DNA of 64,000 bases from Herbiconiux solani NBRC 106740 (GTDB lineage: Bacteria > Actinomycetota > Actinomycetes > Actinomycetales > Microbacteriaceae): assembly GCF_001571005.1 (NCBI RefSeq), contig NZ_BCST01000007.1:1-64000 (forward strand), given 5' to 3'. Both the position numbers and the translations under genes were made by a program. Under the pieces are notes generated by a model. The model searched no databases. It saw only the letters and a program-made list of their open reading frames with translations, and had not been told where the DNA came from. This document shows positions 1 through 64,000 of this stretch, in pieces. The first letter of the stretch is position 1. Every line of letters starts with the position of its first letter.

Positions 1-15
1 GCCCGCCCGCCCGGC

Positions 16-975
16 TCAGCGGAACGCGTCGATCAGCGAAGCGTTCGCCAGCCAGATCGCGTGCTTGGCCGACTCAGTGCCGTGCAACGAGTTGACCATC
101 ACGAAGTCGTGCGTGATCCCGCCGAACCGCACGTTCGCGGTCGGCACCCCGGCCTCGCGCAGCCGAGCGGCGAACGCCTCGCCCTCGTCGCGCAGCACGT
201 CGGCCTCGCCCGTGATGATGAGGGTGTCGGGCAGGCCCGCGAGCTGGTCGAGGCTCGCCTGCAGCGGAGATGCCGTGATCTCGGCGCGCTGGGCCTCGTC
301 GAGGGTGTACTGATCCCAGAACCAGCGCATCCCCTCGCGGCCGAGGAAGTAGCCCACCTCGAACTCGTCGTACGACTCCGTGTCGAAGGCCGCATTCGTC
401 ACCGGGTAGAAGAGCACGAGCTTCGAGATCGCGACATCGCCGCGCTGCTTGGCGAGAAGCGCGACCGCGATCGCCATGTTGCCGCCGACCGAGTCGCCCG
501 ACACCGCGAGCCGGCGCGCATCCAGACCCTTGCTGGCGCCGTCGGTGACGATCCACTGCGCGGCGGCGTACGACTGCTCGATCGCGACGGGGTACTTCGC
601 CTCGGGCGAGCGGTCGTACTCGGGAAAGACGACGGCCGCGTTCGAGCCGATCGCGAGGTCGCGCACGAGGCGGTCGTGGGTGTGGGCGTCGCCGAACACC
701 CAGCCGGCGCCGTGGATGTACAGGATGACCGGCAGGTCGCCCTGGGCGTCGAGCGGCTTGACGATCCGCAGCTTCACCGTGCCGGTGGGGCCGCCGGGGA
801 TGTCGATCCACTCGTCCTGAACCTCGGGCTTGTCGATCGGCGAGTCCTGCACCGAGTCGACGGCCTTGCGACCCTCCTCGGGGGTGAGCTGGTAGAGGAA
901 CGGGGGAGTGGATGTCGCGTCGGCGAACTCCTGCGCGGCGGGTTCGAGCGCGATGTTCTTCGGGTTTCCGGCCAT
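16..975 (-). CDS. Alpha/beta hydrolase (HSL-type esterase)
   Basis: A 319-residue hydrolase of the hormone-sensitive-lipase / acetyl-esterase type. Visible motifs are the oxyanion-hole stretch HGAGW, the nucleophile elbow GDSVGG, an Asp in GEADVLRDE and a late His in GITHDF, which together give a Ser-Asp-His triad. It should hydrolyse short-chain esters in the cytoplasm; the substrate is unknown. The start was set at ATG 975 because GGAGG lies 5-7 nt upstream; the frame remains open further upstream, but that part is Arg/Pro-rich and unlike the family. It is divergent from the large LuxR-type regulator at 1181, which may control it. Confidence 0.9.
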   Translation of the reverse strand: MAGNPKNIALEPAAQEFADATSTPPFLYQLTPEEGRKAVDSVQDSPIDKPEVQDEWIDIPGGPTGTVKLRIVKPLDAQGDLPVILYIHGAGWVFGDAHTHDRLVRDLAIGSNAAVVFPEYDRSPEAKYPVAIEQSYAAAQWIVTDGASKGLDARRLAVSGDSVGGNMAIAVALLAKQRGDVAISKLVLFYPVTNAAFDTESYDEFEVGYFLGREGMRWFWDQYTLDEAQRAEITASPLQASLDQLAGLPDTLIITGEADVLRDEGEAFAARLREAGVPTANVRFGGITHDFVMVNSLHGTESAKHAIWLANASLIDAFR

Positions 976-1180
976 GATGCCTCCAGTGTCGAGTGACGTG
1001 TGACCCTCAGAGTCGCAAGGGGCCCGATGGGGCGTCATCCGTGACCTGACGTAACCTCTCGGCCAGCGGGGTGGCAGACGGGCAGGCCGGCACGGGCGGC
1101 ACGGCGGCGCGGCGGCATGACGGCAGCCCAACAGCCCGGCACCGCTCGACGCGAGCAGACCTCTCGCCTAAGATGGTGAC

Positions 1181-3931
1181 ATGTCACTCACCATAGCTTC
1201 GCGCGCCGGCGGAGGGCCCCTGATCGGGCGCTCGGCCGAACTCGAGGAGCTCCGTGGCGCGGTCATCCACTCGGAGCCGGTGGGAGTCGCGGTCCTGGTG
1301 GAGGGCGAAGCCGGCATCGGCAAGTCCTCCCTCCTCGCCGAGATCACCAGCCGGGCCGCCGACGCCCACTACCGGGTGCTCACCTGCACGGGCTTGGAGC
1401 GAGCCTCTCCGGTCGGGTACGCCGCCCTGCACCAGATGCTGCGGCCGCTGCTCCGCCACCGAAACCGTCTTCCCCACCGCCAGCGCGAGGCTCTGGAATC
1501 GGCCTTCGGCCTGGCCGACGGCTCCTCGCCCGACCGGCTGCTCGTGAGCGTCGCCGCCCTGGGCCTGCTCGAGGAGGTGGCGTCGTCGACGCCCCTGTTC
1601 ATCGCGGTCGAAGACCTGCAGTGGGTCGACAAGTCCACGCAGCACGTGGTGGAGTTCATCGGTCTCCGCCTGGGCGGCTCGCAGGTGTCCCTCGTCGCCA
1701 CGACCCGCCCCGCGTGGAACGGCGGGCCCGGGTTCCAGGGTCTCGAACGGATGCTCCTGGGTCCCCTCGACGACGCCGCCTCACGAGAGCTGCTCGCCGA
1801 GGTGGCGCCCGACCTCAGCGAGGCACAGCGGGTCCGCGTGCTGCGCGAGGCCGGCGGCAACCCGTTGGCGCTCCGCGAACTGGCGATCGCGGTCAGCGGG
1901 CCGGCCCGGCGGACCGGGCTCCGCAGCGTCATCCCGACCACCCAGCGGCTGGAACAGGCGTTCCTCGGCCAGCTCGTCGACGTGCCCGAGCGCAGCCGCA
2001 CGCTGTTGCTGCTCGCGGCCGTCGCCGACGACTCCCGCATGCTCGACGTGCTCGACGCGGCCCGGCTGCTGGGGCTCGACCTGGGCGACCTCGCCCCGCT
2101 CGAGACCGCCGGCATGCTGCGTGTGGTCGACGAGCGGCCGCACTTCCGCCACCCCCTGCTCCGCGCCGCCATCCTGGGCGCCTCGCCGACCGAGGCTCTG
2201 CAGCGGGCGCACTCGGTGCTGGCGCAGACGGTTCGCGACCCGGCCCGCGCCGCCTGGCACAAGGCGGCCTCGACCTTCGAACGCGACGACGTCGTCGCCC
2301 AGGATCTGGAGCACGCCGGGGCTCAGGCCCAGCTGCGCGGAGCTCTCGTCGAGGCCGCCGCGGCCTACCACCGCGCCGCCGAACTCTCCGAGTCGAACGA
2401 CGGCCGCTCCGCCCGACTCGCGCGGGCCGCCGACGTCTCGCGCGCGGCCGGTCTCGGCGCCGAAGCCCTCGAGTCGGTCGAGGAGGCGGAGCGGATCGCC
2501 ACCCGCCCCGAGACGATCACCCTCCTGGCCACCACCCGCAACGGCCTGGCCCTGACGACCGGCTTGACCGGGCACTCCCCGGCGGACATCGATCGGACGA
2601 TCGCGCGCCTCAAGGGCCCCGAGAACGCCGACCGCCGGATGGACGTGCTCTGGGCCGCCGCCATGACCGTCCGAGGCCGCAATCTCCCGCCGGCCGAGTG
2701 GCGCAAGGTCGAGCGGCAGGTGCGGGCGATCCACACCCAGAACCCGCTCAAGCCCATCATCCTGGCCCTGATGTCCCCGCTCGGTCAGGTCGACGAGGAT
2801 GTGCGCTCCGCGCTCCCGCAGCTCATCCCGCAGCTCGATCAGTCGCCGATCGGGATGCTCAGCCTCGCGATCGCCGCGGAGTCGCTGCACGACATCGAGA
2901 CAGCACTGACCTGTTGGGGGCTCGCCCGCGAACGCTTCCACGAGCGCGGCGCCCCGGCCGACGAGGCGCAGGCGCTGCGCGGCAAGGCGACCCTGCTGAT
3001 GCTCCGCGGCCGCATCAAGGAGGGGCTCGCCGAGGCCGAGTTCGCGGCCCGGATGGCGCGGGACACCGCGCAGCCCCTCGTCGAAGGGATGTGCATCGCC
3101 ACGATCGCCCGGGGCTACGCGACCCTCGGCGACTCGGAGCTGACCGCGGCCACCCTGCAGCGTCAGCACGAGCTCGCCGCGATGCATCCATTGGCCATGG
3201 CCACCGCGGATGCGCGGTGGGCCGCCGGGATCGTCGCGCTCTCGGAGAACCGGTACCGGGACGCGCTCATCGACCTCACCCACGTGACCGTCCACCCGAC
3301 CCGGGGCCTGTGGGCGATCGCCGACCGCACCGAGGCGGCCGTGCGGGCCGACCGGGCCGACACCGTGCGGGACAGCGTCGACGCCGCGGAGGGAGCCGCT
3401 CGGGCCTACCGCTCTCCCTTCCTGGGTTCCCTGGTCGCACGCAGCAAGGCGCTGCTGTCGGATGCGGAGGGCAACGCGAAGGATGCGGAGCAGCACTTCG
3501 CGGCCGCGATCGGGATGGGCGAGTTCAGCGAATCGCCCTTCTCGCTGGCCCGCACCGAGCTGCTGTTCGGCGAGTGGCTGCGCCGGGAGCGGCGGCCGGT
3601 CGAGGCCCGCCCGCACCTCAAGCGGGCGATGGACACCTTCGACTCGAGCTCGGCCACCGGCTTGGCCGAGAGGGCGGCGGCCGAACTGCGGGCGGCGGGC
3701 GAGGCACCGCGCCGCGGTCCCGCGGCGGCCGAGCTCTCGCCGCTCACCCCGCAGGAACTGCAGGTCGCTCTCCTGGCGGCCAGGGGCATGAGCAACAAGG
3801 AGATCGCCGACCGCGTGTACCTCTCGCACCGCACGGTGAGCACGCACCTCTACAAGACCTTCCCGAAGCTCGCGATCTCGAGCCGGTCGCAGCTGCGGGA
3901 TGCCCTCGAAGAGGGAGGATATTTCAAGTGA
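1181..3931 (+). CDS. Large ATP-binding LuxR-family (LAL) transcriptional regulator
   Basis: A 916-residue STAND-type regulator. An N-terminal AAA/NACHT-like ATPase has Walker A GEAGIGKSS (residues 42-50) and a Walker B stretch IAVEDLQWVD (about 139-148). A long helical, TPR-like middle follows, and a C-terminal LuxR helix-turn-helix starts at LTPQELQV, with the recognition region around SNKEIADRVYLSHRTVSTH. Such proteins bind an inducer and activate nearby promoters. A -10 box TAAGAT (1169-1174) sits 6 nt before the ATG, so the mRNA is probably leaderless. The stop overlaps the GTG of the following MarR gene, so the two are co-translated. The likely target is the divergent hydrolase. Confidence 0.93.
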   Translation: MSLTIASRAGGGPLIGRSAELEELRGAVIHSEPVGVAVLVEGEAGIGKSSLLAEITSRAADAHYRVLTCTGLERASPVGYAALHQMLRPLLRHRNRLPHRQREALESAFGLADGSSPDRLLVSVAALGLLEEVASSTPLFIAVEDLQWVDKSTQHVVEFIGLRLGGSQVSLVATTRPAWNGGPGFQGLERMLLGPLDDAASRELLAEVAPDLSEAQRVRVLREAGGNPLALRELAIAVSGPARRTGLRSVIPTTQRLEQAFLGQLVDVPERSRTLLLLAAVADDSRMLDVLDAARLLGLDLGDLAPLETAGMLRVVDERPHFRHPLLRAAILGASPTEALQRAHSVLAQTVRDPARAAWHKAASTFERDDVVAQDLEHAGAQAQLRGALVEAAAAYHRAAELSESNDGRSARLARAADVSRAAGLGAEALESVEEAERIATRPETITLLATTRNGLALTTGLTGHSPADIDRTIARLKGPENADRRMDVLWAAAMTVRGRNLPPAEWRKVERQVRAIHTQNPLKPIILALMSPLGQVDEDVRSALPQLIPQLDQSPIGMLSLAIAAESLHDIETALTCWGLARERFHERGAPADEAQALRGKATLLMLRGRIKEGLAEAEFAARMARDTAQPLVEGMCIATIARGYATLGDSELTAATLQRQHELAAMHPLAMATADARWAAGIVALSENRYRDALIDLTHVTVHPTRGLWAIADRTEAAVRADRADTVRDSVDAAEGAARAYRSPFLGSLVARSKALLSDAEGNAKDAEQHFAAAIGMGEFSESPFSLARTELLFGEWLRRERRPVEARPHLKRAMDTFDSSSATGLAERAAAELRAAGEAPRRGPAAAELSPLTPQELQVALLAARGMSNKEIADRVYLSHRTVSTHLYKTFPKLAISSRSQLRDALEEGGYFK

Positions 3932-4449
3932 GTACATCCGATCGACCGAGCCCGCCTGAAGGCTCTCCCTACTCGCTGATGAGCGACGAGCAGATCCGGG
4001 CCTGGTACGCCTACATGAAGGTTCAGCTGCGGCTCCGCTACGAGATGAACCGGCAGCTGCAGGCCGACAGCGACCTCTCGCTTCCCGACTACGACATCCT
4101 GGTCGCGCTCACGAGCGAGCCGTCGGGCACCATGCGGATCGCGGCGCTCGCGACCCGGCTGGGCTGGGAGCGCAGCCGCACCTCGCACCACGTGCGGCGG
4201 ATGCAGCAGCGGTCGCTCCTCGAGACCAGCACGGGTGTCGACGACCGCCGCGCCACCGACGTGCGGCTGACCGCTGAGGGATGGCGGGCGTTGCACGCCG
4301 CGACCCCGTCGCACGTCGAGCTCGTGAAATCGATCTTCCTGGATGCGCTCGACGAGTCAGACCTCGAACAGCTCGCCGGCATCATGGAGCGCGTCTATGA
4401 GCAGCTCATCGAGCACGGGACCCTGCCGCGGCCGAACGATCACCCCTGA
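3928..4449 (+). CDS. MarR-family transcriptional regulator
   Basis: A 173-residue winged-helix protein; residues about 50-130 (LPDYDILVALTSEP to DVRLTAEGW) match the MarR DNA-binding core, including the wing with DDRR. The GTG start overlaps the stop of the LuxR-type regulator as GTGA, with GAGGGAGGA just upstream, so the two form an operon. MarR proteins usually repress efflux or catabolic genes and release DNA on binding phenolic ligands; the target here is unknown. It ends convergently with ltrA. Confidence 0.9.
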   Translation: MSTSDRPSPPEGSPYSLMSDEQIRAWYAYMKVQLRLRYEMNRQLQADSDLSLPDYDILVALTSEPSGTMRIAALATRLGWERSRTSHHVRRMQQRSLLETSTGVDDRRATDVRLTAEGWRALHAATPSHVELVKSIFLDALDESDLEQLAGIMERVYEQLIEHGTLPRPNDHP

Positions 4450-4473
4450 GCTGAGCGGTCGGCCTCGCCCCGG

Positions 4474-5688
4474 TCATCCTGGTTCGCCCCGGTCATCCCG
4501 CCTCGCCGGGCCGCCGTCGGCCGTGCGGCTGAGCTGGTCACGGGATGCGACGACCACCGTGGCCGCGCAGATGATCGCCCCGAGGGCGACGACGCCGACC
4601 GGGTGCAACTGCTCCGTCGCGAGCGGAAGAAGCGCCGCGATCGCCGCCGATGGGAGGAGTACCCGCGCGCGCAGGGCGCCCTCCGGCATCAGTTGCGCGT
4701 TGACGCCCCACAGCGACACGAGGAAGGCCGCGATCGGCAGAGTGACCGCCGCCCCCATCACCCAGGGTGGGATGACGCTGTGCCCGTCGCTCGATGCGAC
4801 CGCGACCTCGAGACCGGCGCCCAGCATGGCGAGGGCGGCGAACACCACGTAGTGCCCATAGGCCCAGATGTACGAGAACCGTCGGCGCAGGGCCAGGCCC
4901 TCGGCCGACGGCTGGAGATAGTAGAGCCACCACAGCGCGAACAGCGTCACGACCGCGGAGAGCGCGACGACCGTCAGCTCCGGGCTCGGTCCGTTCTCGG
5001 TGATCGAGCGCTGGAAGCCGGTCATCGCCGCGAGCACGCTCTCGCCCAGCAGGATGATGGTGAACAGACCGAAGCGTTCGGCGATGTGACCGGGGTTCCA
5101 GCCCGGGTCGCCGACCCTCGCAGCCCAGAGCGGAACCGCGAGCTCGAGCACGATGAGAACCACCGAGAGCCAGAGCCCCCACGGTTCGGACACGAGGAGC
5201 CGTGCCAGCCAGCAGAGCTGCAGCGTGCCGTAGCCGACGATCGTGCGCACGGCACCGCGGCGGTGTGCGGGGTCGGCGGAGGCCGCTCGCACCCACTGGG
5301 CGATCAAGCCGACCCGCATCACGAAGTAGCCGAAGATGAGAACCGCGTAGTCGCCGTCCTCGAAGGCAGCCGGAACACCGGAACCCAGGATGAGCACCCC
5401 GACCATCTGCACCATCGTCGTGATGCGGTAGAGCGCGTCGTCGTTGTCGTAGCCCGACGAGAACCAGGTGAAGTTCATCCAGGCCCACCAGATCGCGAAG
5501 AAGGTGAGCCCGAACGGGATGAGGGTCGACTGCACCTCTCCCTCCTCGATGCCGTGCACGAGTTGGGCGACCGCCTGCGCGATCGCCACGACGAAGGTCA
5601 GGTCGAAGAGCAGCTCGAGGGGAGAGGATGCGCGGTCGCTCTCGTCGATGCGTCGCGCGACCAGCGGCACGCGGAACTTCACCGCCAT
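4474..5688 (-). CDS. ltrA: Low temperature requirement protein A (LtrA) family membrane protein
   Basis: A 404-residue polytopic membrane protein with about ten to twelve hydrophobic segments and the hallmark LtrA N-terminus SPLELLFDLTFVVAIAQ. LtrA was named from a Listeria mutant unable to grow in the cold; its biochemical role is not established. The ATG at 5688 has no good ribosome-binding site of its own. A GTG two codons later (5682) overlaps the stop of a short leader ORF (5679-5711) that does have one, so translation may be coupled. It converges with the MarR gene. Confidence 0.9.
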   Translation of the reverse strand: MAVKFRVPLVARRIDESDRASSPLELLFDLTFVVAIAQAVAQLVHGIEEGEVQSTLIPFGLTFFAIWWAWMNFTWFSSGYDNDDALYRITTMVQMVGVLILGSGVPAAFEDGDYAVLIFGYFVMRVGLIAQWVRAASADPAHRRGAVRTIVGYGTLQLCWLARLLVSEPWGLWLSVVLIVLELAVPLWAARVGDPGWNPGHIAERFGLFTIILLGESVLAAMTGFQRSITENGPSPELTVVALSAVVTLFALWWLYYLQPSAEGLALRRRFSYIWAYGHYVVFAALAMLGAGLEVAVASSDGHSVIPPWVMGAAVTLPIAAFLVSLWGVNAQLMPEGALRARVLLPSAAIAALLPLATEQLHPVGVVALGAIICAATVVVASRDQLSRTADGGPARRDDRGEPG

Positions 5689-5711
5689 GGGCTCGGGGAG
5701 TCGTCGCGCAT
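5679..5711 (-). other. Possible 10-aa leader peptide upstream of ltrA
   Basis: On the minus strand GGAAGG is followed 6 nt later by an ATG opening a 10-codon frame (MRDDSPSPWR) that stops with TGA inside the first codons of ltrA. Its TGA overlaps the in-frame GTG at 5682 as GTGA. This is seen directly; that it is translated is inference. Confidence 0.35.
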
Positions 5712-5787
5712 TGGGTGCCTTCCTTTGGAAGGTCAGCCTGCACGCTCACGGCGGTCGGAGAATCCGTCGTCTGACGTACGGTTCGGG

Positions 5788-6555
5788 TCAGACGCCTTCC
5801 GCGGGGCCGTGGCCCGGCAGGATGATCCGCGGATCGCGCAGGAGCGTGTAGCCCTCTCGGCGCGCCCGCTCGGCGTCCCAGTGCCACATGGGCTGCAGCA
5901 TCTGCCGGCCCGAGGTCGTCGAGGTCGGATGTCCCGTGATGAGGGCGTCGCCGGTCACCAGGATCCCGTGTTCGGGCAGTTCGAACACGAGGTGGCCGGG
6001 CGTGTGTCCCGGGGTGAGGCGCGGGATGACCGTGTGCCCGCTGAACCGCACCGGGACATCCGGATCGAGCACCTGGATGCCGTCGCGCACGCCGGGATCC
6101 TTCAGTCCGCCGGCTCGCACGGCGTGGAGAGTCCAGGCGAGGTAGCGCGGCTGCCAGAGGTGCGGGACGATCTGGCCGATGCCGATCTGGTGGAGCTCGG
6201 CGCGGGTGATGTTGGGGATCTCCTCGCGGGCGGCCCAGACGGTGACGGCTGCCGTCTCGCCTCCGGTATCGGTGACGGTTCCGCCTCCGGTGCCGACTCC
6301 GATGCCGCCTCCCATTTCGGTGAGCCGGCGCACCGAGCCGATGTGGTCGGAGTGCCCGTGCGTCACCAGGATGTTCCGCAGCGGGGCGCCGCCGGCCGCC
6401 TCGGCCAGCGAGTCGTCGACCAGGTCCGCGTCGGCGGGGTAGCCCGTGTCGATCAGCGTCGCGCTGCCCTCCCCGACGAGAACGACCCAGTTCGACGCGG
6501 GCCCTTCGGTGAAGAACACCCCGGGGGCGACCTCGCGTGTGGTGCGTGCGTTCAT
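5788..6555 (-). CDS. MBL-fold metallo-hydrolase
   Basis: A 255-residue metallo-beta-lactamase-fold enzyme. The metal-binding motif THGHSDH is near residues 64-70, with later ligands in TPGHTPGH, in the Asp of VTGDAL and in LPGHGP. The substrate is unknown; the family includes thioesterases, lactonases and hydrolases of small esters. Directly after the first metal motif there is a Gly/Thr/Val-rich low-complexity insert (about residues 82-106), unusual for the family. TAGGGGGAA lies before the ATG. It is last in an operon with a TetR regulator and a membrane protein. Confidence 0.87.
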   Translation of the reverse strand: MNARTTREVAPGVFFTEGPASNWVVLVGEGSATLIDTGYPADADLVDDSLAEAAGGAPLRNILVTHGHSDHIGSVRRLTEMGGGIGVGTGGGTVTDTGGETAAVTVWAAREEIPNITRAELHQIGIGQIVPHLWQPRYLAWTLHAVRAGGLKDPGVRDGIQVLDPDVPVRFSGHTVIPRLTPGHTPGHLVFELPEHGILVTGDALITGHPTSTTSGRQMLQPMWHWDAERARREGYTLLRDPRIILPGHGPAEGV

Positions 6556-6567
6556 CCTGAGTTCCCC

Positions 6568-7122
6568 CTACGACCGGGGTTTCTCGAGAACCCGGGAGAT
6601 CAGATCCTTCGCGTCCGAGCTCGTGCTCGTCGAGAGGTCGATCGCCATCACCGTGTTGATGAGCATCCCGCGGGCGAGGAAGGTCTCGGCCTCGTCGGCC
6701 GAGAGCTTCGCGGTGTGCAGCAGGAAACCGAGCAGTTCTTCGAACCCCGCCCGGGCGGCGGGCCCGACCGCCGGGTCGGCGCTCGCCGCGAAGGCCTGAA
6801 GCAGGATGAGGTGCACCTGCTCCTTCTGGGCCAGAGCGACGTAGGCCGCGCCCAGCGCCCGGAGCGGCTGGTCGGGGTTCTCGTCGAGGGCGACTCGGAA
6901 GGCGCTCATGATGCGGTCGAGCGACTGGCGGATCACCTCGATGAAGAGGGCCTCCTTGCCGCCGAACATGCGCACCACGTAGGGCTGGCTGATGCCGGCG
7001 GCCCGGGCGATCTGGTCGGTGCTGGCCCCGAAGTAGCCCCGGGCGGCGAAGACGCTCGTGGCGGCGTCGATGGTGAGCGCACGCCGCTCGGGGCCGGGAA
7101 CGCGGGGCACGGGATCGGTCAC
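6568..7122 (-). CDS. TetR-family transcriptional regulator
   Basis: A 184-residue TetR protein. The N-terminal helix-turn-helix is visible as AATSVFAARGYFGASTDQIA and GISQPYVVRMFGGKEALF; the C-terminal ligand domain is all-helical. Its start overlaps the stop of the upstream membrane protein gene as ATGA, and the MBL gene follows 12 nt downstream, so all three form one operon. It probably represses this operon through the AT-rich inverted repeat at 8236-8256. Confidence 0.9.
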   Translation of the reverse strand: MTDPVPRVPGPERRALTIDAATSVFAARGYFGASTDQIARAAGISQPYVVRMFGGKEALFIEVIRQSLDRIMSAFRVALDENPDQPLRALGAAYVALAQKEQVHLILLQAFAASADPAVGPAARAGFEELLGFLLHTAKLSADEAETFLARGMLINTVMAIDLSTSTSSDAKDLISRVLEKPRS

Positions 7123-8213
7123 TCGGCCACTGTACCGGCGGCCACTGTGTCGGTGGCCACCGTGCTAGTGGCCGCTGCACCCGCGGCCCCCGTGCCCGCG
7201 GCCCCCGCACCCGAGGCCTGGCTCGCGGCCTGGTGCGCGACACGGCGACCAGCCCGACGCGTGGCGACGAACAGGAGCCCGGCGGCCGCGACGTTCCACG
7301 CCACGAGCACCAGCACCGGTCCGAGCGTGTTGGTGCCGCCGAAGTACCCCACGCTCACGATGAGCCGAAAGGCCGCACCCTGGGGGAGCAGCTCACCCAG
7401 AGTCGCCACCACGGGCGGCATCAGGAAGGGGCTCACCGTGGCTCCGCCGGTCGCGTTGCCCGCGACCGTGAACAGCAGGGTCGAGATCACGTTGCCGATA
7501 GGCCCGATCGCCGCCGCGATCGCCATGGTCGAGATCGACACGGCCGCCGACAGCAGCGCGAGGCCCGGGATGACCACCCACAGGCTGGCCGGAACGGCGC
7601 CCAGCACGGGGCCGGCGATGACGGCCGTGACCGCGGCGCTGACGACCGCGCCTCCTGCGACGGCGATGATCCGAGCGCGAAGGGTCAAGAACGCCATGGC
7701 GGTCAGGATCTGCGCCAGGATGAACGCGGCCAACGTCACCCCGAACACCAGGTAGAAGCTCGAGAGCCCCTGCCGGTCGTACTGAACGAGGGGCACCACG
7801 TCGGTGGTCGACTGCACGGGCAGGCCCGCCGCATCCGCCAGCCCGTCGATCAGGCCGGTGGCGGCCATCGTCACGCTGCGGCCGTTCGCGCCGGCGGTGT
7901 AGACGTCGAGGCCGGTCGCACTCGGGATGAAGGCGGCGACGGCGTCCTGGCTGCGCAGGAGGTCTTGCGCTTCGGCCGCGGTGCCGACGACCGTCACCTC
8001 GGCCTTGTCGCCCCAGGCGGACTGAGCGGATGCGGCGAGCTCCTGACTGGTGGTGACGACGGGCACGTCGAGCGGCGCGGGGTCGCGCTGGAGGCTCAGA
8101 TAGATGCCGACGAACGCCGATGCGACGAGCGCCGACAGGATGATCTGGATCGCCAGGATGGGCAGCGCCTTCGACCGGGTGGCCGGGCGGTCGTGGGTGG
8201 GGTGGTGGGTCAC
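7119..8213 (-). CDS. ABC-2/YhgE-like multi-pass membrane protein
   Basis: A 364-residue protein with one transmembrane helix near residues 17-38, an extracellular domain of about 130 residues, then about five membrane segments, the topology of ABC-2-type/Pip-like exporters and DUF3533 proteins. No ATPase gene is adjacent. GTG at 8213 was chosen because AAAGGAGA lies 5-6 nt upstream; the open frame reaching 8261 has no ribosome-binding site. The last 35 residues are Ala/Gly/Thr-rich low complexity from a slippage-prone GC repeat next to the tetR start. First gene of the operon. Confidence 0.75.
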   Translation of the reverse strand: MTHHPTHDRPATRSKALPILAIQIILSALVASAFVGIYLSLQRDPAPLDVPVVTTSQELAASAQSAWGDKAEVTVVGTAAEAQDLLRSQDAVAAFIPSATGLDVYTAGANGRSVTMAATGLIDGLADAAGLPVQSTTDVVPLVQYDRQGLSSFYLVFGVTLAAFILAQILTAMAFLTLRARIIAVAGGAVVSAAVTAVIAGPVLGAVPASLWVVIPGLALLSAAVSISTMAIAAAIGPIGNVISTLLFTVAGNATGGATVSPFLMPPVVATLGELLPQGAAFRLIVSVGYFGGTNTLGPVLVLVAWNVAAAGLLFVATRRAGRRVAHQAASQASGAGAAGTGAAGAAATSTVATDTVAAGTVAE

Positions 8214-8235
8214 GATGGTCTCCTTTGTAATCATC

Positions 8236-8256
8236 ACATTATCACTTAGGTAATGT
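8236..8256. promoter_or_regulatory. Candidate TetR operator / promoter region
   Basis: An AT-rich island in GC-rich DNA holding the inverted repeat ACATTA-N9-TAATGT, just upstream of the GTG of the membrane protein gene. It is the only obvious dyad before the operon that encodes the TetR regulator at 6568. Binding is inferred. Confidence 0.5.
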
Positions 8257-8310
8257 ATCAATGCATAACGTAGAGAGAGACCGGACTATTCCCGCCCGAC
8301 GCGACCGGCG

Positions 8311-8913
8311 TCAGAACTGGATGAGGTCCCGCCCGGCCAGCGGCCCGCCCGGGAACTGATGGAGCCGCCCGCCGTCGCGGAGCGAGCCGAGGTCGATCGC
8401 TTCGAACCCGAGCGCCGTGACGAACTGCCCGACGGCCGCCTTCGCATCCGCGTCGTCGCCCGAGAAGAAGATCACCCTCGTGCCCTGACCCACCTGAGGT
8501 GAGCTGCCGAGAACGGCCGGGCTGAGGGTGTTGAAGGCCTTGATCACCCGTGCCCCCGGAGCGTGCGTGGCCACGATCTCGCTCGAGGTCGAGTCGCCCA
8601 GGTCGAAGGGCACGAAGGTCGGCGCCTCGATCGGGTTCGTGGTGTCGATGAGGATCTTGCCGGTCCAGCTGTCCACCTGCCCGAGGGCTTCGGGAACGTG
8701 ACTCCAGGGCACGGACACGACGACGATGTCCTCCTCGCTCGCGGCCTGGGCGGTTCCGGCGACCGCCGATCCGCCGATCCGGCCCGCGAGCTCCTGAAGC
8801 GACTCCGGTCCGCGGCTGTTGCTGAGGGTGATCCGGTCGATGCCGGCCGCTGCCGCCCGAGTCGCGATCGCGGTGGCGATGGCTCCGGCGCCGATCAGTC
8901 CGAGTGTCGTCAT
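8311..8913 (-). CDS. NADPH-dependent F420 reductase-like Rossmann oxidoreductase
   Basis: A 200-residue protein with the dinucleotide-binding motif GLIGAGAIATAIA at the N-terminus, an Asn-Ser-Arg-Gly-Pro stretch that probably reads the NADP phosphate, and a VIKAFNTL motif typical of the F420 reductase / NADP-oxidoreductase coenzyme-binding family. It could shuttle electrons between NADP and F420 or another carrier. ATG 8913 was preferred over 8919 because AGGGA lies 5 nt before it. One of three related genes in the window (also 11261 and 27603). Divergent from the ABC exporter at 9099. Confidence 0.8.
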   Translation of the reverse strand: MTTLGLIGAGAIATAIATRAAAAGIDRITLSNSRGPESLQELAGRIGGSAVAGTAQAASEEDIVVVSVPWSHVPEALGQVDSWTGKILIDTTNPIEAPTFVPFDLGDSTSSEIVATHAPGARVIKAFNTLSPAVLGSSPQVGQGTRVIFFSGDDADAKAAVGQFVTALGFEAIDLGSLRDGGRLHQFPGGPLAGRDLIQF

Positions 8914-9050
8914 GGTCATCCCTAGGGGGTCGTGGTGCTTCGTGTGAGCTGGCCCGGCGAGAGTGCAGCGGGTCAGTGACGAAGATCCCGCACCGCGCCC
9001 AGCCGCGCCATACGTCAACTCACGGATGTGCCCGGGTGCCCTTTCCGCGA

Positions 9051-9062
9051 TGCTGATCAGCA
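9051..9062. promoter_or_regulatory. Perfect palindrome before the ABC exporter genes
   Basis: The 12-bp perfect palindrome TGCTGATCAGCA lies in the divergent region between the Rossmann reductase and the ABC ATPase, 37 bp before the ATPase start. It is a candidate operator; no adjacent regulator gene points to its ligand. Confidence 0.35.
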
Positions 9063-9098
9063 CGGGCCTTTCCGGTTCGAGACCCCAGGAGACACGCA

Positions 9099-9863
9099 AT
9101 GCAGAAATCAGCCGGCAGCACGGATGGCGGTCTGCTGCTCGAGGCGCAGAACCTCACGAAGGCCTACCCCGCGGCGGACGGCTCATCGGTCGAGGTCCTG
9201 CGCGATGTCTCCCTCACCGTGGGTCAGGGCGAATTCGTCGCCATCGTCGGGCCGAGCGGATCGGGCAAGTCGACGCTGCTGTACTGCCTCGCCGGGCTGG
9301 AGCCCTACACCTCCGGCAGGGTGCTCCTCCGTGGAAGGCAGCTCGACCAGCTCGCGCCCAAGGCGCTCGCCGCGATCCGGCGCGACGAGGTGGGCTTCGT
9401 GTTCCAGTCGTTCAACCTCATCCCGTCGCTCACCGCTCACCAGAACGTGGCGCTGCCCGCACGACTCGCGCACCGGGCCGTCTCCGCATCCGCCGTCGAC
9501 GAGGTGCTCGCCTCGGTCGGGCTGCAGGGCCGTGAGGGATTCCGCCCCGGACAGCTCTCGGGCGGCCAGCAGCAGCGCGTCGCGATCGCCCGGGTTCTGG
9601 CGGCGAGCCCGTCGCTCGTGTTCGCCGACGAGCCGACCGGGGCCCTCGACACCCAGGCGGGTGCCGCGGTGCTCGAGCTGCTCCGCCGCGTCGCCGGGGG
9701 AGAGCGCTCGGTCGTGATGGTCACTCACGACCTCGAGGCGGCCGCGCGGGCCGACCGCGTGCTCGTGCTGCGCGACGGGATGGTGCACCGCGAACTGCTG
9801 CGCCCCACCGCGAGCGAGGTGCTCGAGGCGCTGACCGCGGCGGCGGATGAGGCGTCGCGATGA
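9099..9863 (+). CDS. ABC transporter ATP-binding protein (MacB/LolD type)
   Basis: A 254-residue ATPase with Walker [10 protein letters not shown] (51-59), Q-loop region [11 protein letters not shown], signature LSGGQQQR (about 154-161), Walker B LVFADEPT and H-loop VTHD. The sequence type matches ATPases that pair with FtsX-like permeases to export peptides or lipids, or to work as mechanotransmission pumps. CAGGAGA precedes the ATG. Its last codons overlap the permease start (ATGA), so the two are translationally coupled. Confidence 0.93.
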
Positions 9864-11203
9864 TCCGGCTGGTCTTCCGCGATCTGGTGACCAACGTGCC
9901 CATCTGGCTCGGGGCGCTCGTCGTCACTGCAGCCGCGGGTGCGGCCGTCTCGGTCGCGGCCGGCCTCATCACCTCGGGTCTCGGACTCGACTTCGTGTAT
10001 CTGGCGGGGCTCACGACCCTCGCGTCGATCTCCACCGTGCTGACGATCATCTCGATCGTCGCCGTCCTGGGCACGGTCGCGCGCTTGACGGTCGACCTGC
10101 AGCGCCGAAGCTATGCGCTCTGGCAGCTCGTGGGCGTCTCGGCGGCGCGGGTCACGTGGATCGTGCGGGCACAGCTGACCATCGTCGCCCTGCTCGGGTC
10201 GGCGCTCGGCACGCTCATCGCGGCCGCGTTCATCCCCGCCATCCTCCGCTTCGGGCTCTCGGATTCGTCCGGCCTGCAGGAGATCGAGCCCCGAACCCAG
10301 CCGATCGCCCAGCTCATCGTCATCCTGTTCGTCACCGCGGTCGTCGTGCTGGGAGGCCTGAAGGCGTCGAGACGCGCTGGGCAGGTGCGCGCCATCGAGG
10401 TGCTTCGGGATGCCGACAGGGGAGCGGCCCGGATGGGGGTCGCGCGGTGGATCCTGCTCGCGCTCACCCTGGCTCTGGCGCTCCTCTCGACCTGGAGCGT
10501 CGGCAAGAGCGCGGGCGGCGGCGCCGGGCAGCTCCTGCTCATCGGCCCTCTCTACACGGCGGTCGCGGTCTCGGCGATCCCGCTCGTCGCACCTCCCTTG
10601 CTGCGGGGGTGGACGAAGGTCATCCCCGATCGGTTCTCGAGCGCGTGGTTCCTGGCGCGCAACGCGGCCTCGTTCAGCGTGGGCCGCAGCACGGCCACGA
10701 TCAGCGCGCTCGTCGTCACGATCGCCCTGCCCGGCAGCTTCTACGCCGCGTTCACCACGAACGGCAACTTCGTGACGGCATCCACCGGCGAGTCCATGGG
10801 AGCCCTTGGGCCCGGCAGCTTCCTCATCCTGCTCGGCGGCCCGCTGCTGGTGTCTCTGGCCGGAGCGACGGCGACCGTGCTGATGGCGACCCGCACCCGT
10901 GAGCAGGAGACGGCGCTGGTGCAGGCCGCCGGTGGTGGTCGTGGGCTGGTGCTGCTGCGGGCGACGTGGGAGGCGGTCATCCTCGTCGTGACGGCGGCCC
11001 TCATCTCCGTGGGCGTGCAGCTCGTGACGGGTGTGGGAATGGCGCTCAGTCTCAGCCGCATCACCGCGACGGTGCCGTCGTTCGGGTTCGGGCCGGCGGC
11101 GATCGCGGCGGCCGTCTGCATCCTCGCGGTCACGGCGGCCAGTGCGCTGCCCGTGGCCTCGGCCTTGCGTCGCCCGGTCAGGGCCGTGCTCGCGGCGGAG
11201 TGA
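9860..11203 (+). CDS. FtsX-like ABC transporter permease
   Basis: A 447-residue membrane protein with two blocks of membrane helices (N-terminal and C-terminal) in the FtsX/MacB arrangement and an RSYALWQLVGVSAARV-type cytoplasmic loop that contacts the ATPase. It overlaps the ATPase gene by 4 nt. The pair resembles bacitracin-type or lipoprotein-type exporters, but no two-component system is nearby, so the substrate cannot be predicted. Confidence 0.87.
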   Translation: MIRLVFRDLVTNVPIWLGALVVTAAAGAAVSVAAGLITSGLGLDFVYLAGLTTLASISTVLTIISIVAVLGTVARLTVDLQRRSYALWQLVGVSAARVTWIVRAQLTIVALLGSALGTLIAAAFIPAILRFGLSDSSGLQEIEPRTQPIAQLIVILFVTAVVVLGGLKASRRAGQVRAIEVLRDADRGAARMGVARWILLALTLALALLSTWSVGKSAGGGAGQLLLIGPLYTAVAVSAIPLVAPPLLRGWTKVIPDRFSSAWFLARNAASFSVGRSTATISALVVTIALPGSFYAAFTTNGNFVTASTGESMGALGPGSFLILLGGPLLVSLAGATATVLMATRTREQETALVQAAGGGRGLVLLRATWEAVILVVTAALISVGVQLVTGVGMALSLSRITATVPSFGFGPAAIAAAVCILAVTAASALPVASALRRPVRAVLAAE

Positions 11204-11260
11204 GCCGGCCTCGCTGCGTTACTCGAACATCCTGATTCGACAACAAGAAAGGACACCACC

Positions 11261-11959
11261 ATGTCAGTCATCGCCGTAATCGGTACCGGTCGGGTAGGGC
11301 TCGCTTTCGCCGAGGCCGCGGTCGCAGCCGGGCATCAGGTCGTTCTGGCCAACTCGCGGGGCCCCGAGACGCTGACGGATGCCGTCGCGACGCTCGGCGC
11401 GTCGGCGACGGCCGACACCGTCGAGGGCTCGGCGGCCCGGGCCGACCTCGTGCTGCTCGCCGTGCCGCTCCACAGCTACGCCGACCTCCCGCCGGCGGCG
11501 CTGAACGGTCGCATCGTGATGGATGCGGGCAACTACTACACCGACTGGTCGGGTCACATCCAGGAGCTCGACGACGAGACCACGACCACGTCGGAGCGCT
11601 TTCAGTCCCTCTTCCCGGCGGCTCGGGTGGTCAAGGCGTTCAACAGCATCTACGCCGAGGACATCGCAGCCGATGCGCGGCCGGGTGGCGCAGCGGTGCG
11701 CGCGCTCCCGGTCGCGAGTGACGATGCTGCGGCGAAAGAGGTCGTCACGCAGCTCATCGAGAGCATCGGCTACGAAGTCGTGGATGCGGGCCCCCTCAGC
11801 GAGGGCTGGCGCTTCCAGCGCGGCACGGCGGCGTATGTGGTGCCGCTGACCCGCGCCGAGTTGGTCGAGGCGCTGGCGCAGGCGCGGCGGTACCGCGACA
11901 TGGCGTCGAGCGACGTGACGACGGCGCGGACGCACCAGGTGCCGGGGAGTGACGCGTAG
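11261..11959 (+). CDS. NAD(P)-binding F420 reductase-like oxidoreductase
   Basis: A 232-residue Rossmann protein: GTGRVGLAFAEAA near the N-terminus, then LANSRGPETL and RVVKAFNSIYAED, the same signature as the gene at 8311 but with a longer C-terminus. AAGAAAGGA lies before the ATG. It follows the permease by 57 nt and may belong to the same transcript. Substrate unknown. Confidence 0.8.
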   Translation: MSVIAVIGTGRVGLAFAEAAVAAGHQVVLANSRGPETLTDAVATLGASATADTVEGSAARADLVLLAVPLHSYADLPPAALNGRIVMDAGNYYTDWSGHIQELDDETTTTSERFQSLFPAARVVKAFNSIYAEDIAADARPGGAAVRALPVASDDAAAKEVVTQLIESIGYEVVDAGPLSEGWRFQRGTAAYVVPLTRAELVEALAQARRYRDMASSDVTTARTHQVPGSDA

Positions 11960-12050
11960 CGGGTGGGTGCTCTTCCCGGCGCCATCGCCTCGCCAGTACC
12001 CTGACAACGCACCGGCGAACCACTCCGCCCGCGTCGAAGGAGAGCAACGG

Positions 12051-12626
12051 ATGAGACCCCTGCGCTACGGAATCAACGTCACCCTAGACGGTTGCGTGCA
12101 TCACGAGGCGGGCATCGCCCCCGACGAAGAGTCGATGCGCTTCTGGACCGCCCAGATCGCCCGAGCGGATGCGGTGCTCTATGGCCGTGAGACCTACCAG
12201 ATGATGGAGTCGGCTTGGCGCCGGCCGGCCTCGGGTGCGTGGCCTGACTGGATGACCGAGCGGGACATCCCCTTCGCCGAAACCCTCGACGCAGCGAAGA
12301 AGTACGTCGTCTCGAGCACCTTGCCCGAGGTCGACTGGAACGCCGAGCTCGTGCGCGGCGACCTGGAGCAGGCGGTGCGAAGCCTCAAGGGAGAGCCGGG
12401 GGAGGGCCTGTCCGTCGGCGGAGTCACGTTGCCGCTGGCCCTGGCCGACCTCGGCCTGATCGACGAGTACGCGTTCGTCATCCATCCGGTGATCGCAGGG
12501 CGCGGCCCGACCCTGTTTGCAGGCCTCCACGAGAGGCTGAAGCTCGAGCTCATTGATCGCCAGGAGTTCCGGTCTGGTGCCGTGGCGCTGATCTATCGTC
12601 CCGCAGGCGGCGGACTGGCTACCTAG
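12051..12626 (+). CDS. Dihydrofolate reductase-family (RibD C-terminal-like) protein
   Basis: A 191-residue protein with the RibD/DHFR fold: LRYGINVTLDG at the N-terminus, DAVLYGRETYQMM, KYVVSSTL, and a C-terminal GGVTLPLALADLGLIDEYAF plus HPVIAGRGPTLF. The family reduces pteridine- or pyrimidine-like substrates with NADPH; no specific reaction can be assigned. The start was set at ATG 12051 after GAAGGAGA; the frame open further upstream has no ribosome-binding site. Confidence 0.87.
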   Translation: MRPLRYGINVTLDGCVHHEAGIAPDEESMRFWTAQIARADAVLYGRETYQMMESAWRRPASGAWPDWMTERDIPFAETLDAAKKYVVSSTLPEVDWNAELVRGDLEQAVRSLKGEPGEGLSVGGVTLPLALADLGLIDEYAFVIHPVIAGRGPTLFAGLHERLKLELIDRQEFRSGAVALIYRPAGGGLAT

Positions 12627-12682
12627 CGGAATGCGCCGGCCGTCACCAACCGAAACGCACGTCCCAGCGGTAGCCTCGTTTC

Positions 12683-12907
12683 ATGTCTCTGCTGGCTCGC
12701 ATCGTCGTAAACCCGGAGGTCGTGCACGGCCGGCCGGCCGTTCGCGGCACCCGCGTCCGGGTGACCGATGTGCTTTCGCTTCTCGCGGCGGGTGCGTCCG
12801 AGGCCGAAATTCTCGATGACTACCCGTACCTGACGGCGTACGACATCCGGGCCTGCCTCGCCTATGCGGCCGCGCAGGCCGACCACCCGATCCTGCTCGC
12901 GTCTTAG
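12683..12907 (+). CDS. DUF433-family antitoxin
   Basis: A 74-residue DUF433 protein with the characteristic VHGRPAVRGTRVRVTDVL and the C-terminal DYPYLTAYDIRACLAYAA. DUF433 proteins are antitoxins usually paired with DUF5615 PIN-like toxins. A -10 box TAGCCT (12671-12676) lies 6 nt before the ATG, so the mRNA is probably leaderless. The toxin gene expected next is only a stub (12911-12982). Confidence 0.85.
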   Translation: MSLLARIVVNPEVVHGRPAVRGTRVRVTDVLSLLAAGASEAEILDDYPYLTAYDIRACLAYAAAQADHPILLAS

Positions 12908-12910
12908 TTC

Positions 12911-12982
12911 GTGCGTTTCCTCGTCGACGCTCAGCTGCCGCCGGCGATGATCGAGGCCGGTGACCTCGTCGAACTCCGCTGA
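12911..12982 (+). pseudogene. Internally deleted DUF5615 toxin
   Basis: Three nt after the antitoxin stop, a GTG opens a 23-codon frame. It begins MRFLVDAQLPPA, the exact N-terminal signature of DUF5615 PIN-like toxins (about 110 residues), and ends with EAGDLVELR, which resembles their usual C-terminus. The middle, including most catalytic acidic residues, is missing, and the frame is kept across the junction. Seen directly: the two ends and the short length; the deletion is inferred from family length. Confidence 0.7.
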
Positions 12983-13048
12983 GCAATATCGCGGCGGTAA
13001 CGGGTCTCATCGACCCGCACGGTGCGAACCCAGGCGTTTAGAGCCACC

Positions 13049-13393
13049 TCAGCGCCCCCGCTCCTCCAGAAACGCACTCACCTGCCGATGCGTCTCGGTG
13101 AGTCGCTCGATCCGCTCCGCCAGCCCCGCCCGCACCTGCACGAGCTGTTGCGCGAGCGCGTCGTGCGCATCCGCCGGCGCCTCCCCGGTGCAGGCCAGCA
13201 CCGACACCACGACCTCGCGCGGAAAGTCCATGCCGAAGAGCAAGTGGATGATCTCGGCACGTTCCACCGTCGAGTCGTCGTAGTCGCGATACCCGTTCGA
13301 CTCGCGGCGAGCAGAGATGAGCCCGTGCTGCTCGTAGTACCGCAGCGATCGCGCGCTCACACCGCTGCGCCGGCTGACCTCGCCGATCTTCAT
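13049..13393 (-). CDS. MerR-family transcriptional regulator
   Basis: A 114-residue MerR protein with the HTH MKIGEVSRRSGVSARSLRYYEQHGLI at the extreme N-terminus and a coiled-coil dimer helix at the C-terminus. There are no clustered Cys residues for metal sensing; the single Cys (about residue 68) does not make a SoxR-type cluster. It is divergent from the esterase at 13475, with a classic long-spacer MerR promoter between them. Confidence 0.92.
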   Translation of the reverse strand: MKIGEVSRRSGVSARSLRYYEQHGLISARRESNGYRDYDDSTVERAEIIHLLFGMDFPREVVVSVLACTGEAPADAHDALAQQLVQVRAGLAERIERLTETHRQVSAFLEERGR

Positions 13394-13400
13394 CGTGCGT

Positions 13401-13431
13401 TTGACCTTGACATGATGTCAGAGTCTAGCGT
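13401..13431 (+). promoter_or_regulatory. MerR-type promoter with 19-bp spacer and central dyad
   Basis: TTGACC (13401-13406) and TAGCGT (13426-13431) are separated by 19 bp, the over-long spacer typical of MerR-controlled promoters. Inside it lies the perfect dyad TGACAT-G-ATGTCA (13408-13420), flanked by further complementary GAC/GTC. It reads toward the esterase gene. Confidence 0.75.
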
Positions 13432-13474
13432 GACGGTGTTCGGGCGAGATCCGCCGGAACACGAAGGATGTCTG

Positions 13475-14353
13475 ATGCGATCAACTGTCACGGCCGCCGG
13501 CCGAACCCGCTCGTTCACGGTGATCGGGGAGCCCGACGGTGCCGAAGACCGCGCCCTCGTGCTGGTCTTCCACGGCTCGAAGCAGGACGGTGAGGTCCAC
13601 CGCCGTTTCACGGGAGGCGCCCTCGACCGTCTCGCGACTGAAAATCGTGCGGTAGTCGTTTACCTCGACGGCTACCGCGGCAACTGGAACGACGCCCGCG
13701 CCGAGAGTTCCTTCCCAGCCCGCCTCGAGCAGGTGGATGACGTCGCGTTCGCGCGTGCCGTGGTCGACTCCGTGCGCCGATCCCACCGCGTCGACGTGCG
13801 CCGGGTCGTCGGCGTCGGCTACTCCAACGGCGGCCAGATGGTCTTCCGCCTCATCCACGACGCACCGGATCTCCTGACGGGCGCGGTCGTCGTGGCAGCG
13901 ACCATGCCCGATCGGGACGGCTTCCTCGGCCCCTTCTCGGAGACGACGAAGCACCCCATCCCCGTCACTCTCGTGGCCGGCACAGCGGATCGCATCGTTC
14001 CCTACAAGGGCGGCCGGATGGCGTGGTGGGCGCGTGCGATATTCAAGGTCGGGGGAGTGGCGCTCTCCGCGCCGGCCACGGCCGAGTACTTCGCTCGTCG
14101 CAATGGCGTCACCGCCGTCCCCACGGTCGTGGACGTCCCGGCATCGCCCGGCATGCGCCGCCGCCCGCGGACGGAGGAGACAACGTACCGCGAGCCGGGC
14201 CGCCCGCCCGTCACCTTTTACACGGTGCACGGCGGCGGCCACACCGTTCCGGCGGCGAAACCGGCGCCCGCCGTTCTTGGACGAACGGGGGCAGGTCGCC
14301 GCATCGACGACATCGTTCTCGACACCGTGGGCGCACTCAACCAATCTGCGTGA
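13475..14353 (+). CDS. Polyhydroxybutyrate depolymerase-like / LpqC-type esterase
   Basis: A 292-residue alpha/beta hydrolase of the esterase-PHB-depolymerase family: LVLVFHGSKQDGE (oxyanion region), nucleophile elbow GYSNGG, GTADRIVPYKGG with the acidic residue, and HGGGHTVP with the catalytic His. No signal peptide is seen, so it is probably cytoplasmic. The start was set at ATG 13475 after AAGGA; the frame open upstream runs through the merR region and is not coding. It is the evident target of the divergent MerR regulator. Confidence 0.82.
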   Translation: MRSTVTAAGRTRSFTVIGEPDGAEDRALVLVFHGSKQDGEVHRRFTGGALDRLATENRAVVVYLDGYRGNWNDARAESSFPARLEQVDDVAFARAVVDSVRRSHRVDVRRVVGVGYSNGGQMVFRLIHDAPDLLTGAVVVAATMPDRDGFLGPFSETTKHPIPVTLVAGTADRIVPYKGGRMAWWARAIFKVGGVALSAPATAEYFARRNGVTAVPTVVDVPASPGMRRRPRTEETTYREPGRPPVTFYTVHGGGHTVPAAKPAPAVLGRTGAGRRIDDIVLDTVGALNQSA

Positions 14354-14410
14354 GGTGAGTCGTCTCGCAGTCGGCCGGGTGCCAACTAGTTATCGGGTCC
14401 GGCGGCTGAC

Positions 14411-14908
14411 TTAGAAGGGTTCGTCCACGCTCGGAATGATCTCGTGAAGCGACCCGTCTTCGCTCGTGCGCATGAGGCGGACCGGGCCGGATTCCTCGCG
14501 GAGCTCGGCGAGGCGCTTGAGCTGAGCGACTTCGGCATCCGCCAGCTCATTGAAGAACGCCTCGGCCTCAGGGTTCTCGGCAGGTACCTGACTTCGTGTA
14601 CTGACCTTGCCGCGGAAGACGTCGTACTCGATTTCGAATCCAGGACCCACCTCGCGCGCAAGGAGTCGCGCCAGTCGCTCGCCCTCCGCAACGTGAGCTC
14701 CGGCCAGCGCTTCGCTCTTGAAGCCCCGAGTCTGCAGATCGAGGGACGCGTAGAAGGAGCTGTCCCATTCCTGCAGCGCGGTCACGAGCTCGTCGCTCAG
14801 TCGAGTCTTTTCGTAAGCAACCGGCCCCATGAACCAGACCACGGATGGGGCGTAGTCCGAAAAGAGGCGGATCGTCGTCCTGCGCTGCACGCGCTGATCA
14901 CTGGTCAC
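14411..14908 (-). CDS. Hypothetical protein
   Basis: About 165 residues, GTG start at 14908 chosen because the conserved-looking part begins there; no strong ribosome-binding site is visible and a longer frame is open upstream. The N-terminus carries IRLFSDYAPSVVWF and the middle EWDSSFYASLD and EGERLARLLAREVGPGFEIEYDV, a pattern I associate with a small soluble protein common in actinobacteria but of unknown function. No catalytic motif is apparent. It lies at the left edge of the accessory island. Confidence 0.6.
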   Translation of the reverse strand: MTSDQRVQRRTTIRLFSDYAPSVVWFMGPVAYEKTRLSDELVTALQEWDSSFYASLDLQTRGFKSEALAGAHVAEGERLARLLAREVGPGFEIEYDVFRGKVSTRSQVPAENPEAEAFFNELADAEVAQLKRLAELREESGPVRLMRTSEDGSLHEIIPSVDEPF

Positions 14909-14979
14909 GGCCCGAGCGTATCGCCCGGAGCGTCGACCTGCACGAAGGGCGAAGTGCACGCGATGACGGTGTCTCCGGC

Positions 14980-15153
14980 CTATTTCATGTCGAACTCGGC
15001 CGTCAGGCCTTCCCGCCGCGTCTTGCTGAAGTGGTCGTCGATGCGCTTGGCAACACCGTCCGTGATCTTGTCCGTCATCTTCCCGGCAAGGATGACCAAT
15101 CCAGCCGCAGCGGCCGTCACCGCGGCGGACGCGACGTACCCGATCAGATCCAC
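14980..15153 (-). CDS. 57-aa single-pass membrane peptide
   Basis: A short gene with a near-perfect ribosome-binding site (ACAGGAGGGCACC before the GTG). The product starts with an Ala/Val/Ile-rich membrane helix (about residues 4-22) followed by a charged, amphipathic tail rich in Lys/Arg/Asp (KMTDKITDGVAKRIDDHF). The shape recalls small holin-like or type-I-toxin-like peptides, but no family can be named. It stands alone between a hypothetical gene and a membrane protein gene on the same strand. Confidence 0.65.
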   Translation of the reverse strand: MDLIGYVASAAVTAAAAGLVILAGKMTDKITDGVAKRIDDHFSKTRREGLTAEFDMK

Positions 15154-15267
15154 GGTGCCCTCCTGTGGCGAGGGTACCAGCGGACGCTCGTGCTACGTCG
15201 AGAAGGAAAAGCGCTGTCGCGTCTCGGCTATTCACCCACGTTGAACGTCGGTCCGACCGCCACTCTC

Positions 15268-15681
15268 CTATCTGCTCAAGTCGGCTCGTTCGCGTCGGAA
15301 TGATTGCCCGGACCATCTCCAAAGGGGTCGGGCCGTGAGAAGAATGAGCACCGCAAACAGGCTCTGACTGATCACGCCGAACAACGAGAGTCCGCCGACC
15401 ATAACGAAGACGGTCCAGTTCACCGCGATGTCGGCGATGATCACGGCGATGCCGAGCACGATGCCGGAGCGCCGTCGGAAGATGATCAGCCCGGCGGTGG
15501 CCGGATCCAGGATCGTCAGCGACACCCAGAACAGCCGGACGCCGGAAGGGAAGTCGCTGTAGGCATTCAAGCCGCTGACGATCAGATCCGCCGTGTGAGT
15601 GGTTGTTCCCACGAGGAAGCCGAGCACCCACACGACTTGGAATACTCTGAGCGCTCGCGCTGATGCGGCGGGAGCGATCAC
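15268..15681 (-). CDS. Four-helix membrane protein, unknown function
   Basis: A 137-residue hydrophobic protein with four predicted membrane segments (about residues 12-33, 46-65, 72-95, 98-117) and charged ends. No family motif was recognised. The GTG start at 15681 lacks a ribosome-binding site, but TAACAT sits exactly 6 nt upstream, fitting a leaderless mRNA. Confidence 0.65.
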   Translation of the reverse strand: MIAPAASARALRVFQVVWVLGFLVGTTTHTADLIVSGLNAYSDFPSGVRLFWVSLTILDPATAGLIIFRRRSGIVLGIAVIIADIAVNWTVFVMVGGLSLFGVISQSLFAVLILLTARPLWRWSGQSFRRERADLSR

Positions 15682-15724
15682 GCGCTCATGTTACTGACCC
15701 GGATGGTGCCGCCGAGTCCTTCTT

Positions 15725-15883
15725 TTAGTCCACGAAAGCGTCGAACGTCTCCTTGATCCAGAGGTCGTCGGCGCAGTCCTCTGAGCAGGCGCGGTGGTCG
15801 TAGACCATCTCGCTGCGGGGCACCCGGATGCCGCATTGCCGGCAGCGCCGGAGCCGGCCGCTGAACCGCTCGTGCACACTCAC
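15725..15883 (-). CDS. Small zinc-ribbon protein
   Basis: A 52-residue protein with CRQCGIRVP and, after a 14-residue gap, CSEDCADDLW, giving two Cys-x2/3-Cys knuckles that should bind one zinc ion. The acidic tail ends KETFDAFVD. Its GTG overlaps the stop of the RHH gene upstream (GTGA), so it is the second gene of a two-gene operon and may be the effector or partner of that DNA-binding protein. No known toxin family was recognised. Confidence 0.6.
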   Translation of the reverse strand: MSVHERFSGRLRRCRQCGIRVPRSEMVYDHRACSEDCADDLWIKETFDAFVD

Positions 15884-16026
15884 AGCGGCACCGCCCCGAC
15901 GTACTTGCGCAGGGCCGCGCAGACCACTGCATTTATGTCCTCGCCTCGTGCCGCGGCAATAAGACGAGCCGTCCGTTCGAGCTGGTCGGGAACCCCGACG
16001 ATCAGCTCTATTTTGCTGGCTGTCAT
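15880..16026 (-). CDS. 48-aa ribbon-helix-helix-like protein
   Basis: A very short gene: MTASKIELIVGVPDQLERTA begins with a beta-strand-like stretch followed by two helices, the layout of Arc/CopG-type dimeric DNA-binding proteins. A -35 TTGTCT and -10 TAGAAT separated by 17 bp lie directly upstream, with 6 nt between the -10 and the ATG, so translation is likely leaderless. It overlaps the zinc-ribbon gene and faces another RHH gene (16107) across a perfect palindrome. Confidence 0.6.
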   Translation of the reverse strand: MTASKIELIVGVPDQLERTARLIAAARGEDINAVVCAALRKYVGAVPL

Positions 16027-16032
16027 AGAGCA

Positions 16033-16061
16033 ATTCTAGAGGGTGTGGCCACACCAGACAA
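16033..16061 (-). promoter_or_regulatory. Promoter with 14-bp palindromic operator
   Basis: On the minus strand TTGTCT (16061-16056) and TAGAAT (16038-16033) have a 17-bp spacer. The spacer contains the perfect palindrome GGTGTGGCCACACC (16042-16055), placed to block the promoter when bound. On the plus side TAAAAT (16065-16070) could be the -10 of the divergent RHH gene, so one operator may serve both. Confidence 0.7.
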
Positions 16062-16106
16062 GTGTAAAATGATGATTGCTCGTTCGGTTTCTGAGAGACT
16101 GACGAC

Positions 16107-16313
16107 GTGCCGAATCAGCCTAAGACACCCAAGCGAGGGTTTCGCATTCCTACTGATCTCTACGAAGCCGCCCAGGCAAGGGCCGCGAGTGAAGGGCGGA
16201 CAGTCAGTGATGTCGTGCGTGACGCGCTCACTCGCTACGTACAGGATGTGACCGACTCGGGAATGGGGAAACAAGACTCCAATCGATCTGCGTGGAGTGG
16301 CTCCCCGTCGTGA
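16107..16313 (+). CDS. CopG/Arc-type ribbon-helix-helix protein
   Basis: A 68-residue protein. GFRIPTDLYEAAQARAASEG followed by RTVSDVVRDALTRYV is a textbook strand-helix-helix RHH motif; the C-terminal 20 residues are polar and probably disordered. Such proteins act as autorepressors or antitoxins. It starts with GTG and is divergent from the other RHH gene at 16026. No toxin follows on its strand; the next gene is on the opposite strand. Confidence 0.75.
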   Translation: MPNQPKTPKRGFRIPTDLYEAAQARAASEGRTVSDVVRDALTRYVQDVTDSGMGKQDSNRSAWSGSPS

Positions 16314-16411
16314 GTGAACGTGGTCGGCGCCTTAGGCAGTACCGCCTTCCAACGCATTCCAGGATCGCCAACCCCACAATGGCCTCATCACGGATCACTG
16401 GACCCTGAGCG

Positions 16412-17416
16412 TCAGCGGGGTGGCTTCCTTCGCTCTTCCAACCCCAACACTTCTACGGTTCCCTCTCCGATGATCCGAGTCTCATGGCCCGCGGTTTCTC
16501 CTCGCCACCGCACATGCAGGTTCCAGCGCGCTGACATTTCGCTGAAGTCCACATCGTCTCCGAAGCCTTCGTCGATGATGAGGATCGCAGCGTCGATGTC
16601 TGCGATCGCTTCTACGCTGAGCTCATATATCTCTGAGCCATAGCGCTTCTTTACGTCTGCTGTCTGGTCCAGGAGATCTACCCGCCCCACGCGCCGTACG
16701 TCAGCATGGTCTGGGCCGGGAGGGCTCCAGCGTGTGATATTCAACCCCGGGAGACCGTCTTTGATCAGGGTTTCAATCTCCATGGGATGGATGTGAAGGC
16801 TACTGAAATCGAACTGGCCACTCTCGTATTCGCCGGGGAGTTCCAAACTGGCGAAGGACCGCAGCACAGTTAGCTCTGCGCCGGTCTCACGCCGAAGTTC
16901 CGCTGTGAGATCGCTACTTCGCTTTGTGAAAACACTGTCGTCTGACACCAGGACCAAATTTTCGAATGGCGGTTCGTCTACTTGTTCAAGGGCGGTGAGC
17001 CACAGCAACGTGTCTCTATACCCACCACCACTCTCATCGAACGGTGCCAGTCGGTTAATTGCTCGCTCGGTCATATCGATATGGGTGCGATCGGGCGGTT
17101 CCGCGATTAGGAACCCGATCTCGTGCAGGCGGGTGTTCAGGATCGATTCGTATTGGTCAACTTCATCGGCATAAACCCGGAGTAACGACTCCGCAGCCGC
17201 CTTCGCACGGTTCGTCGATTTGCGGATTACGCCCTTTACCTGCCGGATTTTATCCTCGTGGTCGCGGCGATACCCGCCGATAGCCTCGAGTCGAGCAACT
17301 TCTGGCAGGACAAGCCGCAAGCGGTCTGCATCGACGGCATCTTTCGCGACCCGCCACTTACGATCACGGAGGATCGCATCCTTCATAATGACGTTGGCGT
17401 CAACGATGACAAGCAT
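16412..17416 (-). CDS. PIN-like (DUF4935-type) domain protein
   Basis: A 334-residue protein. The N-terminal 190 residues show a PIN RNase arrangement with four spaced acids: D6 (IVDANVIM), E39 (LPEVARLE), D135 (GYRDTLLW) and D159/D160 (VSDDSVF). The C-terminal 140 residues form a separate domain of unknown type. PIN proteins cut RNA; the larger DUF4935-type ones occur in defence islands. No antitoxin partner is adjacent. Base composition is clearly less GC-rich than the flanks. GGGGGA precedes the ATG. Confidence 0.7.
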   Translation of the reverse strand: MLVIVDANVIMKDAILRDRKWRVAKDAVDADRLRLVLPEVARLEAIGGYRRDHEDKIRQVKGVIRKSTNRAKAAAESLLRVYADEVDQYESILNTRLHEIGFLIAEPPDRTHIDMTERAINRLAPFDESGGGYRDTLLWLTALEQVDEPPFENLVLVSDDSVFTKRSSDLTAELRRETGAELTVLRSFASLELPGEYESGQFDFSSLHIHPMEIETLIKDGLPGLNITRWSPPGPDHADVRRVGRVDLLDQTADVKKRYGSEIYELSVEAIADIDAAILIIDEGFGDDVDFSEMSARWNLHVRWRGETAGHETRIIGEGTVEVLGLEERRKPPR

Positions 17417-17838
17417 TCATCCCCCACGGATTCACCCTTGGCTACATCACAACTTGCGTTCGAGGTCGGGCGACGGCGTGCCTCTCGCATTCAAGATTAG
17501 CCCTGGGGCTCTTTGTCAAATGTAATGGCTGGCCTCTGCGAATCGGCATTCCATTCTGGGCACGCGCTCACGCCGACGCTACGGACGACTCCGCAAGCTA
17601 CAGCAACTAGTCTGAAGTGTCGCTGAGGATGGTCTTCCCGGCATGACTGAACTCTTGCATGCGTCTAGTGCAACGAGGATGCATATACTGCGCTATCCGC
17701 ACCAGTCCCCTCCCTCGATATGTTCAAACTCTCGGGTGCGCGGCGCGCCGGCCACTTGGCGCTCAAACATCGGGTCCTTATTAGTCGGACGGACGGTTCG
17801 TTGAAACGGCGTGGTGAGCGAGGCAGTAGCTTTGGGAC
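17417..17838. other. 422-bp divergent intergenic region
   Basis: AT-richer non-coding DNA between the PIN gene and the ATPase gene, without a convincing ORF. TATACT at 17684-17689 could be a -10 box. TAGCTT (17827-17832) lies 6 nt before the ATPase ATG and fits a leaderless start. TGCATGC and TGCATA repeats occur near 17657-17686. Confidence 0.45.
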
Positions 17839-19239
17839 ATGCTTACGCGTATTGAAGTCAACGGGTTCAAAAACTTGTTCGACATTGCGGTGGACTTCGG
17901 ACCATACACGTGCATCGCTGGCCCAAACGCACTTGGTAAATCCAACCTGTTTGATGCGATTGAATTTCTTTCGCTGATCATGGACTACCCGTTCATGGAG
18001 GCTGCGCAGCAGATTCGCTCGGCCGGTAGTCGTATGGGTGACCCGCGCACACTGTTTTGGGTGGGGGGCGTCGAGCCGCCTCCGCTTATGACGATTGCAG
18101 CGGAGATGATAGTTACAGGCGTAGTTCACGACGACTTTGGGCAAGAAGCGAAGGCGACGAGCACTTTTCTTCGATACGAACTGACTCTTGAGTACGCACC
18201 TCCTACGGATGCTGGCCCAATCCAGATGGGTGCTATTCGGTTAGTTCGGGAAGACCTCAACTACATAACGCAATCCAAAGCTGCGACAAGAATTCGTTGG
18301 AAGAACAACGCCACGAAGTTCAGACAGCGCGTCATCACAAATGATCGGAAGGGCACCGGCTACATCTCTACAGGGGGGGACGGTGCCTTCCAAGTCCATC
18401 AGGACGGAGGCAGTCGCGGTCAGCCTCGTCGGTCAGCGGTAGCGCCGCGCACGGTCTTGTCGACCATCAACACGTCGGATGATCCAACCGCGCTCGCGGC
18501 GCGGCGTGAGATGCAGCAGTGGCGAAACCTCGCGCTTGAGCCGTCAGCGATGCGTGCCCCCGATTCCGTGATGGGTACTTCGGCGATTGGGTCAGATGGC
18601 TCCCACCTCGCAGCAGCACTCTTTCGAATGGCTGACCAAGGCAAGCAATTGGATGTCTATGCAGGAGTTGCTGCGACAGCATCTGCGTTAGTAGATGTTC
18701 GGGATGTGGGTGTGGACTTCGACCCAAAACGCGACCTCTTGACTCTCGAAGCTCAGATCGGGAATGGGCCACTTTTGCCGTCGCGGGTGCTGTCTGATGG
18801 AACGATGCGGTTCCTTGCACTATCCGTAATAGAAGCTGATCCCGCTTTTGGTGGAGTGATCTGCATGGAAGAGCCTGAGAACGGAATTCACCCGGCGAAG
18901 ATCGAATCAATGGTGACGCTCCTCCGGGATCTTGCTGTTGACCCTCAAGAAGAGCCCGGAACGGACAATCCCCTTCGCCAGGTGATTGTCAACACTCACT
19001 CGCCGCGCTTTGTAGTTTTCCAGCACGACGACGACATGTTGCTTGCCGTGCCTCGTAGCGTCGTAATCGAGGGCGAGACGAGGCAAACAATCAAATTCGC
19101 ACCGTTGTGGGACACGTGGCGAGCGGACGCATCCGGCGAGGGCGTGTCTAAGGGCCTGATCGGTGACTATCTCACAGCCCCAGACGATGCGCCGATGATG
19201 CTCGATTTTCCGGGCCGCGAACTCGGAGAGATTGACTGA
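17839..19239 (+). CDS. SMC/Rad50-like ABC ATPase (AAA_21 type), defence-associated
   Basis: A 466-residue ATPase of the OLD/AAA_21 class. Walker A GPNALGKSN is at residues 29-37; a long middle region is followed by the signature-like LSDGTMRFLALSVI, Walker B VICMEEPENGIHP and H-switch VNTHSPRF. There is no C-terminal TOPRIM domain; that function is carried by the next gene, directly adjacent. Such split ATPase + TOPRIM pairs are known from AbiL-, Rlo- and PARIS-type phage defence, where the ATPase senses infection and releases the effector. Low-GC codon use suggests transfer. Confidence 0.82.
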   Translation: MLTRIEVNGFKNLFDIAVDFGPYTCIAGPNALGKSNLFDAIEFLSLIMDYPFMEAAQQIRSAGSRMGDPRTLFWVGGVEPPPLMTIAAEMIVTGVVHDDFGQEAKATSTFLRYELTLEYAPPTDAGPIQMGAIRLVREDLNYITQSKAATRIRWKNNATKFRQRVITNDRKGTGYISTGGDGAFQVHQDGGSRGQPRRSAVAPRTVLSTINTSDDPTALAARREMQQWRNLALEPSAMRAPDSVMGTSAIGSDGSHLAAALFRMADQGKQLDVYAGVAATASALVDVRDVGVDFDPKRDLLTLEAQIGNGPLLPSRVLSDGTMRFLALSVIEADPAFGGVICMEEPENGIHPAKIESMVTLLRDLAVDPQEEPGTDNPLRQVIVNTHSPRFVVFQHDDDMLLAVPRSVVIEGETRQTIKFAPLWDTWRADASGEGVSKGLIGDYLTAPDDAPMMLDFPGRELGEID

Positions 19240-19869
19240 ATGACCGACCTCCAGTACGCGCTCATTCGTGAGGGCACCTCAGACGATGGCCTGATCCCGC
19301 ACATTTCAGCGCTCTTGCTGAGGGCGGGGGCATCCGCCGTAATCGGTGCAGCGCGTCAATATAAGGGCTCAACTAGAGAGCGCCTCAGCCAGTTGCTTGC
19401 CGAGCCGAAGCCGCCGGCCCTGATCTTCGTCCACCGCGACTCCGATTCCGCCGATCCCTCGTCGAGACATCAGGAAATCGCCGCGGCTGCTTCCGCGCTC
19501 GGGTGTGTCGAACGAGTGATACCAGTGGTTCCAGTGCAAGAACTTGAAGCATGGTTGTTAACAGATGAAGGCTCGATCAGGGCGGTGGTTGGACGGCCAA
19601 GCGGTCGAACACCAATGGGCCTACCGGCTCTGCGAAACATTGAGACGACATCGAGCCCAAAGGAAGTCCTCCAGAACGCCTGCCTTATTGCGAGCGAGAA
19701 GACTGGCGTCCGGCGCAAGAAGGAGCGGGGACAGTTCAATGTTCGACGCGCAAGCCTCTTGGAACGAATTGACATCGATGGTGCGGTGACTTCGCTGGCG
19801 TCATGGCAGCGCTTCGTCGGTGACCTCACTACTGCGGCCGTTCGGGCACTCGAAAATGATGCCACTTGA
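19240..19869 (+). CDS. DUF4276-like TOPRIM protein, effector partner of the ATPase
   Basis: A 209-residue protein starting immediately after the ATPase stop (TGAATG). It shows a TOPRIM-like pattern: an early acid in IREGTSDDG (about residue 9), then the acid cluster FVHRDSDSAD (about 66-75) and PVQELEAWLLTDE, typical of DUF4276/AbiLii-like proteins. TOPRIM effectors are metal-dependent nucleases. It is the expected toxic half of the two-gene system. Which defence subtype is represented cannot be decided by eye. Confidence 0.72.
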   Translation: MTDLQYALIREGTSDDGLIPHISALLLRAGASAVIGAARQYKGSTRERLSQLLAEPKPPALIFVHRDSDSADPSSRHQEIAAAASALGCVERVIPVVPVQELEAWLLTDEGSIRAVVGRPSGRTPMGLPALRNIETTSSPKEVLQNACLIASEKTGVRRKKERGQFNVRRASLLERIDIDGAVTSLASWQRFVGDLTTAAVRALENDAT

Positions 19870-20246
19870 AGCGACGTATTTCCTCGTCACGCTAACCTGC
19901 CATGCGCGATCAGGGCGGCGAGTCTAAATGATGATCGCGACCAGAGTATGCGGAGACTCCCGCTAAGTCGCTGCGCTGTTTGATGCGGTAAGCGACCAGC
20001 TTTCAAGCGCCACGAGAACGCAGTGATGGGGTGAGGCCCGCGAGCTGTTTGCCGCGGGCAGCCCGGCGCGCCGGCACGTGGGCGAAGCGCGGGGCTTCAC
20101 GCAGGTGGCCCCATTCGGTACTGCTTCGTCAAGCAACGATTGATTGACTTGGAACTTGAATCATGCTTGTCAGAACCATCCGGCGACGACTACTCACGCT
20201 CCGAATGCGTGTGCCGCGGGAGATGTCGCTTGTCTCCCGCGCAGGT
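19870..20246. other. Intergenic stretch with a gene relic
   Basis: About 380 bp between the TOPRIM gene and a membrane protein gene on the other strand. No intact gene is present. It contains the nucleotidyltransferase relic at about 19966-20143; the remainder shows nothing I can interpret. Confidence 0.5.
19966..20143 (+). pseudogene. Decayed fragment of an HTH-MNT nucleotidyltransferase (MntA-like) gene
   Basis: Reading in two frames, the DNA encodes SFQAPRERSDGVRP and then RHVGEARGFTQVAPFG. These align with SYQVARERTDGVRP and RHVAEEQGFTQVAMFG in the intact gene at 34741. A one-base deletion (near 20040) separates the frames, an in-frame TAA lies upstream (about 19989), and the GS...DxD catalytic part is missing. 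It is therefore a broken relative of the antitoxin at 34741, either an old duplicate or the remains of another module. Confidence 0.65.
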
Positions 20247-21143
20247 TTACTTCGGCTTCTCGTCCACACCAGGCATGTCGGCGACCAGTTTTAGCGTCGG
20301 AGACTGAGTAACTCCGGCAATGATGCTCTGGAACATGACTTCCATAGCCGCCATCTTGGTTTTAGCCGCACTCTGGGTCAAGACGACCGCGCCGATGAAG
20401 GCGAAGAGTTCAATTAGCAGTGCTCCGATGCCAAAAAACTCGTAAGTCCGATAGGTCAGCGCGGCACCGACGGCGACGAGCGGCATGCCAATTCTTCCTC
20501 GGAAGGATGCCTCGGCATCCAGGCGGTCGTATTTGTCGTAAAGGTCCTTATTTGCAGCCTGGAGCGACACTTCTGCGAGGTCGACTTCGTCGATGACGCG
20601 CTGGCGCAGAAGTGGTAGAAGGCGTTCGCTGGTCCATTGCCAGAAACCCTCCTGCATGTACTCATTGACTGTTATGTCTTCGAAAGCCGCGATGTCCGAA
20701 GCCTCCGCCTGAAGCTCGCGCTGGGCTTCCGATGTCCAGTGTGCTCTCTCTTCGGCCTTGAGGAGCGGGAAGGGTCTCAGTACCCAGCCCGATGGAACGT
20801 TGCGAGATCTCGCGTCCGTGACCGTTCTCTCTATCAGCTCATCGAGATTCGTTACAGTTGTCGGCTGTAGCTCATCCCTCAGGTCATTGGAGAGTGTAGG
20901 GAATGACTCACCTACGCGTTCGGTCAGAACGCCGATCAGGTAGGCAATAAACGCCAGTGCCGCCCCGACCCCCGCCGGACCAAGCCACCCGGCCACGTCA
21001 TACAGCTGGCTGATGATGCCCACGGAATCTTCCTTGGTCGGGACTAGCGGCCCAAACGCAAGCCACGCAGCAATGAGCCACATTGCACCCACGGCGAGCG
21101 GAACACGGAGCTCCCGGATGCCAGGTAAGAGTGCGGCTAGCAT
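20247..21143 (-). CDS. Membrane protein with cytoplasmic helical domain, unknown
   Basis: A 298-residue protein with two N-terminal membrane helices (about 13-31 and 56-77), a soluble, charged helical domain of about 140 residues (WTSEAQRELQAEASDIAAF and neighbouring helices), and two more hydrophobic segments at about 219-262. AGGGGAA precedes the ATG. Base composition is AT-richer than the core genome. No family was recognised. It is divergent from the nuclease-like gene at 21778, with about 630 bp between. Confidence 0.6.
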   Translation of the reverse strand: MLAALLPGIRELRVPLAVGAMWLIAAWLAFGPLVPTKEDSVGIISQLYDVAGWLGPAGVGAALAFIAYLIGVLTERVGESFPTLSNDLRDELQPTTVTNLDELIERTVTDARSRNVPSGWVLRPFPLLKAEERAHWTSEAQRELQAEASDIAAFEDITVNEYMQEGFWQWTSERLLPLLRQRVIDEVDLAEVSLQAANKDLYDKYDRLDAEASFRGRIGMPLVAVGAALTYRTYEFFGIGALLIELFAFIGAVVLTQSAAKTKMAAMEVMFQSIIAGVTQSPTLKLVADMPGVDEKPK

Positions 21144-21777
21144 CGATTTCCCCTAGAGGAGCTCAGCGCAACTTTCGGAGAATATTCCAGTACGCCCCAG
21201 TTTGCTTGCCCTGATTGTGGATGCACCCCGCATTGAGATCGAAAGCGGTCGTCGGCCACTGCAAAGTTCATGTTAATGGGCACCTCGCGGTAGGGGGGAG
21301 GAGGACGCAGGAGTGAAATCTTGCGCCTCGTTCACGCCGAGATTCGCAAGCGGTCTGCCAATGATGCAACAGTGCGAGATGTCTGAGCGGTATTGCCGCC
21401 CCAGCCAAAGGCACAGGGGCAAAATTTGGTTGAATCGCGGGCCCTCAGGACGAGCTCCAGAGCTCTCGAAATTCTCGGTGATACCGGGGTGCGCGGGCTT
21501 GCGGCACTCGATCGGCAGCGCCGGAACTGCGGCCACTCCAGCGCTGCCGCGAGGATGCCACGACGTGACGTGGTGGCTGTCGAGGTCGCCCGTTGCGGCC
21601 CATTCGTCAGGAGCACTGACGACTTAGGCGCGTATTTCTGGACGTGCTGGCTAGAAATCTTGAACGAAGGGGCGCCAGCGAAGGCTCGCCTACTCCGTAT
21701 AGGCAGCTAGGGTCGAGCTGGTGAGTGATGAATTCGTATCACCAAGGGGTTGGTAGGTCGGCGCAAGCAGGGATTGA
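21144..21777. other. 634-bp intergenic region
   Basis: Short frames are open here but none has a ribosome-binding site and coherent composition. One contains a TetR-like stretch (see 21438-21560). The right end holds the inverted repeat GTGAT-N8-ATCAC (21725-21742) about 35 bp before the next gene, a possible operator. Confidence 0.4.
21438..21560 (+). pseudogene. Possible relic of a TetR HTH domain
   Basis: One frame reads SRALEILGDTGVRGL, which matches the first helices of TetR-type regulators (consensus-like ALEILGDTGVRGLTH), but the expected recognition helix does not follow in the same frame. A frameshifted relic is the simplest reading; chance similarity is possible. Confidence 0.3.
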
Positions 21778-23253
21778 TTGGCGCTAATGGCAGAACTATC
21801 GCGGGTTGGGAGACCTCCCACGTATCATGCAGTCATCACGGCAGCCAAGCAGTTCAGGCCTGAGCTGCTCCTTCCCCTCCTCGCGAGCGCGAGTGCCGCG
21901 AATGACCCATTGGTGGGTGCCGGCCGGGAGTGGGTGCGAACTCAGCCCTGGGTCTATGCGGCTATCGCTCGGGAAAGCATCCTTCATGGATCGCTGTCGA
22001 GTCCGAATGTGCCCACTGGGCGGACCGTCGAGCGTCTTCGCCAGATCTTCATCGATTCCTACGATGATCTCCATGACCCGACTCTCTCGGCTATCATCGG
22101 GCCGCTGATGTATGAGCAGTTCCCCTACCAGCTCTCACCTGGCGAAGAATATGCCCGCATTCAAGCCCTGTACGGGGACCCGAATCTCGGAGAGGTGCCA
22201 CCGTGGGGGGATATCCTCGGTCAGTCGCTAACGGACGCGCTGAGGGCGAACATAGTCATCAGCGCATGGATACACCATCACGATGGACAATTCCGACTGT
22301 CGATCCTCGATGACCCTGAGTATTCGGAGGTGTGGGAGAAGATTGCTTCCCGCGAATCCGTCGAAGTTCACGCCCGTTACCTGACGGCGACGATCGCAGA
22401 AGCCAAAGGGCTTGCCGCTGTGGCTCCCGTGCTACCGCGTAGTCTTCAGCGATACCGCTACAACCCTCTTTGGCAGAAGCCGCTAATCGATCTCGGCGAT
22501 ACGGGAGTTTGGGCTCCAGACAGCATGCTACTTCGAGGGGCAATTGCACCCGGTCGCCTGTACTACGCAGCAGCAAGCCAGTGGAAAGCGAACTTCGCAA
22601 ACGAGCTCGGCCATCGCACGGAGCTCTACGTCGGCGAGCACCTGAGGATCGTCGCCGGCCAAAACGTCGAGCCGGAGATCGAATACGCCGTTGGGAAGAG
22701 ATCACTGAAAACGGTTGATTGGATCTGGTCTGCCGACAGCGCAACGATACTAGTCGAGAGCAAATCGGCCCGGATGAGCGTCGGTGCGCAGGCGGGGCTG
22801 GACCTGCAGCGCGAAGCCGATCTCCTTCGGAAAGCACACATGCAGATCGATTCCACCGTGGAGGCGATCCATGGCGGGCGCCACCCGGAACTGGCTCACC
22901 TGTCGGCAGAGAAGCCCTTTCTGGGCATGATCGTTACCTCTGAGCCGTTCTACCTCGGCAACGCCGAGCTTCCCGAATATGGGGCCATAGGACAGACACC
23001 CCGTTTAGTTCTATCTCTACGCGAGCTCGAACAACTGGTGTGCTTCCCTGCAGAACTTGTCGTCGCCCACCTCCTGCCCATACTCGACGACCCGGACCAG
23101 CGACGCTGGTCCTTTAACAACACGCTCACTCAGCTGCGAAATTCGGCATCACCAATCAGCAACCCGATTCTTCTAAAAGCAACGGAAGAATGCGCCTTCC
23201 TCGAACTCCAGAACATGACCAAGAAGGCCCTTGGTGCGGGCTCTTCCCCCTGA
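21778..23253 (+). CDS. PD-(D/E)XK nuclease-like protein, large, unknown family
   Basis: A 491-residue protein. The C-terminal half contains a likely PD-(D/E)XK core: a helix with Glu (HRTELYVGEHL), then TVDWIW with the Asp, and ILVESKSARMS, where E-x-K follows a beta strand. The N-terminal 280 residues are of unknown type. The start is uncertain: TTG 21778 lies 4 nt after AGGGA, ATG 21787 lies 13 nt after it. Standalone nucleases with a large unknown domain are typical of defence islands. The end abuts a truncated transporter, so this is probably an insertion boundary. Confidence 0.6.
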   Translation: MALMAELSRVGRPPTYHAVITAAKQFRPELLLPLLASASAANDPLVGAGREWVRTQPWVYAAIARESILHGSLSSPNVPTGRTVERLRQIFIDSYDDLHDPTLSAIIGPLMYEQFPYQLSPGEEYARIQALYGDPNLGEVPPWGDILGQSLTDALRANIVISAWIHHHDGQFRLSILDDPEYSEVWEKIASRESVEVHARYLTATIAEAKGLAAVAPVLPRSLQRYRYNPLWQKPLIDLGDTGVWAPDSMLLRGAIAPGRLYYAAASQWKANFANELGHRTELYVGEHLRIVAGQNVEPEIEYAVGKRSLKTVDWIWSADSATILVESKSARMSVGAQAGLDLQREADLLRKAHMQIDSTVEAIHGGRHPELAHLSAEKPFLGMIVTSEPFYLGNAELPEYGAIGQTPRLVLSLRELEQLVCFPAELVVAHLLPILDDPDQRRWSFNNTLTQLRNSASPISNPILLKATEECAFLELQNMTKKALGAGSSP

Positions 23254-23575
23254 CGTTCGTGGTTCGTCCGCTCGGCTCCTGGCCCTTTGGCCGACTCGCC
23301 GACCCGCGAGACAGGCAACGGGCACTCGCTGCGGCGGTCACGATGATGTCGGCCGGATCCGTCGCTCTCGCGGTTGCCTCGATCGAACGCGCGGTCTGGG
23401 CGTGGTCCGCTTTGATCCTCGTGGTCGTTCAGCCTGCTCCAGGCGTCGCCACCGGGGGTGAGTACGCGGCCGACACGGAGTTGTGTTCGGTGCCGGCCAC
23501 GCGAGGCGACCGCCCATTCTTCGCCCCGCTCCAGGCCGCCACGATCGTCGGCGGACTCGTGCTCGAGAGGAACGC
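23251..23575 (+). pseudogene. Truncated MHS-family (MFS) transporter
   Basis: In one frame the DNA encodes TFVVRPLGSWPFGRLAD, then ALAAAVTMMSAGSVAL and QPAPGVATGGEYAAD. These are hallmark segments of metabolite:H+ symporters of the proline/betaine type (usual length about 430 residues). Helix 1 and the start are missing because the nuclease-like gene ends exactly where the similarity begins, and the similarity stops after ATIVGGLVLE. Only about 105 residues remain. Confidence 0.75.
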
Positions 23576-23636
23576 CCCTACCCAACCGAAGCGATCCCCG
23601 ACCTTGCGGGCTGGGAATGGTCCGGTCAGACTGCGG

Positions 23637-23642
23637 TAGTAT
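23637..23642 (+). promoter_or_regulatory. -10 box of the MazEF module
   Basis: TAGTAT is followed by 6 nt and the ATG at 23649, consistent with a leaderless mRNA. GCGGTAGT and GCGGTAT repeat around the start and could be an autoregulatory site. Confidence 0.5.
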
Positions 23643-23648
23643 TGCGGT

Positions 23649-23873
23649 ATGACCATGAAGCTGAGTGTGAGCCTCTCCGAGAGCGACGTCGAGTACATCG
23701 ACGAGCTCGCGCGCGCTCGATCGGGCAACCGGTCGGCTGCCATTCACGATCTCGTTCGGATTGCTCGAGAGCGCGCAGCGGTCAGCGATTACGCTCTGGC
23801 GAACGATGAGTGGATCGACTCCGGCGAGGCTCGTGCGTGGAAGACGGCCGAGGCCGACGGCCTCGGGGCATGA
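23649..23873 (+). CDS. RHH antitoxin (MazE-type) of a MazEF module
   Basis: A 74-residue ribbon-helix-helix protein: MKLSVSLSESDVEYIDELA and SGNRSAAIHDLVRIARERA form the DNA-binding part, and the C-terminal DEWIDSGEARAWKTAEADG is the likely toxin-neutralising tail. Its stop overlaps the toxin ATG (ATGA). A second ATG two codons in (23655) is a possible alternative start. Confidence 0.85.
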   Translation: MTMKLSVSLSESDVEYIDELARARSGNRSAAIHDLVRIARERAAVSDYALANDEWIDSGEARAWKTAEADGLGA

Positions 23874-24232
23874 GGAGAGGAGACGTGGTGGCCGTTCGCC
23901 TCGACCCGGCTGAAGCCGGCGAGGCGTCGAAAACCCGACCCTGCCTCGTGGTCAGCAACGACGGCGCCAACGAGGCGGCGACCGTGATGGGCCGGGGCAC
24001 GATCACCGTCGTGCCGTTGACCACCAACGTGACAAACGCGCGCGGGGAGTTTCAGGTGCTCGTGTCAGACGGCGACGCGCTCGAGTCGATGGGCCTGACG
24101 AGTGTGTCGAAGGTGCAGGCCGAACAGGTGCGCACGGTGTCGGTCGAGCGACTCGCCGGCGCCCGCGGGGCCGCGCCCGGCTGGGTGATGCAGCAGGTCG
24201 ACCACGCGCTGCGCTTTCACCTGTCGCTCTAG
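23870..24232 (+). CDS. MazF/PemK-family mRNA interferase toxin
   Basis: A 120-residue toxin with the MazF core: MRRGDVVAVRLDPAEAGE, KTRPCLVVSND, ITVVPLTTNV and LTSVSKVQAEQVRTV. MazF proteins cut mRNA at short sequence motifs; the Arg in KTRP and the Thr/Ser in TSVSK are active-site positions in the family. The start was set at the ATGA overlap with the antitoxin; a longer frame reading into the antitoxin gene is open but not coding. The module closes the right side of the island. Confidence 0.9.
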   Translation: MRRGDVVAVRLDPAEAGEASKTRPCLVVSNDGANEAATVMGRGTITVVPLTTNVTNARGEFQVLVSDGDALESMGLTSVSKVQAEQVRTVSVERLAGARGAAPGWVMQQVDHALRFHLSL

Positions 24233-24256
24233 GCGGTCTGCGGCCAAGCCCCGCGC

Positions 24257-25534
24257 CTATCGAACGCGGAGGCCGTCGAGGAGGCGCTCCTTGGGGTTGA
24301 ACGAGCCGTCGAGGGCGGGCGCCTGCCGCGAGACCGCAAACCCCGCGACCAGCACCACGAGGCAGACGCTGAAGGCGATCGAGAGCGACACCGGCAGGCT
24401 GACGCTCCCCGCCCCGACCGTAGCGGTGCTGACTCCTGCGAGCGCGAACTGGCTGAACCCGATGATCGCCGACGCGGTACCGGCCGCACGCGGCACAGCA
24501 CCGATCGCGGCCGCCACCGCATTGCCCTGCAGCAGCCCGAATCCACCCAGGAAGAGCGGCAGGCACAGCGCCATCAACCAGGCCGGCATCCCGGTCAGGG
24601 CCACGACCGCGAAGGCCGCCGCAGCCACCGCCATGACGACGAGGCCGAGGGTGAGGATGCGGCGTGGCATCCAGCGACCGGCCAGCCGCGACGCGATGAA
24701 CGTGGCGACCACGAGCACGAGGGCGTTCGCGCCGAAGGCGAGCCCGAACTGCGCGGGGTCGAGCCCGATGACGCCCTGGTAGAGGAAGGGCGCGGCCGAG
24801 ACGTAGGCCATCAGGCCGGCGAACGAGAAGGCGCAGACGAGCGCATTGCCGATGAAGAGGCGCGAGCGGAGATCGCGCAACGCCGAGCCGTCTTCGGCCG
24901 CACGCGCACGAAGATGCTCGCGGCGCGACACCGGGTGGGTCTCGGGGATCGCGACCAGCGCGACCACGAGCATCCCGACCGTCAGCGCGAAGACGATCAC
25001 GAGGGCACCCCGCCAGCCGATCGGGCCGGCGACGAAACCTCCCACCACGGGGCCGACGATCGGGGCGATGCCGCCGATCGTCATCACCAGGCTGAACGCG
25101 CGAGCCGCGGTGGCCCCGGTGGCGATGTCGGCGATGACCGCCCGGCCGATGACCATGCCGGCCGCCCCGGTCGCGCCCTGAACGAGGCGGGCGGCGATCA
25201 GCACGGGGAGGGTGGGGGAGAAGACGGCGACCGCGCCGGCGAGGCAGCAGAGGGCGGCACCGATGATGAGCGGGCGGCGGCGGCCGAACCGGTCGGATGC
25301 AGGGCCGAGGATGAGCTGGCCGACACCGATTCCGACCAGCGACGCGGTGAGGGTGAGCTGAGCGCCCGTCTCGTCGACGCCGAAGTCGGCGGCGAGCTGC
25401 GGGAACGACGGCAGGTAGAGGTCGGTGGCGATGGGGGCGACGGTCGAGAGGAAGGCGATCGCCACGAAGATGGGCAGGGGGATCTGGCCCGGTGCGGCGC
25501 TCGCGCGCGGGCCGGGCCGGGATGTGCGGCTCAC
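24257..25534 (-). CDS. Bcr/CflA-family multidrug efflux MFS transporter
   Basis: A 425-residue transporter with 12 membrane helices. TDLYLPSFPQLAADFGV and LILGPASDRFGRRRPLI are signatures of the Bcr/CflA drug:H+ antiporter group. Its start overlaps the stop of the XRE regulator gene (25531-25534), so regulator and pump are co-translated. Confidence 0.92.
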   Translation of the reverse strand: MSRTSRPGPRASAAPGQIPLPIFVAIAFLSTVAPIATDLYLPSFPQLAADFGVDETGAQLTLTASLVGIGVGQLILGPASDRFGRRRPLIIGAALCCLAGAVAVFSPTLPVLIAARLVQGATGAAGMVIGRAVIADIATGATAARAFSLVMTIGGIAPIVGPVVGGFVAGPIGWRGALVIVFALTVGMLVVALVAIPETHPVSRREHLRARAAEDGSALRDLRSRLFIGNALVCAFSFAGLMAYVSAAPFLYQGVIGLDPAQFGLAFGANALVLVVATFIASRLAGRWMPRRILTLGLVVMAVAAAAFAVVALTGMPAWLMALCLPLFLGGFGLLQGNAVAAAIGAVPRAAGTASAIIGFSQFALAGVSTATVGAGSVSLPVSLSIAFSVCLVVLVAGFAVSRQAPALDGSFNPKERLLDGLRVR

Positions 25535-26421
25535 GAGGCGGTGTCTGCGGCCATCGTCGGGAACGCGACATCCGTCTGCGTCAGAGCCCAGCTCGCCAAC
25601 AGCCGCAGCTTCTCCTCGGTCGCGGAACCACGGGCGGCGTTGTAGACGGTGAGCGTCAGCCCGGGATCGGCGGGGAGGTCGAGGGCGTTGTAGATGAGCT
25701 CGAGCCCGCCGACCGCCGGGTGCACGAACGTCTTCACGCCGGAGTGGTGAAGGCTCACCCGGTGAGCGGCCCAGCGGGTGCGAAAGTCGTCGCTGCGGGT
25801 GGAGAGCTCGCCGACCAGATCGGAGAGGCCGCGGTCGTAGGGGTTGCGACCGGCCTCGGTGCGGAGGATCGCCACGTTGTCGTTGGCCGCCCGCTCCCAG
25901 TCGTCGTAGAACTCGTGCGCCTTCGGGTCGAGGAAGATGAACCGCGAATGGTTCACCGGCCGCTCCGTGTTCGCGAACAGCGGCGAATAGAGGGCGTGGC
26001 AGAGCAGGTTGCCCGCCACGAAGTCCATCCGCGCGTTCCGCACGAACGCCGGTGCCGCCGAGATGGAGTCGAGGAGGAGTTGGATGCTCTCCCGCAGCTT
26101 CGGCTGCGCGGGCCGCTTCTTCGGGCCCCGGATGCCCGCGTTCGCGGTGCGGGACAGGTCGAAGAGGTGCGCTGTTTCTGCATCATCCAGGTGGAGGGCG
26201 CCGGCGATGGCGTTGAGCACGCTGTCGGAGACGCCGGTGAGGTTTCCGCGCTCGAGGCGGGTGTAGTAGTCGGTCGAGACGCCGGCCATCATCGCGACCT
26301 CCTCGCGGCGCAGCCCGGGCACTCGCCGCTTGCCGCCGTAGATCGGCACGCCGGCCTGCTCGGGGCTGATCCGTGCCCGCCGAGCGGTCAGGAACGCCTG
26401 GATGTCGTCGCGGTTGTCCAT
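25531..26421 (-). CDS. XRE regulator with MmyB-like ligand-binding domain
   Basis: A 296-residue regulator: an N-terminal HTH with RRVPGLRREEVAMMAGVSTDYYTRLE (shown here only to locate residues 30-55) is followed by a PAS-like MmyB domain with FLDPKAHEFYDDWERAA. Such proteins are common in actinobacteria and control adjacent oxidoreductases and pumps. The start ATG 26421 fits the family N-terminus (MDNRDDIQAFL); TAGCGT lies 7 nt upstream, suggesting a leaderless mRNA. An ATG at 26469 is an alternative. Divergent from the dehydrogenase at 26549. Confidence 0.88.
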   Translation of the reverse strand: MDNRDDIQAFLTARRARISPEQAGVPIYGGKRRVPGLRREEVAMMAGVSTDYYTRLERGNLTGVSDSVLNAIAGALHLDDAETAHLFDLSRTANAGIRGPKKRPAQPKLRESIQLLLDSISAAPAFVRNARMDFVAGNLLCHALYSPLFANTERPVNHSRFIFLDPKAHEFYDDWERAANDNVAILRTEAGRNPYDRGLSDLVGELSTRSDDFRTRWAAHRVSLHHSGVKTFVHPAVGGLELIYNALDLPADPGLTLTVYNAARGSATEEKLRLLASWALTQTDVAFPTMAADTAS

Positions 26422-26453
26422 GTCGAAAACGCTACGCCCGAGGGGAAGGCCGT

Positions 26454-26493
26454 TGAGAGGGTTTGTCATAACCGGGATAACCCCGCCCTCTCA
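26454..26493. promoter_or_regulatory. Inverted repeat between XRE regulator and dehydrogenase
   Basis: Perfect 8-bp arms TGAGAGGG and CCCTCTCA are separated by 24 bp containing the direct repeat ATAACC-GGG-ATAACC. It sits in the divergent promoter region and is a likely binding site of the XRE regulator. Confidence 0.5.
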
Positions 26494-26548
26494 GGAGGTC
26501 TTCGCGCGGGTGTCGACTGGACATCCACCACCCGAAAGGAGCCCCACC

Positions 26549-27565
26549 GTGCGTGGAGCAGTCATTTACGCCCCCGGCGACGTGCGCGTCGAGAACCTCG
26601 ACGACGCCGCCATCCTGAAACCCACCGACGCGGTCATCCGCCTCTCCGCGACCTGCGTCTGCGGGTCGGACCTCTGGGACTGGCGGGGCATCAACCACGT
26701 CGACCAGCCCACCCCGATGGGCCACGAGTACGCCGGCGTCGTCGAGGAGATCGGCGACGACGTCACGACCGTGAAGGTCGGTGACTTCGTCGTCGGGTCG
26801 TTCTTCGCCTCCGACAACACCTGCCCCATCTGCCAGGCCGGCTACCAGTCGTCGTGCGTGCACCGGGAGTTCGTCGGCGGCGCCCAGGCCGGACGGCTTC
26901 GGGTTCCCCTGGCCGACGGCACCCTCGTCGCCACCCCGGGTATGCCGGACGCCGACCTGATCCCGTCGCTGCTCGCCGCATCCGATGTGCTGGGCACCGG
27001 CTGGTTCGGCGCGGTCGCCGCCGAGGTCGGCCCGGGCAAGACCGTCGCGGTGGTCGGCGACGGCGCGGTGGGACTGCTCGGTGTTCTCGCCGCGAAGCAG
27101 CTCGGCGCCGAACGCATCATCGCGATGAGCCGCCACGAGTCGCGCCAGAGACTCGCCCGCGAGTTCGGGGCCACCGACATCGTCGAGGAGCGCGGCGACG
27201 CCGGCGTGGCCCGGATCAAGGAGCTCACCGACGGGCTCGGCGCCCACTCGGTGATCGAGGCCGTCGGCACGCAGGAATCGATGATGCAGGCCATCCGCTC
27301 CACTCGCCCCGGCGGGCACGTCGGCTTCGTCGGCGTCTCGCACGACGTGGAGATCCCCGGCGAGCAGCTGTTCTTCTCGGCCGTGCACCTCCACGGCGGG
27401 CCGGCCCCGGTGCGCAGATTCCTGCCCGAGCTGATCGACCTGATCTGGAACCGGCAGATCGACCCGGGCAAGGTCTTCGACCTCACCCTCCCGCTCGAGG
27501 AGGCCGCCGAGGGCTACAAGGCCATGGATGAACGCCGCGCCATCAAGGTTCTGCTTCAGCCGTGA
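26549..27565 (+). CDS. Zinc-dependent alcohol dehydrogenase (MDR family)
   Basis: A 338-residue medium-chain dehydrogenase. Catalytic-zinc ligands are C38 (CVCGSD) and H59-E60 (GHEYAG); the Rossmann motif VVGDGAVGLLG is near residue 170. In the structural-zinc lobe DNTCPICQAGYQSSC the first of the four usual Cys is replaced by Asp (D89), leaving C92, C95 and C103. GTG 26549 was chosen because AAAGGAG precedes it; the frame open upstream overlaps the regulator promoter. First gene of an oxidoreductase cluster. Confidence 0.9.
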   Translation: MRGAVIYAPGDVRVENLDDAAILKPTDAVIRLSATCVCGSDLWDWRGINHVDQPTPMGHEYAGVVEEIGDDVTTVKVGDFVVGSFFASDNTCPICQAGYQSSCVHREFVGGAQAGRLRVPLADGTLVATPGMPDADLIPSLLAASDVLGTGWFGAVAAEVGPGKTVAVVGDGAVGLLGVLAAKQLGAERIIAMSRHESRQRLAREFGATDIVEERGDAGVARIKELTDGLGAHSVIEAVGTQESMMQAIRSTRPGGHVGFVGVSHDVEIPGEQLFFSAVHLHGGPAPVRRFLPELIDLIWNRQIDPGKVFDLTLPLEEAAEGYKAMDERRAIKVLLQP

Positions 27566-27602
27566 GTATTCGGATTCGACCGCACGAGAGAGAAGATCCA
27601 TC

Positions 27603-28271
27603 ATGAAGATCGCTGTTCTGGGAACCGGGATGGTCGGGCGAGCGCTCGCCGGCCGCCTCGCCGACCTCGGCCACGAGGTCGCCGTGGGCACGCGCGACGT
27701 CGCCGACACGCTGAGCTCTGAGGAGTATGCCTCCTGGCAGGAGGGGCATCCGACCGTGGTGCTCCGACCCTTCCGGGAGGTGGGCGAGTTCGGCGACGTG
27801 GTGCTCAACGCGGTGGCCGGCATCCACGCGTTGGCCGCACTCGAGGCGGTCGGTGCGGCAGCGCTCTCGGGCAAGGTGCTCCTGGATCTCGCGATCCCGC
27901 TGGACCTGTCCGCCGGGCTGCCGCCCACGCTCACCACCGCGAACACCGACTCGCTCGGCGAGCAGATCCAGGCCGCGTTCCCGGACGCGCTCGTGGTCAA
28001 GTCGCTGCACACGGTGTACTACGAGGTCATGATCGATCCCGCTCGGGTGCCCGGTGAGCACTCGATCTTCGTGGCCGGAAACGACGAGGCGGCGAAGACC
28101 ATGGTGTCCGGCATCCTCGAGCAGTTCGGCTGGCCCGCCGGGTCGATCATCGACCTCGGCGACATCACGGCCGCCCGGGCGACCGAGATGTACTCGCGGC
28201 TGTTCTTCGCCCTCTACGGGCGGCTGGGCAGCTTCGACTTCAACATCAATGTCGTGCGCGCCGGCGCCTGA
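27603..28271 (+). CDS. F420 reductase-like NADP oxidoreductase
   Basis: A 222-residue Rossmann protein: MKIAVLGTGMVGRALAGRLA, then AVGTRDVAD as NADP-contacting loop, and LVVKSLHTVYYEVM near residue 130. Related to the genes at 8311 and 11261 but not a close copy. It follows the dehydrogenase by 37 nt in the same direction and probably recycles its cofactor. Start at ATG 27603 after GAAGA; weak ribosome-binding site. Confidence 0.82.
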   Translation: MKIAVLGTGMVGRALAGRLADLGHEVAVGTRDVADTLSSEEYASWQEGHPTVVLRPFREVGEFGDVVLNAVAGIHALAALEAVGAAALSGKVLLDLAIPLDLSAGLPPTLTTANTDSLGEQIQAAFPDALVVKSLHTVYYEVMIDPARVPGEHSIFVAGNDEAAKTMVSGILEQFGWPAGSIIDLGDITAARATEMYSRLFFALYGRLGSFDFNINVVRAGA

Positions 28272-28307
28272 CATCCCTTCCCAACGATAAGCACCAAGGA
28301 GAACCCC

Positions 28308-28634
28308 ATGACAGACCAGCCCAAGCAGATCGGCGGCGGCCGCCGCATGTTCGGCGACTTCGCCCCGAAGCTCGCCGCCCTCACCGACGACGTGCTGTTC
28401 GAGGATGTCTGGAACCGGCCCGAGCTGTCGGCCCGCGACCGCAGCCTCATCACCGTGGCCGTGCTCGCCGCCGGGGGTGACACCGCGCAGCTCGAGTTCC
28501 ACCTCGGCCGTGCTGTCGAGAACGGCGTGACGAAGGATGAACTAATCGAGGCCATCACGCACGTGACCCTCTACGCCGGCTGGCCCAAGGGCATGGCGGC
28601 GATGGGAGTGGCGAAGGAGGTGTTCTCGGAATGA
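28308..28634 (+). CDS. Carboxymuconolactone decarboxylase-family protein
   Basis: A 108-residue protein with LSARDRSLITVAVLAAGGDTAQLEFHL-type core (residues about 42-68) and VTKDELIEAITHVTLYAGWPKG. The AhpD-type Cys-x2-Cys motif is missing, so it is closer to true CMD-like decarboxylases or their relatives than to peroxidases. AAGGAGAA precedes the ATG; the stop overlaps the cupin gene (ATGA). Confidence 0.88.
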   Translation: MTDQPKQIGGGRRMFGDFAPKLAALTDDVLFEDVWNRPELSARDRSLITVAVLAAGGDTAQLEFHLGRAVENGVTKDELIEAITHVTLYAGWPKGMAAMGVAKEVFSE

Positions 28635-29032
28635 GGATCATCCCGAAGCCGGCGACCGTCAAGAACCCGCCGGAGCAGTTCACCGGGGACGTGTGGGTCG
28701 ACCCGATCGTATCGCCCCAGAACGACGACCAGCGCGCCACCGTGGCGATGGTGCGGTTCAGCCCCGGTGCCCGCACCGCCTGGCACTCGCACGCTCGTGG
28801 CCAGACCCTGCACATCACGGAGGGCGTCGCGCTCCTCGGAAGTCGCGACGGCACCGTCATCGAGGCGCGGCCCGGGCAGACGATCTACACCGCGCCTGGG
28901 GAGGAGCACTGGCACGGCGCTACGCCTAGCGACTTCATGCAGCATCTGGCGTGTTTGGAGATGGGGGAGGATGCCGCGGCCACGACCGTGTGGCTGGAGC
29001 ACGTGACGGATGCCGAGTATCAGCGGCGCTAG
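28631..29032 (+). CDS. Cupin-domain protein
   Basis: A 133-residue single-domain cupin. The metal site is seen as AWHSHARGQTLHITEG (two His, one Glu-like position later) and EEHWHGATP with the final His. Often encoded beside CMD-family proteins and aldo/keto reductases, as here. It overlaps the CMD gene by 4 nt. The substrate is unknown; small cupins of this kind have been proposed as isomerases or lactone-acting enzymes. Confidence 0.87.
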   Translation: MRIIPKPATVKNPPEQFTGDVWVDPIVSPQNDDQRATVAMVRFSPGARTAWHSHARGQTLHITEGVALLGSRDGTVIEARPGQTIYTAPGEEHWHGATPSDFMQHLACLEMGEDAAATTVWLEHVTDAEYQRR

Positions 29033-29112
29033 ACCGCACCTTTAGTAGACCGCACCGTCGGCAGACCTCGGCGGGCGCAGAGCTCACCGGACCTTGACCT
29101 CAACCGAAGTAG

Positions 29113-30111
<999 letters not shown>

Positions 30112-30201
30112 TCGTGTGGCCGACCGCTTCACTGCCCGGGAATGCTCGCTAAGATTATGATTTACGCGACATATTGCTAAAAGTGAGCGGAGGTGATCGA
30201 C

Positions 30202-30777
30202 GTGGCAGACGCATCCACGCTCATCCGCGCCGCCCGCAGGAGTCGCCGGCTGACTCAGGAGCAGCTCGCTGATCGCGCGCAACTCGATCAGGCCAGCGTC
30301 TCGCGCTCTGAGCGGGGTCGGGATGCGGGCTACAGCACGATCGATCGGCTGCTGGCCGGGGCGGGTCACCGGCTTTACTCGGCTCCCACTCGTCGGGACG
30401 ATGCGGCGACGGCTGCTGCCGAGATCCGTCGACGGCTTCGGAGCGGCGACAAGGATCGCGCTCTGCGCGCGTTGCTGCAGCTCAACGACAACCTTCTCGC
30501 CGAGCACGGTCTCGTGCGCGGGGTTCTCGGGCTCGCCGAGCCCGAATCGACCGGCGATCCGGTCTGGGATGCAGCGGTCGCAGCACTGGTGGCGTGGCGC
30601 CTCGGGGCAGAGAGCATCCCGCTGCCGGCCTGGGTCGACGAGCCGGGGCGCTTCCTCGGCGTGCCGCGGATGCTCGAGGTCGACCCCGCCGACCCGGTGC
30701 CGCCACGCTCGGAAGTGCCCGACGAGTTCGCCGAGCGGGGCGTTCTCGCCTGGCGTGACACCTTCGCGAGCGTCTGA
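30202..30777 (+). CDS. XRE-type HTH protein, antitoxin-like, paired with DUF6036 gene
   Basis: A 191-residue protein: HTH residues 5-60 (AARRSRRLTQEQLADRA, LDQASVSRSERGRD) and a C-terminal domain of unknown type (PLPAWVDEPGRFLGVPRML). GTG 30202 was chosen because GGAGGTGA lies 5 nt upstream; the GTG at 30193 overlaps that ribosome-binding site. TATGAT and direct GCTAA repeats 28 bp apart (30148, 30176) lie upstream. The nucleotidyltransferase-like gene follows after 2 nt. Confidence 0.75.
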   Translation: MADASTLIRAARRSRRLTQEQLADRAQLDQASVSRSERGRDAGYSTIDRLLAGAGHRLYSAPTRRDDAATAAAEIRRRLRSGDKDRALRALLQLNDNLLAEHGLVRGVLGLAEPESTGDPVWDAAVAALVAWRLGAESIPLPAWVDEPGRFLGVPRMLEVDPADPVPPRSEVPDEFAERGVLAWRDTFASV

Positions 30778-30779
30778 TC

Positions 30780-31361
30780 ATGCCCACTGCTCTTGACCGG
30801 GACGACATCATCGCTGGCCTGCGCGAACTCATCGCCGAGCTTCGCGCCGCCGGTCAGGTCGCGGGCATTCGGCTCGCCGGCGGGGCAGCGCTGGCGCTTC
30901 GCTATTTCGACCGAGGGACAACTCAGGATCTCGACTCGCTGCACGTCCGCCCCGGTAGTGATCAGGAAGTCGCCGCTGCAGCAGCTCGTGTAGCCGAGCG
31001 GCACGACTGGGATCCGGCCTGGCTGAACTTCGAAGTCACTCGAGCCGATGCGCTCCCGACTCTCGGCCGTGAAGTCGTCTGGGAAGCCATCCACGACCAG
31101 GATGGCATTCTCGTCCAGGTGGCCTCGAAGGAGGCGCTGCTCGCTATGAAGCTACGGGCCAACCGGCCGGGTCGTGACACCCGCGACATCCGTCTCCTCC
31201 TCGGCCTGTGTGGCGTGCGGACTCTGGAGGCGTGCGAGGACTTCTATGAGGAGTTCTACCCGGGCGACAGCCTCGCTCCGCGTGCCGTGAGCATCGTCAC
31301 TGCGATCCTCGCCGAAGGCCCGCTTCACGTGCCTGACCCGCCGGAGCCGGTCGAGCTCTGA
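30780..31361 (+). CDS. DUF6036-type nucleotidyltransferase-like protein
   Basis: A 193-residue protein with the minimal nucleotidyltransferase signature AGGAALALRYFDRGTTQDLD (GG then D-x-D) and a later VASKEALLAMKLRANRPGRDTRDI, as in DUF6036/AbiEii-like proteins. With the HTH gene 2 nt upstream it forms a toxin-antitoxin-like pair in which the transferase would be the toxin. Pairing is inferred from gene order. Confidence 0.72.
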   Translation: MPTALDRDDIIAGLRELIAELRAAGQVAGIRLAGGAALALRYFDRGTTQDLDSLHVRPGSDQEVAAAAARVAERHDWDPAWLNFEVTRADALPTLGREVVWEAIHDQDGILVQVASKEALLAMKLRANRPGRDTRDIRLLLGLCGVRTLEACEDFYEEFYPGDSLAPRAVSIVTAILAEGPLHVPDPPEPVEL

Positions 31362-31408
31362 TCGGCCGCCGACGCCGGCACGCAGGTTCGCCCGAGGCGG
31401 AAGGCTGC

Positions 31409-31720
31409 TCAGCCGCCGAGGCCGCCGGCGATGCGGCGGAGGGCCGCGACGTGCCGGTCGAAGGCGAGCCGGCCCTGGCTGGTCAGCGCCACCGTGGTGG
31501 TGCGGCGCTGATCGCCGCGGGTCGCCGAGGAGGCCTTCGTGACGCGGACGTAGCCGATGTCGGTGAGGCTGCGCAGCGTCTTCGAGAGGTTGGCTTCCGT
31601 GAGCCCGAGGGTCGAGCGGAGCGCCGAGAACTCGGCCGCGTCGACCGGGCGGAGCAGCCCGCAGATGCGGAGCCGGGTGGGCGCGTGGATCTGTTCGTCG
31701 AACCCGTCGTCAGCGTCCAC
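31409..31720 (-). CDS. Winged-helix transcriptional regulator (MarR/ArsR-like)
   Basis: A 103-residue winged-helix protein: HAPTRLRICGLLRPVDAAEFSAL, LGLTEANLSKTLRSLTDIGYV and wing GDQRRTTTVALTSQGR. It matches the small 'transcriptional regulator' winged-helix family (PF13601-like). The GTG start lies inside the last codons of the membrane protein gene upstream, so the two are coupled. It probably regulates that operon. Confidence 0.85.
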   Translation of the reverse strand: MDADDGFDEQIHAPTRLRICGLLRPVDAAEFSALRSTLGLTEANLSKTLRSLTDIGYVRVTKASSATRGDQRRTTTVALTSQGRLAFDRHVAALRRIAGGLGG

Positions 31721-32186
31721 GCCGCAGCTCACGATCGTAGGCACGGTCGTAGAGGACGCCGCCGCCCCACATCGCAGCGCACGCCGCAGCCGCGCTGGCC
31801 GCCACCCACGGGGCATGCCCGGTGGCGGCGAGGGCGAACGAGACGCCGAGCAGCAGCACGACGACGATGCCGAGAACTATGGCGATGGCAAGACTCCGCG
31901 GGCCCGCCGTGCGGGTGACGGTCAGTCCGGTGATGCGCTGGTAGGCCAGCGAGAGGAAGGCGATGCCGAGGCTGCCGAACGCGACCATCACGAACTGCGC
32001 CGGTGCGCCCGGGCCGGGCGACCCGACGATGAGCGCCGTGGCGAGCCCTAGCAACGGGTAGTACCAGGCGGGGGTGCGGATGCGGTCGGCCAGCACCTGC
32101 CGGTCGGCGTCCAGGGCCGACAGGGCGTCGCGGGCGGCGGCGTCGGTGGGCCGGGCGGTCGTGCTGTCGTCAAAGTCGCTTGCCAT
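31710..32186 (-). CDS. Membrane protein, partner of the winged-helix regulator
   Basis: A 158-residue protein with four membrane segments (about residues 38-55, 60-78, 97-118, 122-140) and polar ends. Similar small membrane proteins are often coupled to winged-helix regulators in actinobacteria, possibly as sensors. Start ATG 32186 is the likelier; an ATG at 32222 is also in frame, and neither has a good ribosome-binding site. It overlaps the regulator gene by 11 nt. Confidence 0.7.
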   Translation of the reverse strand: MASDFDDSTTARPTDAAARDALSALDADRQVLADRIRTPAWYYPLLGLATALIVGSPGPGAPAQFVMVAFGSLGIAFLSLAYQRITGLTVTRTAGPRSLAIAIVLGIVVVLLLGVSFALAATGHAPWVAASAAAACAAMWGGGVLYDRAYDRELRRGR

Positions 32187-32335
32187 GTGGTCAAGTCTTT
32201 CACTTGCCGAGGAGTTAAGCAACGCGGGTGTCGGTGTCCGATTGCCAGAACATCGACGGACGGCGGGCGTGCTCGCGTGGGGAAGGACATAGGCGTTAGA
32301 ATTGCGTCGTTCGCCGCGTTGAGCGGTGGAAAGTG

Positions 32336-32377
32336 AACCCGAGACCCGTCCGGAATGGTCGTGGCGCTCGGGTTTTG
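32336..32377. terminator. Hairpin with T-rich flank
   Basis: Arms AACCCGAG (32336-32343) and CTCGGGTT (32367-32374) enclose 23 nt. On the plus strand TTTTGCGTTT follows, and on the minus strand it lies 15 nt beyond the DUF3800 stop. A bidirectional terminator is likely. A TAGAAT box at 32297 leaves open a short plus-strand transcript ending here. Confidence 0.5.
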
Positions 32378-32391
32378 CGTTTAACCAGCGT

Positions 32392-32922
32392 TCAGGCGTC
32401 GATCACTCGGGCTACGTTGCCGCGGCACCGTCGTTGCCAGTCTCCTCCGCGGGCCCACGCCCATGCGATCGCGTCGGGGATGGCCAGAAGCGGTTCGGAC
32501 GAGGCTGCCTCGTGCCGATAGGCGAGATCCCGCGCGTCAGAGACTCGAGTCGCCTCGATCAACCACTGGCGGTCACGGCTGACGAGGGTCTCGTCACGCT
32601 CGAGAACGAGCGTTTGACGCTGGCTGCGCGCACACTCCTTGACCAAGGCGCGCAGGCAGTGTTCACGTCGCGCCAGATCGGTTCGATGGTGTGCCCTGGC
32701 GCGGTAGATCGTCGCTGCGGGACGAAGCCGCACGATTCCGTCCAGAATCTGGCGCTTGCGTGAGTCGCTCTCCTTCTTCATGTGAAGACGCGGCTGTCCT
32801 CGCAGGGTCAAGTCGCGGATGAGAAAGCGTGCCGCGGGGACGTCGATGGGGTGGATGGCGGCAGCGACGAGAAGGTAACTCCGCGCTTTCGTCTCGTCCA
32901 CGAAGACGTGCTCCCCGGTCAT
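32392..32922 (-). CDS. DUF3800-family protein
   Basis: A 176-residue protein with HVFVDETKARSYLLVAAAI at the N-terminus, an acidic residue followed by a strand as in RNase-H-fold DUF3800 proteins, and ATIYRARAHHRTDLAR and LVLERDET further on. DUF3800 proteins are small putative nucleases often found in mobile or defence contexts; they are commonly about 200-250 residues, so this one is short. GGGAG lies rather far from the ATG. Confidence 0.65.
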   Translation of the reverse strand: MTGEHVFVDETKARSYLLVAAAIHPIDVPAARFLIRDLTLRGQPRLHMKKESDSRKRQILDGIVRLRPAATIYRARAHHRTDLARREHCLRALVKECARSQRQTLVLERDETLVSRDRQWLIEATRVSDARDLAYRHEAASSEPLLAIPDAIAWAWARGGDWQRRCRGNVARVIDA

Positions 32923-32992
32923 CGCTCGTGGATCTCCCGACGGACAGTGATCGGGTGGAGAATCATTTGAAGATGATGACAACTCAGATGAC

Positions 32993-33559
32993 CTATTGCG
33001 CGCGGAGGCCGTCGAGGAGGAGGCGGACCATGGGGTTGGGGGTGCCGTCGGGGGAGGGGGCGCGGTGGCTGAGGTCGCCGACCGCCTGGAGGAGTTCGAG
33101 GGGGTCGACGCCGGGGCGGATCTCGCCCGCCGCCGACGCCGCTTCGAGCAGCGACGCCAGGGCGGGGCCCAGCTTGCTCGTGAGGAGCGCTGGGAGGGCG
33201 TCGTAGGCCGGATCGCCTGAGCGGAGCGCCGCCGAGAGGCCCTGCTTGGTGGCGACGAAGCGGGTGAAGCGGGTGATCCAGAGGTCGAGGGCCTCGCCGG
33301 GCGGATGCGTGGCCAGCAGCGAAGCCGCCTCGGCCGCAGTCGCGTCGATCTCGGTGGTGAAGACGGCGGCGACGAGCTCGGCGCGGTTCGGGAAGTGACG
33401 GTAGAGGGTGCCGACGCCGACGCCCGCCTCTGTGGCGATCTCGCGAGCCGGCGCATCCACCCCTGAGCGCGCGAAGACGGTGCGGGCCGCGACCAGGAGG
33501 GTGTCGAGGTTCTGGCGGGCATCCGCTCGCACCTTGCGTGGCGGATCCGGTGTCGGCAC
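32993..33559 (-). CDS. TetR-family repressor
   Basis: A 188-residue TetR protein: LLVAARTVFARSGVDAPAREIA and GVGVGTLYRHFPNRAELV form the HTH; the C-terminal domain ends with LSHRAPSPDGTPNPMVRLLLDG, as in a large actinobacterial subgroup (SBF/TetR_C_33-like). GTG 33559 was chosen after AAGGGG; the longer frame reads through the operators. It is divergent from the aldo/keto reductase and two copies of a palindrome lie between them. Confidence 0.9.
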   Translation of the reverse strand: MPTPDPPRKVRADARQNLDTLLVAARTVFARSGVDAPAREIATEAGVGVGTLYRHFPNRAELVAAVFTTEIDATAAEAASLLATHPPGEALDLWITRFTRFVATKQGLSAALRSGDPAYDALPALLTSKLGPALASLLEAASAAGEIRPGVDPLELLQAVGDLSHRAPSPDGTPNPMVRLLLDGLRAQ

Positions 33560-33579
33560 GACAGGGCCCCTTGCGTAAG

Positions 33580-33594
33580 CGGAACAACGTTCCG
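33580..33594. promoter_or_regulatory. TetR operator O1
   Basis: Palindrome CGGAAC-AAC-GTTCCG. Its centre is 31 bp from the second copy, so both lie on the same face of the helix. Confidence 0.75.
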
Positions 33595-33610
33595 TATAGT
33601 GGATGAGTAG

Positions 33611-33625
33611 CGGAACGGCGTTCCG
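33611..33625. promoter_or_regulatory. TetR operator O2
   Basis: Palindrome CGGAAC-GGC-GTTCCG, 25 bp before the reductase ATG. Together with O1 it covers the divergent promoters. Confidence 0.75.
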
Positions 33626-33649
33626 CATCCAACTCTAGAGGAGAACCCC

Positions 33650-34672
33650 ATGCAGTATCGACCCCTCGGCCGCACCGGAATCCAGGTGACGCCGTACGCC
33701 CTCGGCGCCATGATGCTCGGCTCGTTCGGCAACCCTGATCGGCAGGAGGGCGTGCGGATCATCCACCGCGCACTCGACGGCGGCATCAACTTCATCGACA
33801 CCGCCGACCGCTACGGCGACTCGGAAGAGGTGGTGGGCGAGGCGCTCGCCGGCCGGCGCGACGAAGTGGTGCTCGCCACGAAGTTCTGGGGCCCGGTCGA
33901 CGAGGACGTGAACCATCGTGGTGCGTCGCGGCGGTGGATCCGGCAGGCCGTCGAGCGCTCGCTGCGCAACCTGCGCACCGACCGCATCGACCTCTACCAG
34001 CTGCACCGCCCCGAGCCCGAGACCGACATCGACGAGACGCTCTCGGCGCTCACCGACCTCGTGCGCGAGGGCAAGGTGCTCGCAATCGGCACGTCATCCA
34101 TGCGCGGGTCGGAGATCGTCGAGGCGCAGTGGATGGCCGAGCGGCGTGGGTTCGAGCGGTTCCGCACCGAGCAGCCGAACTACTCGATCCTCGACCGCGA
34201 GATCGAGCGGGAGATCCTGCCGGTGGCGCAGCGGTACGGCATGGGCACGCTCGTCTACAGCCCGCTGGCCGGTGGCGCGCTGTCGGGCAAGTATCGGGCG
34301 GGGCAGGCCAACGACAACTTCCGGGCGGGGACGGGAATGCGGCACTTCCGCGATGAGCGTCGGCTCGCCGCAATCGAGGAGCTGGTCGGGCTGTCGGAGG
34401 AGGTGGGCATCCCACTGACGCACTTGGCGATGGCGTTCACGATCGCGCATCCGGGCGTCACCTCGGCGATCGCGGGGCCGCGCACGATGGAGCAGCTCGA
34501 GGACACGCTCGCGGGTGCGGAGGTGTCGCTGTCGGACGAGATCCTCGACCGCATCGACGCGATTGTGGCGCCGGGCGAGAGCATCGGGGCGATGGACATG
34601 GTCTATCGGGGGCCTGAGGTGCTGGATGCGTCGATGCGGCGGCGGCCTGTGGCGGCGCGGTCGGCGGGGTAG
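33650..34672 (+). CDS. Aldo/keto reductase
   Basis: A 340-residue reductase with D and Y in FIDTADRYGDSEE, K in VLATKFWGP and H in LYQLHRPEP. The C-terminal IAGPRTMEQLEDT contacts NADPH. AGAGGAGAA precedes the ATG. It is probably repressed by the divergent TetR protein and induced by a toxic carbonyl compound. Only distantly related to the reductase at 29125. Confidence 0.93.
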   Translation: MQYRPLGRTGIQVTPYALGAMMLGSFGNPDRQEGVRIIHRALDGGINFIDTADRYGDSEEVVGEALAGRRDEVVLATKFWGPVDEDVNHRGASRRWIRQAVERSLRNLRTDRIDLYQLHRPEPETDIDETLSALTDLVREGKVLAIGTSSMRGSEIVEAQWMAERRGFERFRTEQPNYSILDREIEREILPVAQRYGMGTLVYSPLAGGALSGKYRAGQANDNFRAGTGMRHFRDERRLAAIEELVGLSEEVGIPLTHLAMAFTIAHPGVTSAIAGPRTMEQLEDTLAGAEVSLSDEILDRIDAIVAPGESIGAMDMVYRGPEVLDASMRRRPVAARSAG

Positions 34673-34727
34673 GGGCTGCGGCTGCGGCTGAGGCTGGACA
34701 GCTCTGGTCACTGGTGCAGCTGGGGTG

Positions 34728-34742
34728 ATAAAATCATTTTAT
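34728..34742. promoter_or_regulatory. Palindrome overlapping -10 box and start codon of the MntA-like gene
   Basis: ATAAAAT-C-ATTTTAT is a perfect 15-bp dyad. It contains the -10 box TAAAAT (34729-34734) and the first two bases of the ATG at 34741, with 6 nt between the -10 and the start. A bound HTH protein would block transcription directly. Confidence 0.65.
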
Positions 34743-35211
34743 GGATCTGCAGGAGGCCTACGACGATGCGGGGCGCGATGCCGAGCGCGCCCGGCTTCGT
34801 CGTGTGCTCCTCCTCCGGGCGATGCTCGCCGAGGGGAAGTCGCAACGCGAGGTCGCTGCTCGGTTCGGCGTGACGCAGCCGGCGATCAGTTATCAGGTCG
34901 CCCGCGAGCGTACGGATGGCGTGCGGCCCAGTGAACTCGTGGCCGCCGGCGGGTCGGTGCTCCGGCACGTCGCCGAAGAGCAGGGCTTCACCCAGGTCGC
35001 CATGTTCGGCTCAGCGGCCCGCGGTGACGACCGTCCCGATTCGGATCTCGACCTCCTCGTGCAGCCGCCGGCCGCCACGGATGCGTTCGACATGACGCGT
35101 CTGGAGGAGACGCTTTCCGCCGTTTTCGGCCGGCCGGTCGATCTAGTCAGTTATCGGGGCCTCGACCCGCGACTGGATCAGGACATCCTCAGAGACCGGG
35201 TGCTCCTCTGA
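34741..35211 (+). CDS. mntA: HTH-fused MNT nucleotidyltransferase antitoxin (MntA-like)
   Basis: A 156-residue two-domain protein. Residues about 20-55 form an HTH (SQREVAARFGVTQPAISYQVA); residues about 70-156 are a minimal nucleotidyltransferase with FGSAARGDDRPDSDLDLLV, the GS-x-DSD metal/nucleotide site. In type VII modules MntA adenylylates a Tyr of the HEPN toxin and so silences it. The fused HTH probably gives autoregulation through the palindrome at the start codon. The last base overlaps the toxin ATG. A broken relative lies at about 20.0 kb. Confidence 0.88.
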   Translation: MDLQEAYDDAGRDAERARLRRVLLLRAMLAEGKSQREVAARFGVTQPAISYQVARERTDGVRPSELVAAGGSVLRHVAEEQGFTQVAMFGSAARGDDRPDSDLDLLVQPPAATDAFDMTRLEETLSAVFGRPVDLVSYRGLDPRLDQDILRDRVLL

Positions 35212-35573
35212 TGGAAATGCGCGTCGCGAAGGAGCTGCTGCACATCCAGCGGTGGCTGTCCGTGGCCGCGACGATCGTGGTGAAGGGCCAGGGGGCCTAC
35301 CGCTCCGACGAGGTCGCTCAGGAAGCGGGCGATTCGCTGATGATCAAGATCGGCGAAGCGGCGAAGGCCCTCGCGGCTCGCGGCGTGCAACCACCTAAGG
35401 GAGTGAGTTGGGGTGACGCGGCGAAGAACCGCGAGAAGCTGGCTCACCATTACTCGATCACCGACCGCGAGGTGACCGGGCAGACGTTGTCGGTGTCACT
35501 TCCTGCGTGGGAGCGTGCGCTCGCTCCGCTGTTCTCCGAAGCGGCGGCGGTCGTCGACCGAACTGGCGTGTGA
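35211..35573 (+). CDS. hepT: HEPN toxin (HepT-like, DUF86)
   Basis: A 120-residue HEPN protein. The RNase motif R-x4-H-x-Y is present as REKLAHHY (about residues 75-82), and the rest is the usual four-helix bundle (DSLMIKIGEAAKALA). HepT toxins cut RNA as dimers, and the Tyr of the motif is the adenylylation target of MntA. It overlaps the antitoxin gene by one base (TGATG). Confidence 0.88.
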   Translation: MEMRVAKELLHIQRWLSVAATIVVKGQGAYRSDEVAQEAGDSLMIKIGEAAKALAARGVQPPKGVSWGDAAKNREKLAHHYSITDREVTGQTLSVSLPAWERALAPLFSEAAAVVDRTGV

Positions 35574-35603
35574 CCTTTCCGCGTCCTGCGACATCTCTAG
35601 GGT

Positions 35604-36170
35604 ATGGGGGTGCCTGTGGATGACAGCGGAGTGACCGATGCCGTGCTGCTCGAGCGGCTGGCTCGGGGTGAGCCCGACGCGCTGGGGGCGGTGTTCGACC
35701 GGCACGCATCCGCTGTGACGCGGTACGCCTGGGCGCTCGCCGCCGACCGGCGTGACGTCGAGGAGCTGGTGCAGGACACGTTCCTCACCGCCTGGCGGCG
35801 AGGCGCCGCGATTCCGCAGGAGTCGCTACTGCCGTGGCTGCTCGTGACCTGCCGCAATCTCAATCTCAATCTGCAGCGAGCGCGGGCCAAGCACCGCGCG
35901 GATGAGCTGCGCGACGACCTTCTCGCGGCATCCGGTGCGCAGCGCGCCGACGACGACAGTGAGGATGCTCGCGAGCAGCTGCGGTGGGTGATGGCGGAGA
36001 TCGAGCGCCTCCCCGCCGTCGACCGGCGGGTGTGCGAACTGTGCTTGATCGAGGGCCGCTCGTATGCCGAGGCGGCCGAACAGCTGGGGCTGACCGTCGG
36101 TGCTGTGAAGCAGCGCGTGCTCAGATCCAGGACGCGACTCAGGAAGGTGGTGACCGACGATGAGAACTGA
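35604..36170 (+). CDS. ECF-type RNA polymerase sigma factor
   Basis: About 188 residues with sigma region 2 (DALGAVFDRHASAVTRYAWALA, DVEELVQDTFLTAWRR) and region 4 (LPAVDRRVCELCLIEGRSYAEAAEQLGLTVGAVKQRVLRSR). The start is uncertain: ATG 35604, GTG 35610 (6 nt after TAGGGT) or GTG 35616 are all in frame. It overlaps the next gene by 11 nt; that gene probably encodes its membrane partner. The two genes sit between two HepT-MntA modules. Confidence 0.88.
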   Translation: MGVPVDDSGVTDAVLLERLARGEPDALGAVFDRHASAVTRYAWALAADRRDVEELVQDTFLTAWRRGAAIPQESLLPWLLVTCRNLNLNLQRARAKHRADELRDDLLAASGAQRADDDSEDAREQLRWVMAEIERLPAVDRRVCELCLIEGRSYAEAAEQLGLTVGAVKQRVLRSRTRLRKVVTDDEN

Positions 36171-37050
36171 CCCTCCCGCCGGCGACGAGCTCGCCCGCAT
36201 GCTCGCGACGATGCGTTCGTCTGTGATGAACGCCGCGGTTCAGGATGCGCCCGCGCTGGTCGCGGCCCGGCCTAAGACCAGCGGGTCGGCCGTGCGACGG
36301 CGTGCGCTGGGTATCGTCTTCGCCGTCGTGGGGCTCGTGGTGATCGGGGGCGGGGGAGCGGCGCTGGCGACAGGCCTCATCCCGAACCCCTTCGAGGCGC
36401 CGCCTGCGCCGGTCGTGACCGTCACGGTCACCCCGACGCCGTCGCCGTCGCCCACGCCGACTCCGACTCCGACGGCCGAGCCGCTGCCACCCGCGCCTGT
36501 GACGCCGGCCGCGCCCGTGGTCGACCCGCTCGACCCGGGGACGTGGGTGGTGGACTACGGGCAGGTGGGGAGCCTCAAGGTGGGCGACCCCATCGCGCCG
36601 TTCGCCGAGGCCGCGGGCTTGGAGCCGAATCCGTCGCCGATCGACTGCCCGTCGGGGTACTACCGGATCGGTACGTTCGACGAGAACTCTCTGGATGTGT
36701 CCATGGCTCTGACGCAGGCCGATGCCCGAACGGACCCGGTCGACGACCCGATGCTCACGTTCGCGAGATTCTCCACGCGCGGAGTCGCCAGCTCGCCGCT
36801 CGCGGGTTCGCCGGTGACGGCGGCGGGCATCCGCCTCGGCTCGTCGGAGGCCGAGTTGCTGGCGGCGTATCCCGACCTCCAGGTGGGGCGCTCGAAGTAC
36901 GACGACACCCAGGGCTACACCACCTACACGTCGGGCCCGGTCGACGGCCGGTACCTGGTGTTCCAGGTCACTTCGTCGCCCGACGGCACGCGCAACGTGC
37001 GCCTGATGCAGACCTCGACGGTGGACTTCGCCTACGACATCTGCGACTGA
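36160..37050 (+). CDS. Single-pass membrane protein, likely partner of the ECF sigma factor
   Basis: A 296-residue protein: a cytoplasmic N-terminus of about 48 residues, one membrane helix (about 49-70), a Thr/Pro-rich linker (PTPSPSPTPTPTPT) and an extracellular domain of about 170 residues with a Cys near each end (IDCPSGYY, YDICD), possibly a disulfide. There is no zinc-binding H-x3-C-x2-C anti-sigma motif. Position and topology suggest a membrane anti-sigma or sensor; the extracellular fold is unknown. Confidence 0.65.
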   Translation: MRTDPPAGDELARMLATMRSSVMNAAVQDAPALVAARPKTSGSAVRRRALGIVFAVVGLVVIGGGGAALATGLIPNPFEAPPAPVVTVTVTPTPSPSPTPTPTPTAEPLPPAPVTPAAPVVDPLDPGTWVVDYGQVGSLKVGDPIAPFAEAAGLEPNPSPIDCPSGYYRIGTFDENSLDVSMALTQADARTDPVDDPMLTFARFSTRGVASSPLAGSPVTAAGIRLGSSEAELLAAYPDLQVGRSKYDDTQGYTTYTSGPVDGRYLVFQVTSSPDGTRNVRLMQTSTVDFAYDICD

Positions 37051-37069
37051 TCCGGACCTCGGGAGCCAC

Positions 37070-37567
37070 TTGACGGCGGATGCGGGGCGGGCGGATGGTG
37101 GACCGGTGACTCGAGCCCGCCGCCAGCCCACGCAGGTGCTTCCACCCGCCATGTCCCGCCGGTACGCGACCTACGCGCCGGTCCCTTCCGGCAAGGGGTC
37201 AGGGAGTTCGGGGCTGGAGGAGCCGATCACCGACGTCGGAGGCTACGACGACCTGCTCGATGCGCTGGAGCGGCGAGGCGTCGACATCGACGTGAGCCGT
37301 GCGGGTCTGGTCGAGCTCGATGCCGTGCTGGATGCGCTTCCGCGCGGGCTGGAGCGGGCGGTGGGGATGTACTTCGGCGATGTGGTCATCCGCTGCCTGC
37401 CGGGTAGCCGGTGGAAGGTGGTCCGCGAAGGCCGCCCGTGCGTCGAGGTCGCGGGAGGGGCATCGGCCGACGTCATCGCCGTCGCGGAGTCGAGGCTCGC
37501 GGGTGGCCCGCATACGTTGATCGAGGTACTCGACCACCTCGACGAGCTCGCCGGCCGCAACGCCTGA
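37070..37567 (+). CDS. Hypothetical protein (DUF6278-like size)
   Basis: Up to 165 residues. GGGAG lies 5 nt before the TTG at 37070, but the coherent protein may begin at ATG 37151 (SRRYATYAPVPSG). The core VGGYDDLLDALERRGVDIDVS, GMYFGDVVIRCLPGSRWKVV and ADVIAVAESRLAGG suggests a small alpha/beta protein of a kind seen in actinobacteria; the family name is a guess and no function can be given. It follows the sigma/membrane pair on the same strand. Confidence 0.6.
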   Translation: MTADAGRADGGPVTRARRQPTQVLPPAMSRRYATYAPVPSGKGSGSSGLEEPITDVGGYDDLLDALERRGVDIDVSRAGLVELDAVLDALPRGLERAVGMYFGDVVIRCLPGSRWKVVREGRPCVEVAGGASADVIAVAESRLAGGPHTLIEVLDHLDELAGRNA

Positions 37568-37625
37568 TCGCCCGACATCGGCGGTCGTCGCTGCTGTGCG
37601 ACGGCCCCGTCGGCATACTGGGAGC

Positions 37626-37952
37626 ATGTCTCGCGTTCAGCGCATCGTCGTCGCATCCGCTCTGCTCGTCATCGCCGTGCTCGGCTTGGTGAGTGTCGCG
37701 AGCCAGATCGGGGTGACGTACTACCTCCCGCCCGACGACAGCGGGTTCGCCAGCACGCACGTCGCCGTGTTCGCGCCGGCGGTGGTCGGCACAGTCGTCG
37801 CCGCCCTCGTGGTGTTCGTGCTCGTGGTTCTGCTGATCGTCGTGGTGCGGCGGGCGGTGCCTCTGGGAATGTGGATCGCGGCCGCCGTCGTGGCGATCGT
37901 CGCCTTGGTCACCCCGTTCGTCGTCGGGATGCTGGACCGCCCGACCTTCTAG
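37626..37952 (+). CDS. Small three-helix membrane protein
   Basis: A 108-residue hydrophobic protein with three membrane segments (about residues 8-28, 50-75, 82-103) and a charged RRAV turn between the last two. GGGAGC directly precedes the ATG. No family was recognised. Confidence 0.65.
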   Translation: MSRVQRIVVASALLVIAVLGLVSVASQIGVTYYLPPDDSGFASTHVAVFAPAVVGTVVAALVVFVLVVLLIVVVRRAVPLGMWIAAAVVAIVALVTPFVVGMLDRPTF

Positions 37953-37999
37953 CGGCGCGATCGGGACCAAGCTCACTGGAGGCCTCAACTACGATCCGC

Positions 38000-38011
38000 T
38001 ATATTCGTCGC
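38000..38011 (+). promoter_or_regulatory. -10 box and leaderless start of the second MntA-like gene
   Basis: TATATT (38000-38005) is followed by exactly 6 nt and the ATG at 38012. No ribosome-binding site is present. Confidence 0.55.
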
Positions 38012-38515
38012 ATGACCCCGGCGGCCGAGCTTCTTCGCAGCGCACGGGAGACGTCTGGGCTCACGCAGAAGGAACTCGGTAAGCGGGCGGGCGTCACGCA
38101 GAGCGTCGTGAGCGCCTACGAGAGCGGCCGGCGCGAGCCGTCACTCAGCACTCTCTCGAAGCTGATCGGGGCGACGGGACTGCGGCTCGAAGCGCGGGTC
38201 GCTCCAGCCCGCACCCCAGAAACTCACGATCTCCGCGCGCTCGTTCACGTACGTCGGCGCGACCTCGAGGCGGCGCTGGCGCCTCTCGGTGCGGCCAGCA
38301 TCCGTCTCTTCGGCAGCGTTGCGCGGGGCGAGGCGACCGCCGACAGCGACGTCGATCTGCTCGTGCAACTTGAGGAAGGCGTGGGCCTCTTCGCGCTCTC
38401 GCGGATGCGCGGGGAGGCCGAGCGGATCCTCGGAACCGCTGTCGACGTGATCCCCGAGGACTCCCTGAAGCCCGATGTCCGTGAGACCGTTCTCGCCGAA
38501 GCCGTCGCACTGTGA
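38012..38515 (+). CDS. mntA: XRE-HTH-fused MNT nucleotidyltransferase antitoxin (second module)
   Basis: A 167-residue protein: an XRE-type HTH (residues about 5-60, SGLTQKELGKRAGVTQSVVSAYESG) fused to a minimal nucleotidyltransferase with LFGSVARGEATADSDVDLLV. The HTH type differs from that of the module at 34741, so the two arose by separate fusions rather than local duplication. The stop overlaps the HEPN start (GTGA). A longer frame upstream is not supported. Confidence 0.88.
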   Translation: MTPAAELLRSARETSGLTQKELGKRAGVTQSVVSAYESGRREPSLSTLSKLIGATGLRLEARVAPARTPETHDLRALVHVRRRDLEAALAPLGAASIRLFGSVARGEATADSDVDLLVQLEEGVGLFALSRMRGEAERILGTAVDVIPEDSLKPDVRETVLAEAVAL

Positions 38516-38838
38516 GTCGGAGCGACGAGCGCCTGCTCGGCGACATTGCCCTCGCATGTGAGGCCATCATCGACTACTCCAGTCGAGCGGCGGCGCCGGA
38601 CGATCTCGTCTTCGACGCCGTCCGCATCCGGCTCGTGGTGATCGGCGAAGCGGTGAAGGGCTTGAGCGACGCGACCACGGCTCGGGCACCCGAGGTGCCG
38701 TGGAGCGACATCGCCCGAATGCGGGACACGCTCGCCCACCACTACTTCGACACCTCGCACGCGATCGTGACGGAGACGGCGCGAACGGACATCCCTGCCC
38801 TCTATGAAGTGGCGGGCAGATTGCTGCGGTCTCGGTAA
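38512..38838 (+). CDS. hepT: HEPN toxin (HepT-like, DUF86), second module
   Basis: A 108-residue HEPN protein with the R-x4-H-x-Y motif as RDTLAHHY near residue 78 and the helices EAIIDYSSRA and IRLVVIGEAVKGLSD. Role as for the toxin at 35211. Overlaps the antitoxin gene (GTGA). Confidence 0.88.
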   Translation: MSRSDERLLGDIALACEAIIDYSSRAAAPDDLVFDAVRIRLVVIGEAVKGLSDATTARAPEVPWSDIARMRDTLAHHYFDTSHAIVTETARTDIPALYEVAGRLLRSR

Positions 38839-38900
38839 GAACGTCCCCCGAGCCTCCTTGAGGTGCCCAGGTAGCCTGGAAGGCACAGGAGGTGCTTCCC

Positions 38901-39137
38901 ATGTATGAACCGACAGTTCCTCTTCTGCCGATACTGATCGGCGTGGGGGCGGTGGCGCTCTACGTGGCCGCGATTGTTTTCGCGATCAGGCAGGTCATGA
39001 AGTCGGCAGAACTCAACTCCACCGAACGGTCGATCTGGATCGTCGCCGTCCTGCTCGCCCCGTTCGCGGGCGCGCTGGTCTGGTACGCGCTCGGGCCGCA
39101 TCCGTTCGGTCTGCGCGCCGGCCGCGACCCCTCCTGA
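38901..39137 (+). CDS. PLD-nuclease N-terminal-type small membrane protein
   Basis: A 78-residue protein with two membrane helices (about 7-31 and 46-64) and the WIVAVLLAPFAGALVWYALG motif of the PLDc_N family, which also occurs alone as here. AGGAGGTG lies 6 nt before ATG 38901. Function unknown. Confidence 0.8.
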   Translation: MYEPTVPLLPILIGVGAVALYVAAIVFAIRQVMKSAELNSTERSIWIVAVLLAPFAGALVWYALGPHPFGLRAGRDPS

Positions 39138-39158
39138 GCGACCGCACGGATCCGTTGC

Positions 39159-40148
39159 TTAGGAGATCGACGGAGCCTCGACGAGGCGCGGGGTGAGGTC
39201 AGCACGCGTGGGCGGGTTCGCCCCGGGGCGGGAGACCGTGATTGCCGCGGCTCGGACCGCGAAGTCGCCTAGGCGGGCGAGGGTGGTGGGGTCGAGGGTG
39301 GTGCCGGTGCGGAGGGACTCGACCGGGAGGCCCGCGTCGAGCAGCGCGGCCAGCCCGTCGATCAGGGCGCTCATGAATGAGTCGCCCGCGCCGATCGTGT
39401 CGGCGACCGTCACCGGGACGCCGGGGATCGAGAGGCGCGCCGACCTGGTCGCGAGCAGGGCGCCGTCGCCACCACGCGTGACCGCGACCAGGGACGGGCC
39501 CAGACGCAGGATGCGGTCGGCCGCGTCGTCGGGGTCGGCTCCGGGGTACAACCAGACCGCGTCCTCGTCGCTGAGCTTCACGACTGCGGCTGAGGCGGCG
39601 AGCTCCTCGAAGCGCGCGAGCACGCGGGCATGCGCGGGCACGATCGAGGGGCGGATGTTGGGGTCGAGCGTAATAAGAGGTACGGGGAAGCCGGCAGCGG
39701 GGTGCGCGAGGGCGTCGAGAAGACGGGAGACCGCGGCCCCGCCGGGCTCGAGGAACGCCGCGATCGAACCGGTGTGCACGATGCCGGCCGCGGCCAGCAG
39801 GGGGCTCGCCGCGGAGAGGCCGGCGGGGAGCGACCAGCGGAGGTCGAAGGAGTAGTCGGCCGAGCCGTCGGCCGCGAGCCGGGCGGTCGCCGTCGAAGTG
39901 GGCTCGGGATGCTGCGAGCCGGGCGCGAGCGCGACCCCGGCCGAGCGGAGGTGGGCGGCGATCGCCTGGCCGTGGGCATCCGTGCCGATGCGGGTGATCA
40001 AGGTCGCGCGCCGGCCGAGGCGGCCGAGGCCGAAGGCGATGTTCATGGGGGAACCGCCCGGATGCTCGACCGCGGCGCCGCCCGGCTGCCTCACGACGTC
40101 GATGAGCGACTCGCCGATCGCGACGACGGAGGTGGGGGAGTGGGACAC
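39159..40148 (-). CDS. PfkB-family carbohydrate kinase, probable fructokinase
   Basis: A 329-residue ribokinase-fold sugar kinase. HPGGSPMNIAFGLGRLG near the N-terminus binds sugar; DTIGAGDSFMSALIDGL holds the catalytic Asp and anion hole. GTG 40148 was chosen after AAAGG; the upstream open frame is Arg/Pro-rich and not coding. It is the last gene of the fructose-type ABC operon, so it should phosphorylate the imported sugar, most likely fructose released by the GH32 enzyme. A strong hairpin separates it from the preceding gene. Confidence 0.88.
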   Translation of the reverse strand: MSHSPTSVVAIGESLIDVVRQPGGAAVEHPGGSPMNIAFGLGRLGRRATLITRIGTDAHGQAIAAHLRSAGVALAPGSQHPEPTSTATARLAADGSADYSFDLRWSLPAGLSAASPLLAAAGIVHTGSIAAFLEPGGAAVSRLLDALAHPAAGFPVPLITLDPNIRPSIVPAHARVLARFEELAASAAVVKLSDEDAVWLYPGADPDDAADRILRLGPSLVAVTRGGDGALLATRSARLSIPGVPVTVADTIGAGDSFMSALIDGLAALLDAGLPVESLRTGTTLDPTTLARLGDFAVRAAAITVSRPGANPPTRADLTPRLVEAPSIS

Positions 40149-40177
40149 GATCGGGCCTTTCGGGCGTGGGTGGAAGG

Positions 40178-40215
40178 ACGGCCCCGCCCGCGCGAGGTGC
40201 AGCGGGCAGGGCCGT
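40178..40215 (-). terminator. Intercistronic hairpin before pfkB-type gene
   Basis: ACGGCCC-C-GCCCGC pairs with GCGGGC-A-GGGCCGT around a 10-nt loop, with one mismatch. There is no T tract, so it more likely stabilises or attenuates the transcript than ends it. Confidence 0.5.
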
Positions 40216-40249
40216 CGAGATGGTGCGGATCGGGCGGGGCAGGAGGAGG

Positions 40250-40575
40250 TCAGGCCCCGAGGGCCCCAGCGCCCGCGACCCCGCCGAGCGGCTCGAGCCA
40301 CGTCAGCTGCGACCCGTCCTCGACGATCAGCGGCCCGAGCCGGGCGTTGAACTCGGCCCCGTACGCCGCACCGATGTGCGCCGCGAAGGCCTCCTCGTCG
40401 CGGTAGACCTCGTAGACGAAGAACCGCGACGGCTGCGAAGCCAGCCGCGACGGGGCGAACTCGACGCAGCCGGGCTCGGCCCGCACCTGCACGGTGAGGT
40501 CGGCGAGCAGCGCGGCCACCGTCTCCTCCTGGCCGGGAAGCGCGGTGAACTCCGCGAACAAGACCTTGGGGCCGG

Positions 40576-40579
<4 letters not shown>
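40250..40579 (-). CDS. Antibiotic biosynthesis monooxygenase (ABM)-domain protein
   Basis: A 109-residue dimeric alpha/beta-barrel protein: VLFAEFTALPGQEETVAALL, VRAEPGCVEFAPSR, FFVYEVYRDEEAFAAH. The ABM fold includes monooxygenases and small isomerase-like proteins; beside sugar transporters, a role in sugar metabolism has been proposed for some. Its ATG overlaps the stop of the ABC ATPase (ATGA). Confidence 0.85.
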
Positions 40580-41393
<814 letters not shown>

Positions 41394-41397
<4 letters not shown>

Positions 41398-42440
41398 TTG
41401 CGTACCTTTCGGATCCACTGGTCGACCGAGACGGCCACGATGATCAGGATGCCGACGGCCAGCGTCTGGTAGAGCACGTCGAGCCCGGCGAGCGAGAGCC
41501 CGTTGCGGAAGACGCCCACGATCAGGGCGCCGAGCAGCGTTCCCCACACCGTACCGCGGCCGCCGAAGAGGCTGGTGCCGCCGATGACGACGGCGGTGAT
41601 GGAGTCGAGGTTCAGGTCGGCTCCGGCGTTGGGGCTGGCCGCGTTGCTGCGGCCGATCTGGATCCAGGCGCCGATCGCCAGGATGGCGCCGGCGGCGAGG
41701 TAGACGCTCAGCAGCACGCGGTTCACGCTGATGCCGGCGAGGCGCGCGGCCTCCTTGTCGTCACCGACCGCGTAGACGTGGCGCCCCCAGGCGGTCTTGC
41801 CGAGGATGAACGCGACGACCACGTAGAGCACGAGCATGATCACGACGCCGAAGCTGACCCGCACCCCGAAGAGGTCGAAGGTCTGCCCCGTCCAGGGCAG
41901 AAGGCTCGGCATGTCCGACCCGCGCACGGTCGAGCCGCTCGAGTAGAGCAGCGTGAGCGCCACGAAGATGTTGAGCGTACCGAGGGTCACGATGAACGGC
42001 GGCAGCTTGAGCCGCGTCACGAGCAGACCGTTGAACAGGCCGGCAGCGAGGCCGACGACGAGCCCGAGCACGAGCGCCAGCACGGCGGGCACCCCGTTCG
42101 AGGTCGCGGTTTGCGCGATCACCATCGAGGCGAGCACCATCACGGCACCCACCGAGAGGTCGATTCCGGCGGTCAGGATGATCAGGGTCTGGGCGACGGC
42201 CAGCGTTCCGACCACGGCGACCTGCTGGGTGATCAGCGAGAGGTTCGCGGGGGCGAGGAAGCGGTCGTTCAGGATGCCGAAGACGATGATCGCGACGACC
42301 AGCACCACGGCCGGGCTGACGGCCGGGTAGCGGTGCAGCACACCGCGGACGCGGTCGAGCGGGGTGCGGCGGTCGAGGAATTCGGATGCGAGATCGAGCG
42401 AGGAGGTCGGCGGTGTCGACGCCGGTGTCTTGGTGCTCAC
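41394..42440 (-). CDS. Sugar ABC transporter permease (FrcC/RbsC type)
   Basis: A 348-residue permease with about ten membrane helices. AGIDLSVGAVMVLASMV and GRHVYAVGDDKEAARLAGISVNRV (EAA-like loop) and SITAVVIGGTSLFGGRGTVWGT are signatures of the RbsC/FrcC group. GTG 42440 was chosen after AAAGG. It forms a homodimeric channel with the ATPase at 40576. Confidence 0.92.
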
Positions 42441-42472
42441 GGGAGCCTTTCTGAGGAGGGGGAACGGGAAGG

Positions 42473-42506
42473 GGCCGGAGGGCGCGCGGTCACGCACCCT
42501 CCGGCC
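42473..42506 (-). terminator. Hairpin after the sugar-binding protein gene
   Basis: A perfect 10-bp stem GGCCGGAGGG / CCCTCCGGCC with a 14-nt loop begins 5 nt after the stop of the binding-protein gene. Such hairpins raise the level of binding-protein mRNA over the transporter genes behind it. Confidence 0.6.
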
Positions 42507-42511
42507 GGGGA

Positions 42512-43615
42512 TCACTCACCCCAGCAGATGTCGGTCGCCGCCTGCGAGGTGATGCTGTCCAGGCCGTCGACGGGGGTGTCGGTCACCAGCTGCGAGCCGG
42601 TGTCGAAGAAGTCGAGGCCGGCGCTGGTCTCGGGCTTGGTGCCGTCGGTGGCGAGCTTCGCGATCGCCTCGACGCCGAGCTCGGCCATCTTCACCGGGTA
42701 CTGCTGGGCGGTGGCGCCGATGACGCCCTCGGAGACGTTCTTGACGCCGGCGCAACCGCCGTCGATCGAGACCAGGAGCACGTCCTTCTCCTTGCCCGCG
42801 GCCTGCAGGGCCTGGTAGGCGCCGTAGGCCGCCGGCTCGTTGATCGTGTAGACGACGTTGATGTCGGAGTTCTTCGACAGCAGCGTCTCCATCGCGGTGC
42901 GGCCGCCGTCCTCGGCGCCGTTGGTGGCCTCGTTGCCGACGATCTCGTAGTCGCCGTCGCTGTACTTTCCGGTCGCCGCCTCGTCGCCGTTCTTCTCCGG
43001 GTCGGCGGTGTCGATGCCGAGACCGGTGAGGAAGCCCTGGTCGCGGTTGTAGTCGACCGAGACGACCTTGTCGTCGAAGAGGTCGAGCAGCGCGATGGTG
43101 GCCTTCTTGCCGCCGAGCTGGGCGGCGGTCCACTTGCCGATCGACTCACCGGCGGTGAAGTTGTCGGTGGCGAAGGTGATGTCGACCGCGTCGGCCGGGT
43201 CGGGAGCGGTGTCGAGGGCGATCACGAACAGTCCCGCATCCCGCGCCTTCTGGATGGCGTCGACCACCGAGGGGCCGTTGGGCGTGATCAGGATGCCCTT
43301 GTCGCCCTTGGAGATGGCGTTCTCGATCGCCTGGATCTGAGTGTCCTCGTCGCCGTCCTCCTTGCCCGCGGCGAGGGTGAGGTTGACGCCGGCCTTGTCG
43401 GCGGCCGCCTTCGCGCCGTCCTCCATGGCCACGAAGAACGGGTTCGAGGTGGTCTTGACGATGAGCGTCACGCCCACGTCGCCGCCCGAAGCCGAGTCTG
43501 AGCTACCGCCGGAGCTGCTGCTGCCGCTCGAGCAGGCGGCCAGACCCACGGATGCGACGAGGGCGATGGAGGCGAAGCTGCCCAGTCGGGCGGCAGTCGA
43601 TGTGCGATTCTTCAT
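42512..43615 (-). CDS. Sugar-binding lipoprotein of the ABC transporter (FrcB/RbsB type)
   Basis: A 367-residue periplasmic-binding-protein-like lipoprotein. A signal peptide ends in the lipobox VGLAAC, followed by a Ser/Gly linker; the mature part has VIVKTTSNPFFVAMEDGAK-like and ILITPNGPSVVDAI motifs of the ribose/fructose family. It captures the sugar outside the membrane. First gene of the operon; GAGGACTTCA precedes the ATG. An operator copy lies 38 bp upstream. Confidence 0.92.
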   Translation of the reverse strand: MKNRTSTAARLGSFASIALVASVGLAACSSGSSSSGGSSDSASGGDVGVTLIVKTTSNPFFVAMEDGAKAAADKAGVNLTLAAGKEDGDEDTQIQAIENAISKGDKGILITPNGPSVVDAIQKARDAGLFVIALDTAPDPADAVDITFATDNFTAGESIGKWTAAQLGGKKATIALLDLFDDKVVSVDYNRDQGFLTGLGIDTADPEKNGDEAATGKYSDGDYEIVGNEATNGAEDGGRTAMETLLSKNSDINVVYTINEPAAYGAYQALQAAGKEKDVLLVSIDGGCAGVKNVSEGVIGATAQQYPVKMAELGVEAIAKLATDGTKPETSAGLDFFDTGSQLVTDTPVDGLDSITSQAATDICWGE

Positions 43616-43652
43616 TGAAGTCCTCATTCTGCAATCGGGAGGCCTGTCGCCT

Positions 43653-43667
43653 CCGACAACGATGTCA
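43653..43667. promoter_or_regulatory. LacI operator copy 1 (ABC operon)
   Basis: CCGACAACGATGTCA, identical to the copy at 44847. A near-palindromic LacI-type site with a central CG, between the ABC operon and lacI-type gene. Confidence 0.75.
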
Positions 43668-43731
43668 GTGTCTAGGTATAGACGGGTCCGGCCGATAGAG
43701 TCAAGCCCGAGATGCAATCAGGGAGTGCGTT

Positions 43732-44772
43732 ATGACATCGTTATCGGGATCTGGGGTGCCTCGGAAGCGGCCGACCATGAAGAACGTGGCCGATCTCGCC
43801 GGGGTGGGCGTGAAGACGGTTTCCCGCGTGATCAACCAGGAGCGGCACGTCTCGGCCGACACGATCGCGAGGGTGATGCAGGCTGCCGAGCAGCTGCAGT
43901 ACCAGCCCGATGTGCAGGCCGGGAATCTTCGTCGGGCCGACCGGCGCACCGACACCCTCGGGCTTCTGGTCGGCAGCGTGGCCAACCCGTTCTCGGCCGC
44001 CGTGCACCGGGCGGTCGAGGATGCGGCCATCCATCGTCACGTCGCCGTGTTCGCCTCGAGCCTGGATGACGACCCCGAGCGCGAACGGGCATCGGTCGAG
44101 GCGTTCCTGCGTCGCCGGGTAGACGGGCTCATCCTCACCACGATCCAGCCCAGCCAGGCCTATCTCGGCCCGCAGCTCGAGCAGGGCATGCCCGTGGTGT
44201 TCGTCGACCGGCGGCCGAACGGCCTGGTCGCCGACACCGTGCTGACCGACAACCTGGATGGCGCGGCCCGCGCGACCCGGCACCTGCTGGGGGCGGGTCA
44301 CCGCCGCATCGCCTTCCTCGGCGACAGCGGGGACATCTACACCGCCAAGGAGCGCAAGCGCGGGTATCTCGAGGCTCTGCGGCTTGAGGGCGTAGCCCCG
44401 GACGCCGAGCTCGTGATCGAGAATCTCGGCGAAGAAGTGCAGGCCGAGGCCGCCGTGAACCGGTTGCTCGCGCTGGCGGATCCGCCGACCGCGATCTTCA
44501 GCGCCCAGAACCTGATCACGATCGGGGTCATCACGGCGCTCCGCGCGCACGGGGCCTCCGAGCGGGTCGCACTGGTCGGTTTCGACGACGTTCCGATGGC
44601 GTCGCTGCTCTCGCCGGCGGTGACCGTGATCGCCCAGGATCCGACGGCGATCGGCGCCATCGCGGCGCGTCAGATCTTCGCGCGGCTCGACGGGAACGCG
44701 GAGCCGGCGCAGGACTTCATCGTGCCGACCCGGCTGATCGAACGCGGCTCGGGCGAGATCCGCCCCGTCTGA
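43732..44772 (+). CDS. LacI-family repressor of the fructan locus
   Basis: A 346-residue regulator: HTH at residues about 16-40 (MKNVADLAGVGVKTVSRVIN), hinge LQYQPDVQAGNLRR, and a periplasmic-binding-protein-like effector domain. GGGAG lies 6 nt before the ATG. It lies between the ABC operon (divergent) and the GH32 gene (downstream). Operator copies at 43653, over its own start at 43733, and before the GH32 gene at 44847 predict control of all three units and autoregulation; the inducer is probably fructose or a phosphate of it. Confidence 0.93.
   Translation: MTSLSGSGVPRKRPTMKNVADLAGVGVKTVSRVINQERHVSADTIARVMQAAEQLQYQPDVQAGNLRRADRRTDTLGLLVGSVANPFSAAVHRAVEDAAIHRHVAVFASSLDDDPERERASVEAFLRRRVDGLILTTIQPSQAYLGPQLEQGMPVVFVDRRPNGLVADTVLTDNLDGAARATRHLLGAGHRRIAFLGDSGDIYTAKERKRGYLEALRLEGVAPDAELVIENLGEEVQAEAAVNRLLALADPPTAIFSAQNLITIGVITALRAHGASERVALVGFDDVPMASLLSPAVTVIAQDPTAIGAIAARQIFARLDGNAEPAQDFIVPTRLIERGSGEIRPV
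43733..43747. promoter_or_regulatory. LacI operator copy 2 (own start codon)
   Basis: TGACATCGTTATCGG, the inverse of the other copies with one mismatch. It begins within the ATG of the repressor gene. Confidence 0.6.
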
Positions 44773-44802
44773 CCGTCGCGAAAAGTTGTTCAGAACCGCC
44801 CC

Positions 44803-44832
44803 TTGAATTGTCCGGTGGACAGTCCGTAGTGT
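44803..44832 (+). promoter_or_regulatory. Promoter of the GH32 gene
   Basis: TTGAAT (44803-44808), 18-bp spacer, TAGTGT (44827-44832). The spacer contains the inverted repeat TGTCC-GGT-GGACA (44809-44821), different from the LacI site, hinting at a second regulator. Confidence 0.55.
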
Positions 44833-44846
44833 CGCCGACATCCACA

Positions 44847-44861
44847 CCGACAACGATGTCA
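44847..44861. promoter_or_regulatory. LacI operator copy 3 (GH32 gene)
   Basis: CCGACAACGATGTCA, identical over 15 bp to copy 1. It lies just downstream of the predicted transcription start, a roadblock position. Confidence 0.75.
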
Positions 44862-44893
44862 CCCCTGTGACACGCGCATCGAAGGGCGTCCAC

Positions 44894-47800
44894 GTGCACC
44901 ATCAGAAATCCCATCCGCAGCCTCGCCGACAGCGATCCGCGACGACGACGAGGGCCGCTGCCGTCGTGGTCGCGTCGGTGCTCGCGAGCGCCGGCCTGCT
45001 CGCCGCGGGCCCCGCGACCGCCGCGCCGGCGACCGCGAGCCCGGCCGTCGCGAGCCCCGCATCCGTCAGCCCCGCGTTCGCGCGCCCGGCCGTCGCGAGC
45101 CCCGCATCCGCCGCCGCGCTCGCCGCAGCGACAGCTCCCGCGCCGCCGGCCGAGCCGTACCGCCCCTACCTCGGCTACAGCCCCGAGAAGAACTGGATGA
45201 ACGACCCCAACGGCCTGGTCTACTACGAGGGCGTCTACCACCTCTTCTACCAGTACAACCCGTTCGGCACGATCTGGGGCAACATGAGCTGGGGTCACGC
45301 CACCAGCCCGGATCTCGTGCACTGGACCGAGCAGCCGCTGGCGATTCCGCAGGATGCCGACGCCGACATCTTCTCGGGCTCGATCGTGGTCGACCACGAC
45401 AACACCTCGGGCTTCGGCACCGCCGAGAACCCGCCCCTCGTCGCGATGTACACCTCGGCCTACAAGACCGGCAAGCAGGCGCAGGCGCTGGCCTACAGCA
45501 CGGATGCCGGGCAGACCTGGACGAAGTACGCCGGCAACCCGGTGCTCGACCGCGACTCGAACAACTTCCGTGACCCGCACATGTTCTGGTACGACGGCGG
45601 CACGCCCGAGACCTCGTACTGGGTGGTCGTGACGGTCGAGGCGACCGAGCACCGCGTGCTGCTCTACCGCTCCGACGACCTGAAGAACTGGACCTACCTC
45701 AGCGACTTCGGCCCCGCCAACGCCACCGGTGGCGTGTGGGAGTGCCCCGACCTGTTCCCGCTGCCGGTCGACGGCGACCCGGCCAAGACCAAGTGGGTCA
45801 TGGTCGTGAACCTCAACCCGGGCGGCGTCTCGGGCGGCTCCGGCGGCCAGTACTTCGTCGGCGACTTCGACGGCACGACCTTCACCTCCGACACCACCCG
45901 TTCGGACGACTCGGTGCCCCCGGGACAGCTCTTCGCCGGCTTCGACGACGGCAGCTACGACGGCTGGACCGTGGCGAACGAGCCCGGCAACTGGAAGAAC
46001 GGTCCGTTCGGATCGGCTCCGGCCGCCGGTGCGATCGACGGCCAGCAGACCGTGACCGGCCAGATCGGTGAGGGCCTGATCAACGGCTTCAACGACGGCG
46101 ACTGGCCGATCGGCACGGTCACCTCGCCCGACTTCACCGTCTCGTCGCGCACCATCAACTTCCTCGCCGGCGGCGGCAAGCACCCGCACATCGAGGGCGG
46201 CCAGCTCGGCAACGAGGCGCCCGCGGGCAGCGAACTGCTCTTCGACGGCTTCGAATATCCCGGAACCGAGAGCCTCGCCGACCACGGCTGGACCTTGACC
46301 GGTGACTTCACGGCGGCCCGCAACCCCTCCACCAACGGCGGCGACTACGCGATCGGCGCGAAGCGGATCAACACCTGGGAGGGCGGGCCGAACGGCGACG
46401 ACAATACCGGCACGCTCACCTCGGGCGCCTTCACGATCGACAAGGACTACGTGAGCATGCTCGTCGGCGGCGGGAAGCGCGACGCGGCGAGCGGCCAGAC
46501 CCTCCAGGTCGAGCTCGTCGTCGACGGCGCCGTGGTCGACACCGCGTCGGGCGAGAACGACGGGGCGCTCAACTGGAAGAGCTGGGACGTCTCGGCCTAC
46601 CAGGGCAAGCAGGCGAGCATTCGGGTGAACGACCAGGCGACCGGCGGCTGGGGGCACATGACGCTCGACAACGTCGTGCTCGCCGACTCCCCGGCACTCG
46701 TGCGCAGCAGCGAGACGACGGTGAACCTCGTCGTCGACGGGCAGGTCGTGCGCAGCACCACCGGCAACGACAGCGAGGGCCTCGACTGGAACTCCTGGGA
46801 CGTGTCGGAGTTCGCCGGACGCACCGCGCACATCACGGTCGTCGACAACAACCGCGCCGGCTGGGGGCACATCCTCGCCGACCAGTTCGTGTTCTCGGAC
46901 GAGCCGGCCACGCCCCGCATCCGCTCGTACGACTGGCTCGACTGGGGCCGCGACTACTACGCCGGCGTGACCTACGACAACGCACCCGACGGCAAGCGGA
47001 TCATGGTGGCCTGGCTCAACAACTGGGACTACGCCAACCAGATCCCCACCGGTCAGTGGCGGAGCGCCATGGCGCTGCCCCGCGAGCTGTCGCTCCAGAC
47101 GGTCGACGGCACACCGAAGCTGGTGAGCGAGGTGGTCGACCAGGTCGACGGCCTGTCGAAGCCGTTCGCCGCGGTCGCGGTGCCGGCCGGCCCGGTCGCC
47201 GAGGGCGAGACCGCGCTGCCCGTCGGTGACGTGGGGGCGGTGTACCGAGTGGATGCCGTGCTGAAGCCGGGCACCGCGTCGCGTTTCGGGCTCGCGTTGC
47301 GGACGTCGGAAGACGGCACGCAGTCGACACCGCTCGTCTACGACACCGCATCCGGAACCCTGCAGCTGGACCGCACCGCGTCGGGAGACGTGGCCTTCAA
47401 CCCGACCTTCGCCTCGGTCGAGAAGGCGCCGGTGGCGCTGGACGCCGACGGTCGCCTGAAGCTCGAGGTCTACGTCGACAACGCGTCGGTGCAGGCCTTC
47501 GCCCAGGGCGGGTCGACGACGATCAGCGACCAGATCTTCCCGGATCCGTCGTCGACCGGGATCTCGCTGATCTCGACCGGCGGCTCGGCCGAGATCGAGA
47601 GCCTCACCGTCACGCCGCTCTACGGCGGGATGTACGACCCGCAGCGGGTGCTCGCGGTTCCCGGTGCGCCGGGGGCGGTGGTCGCCGAGTCGACGGAAGC
47701 CGGGACGGCCAGCGTGAGCTGGTCGGCGCCGGTGGATGACGGCGGGTCGCCGGTGACGGGCTACACGGTGCGTGCTGTCGGTGGCGCTGCCTCTGCTGGC

Positions 47801-48199
47801 GGCAGTGCCGCCGCTGTCGCCGCCGACGGTTCGGTCGTCTGCCAGGTGACCGGCACCTCGTGCCAGGTCACGGGATTGGCCGCCGGTTCGACGGTCGCGT
47901 TCACGGTCACGGCGTCGAATGTCGTGGGAGACGGGCCGGCCTCGGCGGCCAGCGCGGCCGTCGTGGTCGCGGGCCCGTCGGTGGGTGGAACGCCGTCGCC
48001 GACGCCCGCTCCGTCGTCGTCCGCCGACCCGTCGAGCCCGGCATCCGCTGCCGGGACCGGCGGTAACGGGGGGAACCTCGCCGCGACGGGCGCGAACGGG
48101 ATCGCCAGGATCGGCCTGGCGGCTGCGGCGCTCGCGCTGCTCGGCGGCGGGGTGGCGCTTCGTACGCGCCGGCGCCGCGCATCCCGTCCGACCGTGTGA
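44894..48199 (+). CDS. Cell-wall-anchored GH32 fructanase (levanase/inulinase type)
   Basis: About 1101 residues. A signal peptide (TRAAAVVVASVLASAGLLAA) leads into the GH32 propeller with nucleophile D104 (NDPNG), D227 (RDPHMFW) and acid/base E283 (ECPDLF). Around residues 338-675 an insert interrupts the propeller; it resumes at YDWLDWGRDYYAGV. The insert ends in two related segments with WGHM and WGHI motifs. A GH32 beta-sandwich, an FN3-like domain, a Pro/Ser linker, LAATG (1062-1066), a membrane helix and RRRR follow, so a class E-type sortase anchors it. GTG 44894 follows GAAGGG; GTG 44867 is an alternative. Confidence 0.9.
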   Translation: MHHQKSHPQPRRQRSATTTRAAAVVVASVLASAGLLAAGPATAAPATASPAVASPASVSPAFARPAVASPASAAALAAATAPAPPAEPYRPYLGYSPEKNWMNDPNGLVYYEGVYHLFYQYNPFGTIWGNMSWGHATSPDLVHWTEQPLAIPQDADADIFSGSIVVDHDNTSGFGTAENPPLVAMYTSAYKTGKQAQALAYSTDAGQTWTKYAGNPVLDRDSNNFRDPHMFWYDGGTPETSYWVVVTVEATEHRVLLYRSDDLKNWTYLSDFGPANATGGVWECPDLFPLPVDGDPAKTKWVMVVNLNPGGVSGGSGGQYFVGDFDGTTFTSDTTRSDDSVPPGQLFAGFDDGSYDGWTVANEPGNWKNGPFGSAPAAGAIDGQQTVTGQIGEGLINGFNDGDWPIGTVTSPDFTVSSRTINFLAGGGKHPHIEGGQLGNEAPAGSELLFDGFEYPGTESLADHGWTLTGDFTAARNPSTNGGDYAIGAKRINTWEGGPNGDDNTGTLTSGAFTIDKDYVSMLVGGGKRDAASGQTLQVELVVDGAVVDTASGENDGALNWKSWDVSAYQGKQASIRVNDQATGGWGHMTLDNVVLADSPALVRSSETTVNLVVDGQVVRSTTGNDSEGLDWNSWDVSEFAGRTAHITVVDNNRAGWGHILADQFVFSDEPATPRIRSYDWLDWGRDYYAGVTYDNAPDGKRIMVAWLNNWDYANQIPTGQWRSAMALPRELSLQTVDGTPKLVSEVVDQVDGLSKPFAAVAVPAGPVAEGETALPVGDVGAVYRVDAVLKPGTASRFGLALRTSEDGTQSTPLVYDTASGTLQLDRTASGDVAFNPTFASVEKAPVALDADGRLKLEVYVDNASVQAFAQGGSTTISDQIFPDPSSTGISLISTGGSAEIESLTVTPLYGGMYDPQRVLAVPGAPGAVVAESTEAGTASVSWSAPVDDGGSPVTGYTVRAVGGAASAGGSAAAVAADGSVVCQVTGTSCQVTGLAAGSTVAFTVTASNVVGDGPASAASAAVVVAGPSVGGTPSPTPAPSSSADPSSPASAAGTGGNGGNLAATGANGIARIGLAAAALALLGGGVALRTRRRRASRPTV
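45039..45110 (+). repeat. 27-bp direct repeat in the GH32 N-terminal linker
   Basis: Two identical 27-bp copies (45039-45065 and 45084-45110) start 45 bp apart and each encodes PAVASPAS. They lie between the signal peptide and the catalytic domain, an Ala/Pro/Ser linker likely to vary in length by slippage. Confidence 0.8.
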
Positions 48200-48231
48200 C
48201 CCACAGTGTGACCCGCGGGTGACACCCACGA

Positions 48232-48259
48232 GGGCCGGCGTCGAAAGGCGCCGGCCCTT
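48232..48259 (+). terminator. Terminator after the GH32 gene
   Basis: GGGCCGGCG / CGCCGGCCC, a perfect 9-bp stem with an 8-nt loop, followed by TTC. It lies 33 bp after the stop codon. Confidence 0.75.
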
Positions 48260-48287
48260 CGGGGTCTCCGGCCACCGGCCTTCCGGC

Positions 48288-49139
48288 TCAGGCCCTCCAG
48301 GTCCAGTTCGTGCGGTCGTAGAGGTGCGCGAAGCCGGCGCGGCGGAGGTTGCGGTGCGAGGCGTCGTCGGGCGAGGCGCTGGTCTCGGCCGAGACCACTC
48401 GGCAGCCCGCGTCGGCCGCCGCCTGCACGCGTGCGGCCACGAGCGTGCGCTGGATGCCCCGCCGGCGGTGGGAGGGCAGGGTACCCCCGGTGTTCAGCGA
48501 GGCGGCCTCGCCGATGAGGTGCACGGCTCCCGCGCCCACGAGGAGGTCGCCGTCCCAGACGCCGATCACCCGGGCGACGGGGTCGGTGATCGCCGAACGG
48601 AGCATCGGCGTCAGGTCGGGTTCAGCCATCCCGAACGCCTCGCGCACGATGTGCTGCCACGCCGGGGCGTCGTCGGCGACGAGGGTCCGCACCTCGAGAT
48701 CGGCAGGTGGTTCGGGATGCTCGGCGAAGGCCGTCGTCGACCGGGCGAACTTGGCCCACGCCGACGACGGTGTCAGCCCGAAACGCCGGCTCGTCTCGTC
48801 CCAGTCGCGCGGGAGGGCCGAGGGGGCGATCGTGATCGTGCCCTCCTCTTTTCCGGAGGATCGGAACACCTCGACGATCTCGCCGATCAGGTCGGCGTCG
48901 ACCGGGTCGCCGGGCCCGAATCCCAGCGCCTTCGTCCAGTACCCCGAGGGGTCGTCCCGCATGGCGGTGACCACCCCGCCGCCGATTTCCTCCGTGCGGA
49001 TGCCGAGGTCGCGCTCGGTGCGCTCCGGAACGCGCGCGAGGAAGCGCCGGAAGTACTCCGCCTCGGCCTTCTCGACGAGGCGGGTCGTGCGGGCGTCAGG
49101 AAGAAGGGTCACGGAAGTTCCAGTCGGGTCGATCGTCAC
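48288..49139 (-). CDS. GNAT-family N-acetyltransferase
   Basis: About 283 residues. The C-terminal half carries the GNAT core: VIGVWDGDLLVGAGAVHLIGE, then LPSHRRRGIQRTLVAARV (acetyl-CoA pyrophosphate loop, R-R-G-I-Q-R) and SPDDASHRNLRRAGFAHLYDR. The N-terminal half is a degenerate second domain. GTG 49139 has no good ribosome-binding site; GTG 49112 is an alternative. Substrate unknown. Confidence 0.82.
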   Translation of the reverse strand: MTIDPTGTSVTLLPDARTTRLVEKAEAEYFRRFLARVPERTERDLGIRTEEIGGGVVTAMRDDPSGYWTKALGFGPGDPVDADLIGEIVEVFRSSGKEEGTITIAPSALPRDWDETSRRFGLTPSSAWAKFARSTTAFAEHPEPPADLEVRTLVADDAPAWQHIVREAFGMAEPDLTPMLRSAITDPVARVIGVWDGDLLVGAGAVHLIGEAASLNTGGTLPSHRRRGIQRTLVAARVQAAADAGCRVVSAETSASPDDASHRNLRRAGFAHLYDRTNWTWRA

Positions 49140-49213
49140 GGGTCGGTGCCGTCGCGGTCCGGGTGCTCAGGACGACGTGCTTCGAACCTTTCATAGGTGG
49201 ACGGCCCGGGACA

Positions 49214-50392
49214 TCAGTAGTTTCCCTGAACTTCACCGTCGTCCAGTCCCGCGAGCCAGTTCCCGATCGAGGCATTTCCCTCGGGCGTCGCCAGCAATCG
49301 GTTGAAGGTCGCGCGGATGGCGAGGGCCGACGGATCGGCCGCCCTGATCAACGCACTCTGCGTCAGGGTGGAGGTGCGGAGCGCCTCCCCGAAGGCGCGA
49401 CGCTCGACCGCGTAGTCGTCGAGGACGTTCTCGGGCTGCGAACCCCGGACGAAGGCGGCAGCCCGCCATCCCAGCCCCATCGCATCCTGGATGCCGGCGT
49501 TCAGGCCCAGCCCGCCGGTAGGCCAATGGATGTGCGCCGCATCGCCCGCGAGCAGCACCCGACCCCGCCGGAACGTGGCCGCGAGACGATTCGCGTCACC
49601 GAAGCGGGAGAGCCAGGAGGGGTCGCGGAGACCGAGATCCGTTCCGGTCATCCGCTGCACGAACCCCCTCAGCGTCTCGAGGTCGAGTTCCTCGTCGGCC
49701 GACTGGTGCTCCGGGTCCCAGCCGGTGAGCCGGTGGCGCCCATCGGGCAGGGGCGCGACGATGAGCGCACCGTCCGGCCTCACGATCCGGGTGCCGGGCG
49801 CGGGCGGGGCATCGAGGTGCACGTCGCCCACGAAGCCCCAGGCCGAGCTGGCCTCTCCCTCGAACGGGATGCCGGCGAGCTCGCGCACCGCACTGCGGCC
49901 GCCATCGCTGCCGACGGCGAGTGCAGCGTCGAGGTGGTGGGTCCGCCCGGCCTGCAGATAGGTCACGGTCACGGTCGAGTCGGTCTGATCGAGCCCGGTC
50001 ACCTCGGCGCCGGTGCGGATGTCGACGCCCAGACCGCGTGCCCGCTGCTCGAGGAGGGCTTCGGTCGTGGTCTGAGGGATGAGCAGCATGTAGGGGAACT
50101 GGGTGGTCAGCGTGTCGAAACGGACGCTCTGCTCGAGCAGGCCGAAGTGCCACGCGGGCACCGGGCGGCCGGCGGCGAGGAACGGTTCGACGGCGTCTCG
50201 GAGCGCCAGGATCTCCAGGGTCCTCGGCATCATCCCCAGGGCCCGGGCGTGGGGGGAGCGCTCGACCCGCTTCTCGAGGATCACGGCGTGGACGCCCGCA
50301 AGAGCGAGTTCGGCGGCGGCCCAGAGTCCCGTCGGTCCGGCGCCGACGATCACGACGGTGTTCGAGGTGGGGTGTGCGGTGGGGGTGGTCAT
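49214..50392 (-). CDS. FAD-dependent monooxygenase (PHBH class)
   Basis: A 392-residue flavoprotein hydroxylase: VVIVGAGPTGLWAAAELALAG binds the ADP of FAD, AVGSDGGRSAVRELAGI is the second signature, and LLAGDAAHIHWPTGGLGLN the third. It lacks the thioredoxin-like C-terminal domain of the longest members. It should hydroxylate an aromatic or polyketide substrate with NAD(P)H and O2. Divergent from a TetR gene that probably represses it. Confidence 0.92.
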   Translation of the reverse strand: MTTPTAHPTSNTVVIVGAGPTGLWAAAELALAGVHAVILEKRVERSPHARALGMMPRTLEILALRDAVEPFLAAGRPVPAWHFGLLEQSVRFDTLTTQFPYMLLIPQTTTEALLEQRARGLGVDIRTGAEVTGLDQTDSTVTVTYLQAGRTHHLDAALAVGSDGGRSAVRELAGIPFEGEASSAWGFVGDVHLDAPPAPGTRIVRPDGALIVAPLPDGRHRLTGWDPEHQSADEELDLETLRGFVQRMTGTDLGLRDPSWLSRFGDANRLAATFRRGRVLLAGDAAHIHWPTGGLGLNAGIQDAMGLGWRAAAFVRGSQPENVLDDYAVERRAFGEALRTSTLTQSALIRAADPSALAIRATFNRLLATPEGNASIGNWLAGLDDGEVQGNY

Positions 50393-50478
50393 GGCGCGCG
50401 GTGTCCGATCGTTCGGGTTAAATTCGATATAGGGGCATGTTATGAATACAAAGCTGTGTAATGACTTAGGGTGATCTC

Positions 50479-51123
50479 ATGGCATCCCGTGCGTACACGT
50501 CGGAACGGCGGGCGATCGGCGCGGCGCGGACGAGGTCGGACATCCTGCAGAGTGCGCTCGCTCTGTTCGCCGAGAACGGCTATGCCGCCGTCACGATGCC
50601 GCAGATCGCCGAGCGTGCCCGCGTCTCGATGGCGACCGTGTATTCGGCGGTGGGGAGCAAACCCCAGCTCGTCGTCGCCCTCTACGACGAGGCCGTGGAG
50701 GATTCGGTGGCCGACGCCGCGATGCGCGTCGTGGCCGAGGCGACGACTCCCGCAGAGGTGGTGCTGGCGATCGCGCACGGCACCCGATCGCTCTCCGAGC
50801 GGCACCCGTGGCTGCTCGGTGCCCTCTACGACAACGCCGGAGCCGAGCCGGTGATCGCCGACCGTCTCGCGGCCGCCCTCCGTGATCTGCGGGAACGGAT
50901 GGAACAGGCCGCATTGCGCATCGAGGCGCTCGGTGGCGCCGACGACCAAGACGTGCCCGAGATGACGACCATTCTGCTGTTCTACTTCGGCGTCGCGCCG
51001 TGGCGCTCGCTGCGTGACGCCGGCTGGTCCTGGGACCGGGCCGAGCAGTGGCTCGCCCTGCAGGCGATGCGAGCGCTCGGTCTCGGTCTCCCGGACGCTC
51101 AGCGCGGGCGGGTCACCCGGTAG
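50479..51123 (+). CDS. TetR-family transcriptional regulator
   Basis: A 214-residue TetR protein: ILQSALALFAENGYAAVTMPQIA and VSMATVYSAVGSKPQLV form the HTH. AGGGTGA precedes the ATG. In the divergent region an ATTC-N18-GAAT dyad (50422-50447) in AT-rich DNA is a possible operator. Its end overlaps the convergent acetyltransferase gene by 25 bp. Confidence 0.9.
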   Translation: MASRAYTSERRAIGAARTRSDILQSALALFAENGYAAVTMPQIAERARVSMATVYSAVGSKPQLVVALYDEAVEDSVADAAMRVVAEATTPAEVVLAIAHGTRSLSERHPWLLGALYDNAGAEPVIADRLAAALRDLRERMEQAALRIEALGGADDQDVPEMTTILLFYFGVAPWRSLRDAGWSWDRAEQWLALQAMRALGLGLPDAQRGRVTR

Positions 51124-51701
51124 AGGTAGTGGAGGGGATCGTCGAGCGGGTTGTCGGGGGTGAGGGGGCCTTCGGCGATGCGGGTGAGGCCGGCGCGTTC
51201 GAGGGCGCGCCACGACCCCCGGTTCGCGGCGACCACGGACACCAGCACCGTGGAAGTGCCGGGGAGTTCGGCCCAGACCCGCTCGACCGCGGCGCGGATC
51301 ATCGCTGTGCCGATGCCACGACCCCGGAAGGCCGGGTCGCCGAGCAGGTAGTCGAGTTCCACGGCCCCCGCGGGCACCGGCCCTAGGCCAGCCGCGTCGA
51401 GCAGCGACGCGAACTCGATCAGCTCGGAGGGGTAGTCGTCGATGACGGATCGCTGCAGCAGGCCGACCGGCACCTCCGCGTGCGGAGACCCCGACTCGGT
51501 GAGCAGCACGACGAAGTCGTCGCCCGGCTCGTCACCGCGGACGCTCGGCCCGAAGTCGTGCTCCACCGCATCCGGGGCGGGGTCGTGGTTCCACCAGCGC
51601 CGCACCTGGGGTTCGGCGAGCCAGCCCGCCAGCATCGGGAGGTCGGAGGCCTCGAGGCGCCGGAAGGTGAACGAGAGGGCGTCGCGCGCATCGGGACTCA
51701 T
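51099..51701 (-). CDS. GNAT-family acetyltransferase (RimJ/RimL or AacA4-like)
   Basis: A 200-residue acetyltransferase: FTFRRLEASDLPMLAGWLAEP, RRWWNHD, then ELDYLLGDPAFRGRGIGTAMI (acetyl-CoA loop) and VVAANRGSWRALERAGLTR. The WLAEP...WW pattern recalls aminoglycoside 6'-acetyltransferases and siderophore acetylases; which one is not decidable. Its ATG overlaps the stop of the ramB-like gene (ATGA). Confidence 0.85.
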   Translation of the reverse strand: MSPDARDALSFTFRRLEASDLPMLAGWLAEPQVRRWWNHDPAPDAVEHDFGPSVRGDEPGDDFVVLLTESGSPHAEVPVGLLQRSVIDDYPSELIEFASLLDAAGLGPVPAGAVELDYLLGDPAFRGRGIGTAMIRAAVERVWAELPGTSTVLVSVVAANRGSWRALERAGLTRIAEGPLTPDNPLDDPLHYLYRVTRPR

Positions 51702-53131
51702 GGCGCCGCCGGCGCGTGCCGCTCCAGGAACTCGAAGACCTCGGTCGAGTCGACACCCGTGAACCCGGTCGTCGGCATCGCCGCGTGCAACGACGAGTTG
51801 AGCCGGGCCGAGGGGTAGGCCTGCCCCGACCACCGCGCCGCGAGCGCCACCGGGGGCCGGCGGCAGCATGACTCGTCCGGGCAGCGGGAGGCGAACCGGT
51901 GCGCGGTGTCCCGCCCCCGGAACCACTTCGCGTGCGCGAACGCCGTTCCCACCGACACCGAGAACTGCCCGCGCGACGAGGGCTGGATGCGCGAGGTGCA
52001 CCAGTACGTGCCCGCCGGCTTGTCGGTGTACTGGTGGTACGGGCTGAACCGGTCCTCGACGTCGAACACGCGGCGCGCGCTCCAGAAGCGGCAGACCGTC
52101 TGCCCCTCGACCGCACCCAGCGCATCCGTCGGGAACTGCACGGCGTCGTTCTCGTAGGCCTTCGAGATCGTGCCCGACTCGTGCACCTTCAAGAAGTGCA
52201 CCGGGATGCCGAGGTGCTCGGTGGCCAGGTTCGTGAAGCGGTGGGCCGCCGTCTCGTAGCTGACGCCGAATGCGTCGCGCAGGTCTTCGACCGACAGCTC
52301 ACGTGCATCCTTCGCCGCCGAGAGGATGTCGACCGCGCCCTTCTCGGGGATGAGGAGGGCGGCCGCGAGGTAGTTCGTCTGCACCCGCTGCTGCAGGAAC
52401 TCGGCGTAGTCGCGCGGTTCGCCGAGCTGCAGCACGTGCGACGACAGCGCCTGCAGCACGACCGAGCGCGGGTCGGCGTCCGGCGACTGGCCGAGCGGCA
52501 CGTAGATGCGGCCGTTGCGCAGGTCGGTCACCGACCGGGTCGACCCGGGCAGGTCGCCCACGTAGTGCAGCGTGAACCCCAGGTGCGACGCCAGATCGGA
52601 TGCCACGCGCTGCGACAGCGGGCCGCCTGAGTGGCCCACGGCCGCGTGCAGCCCGGCCGCGACCTGCTCGAGGTCGGCGAAGTAGTTGTGGCGCTCGCGC
52701 ATGGCCCTGCGCAGAGAGGTGTTGGCCCGGCGCGCCTCTTCGGGCGTCGCCGCGCGCTCGTTGTGCACGCGCTCGAGCTCGCGATGCAGCCCCAGGATGG
52801 TCTCGATGGCCTCGTCGCTCAGCGACTTGCGCACCGGCAGCGGCGGCAGGCCGAGCGAGGCGAACAGGGGCCCGCGCTGCGCCCGCTCGAGCGCGATCTC
52901 GAGCGCCGCCCGCCGGCTCGGCGGCTCGGCCGAGAGCAGCTGGTCGATCGACACCTCGAACACCCGGGCGAAGCGCTGCAGCTCACCGAGCTTCAGTTCG
53001 CGCTTGCCGTTCTCGATCACCGAGACCTGCGAGGGCGCCCGCCCGATGGCCGCGCCGAGGTCGTCGAGGGTGAGGCCGCGCTCCGCACGCAGCTGGCGGA
53101 TGCGGCGGCCGATGGTGAGGGAATCGAGCAT
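51698..53131 (-). CDS. ramB: RamB-like XRE regulator of the glyoxylate shunt
   Basis: A 477-residue regulator: HTH residues 4-60 (GRRIRQLRAERGLTLDDLG, SQVSVIENGKRELKL), a central IrrE/ImmA-like region (NYLAAALLIPEKGA) and a C-terminal Cys-rich domain (FASRCPDESCCRRPP). RamB of corynebacteria represses aceA and aceB; here it is divergent from aceA, the same arrangement. ATG 53131 follows AGGATGG; an in-frame ATG at 53170 lacks a site. Confidence 0.9.
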   Translation of the reverse strand: MLDSLTIGRRIRQLRAERGLTLDDLGAAIGRAPSQVSVIENGKRELKLGELQRFARVFEVSIDQLLSAEPPSRRAALEIALERAQRGPLFASLGLPPLPVRKSLSDEAIETILGLHRELERVHNERAATPEEARRANTSLRRAMRERHNYFADLEQVAAGLHAAVGHSGGPLSQRVASDLASHLGFTLHYVGDLPGSTRSVTDLRNGRIYVPLGQSPDADPRSVVLQALSSHVLQLGEPRDYAEFLQQRVQTNYLAAALLIPEKGAVDILSAAKDARELSVEDLRDAFGVSYETAAHRFTNLATEHLGIPVHFLKVHESGTISKAYENDAVQFPTDALGAVEGQTVCRFWSARRVFDVEDRFSPYHQYTDKPAGTYWCTSRIQPSSRGQFSVSVGTAFAHAKWFRGRDTAHRFASRCPDESCCRRPPVALAARWSGQAYPSARLNSSLHAAMPTTGFTGVDSTEVFEFLERHAPAAP

Positions 53132-53205
53132 GATCCCATCCTGCGCGGCGGGGGCGAACGGATGCGGCATGCCGACACCCTCTCATGTCGGCTTCTTCGT
53201 GAAAA

Positions 53206-53227
53206 CAGAAGAACGGCCGAACTTCTG
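53206..53227. promoter_or_regulatory. Candidate RamB-type operator
   Basis: CAGAAG and CTTCTG arms enclose a CGGCCG centre: a 22-bp imperfect palindrome midway between the ramB-like gene and aceA. Confidence 0.55.
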
Positions 53228-53310
53228 CTGCCTTCGACCCGGAAAAGGTCGTTCAGAGCGCCCAGAGTCGAACCCACGCCGTAATTCGATTCGCAAGGGA
53301 GCGCCGACAG

Positions 53311-54642
53311 ATGAGCACGGAGACGAACACCGGAAACACCATCCGGCCCGGAGAGCAGACCCGGCCCGGGGACCAGACCCAGACCGCCGCCGACCTCGAG
53401 CGCAGCTGGAAGACCGACGCCCGCTGGAACGGCATCCAGCGCGACTACACCGCCGAGGACGTCATCGCCCTGCGGGGCCGGGTCGCCGAGGACGCGACCC
53501 TCGCCCGCCGAGGCGCCGAGCGGCTCTGGCAGCTCCTCCACACCGAGGAGTGGGTGCCGGCCCTCGGTGCCCTCACCGGCAACCAGGCCGTGCAGCAGGT
53601 GCGTGCCGGCCTCAAGGCCATCTACCTCTCGGGCTGGCAGGTCGCCGCCGACGCCAACCTCAGCGGCCAGACCTACCCCGACCAGAGCCTGTACCCGGCG
53701 AACTCGGTGCCTGCGGTCGTGCGGCGCATCAACAACGCCCTGCTGCGCGCCGACCAGATCGAGTTCGCGGAGGGGCTGCCCCAACGCGAGTGGATGGCGC
53801 CCATCGTCGCCGACGCCGAGGCCGGCTTCGGCGGCCCGCTCAACGCCTACGAACTCATGAAGTCCATGATCCAGGCCGGAGCCGCGGGCGTGCACTGGGA
53901 GGACCAGCTCGCCAGCGAGAAGAAGTGCGGGCACATGGGGGGCAAGGTGCTCATCCCGACCAGCCAGCACATCCGCACCCTCAACGCGGCCCGGCTCGCC
54001 GCCGACGTCGCCGGGGTGCCGACGGTCGTCATCGCCCGCACCGACTCGCTGGCCGCGAACCTCATCACGAGCGACGTCGACTCGCGCGACCAGCCGTTCC
54101 TCGACGGCACCCGCACGCCCGAGGGCTTCTACGGAACCACCCCCGGCATCGACACCGTCATCTCCCGCGGCCTCGCCTACGCCCCCTACGCCGACCTGCT
54201 CTGGGTCGAGTCGTCCGAGCCCGACATCGAGCTCGCCCGCCGCTTCGCCGAGGCGGTGCACGCGGAGCATCCCGGCAAGCTGCTCGCCTACAACTGCAGC
54301 CCCAGCTTCAACTGGAAGGCGAAGCTCACGGATGCGCAGATCGCGACGTTCCAGAGCGACCTGGCCGCGATGGGGTACGCCTTCCAGTTCATCACCCTCG
54401 CGGGCTTCCATGCTCTCAACCACTCCATGTACACGCTCGCCCGCGGCTACGGCGAGCGGCAGATGAGCGCCTACGTCGAGCTGCAGGAGGCCGAATTCGC
54501 CTCCGAGGCCGACGGCTACACCGCGACGCGACACCAGCGTGAGGTGGGCACCGGCTACTTCGACCGGATCGCCACGGCCCTGAACCCGACGAGCGCCACC
54601 CTCGCGCTCGTGGGTTCGACCGAGTCCGAGCAGTTCCACTAG
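53311..54642 (+). CDS. aceA: Isocitrate lyase
   Basis: A 443-residue enzyme, normal bacterial length. The catalytic motif KKCGHMGGK is at residues 204-212 with C206; [10 protein letters not shown] and SPSFNWK bind metal and substrate. It splits isocitrate to glyoxylate and succinate for growth on acetate or fatty acids. AAGGGAG precedes the ATG. Malate synthase follows 37 nt downstream in the same operon. Confidence 0.97.
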
Positions 54643-54679
54643 ACCGCCACCCCGACGACTCCGAAAGGCACCCACGACC

Positions 54680-56359
54680 ATGTCCCACCCCATCCCCACC
54701 TCGATCACCGTGCACGCCGACACCGACACAAACGCAGGCACCGATCGCTTCGACGAGATCCTCACCCCCGAGGCCCTGCACTTCCTCACCCGCTTGCACG
54801 ACCAGTTCGCGGGCCGCCGGCAGGAGCGCCTGAACGACCGGATGCTCCGCCGCAAGTCGGTCGAGAACGGCCGCGACCTGCGCTTCATCCCCGAGACCGC
54901 CGCCATCCGCGACGACCCGACCTGGCGGGTCGCGGGTGCCGGCCCCGGACTCGACGACCGCCGCGTCGAGATCACCGGCCCCACCGATCCGAAGATGACG
55001 ATCAACGCCCTGAACTCCGGTGCAAACGCCTGGCTGGCCGACCTCGAAGACGCCACGAGCCCCACCTGGCCGAACGTGATCGGCGGGCAGCTCGCCCTGC
55101 ACGACGCGATCCGCGGGAGGCTGTCGCATACGAGCGACGACGGCCGGCCGTACCGGGTCACAGCTCCGGCCGACGAGCAGCCGACGATCATCCTCCGGCC
55201 CCGCGGCTGGCACCTGGTCGAGAAGCACCTGCGCTACACCGACCGCGGCGGCTCCACCCGTGCGGCGAGCGCGAGCCTGGTCGACTTCGGGCTTTACCTC
55301 TTCCACAACGCCCACGCGCTGATCGAGGCCGGCCGCGGCCCCTACTTCTACCTGCCGAAGATCGAGAACCACCAGGAGGCCCGGCTCTGGGACGACGTCT
55401 TCACCTTCTCGGAGAACGCCCTCCGCCTGCCGCACGGCACGATCCGCGCGACCGTGCTGATCGAGACGATCACGGCGGCCTACGAGATGGACGAGATCCT
55501 CTACGAGCTCCGCGAGCACGCCGCGGGCCTCAACGCCGGGCGCTGGGACTACGTCTTCAGCCTGATCAAGACCTACCGTGAGCGTGGCGCGGGCTACCTC
55601 CTGCCCGACCGCGATCGCATCGCGATGACCCTGCCGTTCCTGCGGTCGTACACCGATCTGCTCGTGCAGACCTGCCACGCGCGGGGCGCATATGCCATCG
55701 GAGGCATGAGCGCGTTCATCCCGAACCGCCTCGACCCCGAGGCCACCGAGCGGGCGCTCGCGAAGGTCGCCGACGACAAGCGGCGCGAGGCCGGCGACGG
55801 GTTCGACGGCACCTGGGTCGCGCATCCGGATCTCATCCCCACCGCCCGCGCCGAGTTCGACGCGGTCCTCGCGGGACGCCCCAATCAGCTCGAGAGGCGA
55901 CGAGCCGAGGTGCAGGTCTCTGCCGCCGACCTCGTCGACCTCACGGGTATCGACCGCACGGTGACGGATGCGGGGGTGCGGTCGAACGTCTCGGTCGCCC
56001 TCCGCTACATCGAGAGCTGGCTGCGGGGGACCGGGGCCGCAGCGATCGACGGCCTGATGGAGGATGCGGCGACCGCCGAGATCGCGCGCTCGCAGCTCTG
56101 GCAGTGGATCCACCTCGGGGTGACCACGGCCGAGGGCACGCGGATCACCCGCGACCACGTGGGCGAGGTACTGCACGAGGTCGTGCGGAGCCTGCCCCAC
56201 CGCTCGCTCGCCGACCGCTTCGACGACGCCGAGGACGTGCTCCGCCGCGTCGCCCTCGAGGACGAGTTCCCCACCTTCCTCACCATCCCCGCCTACGCCC
56301 ACTACCTCGCCGACGACGCCCGCACCCCCGCCCGCCACCCCCAGGGCCTAGCCGCCTAG
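54680..56359 (+). CDS. aceB: Malate synthase A
   Basis: A 559-residue enzyme of the A type. Visible motifs are ADLEDATSPTWPNVIGGQ, the GTIRATVLIETITAAYEMDEI metal-site segment (not given in full), NAGRWDYVFSLIK, and the C-terminal catalytic Asp region GTWVAHPDLIP. It condenses glyoxylate with acetyl-CoA. Second gene of the glyoxylate-shunt operon. Confidence 0.96.
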   Translation: MSHPIPTSITVHADTDTNAGTDRFDEILTPEALHFLTRLHDQFAGRRQERLNDRMLRRKSVENGRDLRFIPETAAIRDDPTWRVAGAGPGLDDRRVEITGPTDPKMTINALNSGANAWLADLEDATSPTWPNVIGGQLALHDAIRGRLSHTSDDGRPYRVTAPADEQPTIILRPRGWHLVEKHLRYTDRGGSTRAASASLVDFGLYLFHNAHALIEAGRGPYFYLPKIENHQEARLWDDVFTFSENALRLPHGTIRATVLIETITAAYEMDEILYELREHAAGLNAGRWDYVFSLIKTYRERGAGYLLPDRDRIAMTLPFLRSYTDLLVQTCHARGAYAIGGMSAFIPNRLDPEATERALAKVADDKRREAGDGFDGTWVAHPDLIPTARAEFDAVLAGRPNQLERRRAEVQVSAADLVDLTGIDRTVTDAGVRSNVSVALRYIESWLRGTGAAAIDGLMEDAATAEIARSQLWQWIHLGVTTAEGTRITRDHVGEVLHEVVRSLPHRSLADRFDDAEDVLRRVALEDEFPTFLTIPAYAHYLADDARTPARHPQGLAA

Positions 56360-56379
56360 CCGCAACCGCGCTTGCGGCG

Positions 56380-56424
56380 CCGACCCTCGTTTCGCCTCGA
56401 TTCACCGGCCGAGACGAGGGTCGG
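56380..56424. terminator. Hairpin between aceB and the Phd/RelE module
   Basis: Perfect 11-bp arms CCGACCCTCGT and ACGAGGGTCGG with a 23-nt loop, 20 bp after the aceB stop. The right arm ends 6 bp before the -10 box TAGAAT (56431) of the antitoxin, so it could be terminator and operator at once. Confidence 0.6.
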
Positions 56425-56443
56425 TTGCGCTAGAATTCTGTAC

Positions 56444-56767
56444 ATGGCCACCATCCCCGTCGCAGAAGCCCGCGCGAACTTCTCCAAGATTGTGGAGTCG
56501 GCCGCCACCACCCACGAGCGCTTCGAGGTCACCCGCAACGGGAGTCGGGCCGTGGTGATCCTCGGAGCCGACGACTACGACGTCCTGCTCGAGACCATCG
56601 ACATCCTCGCCGACTCCGACACCCTCGATGCGATCCGGGAGGGGCTCCGCGATCTAGAGTCCGGCGACGTCGTCGACGCCGATGACGTGCGCCAGGCCAT
56701 GGTCGAGGCGCGGCGGCTCGGCGAGGAGCGGCGTTCCGGCGGCGCGCCCGCAACTCCCGCGGAGTGA
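56444..56767 (+). CDS. Phd/YefM-family antitoxin
   Basis: A 107-residue antitoxin: TIPVAEARANFSKIVESAAT and RFEVTRNGSRAVVILGADDYDVLLET are the Phd/YefM fold; the C-terminal acidic helix (DALESGDVVDADDVRQAM-like) neutralises the toxin. TAGAAT lies 7 nt before ATG 56444, again without a ribosome-binding site. The stop overlaps the toxin start (GTGA). Confidence 0.9.
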   Translation: MATIPVAEARANFSKIVESAATTHERFEVTRNGSRAVVILGADDYDVLLETIDILADSDTLDAIREGLRDLESGDVVDADDVRQAMVEARRLGEERRSGGAPATPAE

Positions 56768-57036
56768 CCGAGCAGTACGAGGTGCGCTTCACCCGCTCGG
56801 CGAAGCGTGCCCTGACCGAGAGACTCCCCGAGTCGGTGGCGGCTGCCGCGTTCGAGTTCATCATGGGTGCCCTCCGCGACAACCCGAAGCGCGTGGGCAA
56901 GCAGCTCGACGAGCCGCTCTTCCCGCTCTATTCCGCCCGGCGCGGTGAGTACCGCATCCTCTATCGCGTCGAAGACGGTCGCCTGATCATCGAGGTGGTC
57001 TCCGTGATCCACCGCCGGGACGCCTACCGCACCTGA
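56764..57036 (+). CDS. RelE/ParE-family toxin
   Basis: A 90-residue toxin: YEVRFTRSAKRALTERLPES, NPKRVGKQLDEPLFPLYSARRGEYRILYRVED (here only to mark residues 37-68) and IEVVSVIHRRDAYR at the C-terminus. The basic residues in RRGEYRILY and IHRRDAYR match ribosome-dependent mRNA cleaving RelE proteins. Starts with GTG inside the antitoxin stop. Confidence 0.92.
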   Translation: MTEQYEVRFTRSAKRALTERLPESVAAAAFEFIMGALRDNPKRVGKQLDEPLFPLYSARRGEYRILYRVEDGRLIIEVVSVIHRRDAYRT

Positions 57037-57091
57037 GCCGGGCGGGAGCCGGGGTCGGCGAAGGCCTGCCGCTCTCGCCATAATGGTGTGC

Positions 57092-58687
57092 ATGGACCCG
57101 GTCGGAACCATCGTGTGGATCGTCTCGTTCGTGGCGGTCACGGTCGCCGTCTCCGGGCTCGCGGGGCGGGCGGGGGTCTCGGCCCCGATCGTGCTCGTGA
57201 TCGTCGGGGCGGTCGTGTCGTTCATCCCGGGCGTGCCCACCATCGAGGTCGAGCCCGACCTCATCCTGTACGGGCTGCTGCCGCCCCTGCTCTACGCGGC
57301 GGCCATCCGCACCTCGTTCGCCGACGTCCGGGCCCGGCGCGACGGCATCCTGCTGCTCTCGGTGGGGCTGGTCGCATTCACCGTCGTCACCGTCGGGCTC
57401 ACCGCCTGGCTCGTCGTCCCGGCGATCTCGCTCGCGGCCGCGTTCGCGTTCGGCGCGGTCGTCGCGCCGACGGATGCGGTGGCCGTCACCGCGATCGCCG
57501 GCCGCCTCAAGCTTCCCCGGCGGCTCGTCACCGTGCTCGAGGGCGAGAGTCTCCTCAACGACGCCACCGCTCTGGTCGCCCTGAACGCCGCCATCGCCGC
57601 GATCATCGGCGCCTCGAACCCGAACGCCCAGCCGCTGACGCCGTGGAACATCATCCTCGAGTTCGTCATCGCGATCGTCGTCGGTGTGGGGTTCGGCTTC
57701 GTCGTCGGGTTCGTGCAGGCCATGATCCGCAAGCGCCTGCACTCGCCGGTGCTCGACACCAGCCTGTCGCTGATCACCCCGTTCGTGGCCTTCATCCCAG
57801 CCCAGCTGCTGCACGGCTCGGGGGTTCTCGCCGTGGTCGTCGCCGGTCTCTACCTCGGCTTCCGCGCCCCGGTCATCCAGACCGCCGAGGCCCGCATCGC
57901 CGAGTCGCTCAACTGGCGCACGATCCAGTTCCTGCTCGAGAACGCGGTGTTCCTGTTCATCGGGCTGAGCCTGTTCTCGATCCTGCAGGGGATGATGATC
58001 GGCGGCGAGAGCATCGGCCAGACGATCCTGATCTGCGTCGTCATCCTGTTCGCGATCTTCCTCTCCCGCTTCGCCTGGATGATGCTCACCACCTCGATCT
58101 ACCGGTTCGGCCCGCAATGGCTGCGCAACCGCGGGTGGAGCTGGCGCAACGGCATCGCGGTCTCGTTCGCCGGTATCCGCGGGGTGGTGACCCTGGCCGC
58201 CGTGTTCCTGCTGCCTCCGGAGACGCCCGGCCGCTCCTTCCTGCAGTTCCTCGCCTTCGTGGTCGTGGTCGGAACGCTGCTCGGCGGCGCCCTGCTGCCC
58301 TTCGTCATCCGTCGCCTGCGGCTCCCGCCCCCTGACTTCTCCCAGGAGCAGACCGAGGTGCACCTGCTCATGGCCGAGGCCCAGAACATCGGGCTCGAGA
58401 AGCTCGAGGCCGAGGTGACGGATGCGATCGACCAGCGCGTCGTCGACCGCCTGCGCATCAACGCCACCTTCTTGAGCGACTCGCTCGAGAACCCCGGCCC
58501 CGAGGGCGCCGAGCCGCCCTACAAGGCCTACGCGCGCCTTCGCCGCATCATGATCGCGGCCGAGCGGGATGCGGTGCTCACCGCCCGCTCGGAGGGCCGC
58601 TACCAGGAACGCGCGGTCAAGGCCGTGCTGGCGAAGATCGACGTCGAGGAGACCGAGCTGAACCTCGGGCGGCCGCGCGCGGAGTAG
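57092..58687 (+). CDS. Na+/H+ antiporter (CPA1/NhaP type)
   Basis: A 531-residue antiporter with about 12 membrane helices; VVAPTDAVAVTAIAGRL carries the ND/TD ion-binding motif and LEGESLLNDATALV the second conserved block. A soluble C-terminal tail of about 120 residues follows. ATG 57092 was chosen over ATG 57083, because CATAAT lies 7 nt before it and overlaps the earlier ATG. It exports Na+ for pH and salt control. Confidence 0.9.
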   Translation: MDPVGTIVWIVSFVAVTVAVSGLAGRAGVSAPIVLVIVGAVVSFIPGVPTIEVEPDLILYGLLPPLLYAAAIRTSFADVRARRDGILLLSVGLVAFTVVTVGLTAWLVVPAISLAAAFAFGAVVAPTDAVAVTAIAGRLKLPRRLVTVLEGESLLNDATALVALNAAIAAIIGASNPNAQPLTPWNIILEFVIAIVVGVGFGFVVGFVQAMIRKRLHSPVLDTSLSLITPFVAFIPAQLLHGSGVLAVVVAGLYLGFRAPVIQTAEARIAESLNWRTIQFLLENAVFLFIGLSLFSILQGMMIGGESIGQTILICVVILFAIFLSRFAWMMLTTSIYRFGPQWLRNRGWSWRNGIAVSFAGIRGVVTLAAVFLLPPETPGRSFLQFLAFVVVVGTLLGGALLPFVIRRLRLPPPDFSQEQTEVHLLMAEAQNIGLEKLEAEVTDAIDQRVVDRLRINATFLSDSLENPGPEGAEPPYKAYARLRRIMIAAERDAVLTARSEGRYQERAVKAVLAKIDVEETELNLGRPRAE

Positions 58688-58747
58688 GCGCAGCGACCGC
58701 GCCCGGAGGCCGAGCGCAGGCACGGGCGCGGACGCGGGTGCCGCGGC

Positions 58748-59599
58748 TCAGCGCACCTGGCTCGTCGTGATCACCCTGGTCCACGGCCCCGCCGGGACAT
58801 CGCCGTCGTCGACGAAGCGCCACGAGACCCCGGCCTGCTCGCCGTTCAGCTCCTCGAAGCCGAGGCAGCCGACGACCGCGGGGGAGACATCCATTCCGGC
58901 CCCGCCGTAGCGCGCGTTCAGTGGCCGGGCATCGTCGGCGCCGAAGACGTACTCGGCGTCGTCGTACTCGCCCGGCCCCGCATCCTCGATCTGCGCGTAG
59001 CAGGTGGCCCCGCCGTAGCTGATCGCGACCCACCGGTTCTTCAGGTAGCTGAATCCGTTGTCGCCCTGGTGGGACACGTAGGGTTCCTGACCCGCCCAGG
59101 GCACGACGGAGTCGCGTCGCGCGAAAGCTCGCGGGTCGTTGATGTCGTCGAAGGGCAGGTCGAGGTAGAACGGGTTCTCGAGCGGGGTGATCGCGGTCGG
59201 GAAGTAGTCGTTGCCCGCGGTGCGGGGCTCGGTCTCGCAGCCGCCGCCCGTGATCTGCCCGTCGCAGCCGCCGTAGTGCTCCTGCCAGAGCGAGTCGAAG
59301 GTCGAGAGCACCTGGCTGCCGTCGGAGGCCGAGGGGTCGAAGATCTCGCCGACCCAGAACGTCGTCGCCACGATGCCGGTGTGCTCGGGATACCCGCCGC
59401 CGGACGGGGCACCCGGGGTGCCCGGGGTCGGGGTGGACCCGGCGACCGTTCCCGAGCATCCGGCCAGGTTCATGCAGATGGGGAACGCCGAGCACGCGGC
59501 CAGGGCTCCGCCCGCGAGGCCGAGCACGGCCGCCGCGGCGAGGCCCCGCCGGAGGGGGGTCCGGCGGGGCGGATGAGGGAGCGGCCGGCGTCGGGTCAT
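58748..59599 (-). CDS. Secreted lipoprotein, unknown function
   Basis: A 283-residue lipoprotein: an Arg-rich signal peptide ends in GGALAAC. The mature part has several Cys (CMNLAGC, GGCD, GGGCETEP, TCYAQ, VVGCLG), NPFYLDLPFDDIND, WVAISYGGATCYAQIEDAGPGE-like and PLNARYGGAGMDVSPAV, a pattern resembling a double-psi beta-barrel or expansin-like fold; this is only a guess. It overlaps the deacetylase gene (ATGA), which suggests work on the same polymer. Confidence 0.75.
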   Translation of the reverse strand: MTRRRPLPHPPRRTPLRRGLAAAAVLGLAGGALAACSAFPICMNLAGCSGTVAGSTPTPGTPGAPSGGGYPEHTGIVATTFWVGEIFDPSASDGSQVLSTFDSLWQEHYGGCDGQITGGGCETEPRTAGNDYFPTAITPLENPFYLDLPFDDINDPRAFARRDSVVPWAGQEPYVSHQGDNGFSYLKNRWVAISYGGATCYAQIEDAGPGEYDDAEYVFGADDARPLNARYGGAGMDVSPAVVGCLGFEELNGEQAGVSWRFVDDGDVPAGPWTRVITTSQVR

Positions 59600-61128
59600 C
59601 CGGCCGCTCCGGTCGTGGGCGGAGTCACGGTGTCCGTCGTGCCCTTCGGGGCATCCGTTCCGCTGTTCGAGTGCACCTCGACGGGCCCGGCGACCTTCGG
59701 CGCCACGGCGGGCGCCGGGAGGGCTGCCACCGTCGGAGCCGGGGCTCCGACCGAGTCGTAAAGCGAGTAGTCGTCGGTCTCGAGCGTGCCGTTGCCGAAC
59801 ACGTTCAGGCCGAAACTGATTCCGGTGTAGCCGGCCGGGATCGCCGCGGTCGTGAACACCGCCTCGGAGAACACCGGGTTCGCGGCGAACCACGGGCTCG
59901 AGGTCCAGTACTGCCAGACCCCGGCCGTCGTGCGCAGGTAGATCGCGAACTGGGTCGGCACGGTCGAGGTGTACCAGGCCCGCATCGAGTACGTGTGCCC
60001 GGTGACGACCGTCGGGGTGCAGGCGCCGAGGTCGAAGGCGGGCAGCAGCTTCGCATCGCCGTCGACGTAGTTCGACACGGTGACGTAGCCGGCCACGGAC
60101 CCGGTGCGGGCCGGGGACTTCGTGGTGATGACGGGGGTGTTCGAGCCGTAGCCGCCGGTCATCCAGCAGCTCGGCATCCCGTTGACGCCCGCCGTCTCGA
60201 GGCTCGGGTTGACCACGGCGTTCACGCCCGGGCCGGCCGGAGCCGTCACGGGTCCGGCGACCGCGGGCTTCACCGTGCCGCCGACGACCTGGCCGACGGT
60301 CTTCACCACCGTGTTGTTCGACGCCGCCCGCGGGGCCAGCCAGGTGAGGAACTGGCTGAACACGGTCGGCGTGACGTTGAGGTCGCAGCCGGATGCGCAG
60401 ACGTTGTGGAAGGTGAGCGGCACCCAGCCCCCGGTCTTCTCGGCGTTCGTCACCGAGGCCTTGAGGTCGGCCAGGGTCCACGTGTTGTCGACCTGGTCGA
60501 GCGCCTTGAGGTAGAACGGCTTCGACGGCGGGATCGACTCGGTGTAGCTGCAGTCGGTGCAGCCGAAGCGGCTGCGGAGGTCGCCGAGCATCCTGGCGCT
60601 GTTGTAGCCGCAGTTCTTGGCGGCGGTCTCGTTGGCGGGCACGCTGCTGGCGAAGGGGTAGGCGAAGCTCGTGACGGTGTAGCCCCAGCTCATCAGGGTG
60701 CTGCGGTCGTTGCAGATCTGGCGGCTGACCTCGGTGGCGGGGAGGGTCGCGAGATCCGGGTGGTTGACCGTGTGCCCGCCGATCTCGTGGCCGGAGGCCT
60801 TCAGGGCGTCGAGGCCGGCGCGGGTGAAGTAGCCGTTAGCGCCGACGAAGCCGGAGACGATGTAGAACGTGCCCTTCATGCCCTTGGCGTTCATCAGGTC
60901 GGCGGCCGCCTGCTGGTTGGCGTTGCCGTCGTCGAAGGTGAGGCTGATGACGGTCTGCGGCTTTGCCACGGCGGCGGGCGCAGCAGCGCCGGTTGCAGCA
61001 CCCGGCACCGCGGCCGAAGCCGGCACCGCGCTCGTGAGCACCGGCCCGCTCAGGGCGGCGGTCGCGGCGAGGGCCGCCACCGCCACCCGGGCGAGGAGGG
61101 AACGGAAGGACATCGTCGTCCGGATCAT
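59596..61128 (-). CDS. Secreted polysaccharide deacetylase (NodB domain)
   Basis: A 510-residue secreted enzyme. A signal peptide is followed by the NodB domain: TFDDG with D66-D67 and metal-binding H119/H123 (GHTVNHPDL), then FAYPFASS and PLTFHNVC motifs. Residues about 310-465 form a carbohydrate-binding-like beta-sandwich (NPSLETAGVNGMPSCW, SMRAWYTSTVPTQFA), and the tail is Thr/Pro-rich. ATG 61128 is 7 nt after GGAG; the start lies at the end of glmS. It should remove acetyl groups from N-acetylglucosamine polymers. Confidence 0.9.
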   Translation of the reverse strand: MIRTTMSFRSLLARVAVAALAATAALSGPVLTSAVPASAAVPGAATGAAAPAAVAKPQTVISLTFDDGNANQQAAADLMNAKGMKGTFYIVSGFVGANGYFTRAGLDALKASGHEIGGHTVNHPDLATLPATEVSRQICNDRSTLMSWGYTVTSFAYPFASSVPANETAAKNCGYNSARMLGDLRSRFGCTDCSYTESIPPSKPFYLKALDQVDNTWTLADLKASVTNAEKTGGWVPLTFHNVCASGCDLNVTPTVFSQFLTWLAPRAASNNTVVKTVGQVVGGTVKPAVAGPVTAPAGPGVNAVVNPSLETAGVNGMPSCWMTGGYGSNTPVITTKSPARTGSVAGYVTVSNYVDGDAKLLPAFDLGACTPTVVTGHTYSMRAWYTSTVPTQFAIYLRTTAGVWQYWTSSPWFAANPVFSEAVFTTAAIPAGYTGISFGLNVFGNGTLETDDYSLYDSVGAPAPTVAALPAPAVAPKVAGPVEVHSNSGTDAPKGTTDTVTPPTTGAAG

Positions 61129-61132
61129 CACG

Positions 61133-62944
61133 TCACTCCACCGTCACGGACTTCGCGAGATTGCGGGGCTTGTCCACGTCGCGCCCGAGGGAGAGCGCGA
61201 GGTCGCGGGCCAGCACCTGCAGCGGTACGACCGACTCCAGCGGTCCCCAGCGGTCCATGCCGCCGGGCATCGGGGTGCCGAGGCTGAGGCCGAGTGCCGG
61301 GATCGTGCTGCCGGCGCCGCCGATACGGATGACGCGGCCGCCGCGGGCCTCGACCTCCGAGATGTTGCTCTCGATCCGCGGGTCGCCCGAGTCGATCACG
61401 ACGACGGGGGTGCCGAGCTCGATCAGCGCGAGCGGGCCGTGCTTGAGCTCGCCGGCCGGGTAGTGCTCGGCCCAGCGGTAGCTCAGCTCCTTGAGCTTCA
61501 GCGCGCCCTCGGCGGCGTAGACGACTCCCGAGCCGCGCCCGAGGAACAGGTAGCCGCTGGCGTCGTGCAGCGCGTCGATCAGCGGCGGGATGCGGTCGTG
61601 CGAGACCGCGATGGCGTGCGCCAGCAGGTCGGGCAGCCTCCGCAGGTCGTCGACGTGCAGCAGCGCGGTCTCCCGGCTCATCCGGCCGGTCGCGACGAGC
61701 GCGGAGAGCGCCATCGCCACTCCGCTGATCGCCTGGGCGACGAAGGTCTTGGTCGCGGCGACGCCGATCTCAGGGCCGGCCTGGCAGTCGAGCACCGAGT
61801 CCGCCGTGCGGGCGAGTGTCGAGTGGGCGGTGTTGGTGAGCGCGAGCAGCGACGACTCCGCGAGGTCGAGATCCTCGATCGCCCGCAGCACGTCGGCGGT
61901 CTCGCCGGACTGGCTGAGCGCGATCACGAGCGTGCCCGGCTCGAGCACGGTCTCCGAGGCCTCGCTCGCGATGATGGAGGAGACCGGCAGTCGGCCGAGG
62001 GCGCCGAACGCCGAGCCGACCACGCGGCCTGCATTCAGCGAGGTGCCGCAGCCGAGCACCGCGACGCGGCGGAAGTCGGGGATGCCGAGGCCGTCCCAGA
62101 GCGCGCCGTTCGCGATCCCGGGAGCCAGCTGGTCGATGATCCGGGCCGCCGTCTCGGGCTGCTCGGCGATCTCCTTGCCCATGAAGTCGGGGTGGCCGTC
62201 GAGGTCACGGACCACGGCGGTCCACGACGAGCGTACGAAGGGCGGGGGAGTGGCGGGCTGCCCGTCACGGGTCCAGATCAGCTCGTCGGCGAGCTCGACG
62301 ACGTCGCCGTCGCGCATGGCCTGGAAGCCGTCGACCCGGGAACCGATCGCCTGCACGTCGCTCGCCGCGAAGACCCCGGAGGGCGAGCTGGCGACCAGGA
62401 GCGGCGACCGGTGCGTGGCGGCGACCAGCCGGCCGGTGTCCGCATCCAGGGCGACGATCGCCCAGGAGCCGGTGAGCCGGGCGATCGTCGCCTCGACGGC
62501 GGCCCGCAGGTCTCCGGATTCGCGGAGCTCCTCCTCCACGAGGTGGCTGATGACCTCGCTGTCGACCTGCGTGATCAGACGGTGGCCTCGGGCGGCGAGC
62601 TCGCGGCGCAGGGCCTCCGCGTTCTCGATGATGCCGTTGTGCACGATGCTCACGCGGCCCGAGCAGTCCAGGTGCGGATGCGCGTTGGTCTCGGTCACCG
62701 CACCGTGCGTCGCCCAGCGGGTGTGGCCGATCCCGGCTCCCGGCAGGGTTGCTCCCGACCAGCCGGCGAGCTTGTGCGAAAGCGACTCGACGCGCGCGAT
62801 CGTGCGGGAGGTGGCGGTGATGCCGCCCGTGGTCCGTACGGTCACGCCGGCCGAGTCGTACCCGCGGTACTCCAGCAGGGCCAGCGCGCCGATCAGGAAC
62901 GGGGCGACCGGGGCATCCGTCCGGCACGCCACGATGCCGCACAT
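61133..62944 (-). CDS. glmS: Glutamine--fructose-6-phosphate aminotransferase
   Basis: A 603-residue enzyme: MCGIVACR puts the catalytic Cys at residue 2 after Met removal; GIGHTRWATHGAVTETNAHP is the glutaminase site; two SIS domains follow with CGTSLNAGRV and ALSQSGETADVL, and the C-terminus KPRNLAKSVTVE is canonical. It makes glucosamine-6-phosphate. Its ATG overlaps the epimerase stop (TGATG). Being coupled to an epimerase and a deacetylase, this copy may serve an exopolysaccharide rather than general wall synthesis. Confidence 0.96.
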   Translation of the reverse strand: MCGIVACRTDAPVAPFLIGALALLEYRGYDSAGVTVRTTGGITATSRTIARVESLSHKLAGWSGATLPGAGIGHTRWATHGAVTETNAHPHLDCSGRVSIVHNGIIENAEALRRELAARGHRLITQVDSEVISHLVEEELRESGDLRAAVEATIARLTGSWAIVALDADTGRLVAATHRSPLLVASSPSGVFAASDVQAIGSRVDGFQAMRDGDVVELADELIWTRDGQPATPPPFVRSSWTAVVRDLDGHPDFMGKEIAEQPETAARIIDQLAPGIANGALWDGLGIPDFRRVAVLGCGTSLNAGRVVGSAFGALGRLPVSSIIASEASETVLEPGTLVIALSQSGETADVLRAIEDLDLAESSLLALTNTAHSTLARTADSVLDCQAGPEIGVAATKTFVAQAISGVAMALSALVATGRMSRETALLHVDDLRRLPDLLAHAIAVSHDRIPPLIDALHDASGYLFLGRGSGVVYAAEGALKLKELSYRWAEHYPAGELKHGPLALIELGTPVVVIDSGDPRIESNISEVEARGGRVIRIGGAGSTIPALGLSLGTPMPGGMDRWGPLESVVPLQVLARDLALSLGRDVDKPRNLAKSVTVE

Positions 62945-63969
62945 CAGGCGCTCCGGCCGTCGAGGATGACCTGGCGGCGGACGAACTGCGGCTCGCGCTC
63001 ACGGCGCTCCCGGCTGTGCATCTCGCCGGCCACCCGGAGGATGATGTCGTCCAGGCGGGTCGCCGGGTCGAAGCCGACGAGCTCGGCGGCCTTGGTGTAG
63101 TCCGGCACCCGACGGCGCATGTCCTCGAAGCCGGCCGCGTAGGCCTCGCCGTAGCTGAGGTGGGTGACGTGGCTCGTGCTGCCGGTGACGTCGATGATCC
63201 GCTGCGCGAGCGAGTTGATCGAGACCTCCTCGGCGCCGCCGAGGTTGAAGGCCTGACCGGTGGCGCGCGGCTCGGCGATCAATCGGACCATCGCGGGCAC
63301 CACGTCGCCGACGTACGAGAAGCAGCGGGTCTGCTCGCCGTCGCCGTACACGGTGAGCGGCTCGCCCCTGAGCGCCTGGCCCACGAGGTTGGGTACGACC
63401 ATCCCGTAGCGGCCGGTCTGCCGCGGGCCCACGGTGTTGAAGGGCCGCACGATGGTCACGTCGAGGCCGTACTCGGTCCAGTAGGCGTGGGCGAAGGCCT
63501 CGTCGATGCCCTTGGCGGCGGCGTAGGTCCAGCGCGACTTGAGCGGCGAGCCGAGGATGCGGTCGGATTCCTCGGTCAGCTTGTCCGAGGCGTTCTTGCC
63601 GTAGATCTCGCTGGTCGAGACCAGCAGCAGCGAGGCCCCCGTGGCGACGCAGGCGTCGAGCACGTTCTCGGTGCCGTGGATGTTCGTGCGGAGGCTCGAC
63701 AGCGGCTGCTCCACGATGAGCTTGACGCCGACGGCGGCGGCGAGGTGGAAGACGCGGTCGGCGCCGCGCACGGTGGCGAGCACCTTCTCGCGGTCGAGCA
63801 CCGAGCCGTGTTCGATCGTCAGCCGGGGATCGTCGAGCGAGCCCATCAGGTTGCGGGGAGCACCGGTCGACATGTCGTCGAGGACGACGACCTCGTCTCC
63901 CTGCTCGAGAAGGTGTTCTACGAGGTGGCTGCCGATGAAGCCGGCTCCACCGGTGATTACGGTACGCAT
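62944..63969 (-). CDS. NAD-dependent nucleotide-sugar epimerase/dehydratase
   Basis: A 341-residue extended short-chain dehydrogenase: GGAGFIGSH (residues 7-15), STSEIYG, and the catalytic Y149-x3-K153. RPFNTVGPRQTGRYGMVVP and the GDGEQTRCFSYVGDVV segment are typical of UDP-glucose/UDP-GlcNAc epimerases and UDP-glucuronate decarboxylases. The exact sugar cannot be decided. It is the first gene seen of the operon; the promoter is probably beyond 63969 at the window edge. Confidence 0.92.
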   Translation of the reverse strand: MRTVITGGAGFIGSHLVEHLLEQGDEVVVLDDMSTGAPRNLMGSLDDPRLTIEHGSVLDREKVLATVRGADRVFHLAAAVGVKLIVEQPLSSLRTNIHGTENVLDACVATGASLLLVSTSEIYGKNASDKLTEESDRILGSPLKSRWTYAAAKGIDEAFAHAYWTEYGLDVTIVRPFNTVGPRQTGRYGMVVPNLVGQALRGEPLTVYGDGEQTRCFSYVGDVVPAMVRLIAEPRATGQAFNLGGAEEVSINSLAQRIIDVTGSTSHVTHLSYGEAYAAGFEDMRRRVPDYTKAAELVGFDPATRLDDIILRVAGEMHSRERREREPQFVRRQVILDGRSA

Positions 63970-64000
63970 GTCATTCAGTCCTGTTCACTCATCGAGGTCT

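Follow-up and report, generated by a model that had tools for sequence, protein, structure and literature searches.

A GapS1-like protein with a predicted PD-(D/E)XK nuclease core in a low-GC block of the Herbiconiux solani chromosome

GapS1 is described as an anti-phage protein of Gamma-Mobile-Trio elements (Mahata et al. 2024, cited in PMC12774648), and GAPS1 reportedly protects Klebsiella from many phages (PMC12908700). The Klebsiella phage ST437-OXA245phi4.1 has been named as the carrier of a GAPS1-like protein (PMC12774648). Its gp49, which scores 393 bits against the NCBIfam GapS1 model NF047931 (curated cut-off, 320 bits), served as our reference GapS1, and five further bona fide GapS1 proteins (429–510 bits) brought the set to six (393–510 bits). 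A second system of relevance here, Upx, is listed under nuclease activity (PMC10855318).

We compared these systems with one gene of the window, which is the whole 64,000-nucleotide stretch of DNA that was analysed (positions 1 to 64,000 of contig NZ_BCST01000007.1, Herbiconiux solani NBRC 106740). The gene and the parts of its product, referred to below as the window protein, were located as follows.

21778–23253, + strand: GapS1-like gene, 491 aa (ORF list; NCBIfam NF047931; homologues in Actinomycetota)
21778–22482, + strand: N-terminal domain, residues 1–235, almost all-helical (AlphaFold2 model, conservation, GapS1 alignment, Upx match)
22549–23037, + strand: predicted PD-(D/E)XK core, residues 258–420, with E282, E300, D314, E327-x-K329 and Q356 (AlphaFold2 secondary structure; structural matches to N.BspD6I, FokI and HindIII; weak Pfam NERD matches in relatives)
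22717–22719, + strand: D314 in TVDWIW, presumed catalytic Asp (invariant, 34/34 relatives)
22756–22764, + strand: E327-x-K329 in ILVESKSAR, presumed catalytic motif (K in 34/34, E or D in 34/34)
23038–23253, + strand: C-terminal helical tail (AlphaFold2 model; last five codons are flanking DNA common to relatives)

The reading frame is listed with a TTG start (21778), but translation more probably begins at the in-frame ATG at 21787; the helix residue E282 is encoded at 22621–22623. The window protein matched no Pfam family, the gathering score of NERD (PF08378) not being reached, and no PADLOC model, including that of Shedu SduA (DUF4263), which was also not among the families hitting the 34 relatives.

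The sole family match of the window protein was NF047931 (41 bits, E 1.1e-10, residues 51–397), at a score far below the 320-bit cut-off. All 28 aligned proteins matched the same model, and relatives from the branch, scored singly, reached 35–82 bits, none of them near the cut-off. Because direct BLASTP against the Klebsiella GapS1 was not significant (E 0.51), the relation to GapS1 rests on profiles. Profile-profile alignment (hhalign) of the window branch with the six bona fide GapS1 proteins gave E 2.9e-18 over 425 co-linear columns, so that the homology extends along the whole architecture, N-terminal domain and nuclease core alike. The catalytic D ... (D/E)-x-K and the downstream Q of GapS1 were present, the alignment pairing D314/E327-x-K329/Q356 with GapS1 D316/D329-x-K331/Q362, and it likewise paired Q114/Q118 with GapS1 Q118/Q122. 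Both proteins are products of a single gene, of about 490–530 aa, and helices and strands follow one another in one order in the AlphaFold2 models of the window protein and of the prophage GapS1 (pLDDT 84.0 for the latter). In contrast to this shared layout, identity in the alignment was only about 11–18%, and 10 of the 11 GapS1 proteins carry D-x-K where the window protein has E-x-K. A tree separated the actinobacterial-type and GapS1 sets by one branch (support 100/99), which places the window branch in a clan apart from GapS1 proper, and the window protein adjoined copies from Agromyces and Microbacterium. Finer placements are unsure, because long branches were flagged and a cyanobacterial row (L011) fell on the actinobacterial side. 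By sequence, the window protein is a GapS1-like sister branch rather than a member of NF047931, a label chosen because the curated cut-off was tested and lay well above its score.

The residues presumed to be catalytic were then read across relatives. These were recovered from 24 plasmid records, 33 genome loci and a few genomes from order- and class-level searches; they are about 470–500 aa long, mostly 23–43% identical to the window protein, and align with it from end to end. Among 28 aligned proteins, D314, K329, E300 and Q356 were invariant. When homologues were combined with bona fide GapS1 members (34 proteins), the invariant columns were Q114, R127, P235, D314, K329 and Q356, the Q, R, P, D, K and Q positions common to GapS1 and the window branch; position 327 held only E or D and position 282 only E or Q, and P57 and W58 of the N-terminal domain were near-invariant. 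The nuclease motif is a pattern far beyond chance, since D314, K329 and Q356 do not vary and E327 and E282 vary so narrowly across 34 diverse relatives.

The AlphaFold2 model of the window protein, built on the 28-row alignment, reached pLDDT 84.7 and pTM 0.85. Its elements (H258–296, E302–305, E308–311, E315–318, E323–329, H343–366 and E381–387) formed an alpha-beta-beta-beta-alpha-beta core, the order typical of PD-(D/E)XK enzymes; D314 borders strand 315–318, and E327/K329 fall within the next strand, 323–329. When the model was compared with the PDB by VIA-align, the best matches of the core included N.BspD6I (Z 11.6 over 179 residues), FokI (Z 9.0 over 156 residues) and HindIII (Z 8.4). 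The secondary structure and these structural matches to PD-(D/E)XK enzymes indicate that the modelled core has the PD-(D/E)XK layout. The type IIS nicking and restriction enzymes N.BspD6I and FokI have this catalytic domain in common with the window model, but they neither matched it over its full length nor showed sequence similarity at the search thresholds. Can2, Card1, McrC, HamA and NucC (VIA Z about 5–8) were not read as kin, because their similarity is that of the common PD-(D/E)XK core. Sequence and profile searches of the PDB with the window protein returned nothing significant, and the BFVD search returned only partial, weak matches to the core. Several relatives gave weak NERD matches over the core (best E 1.2e-4; one relative at 22.9 bits against a gathering score of 22.1), unlike the window protein itself, and some are annotated as nuclease-related domain proteins; other marginal matches in relatives were to DUF4143 (weak), PDC-S01 and Csx1.

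These results bear directly on the original prediction, which had read a PD-(D/E)XK core from a helix Glu, the Asp in TVDWIW and the E-x-K in ILVESKSAR. Both the conservation in 34 relatives and the order of the modelled core agree with that reading, and the checks it had proposed, a profile-profile search and a structure prediction, gave the GapS1 relation (E 2.9e-18) and a predicted PD-(D/E)XK fold. Its statement that the first 280 residues match nothing does not hold: they are co-linear with the N-terminal part of GapS1 and lie within a full-length match to Upx.

Upx (9wuf, a cryo-EM structure) was the sole full-length PDB match of the window model, and it was also the only one of the GapS1 model. 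By VIA-align, window residues 14–482 were placed on Upx chain residues 35–525 (Z 11.1, 360 aligned, 5.6 A) and GapS1 residues 13–511 on 33–525 (Z 11.2, 373 aligned, 5.0 A), values to be read with the caution that a common arrangement can bring helical proteins to Z 13. Foldseek gave E 1.1e-5 for the window model against Upx, with a modest TM score by query (0.39). Because the core and tail comprise only about 230 residues, more than 100 of the Upx-aligned residues must lie in the N-terminal half. Upx residues about 33–525 are the stretch on which both models were placed; the PDB search found no sequence-profile match between Upx and the window protein, and the Upx chain of 1212 residues continues for about 690 residues beyond the matched part. 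The window protein (491 aa, against about 1200 residues for Upx) is without a C-terminal half of the Upx type. The models suggest a module shared by the window protein, GapS1 and Upx residues about 33–525; such a module is likely but unproven, given the modest TM score and the Z values that helical proteins can reach. In the literature searched, we found no description of a structural link between GapS1 and Upx. Upx was reportedly described as a single-gene defence system by Gao et al. 2020. Tentatively, and with slightly less than even confidence, GapS1, the actinobacterial branch and Upx may form one superfamily of single-gene anti-phage nucleases, in which the N-terminal helical module with its invariant Q and R would be the phage sensor or switch, Upx would be the version with an added second half, and the module would have spread beyond the groups caught by defence-finding models.

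To place the gene in its genomic setting, we analysed the composition of the surrounding DNA and its alignment to other genomes. GC content was 57–60% between 16 and 23 kb, against about 70% around it. In blastn against the same-genus genome G838, positions 15267–16240 and 23237–23565 of the window were 86–88% identical, while the DNA between them differed in the two genomes; from these homologous flanks and the different DNA between them, the block was delimited to about 16241–23236. The features in and beside it are given below.

16241–23236, no strand: low-GC cargo block (composition; blastn against G838 and G833)
16412–17416, − strand: PIN_12 protein by the block's left end (Pfam PF16289, E 5.3e-18)
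17839–19239, + strand: AAA ATPase of HEC-01A type, MAD3-like (PADLOC PDLC04184, E 1.6e-88)
19240–19869, + strand: DUF4276 protein of HEC-01B type (PADLOC PDLC04210, E 1.5e-22; Pfam PF14103, E 1.4e-7)
20247–21143, − strand: 298-aa protein with hydrophobic stretches (no Pfam, NCBIfam or PADLOC family match)
23237–23565, + strand: MFS-type transporter remnant, cut by the right end of the block (88% DNA identity to G838; weak Pfam Sugar_tr)

The GapS1-like gene is the last in the block, whose right end falls within its last five codons. The insertion boundary proposed earlier at this gene is borne out, as homology to the relative's flank resumes at 23237, in the last codons of the reading frame. 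The transporter is intact as a 463-aa open frame in G833. No direct repeats resembling attachment sites were found flanking the block. The insert of G838 at the same site (13.5 kb) carries RmrA-like (E 1.7e-66), SduA-like (E 1.9e-16) and PDC-S06 (E 7.5e-115) genes; the G838 block, at 1874–14030 of locus L099, is also low in GC. The site resembles a defence hotspot whose cargo can be exchanged. Within the window block, the HEC-01A/HEC-01B-type pair (17839–19869) is a candidate two-gene defence system; its ATPase also matched NCBIfam MADS3 (E 1.7e-36, below cut-off) and was absent from 15 other genomes of the genus. The PIN_12 protein, which had no PADLOC match, is probably a ribonuclease. The 298-aa gene separates the ATPase pair from the GapS1-like gene, and the more than 600 bp upstream of the latter (21144–21777) hold no convincing gene, the short overlapping frames on both strands there having no Pfam match. 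The left junction is spanned by an apparent C-terminal portion of a short ribbon-helix-helix antitoxin (DLYEAAQARAASEGRTVSDVVRDALTRYVQD; 16160–16313, + strand), and just outside the block, at 23649–24232 (+ strand), lie genes for an RHH_1 antitoxin (E 2e-5) and, downstream of it, a MazF/PemK toxin (E 4.1e-22). The gene had been said to lie beside other nuclease-like genes, which holds only in part, the neighbours being a PIN-domain gene, the AAA ATPase/DUF4276 pair, an unmatched protein and MazF/RHH.

The distribution and neighbourhoods of the relatives were assessed as well. Plasmids, both linear and circular, carry relatives in Streptomyces, Arthrobacter and Rhodococcus, and the GapS1-like gene was absent from all 15 other genomes of the genus. 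Scanning IMG/VR and GenBank phages with the single window protein yielded no relatives, and the profile search yielded one weak relative (L103, 5001–5939; 28% over residues 113–411), which lies on an IMG/VR contig of 42.7 kb and may be an intermediate carried by a prophage. When the 520 ORFs of 38 loci were clustered, no conserved partner gene emerged, and the only recurring items near relatives were transposases, a terminal helicase, relaxases and near-identical contigs. In a descriptive tally of 112 near neighbours, CBASS-like genes (SAVED-TIR, E1-E2, JAB), TIR, GmrSD and transposase genes occurred 2–3 times each. At six loci, each in a genome of a different actinobacterial genus (L023, L024 and L026–L029; Blastococcus, Humibacillus, Knoellia, Sediminivirga, Ornithinimicrobium and Dietzia), nearly identical GapS1-like genes had similar neighbours and stood beside a large relaxase-like gene; together they would represent a recently spread mobile element.

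The near-full-length family relation, the predicted fold, the invariant presumed catalytic residues, the absence of a conserved partner and the swappable block were all observed, and they make it probable that the window protein works alone as an anti-phage effector like GapS1. That it cleaves DNA, and what its trigger and target would be, we infer from the family relation, the fold, the active site, the stand-alone gene and the hotspot, together with the reported role of GapS1. One polypeptide would combine the helical N-terminal domain (1–235), the PD-(D/E)XK core (258–420) and a short helical tail. Its helical half would act as the infection sensor, restraining the nuclease until a phage-made component is met; the freed nuclease would then cut DNA, with D314 and E327 holding metal ions, K329 helping and E282/E300 nearby. 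The outcome could be direct destruction of phage DNA or arrest of the infected cell. The function of the actinobacterial branch could have drifted from that of GapS1, as is conceivable from the score of 41 against 320 bits and the BLASTP E of 0.51.

The relatives on plasmids, beside relaxases, transposases and terminal helicases, would also fit another role, as a nuclease on plasmids or integrative elements could serve plasmid exclusion or maintenance: it would cut the DNA of incoming plasmids or integrative elements instead of phage DNA, or would aid persistence of its element. We consider this unlikely, as such elements commonly carry defence genes, the family includes GapS1, whose name refers to phage defence, and the window copy sits in the chromosome, with defence genes as the counterpart of its block in G838. 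An association within the block itself was also weighed, in which the window protein would be the nuclease component of the neighbouring HEC-01-type ATPase/DUF4276 system (17839–19869). The two share the block and the strand and are about 1.9 kb apart, and MAD3/MAD4-like proteins belong to a larger defence system; however, the opposite-strand gene at 20247–21143 intervenes and no HEC-01-like gene recurred beside homologues, which makes this reading quite improbable. The last five codons, which come from flanking DNA, might instead mark a fossil, a recent import clipped at the junction (23237) that has lost its function. Yet the frame is intact over 491 codons and aligns end to end, all conserved core residues are kept, and the replaced codons lie in a variable tail of low confidence in the AlphaFold2 model, so loss of function appears very improbable.

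With the stand-alone anti-phage effector of the GapS1 kind as the favoured reading, the original proposal of an undescribed effector stands in part: the protein is effector-like and lies in a defence-type island, but it is not of an undescribed kind, because its N-terminal part aligns with GapS1 and falls within the Upx match. It belongs to a known single-gene defence as a divergent branch that has gone uncounted, filling out a little-studied family rather than founding an entirely new one. Counts of GapS1-type defence are probably too low, at least for Actinomycetota and including Streptomyces plasmids, since PADLOC misses the window protein and no actinobacterial copy whose score was read reaches the NF047931 cut-off. 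If the Upx resemblance is real, two defence systems treated as separate would be joined. Q114, R127 and P235 offer specific positions for learning how a single-protein nuclease senses phage.
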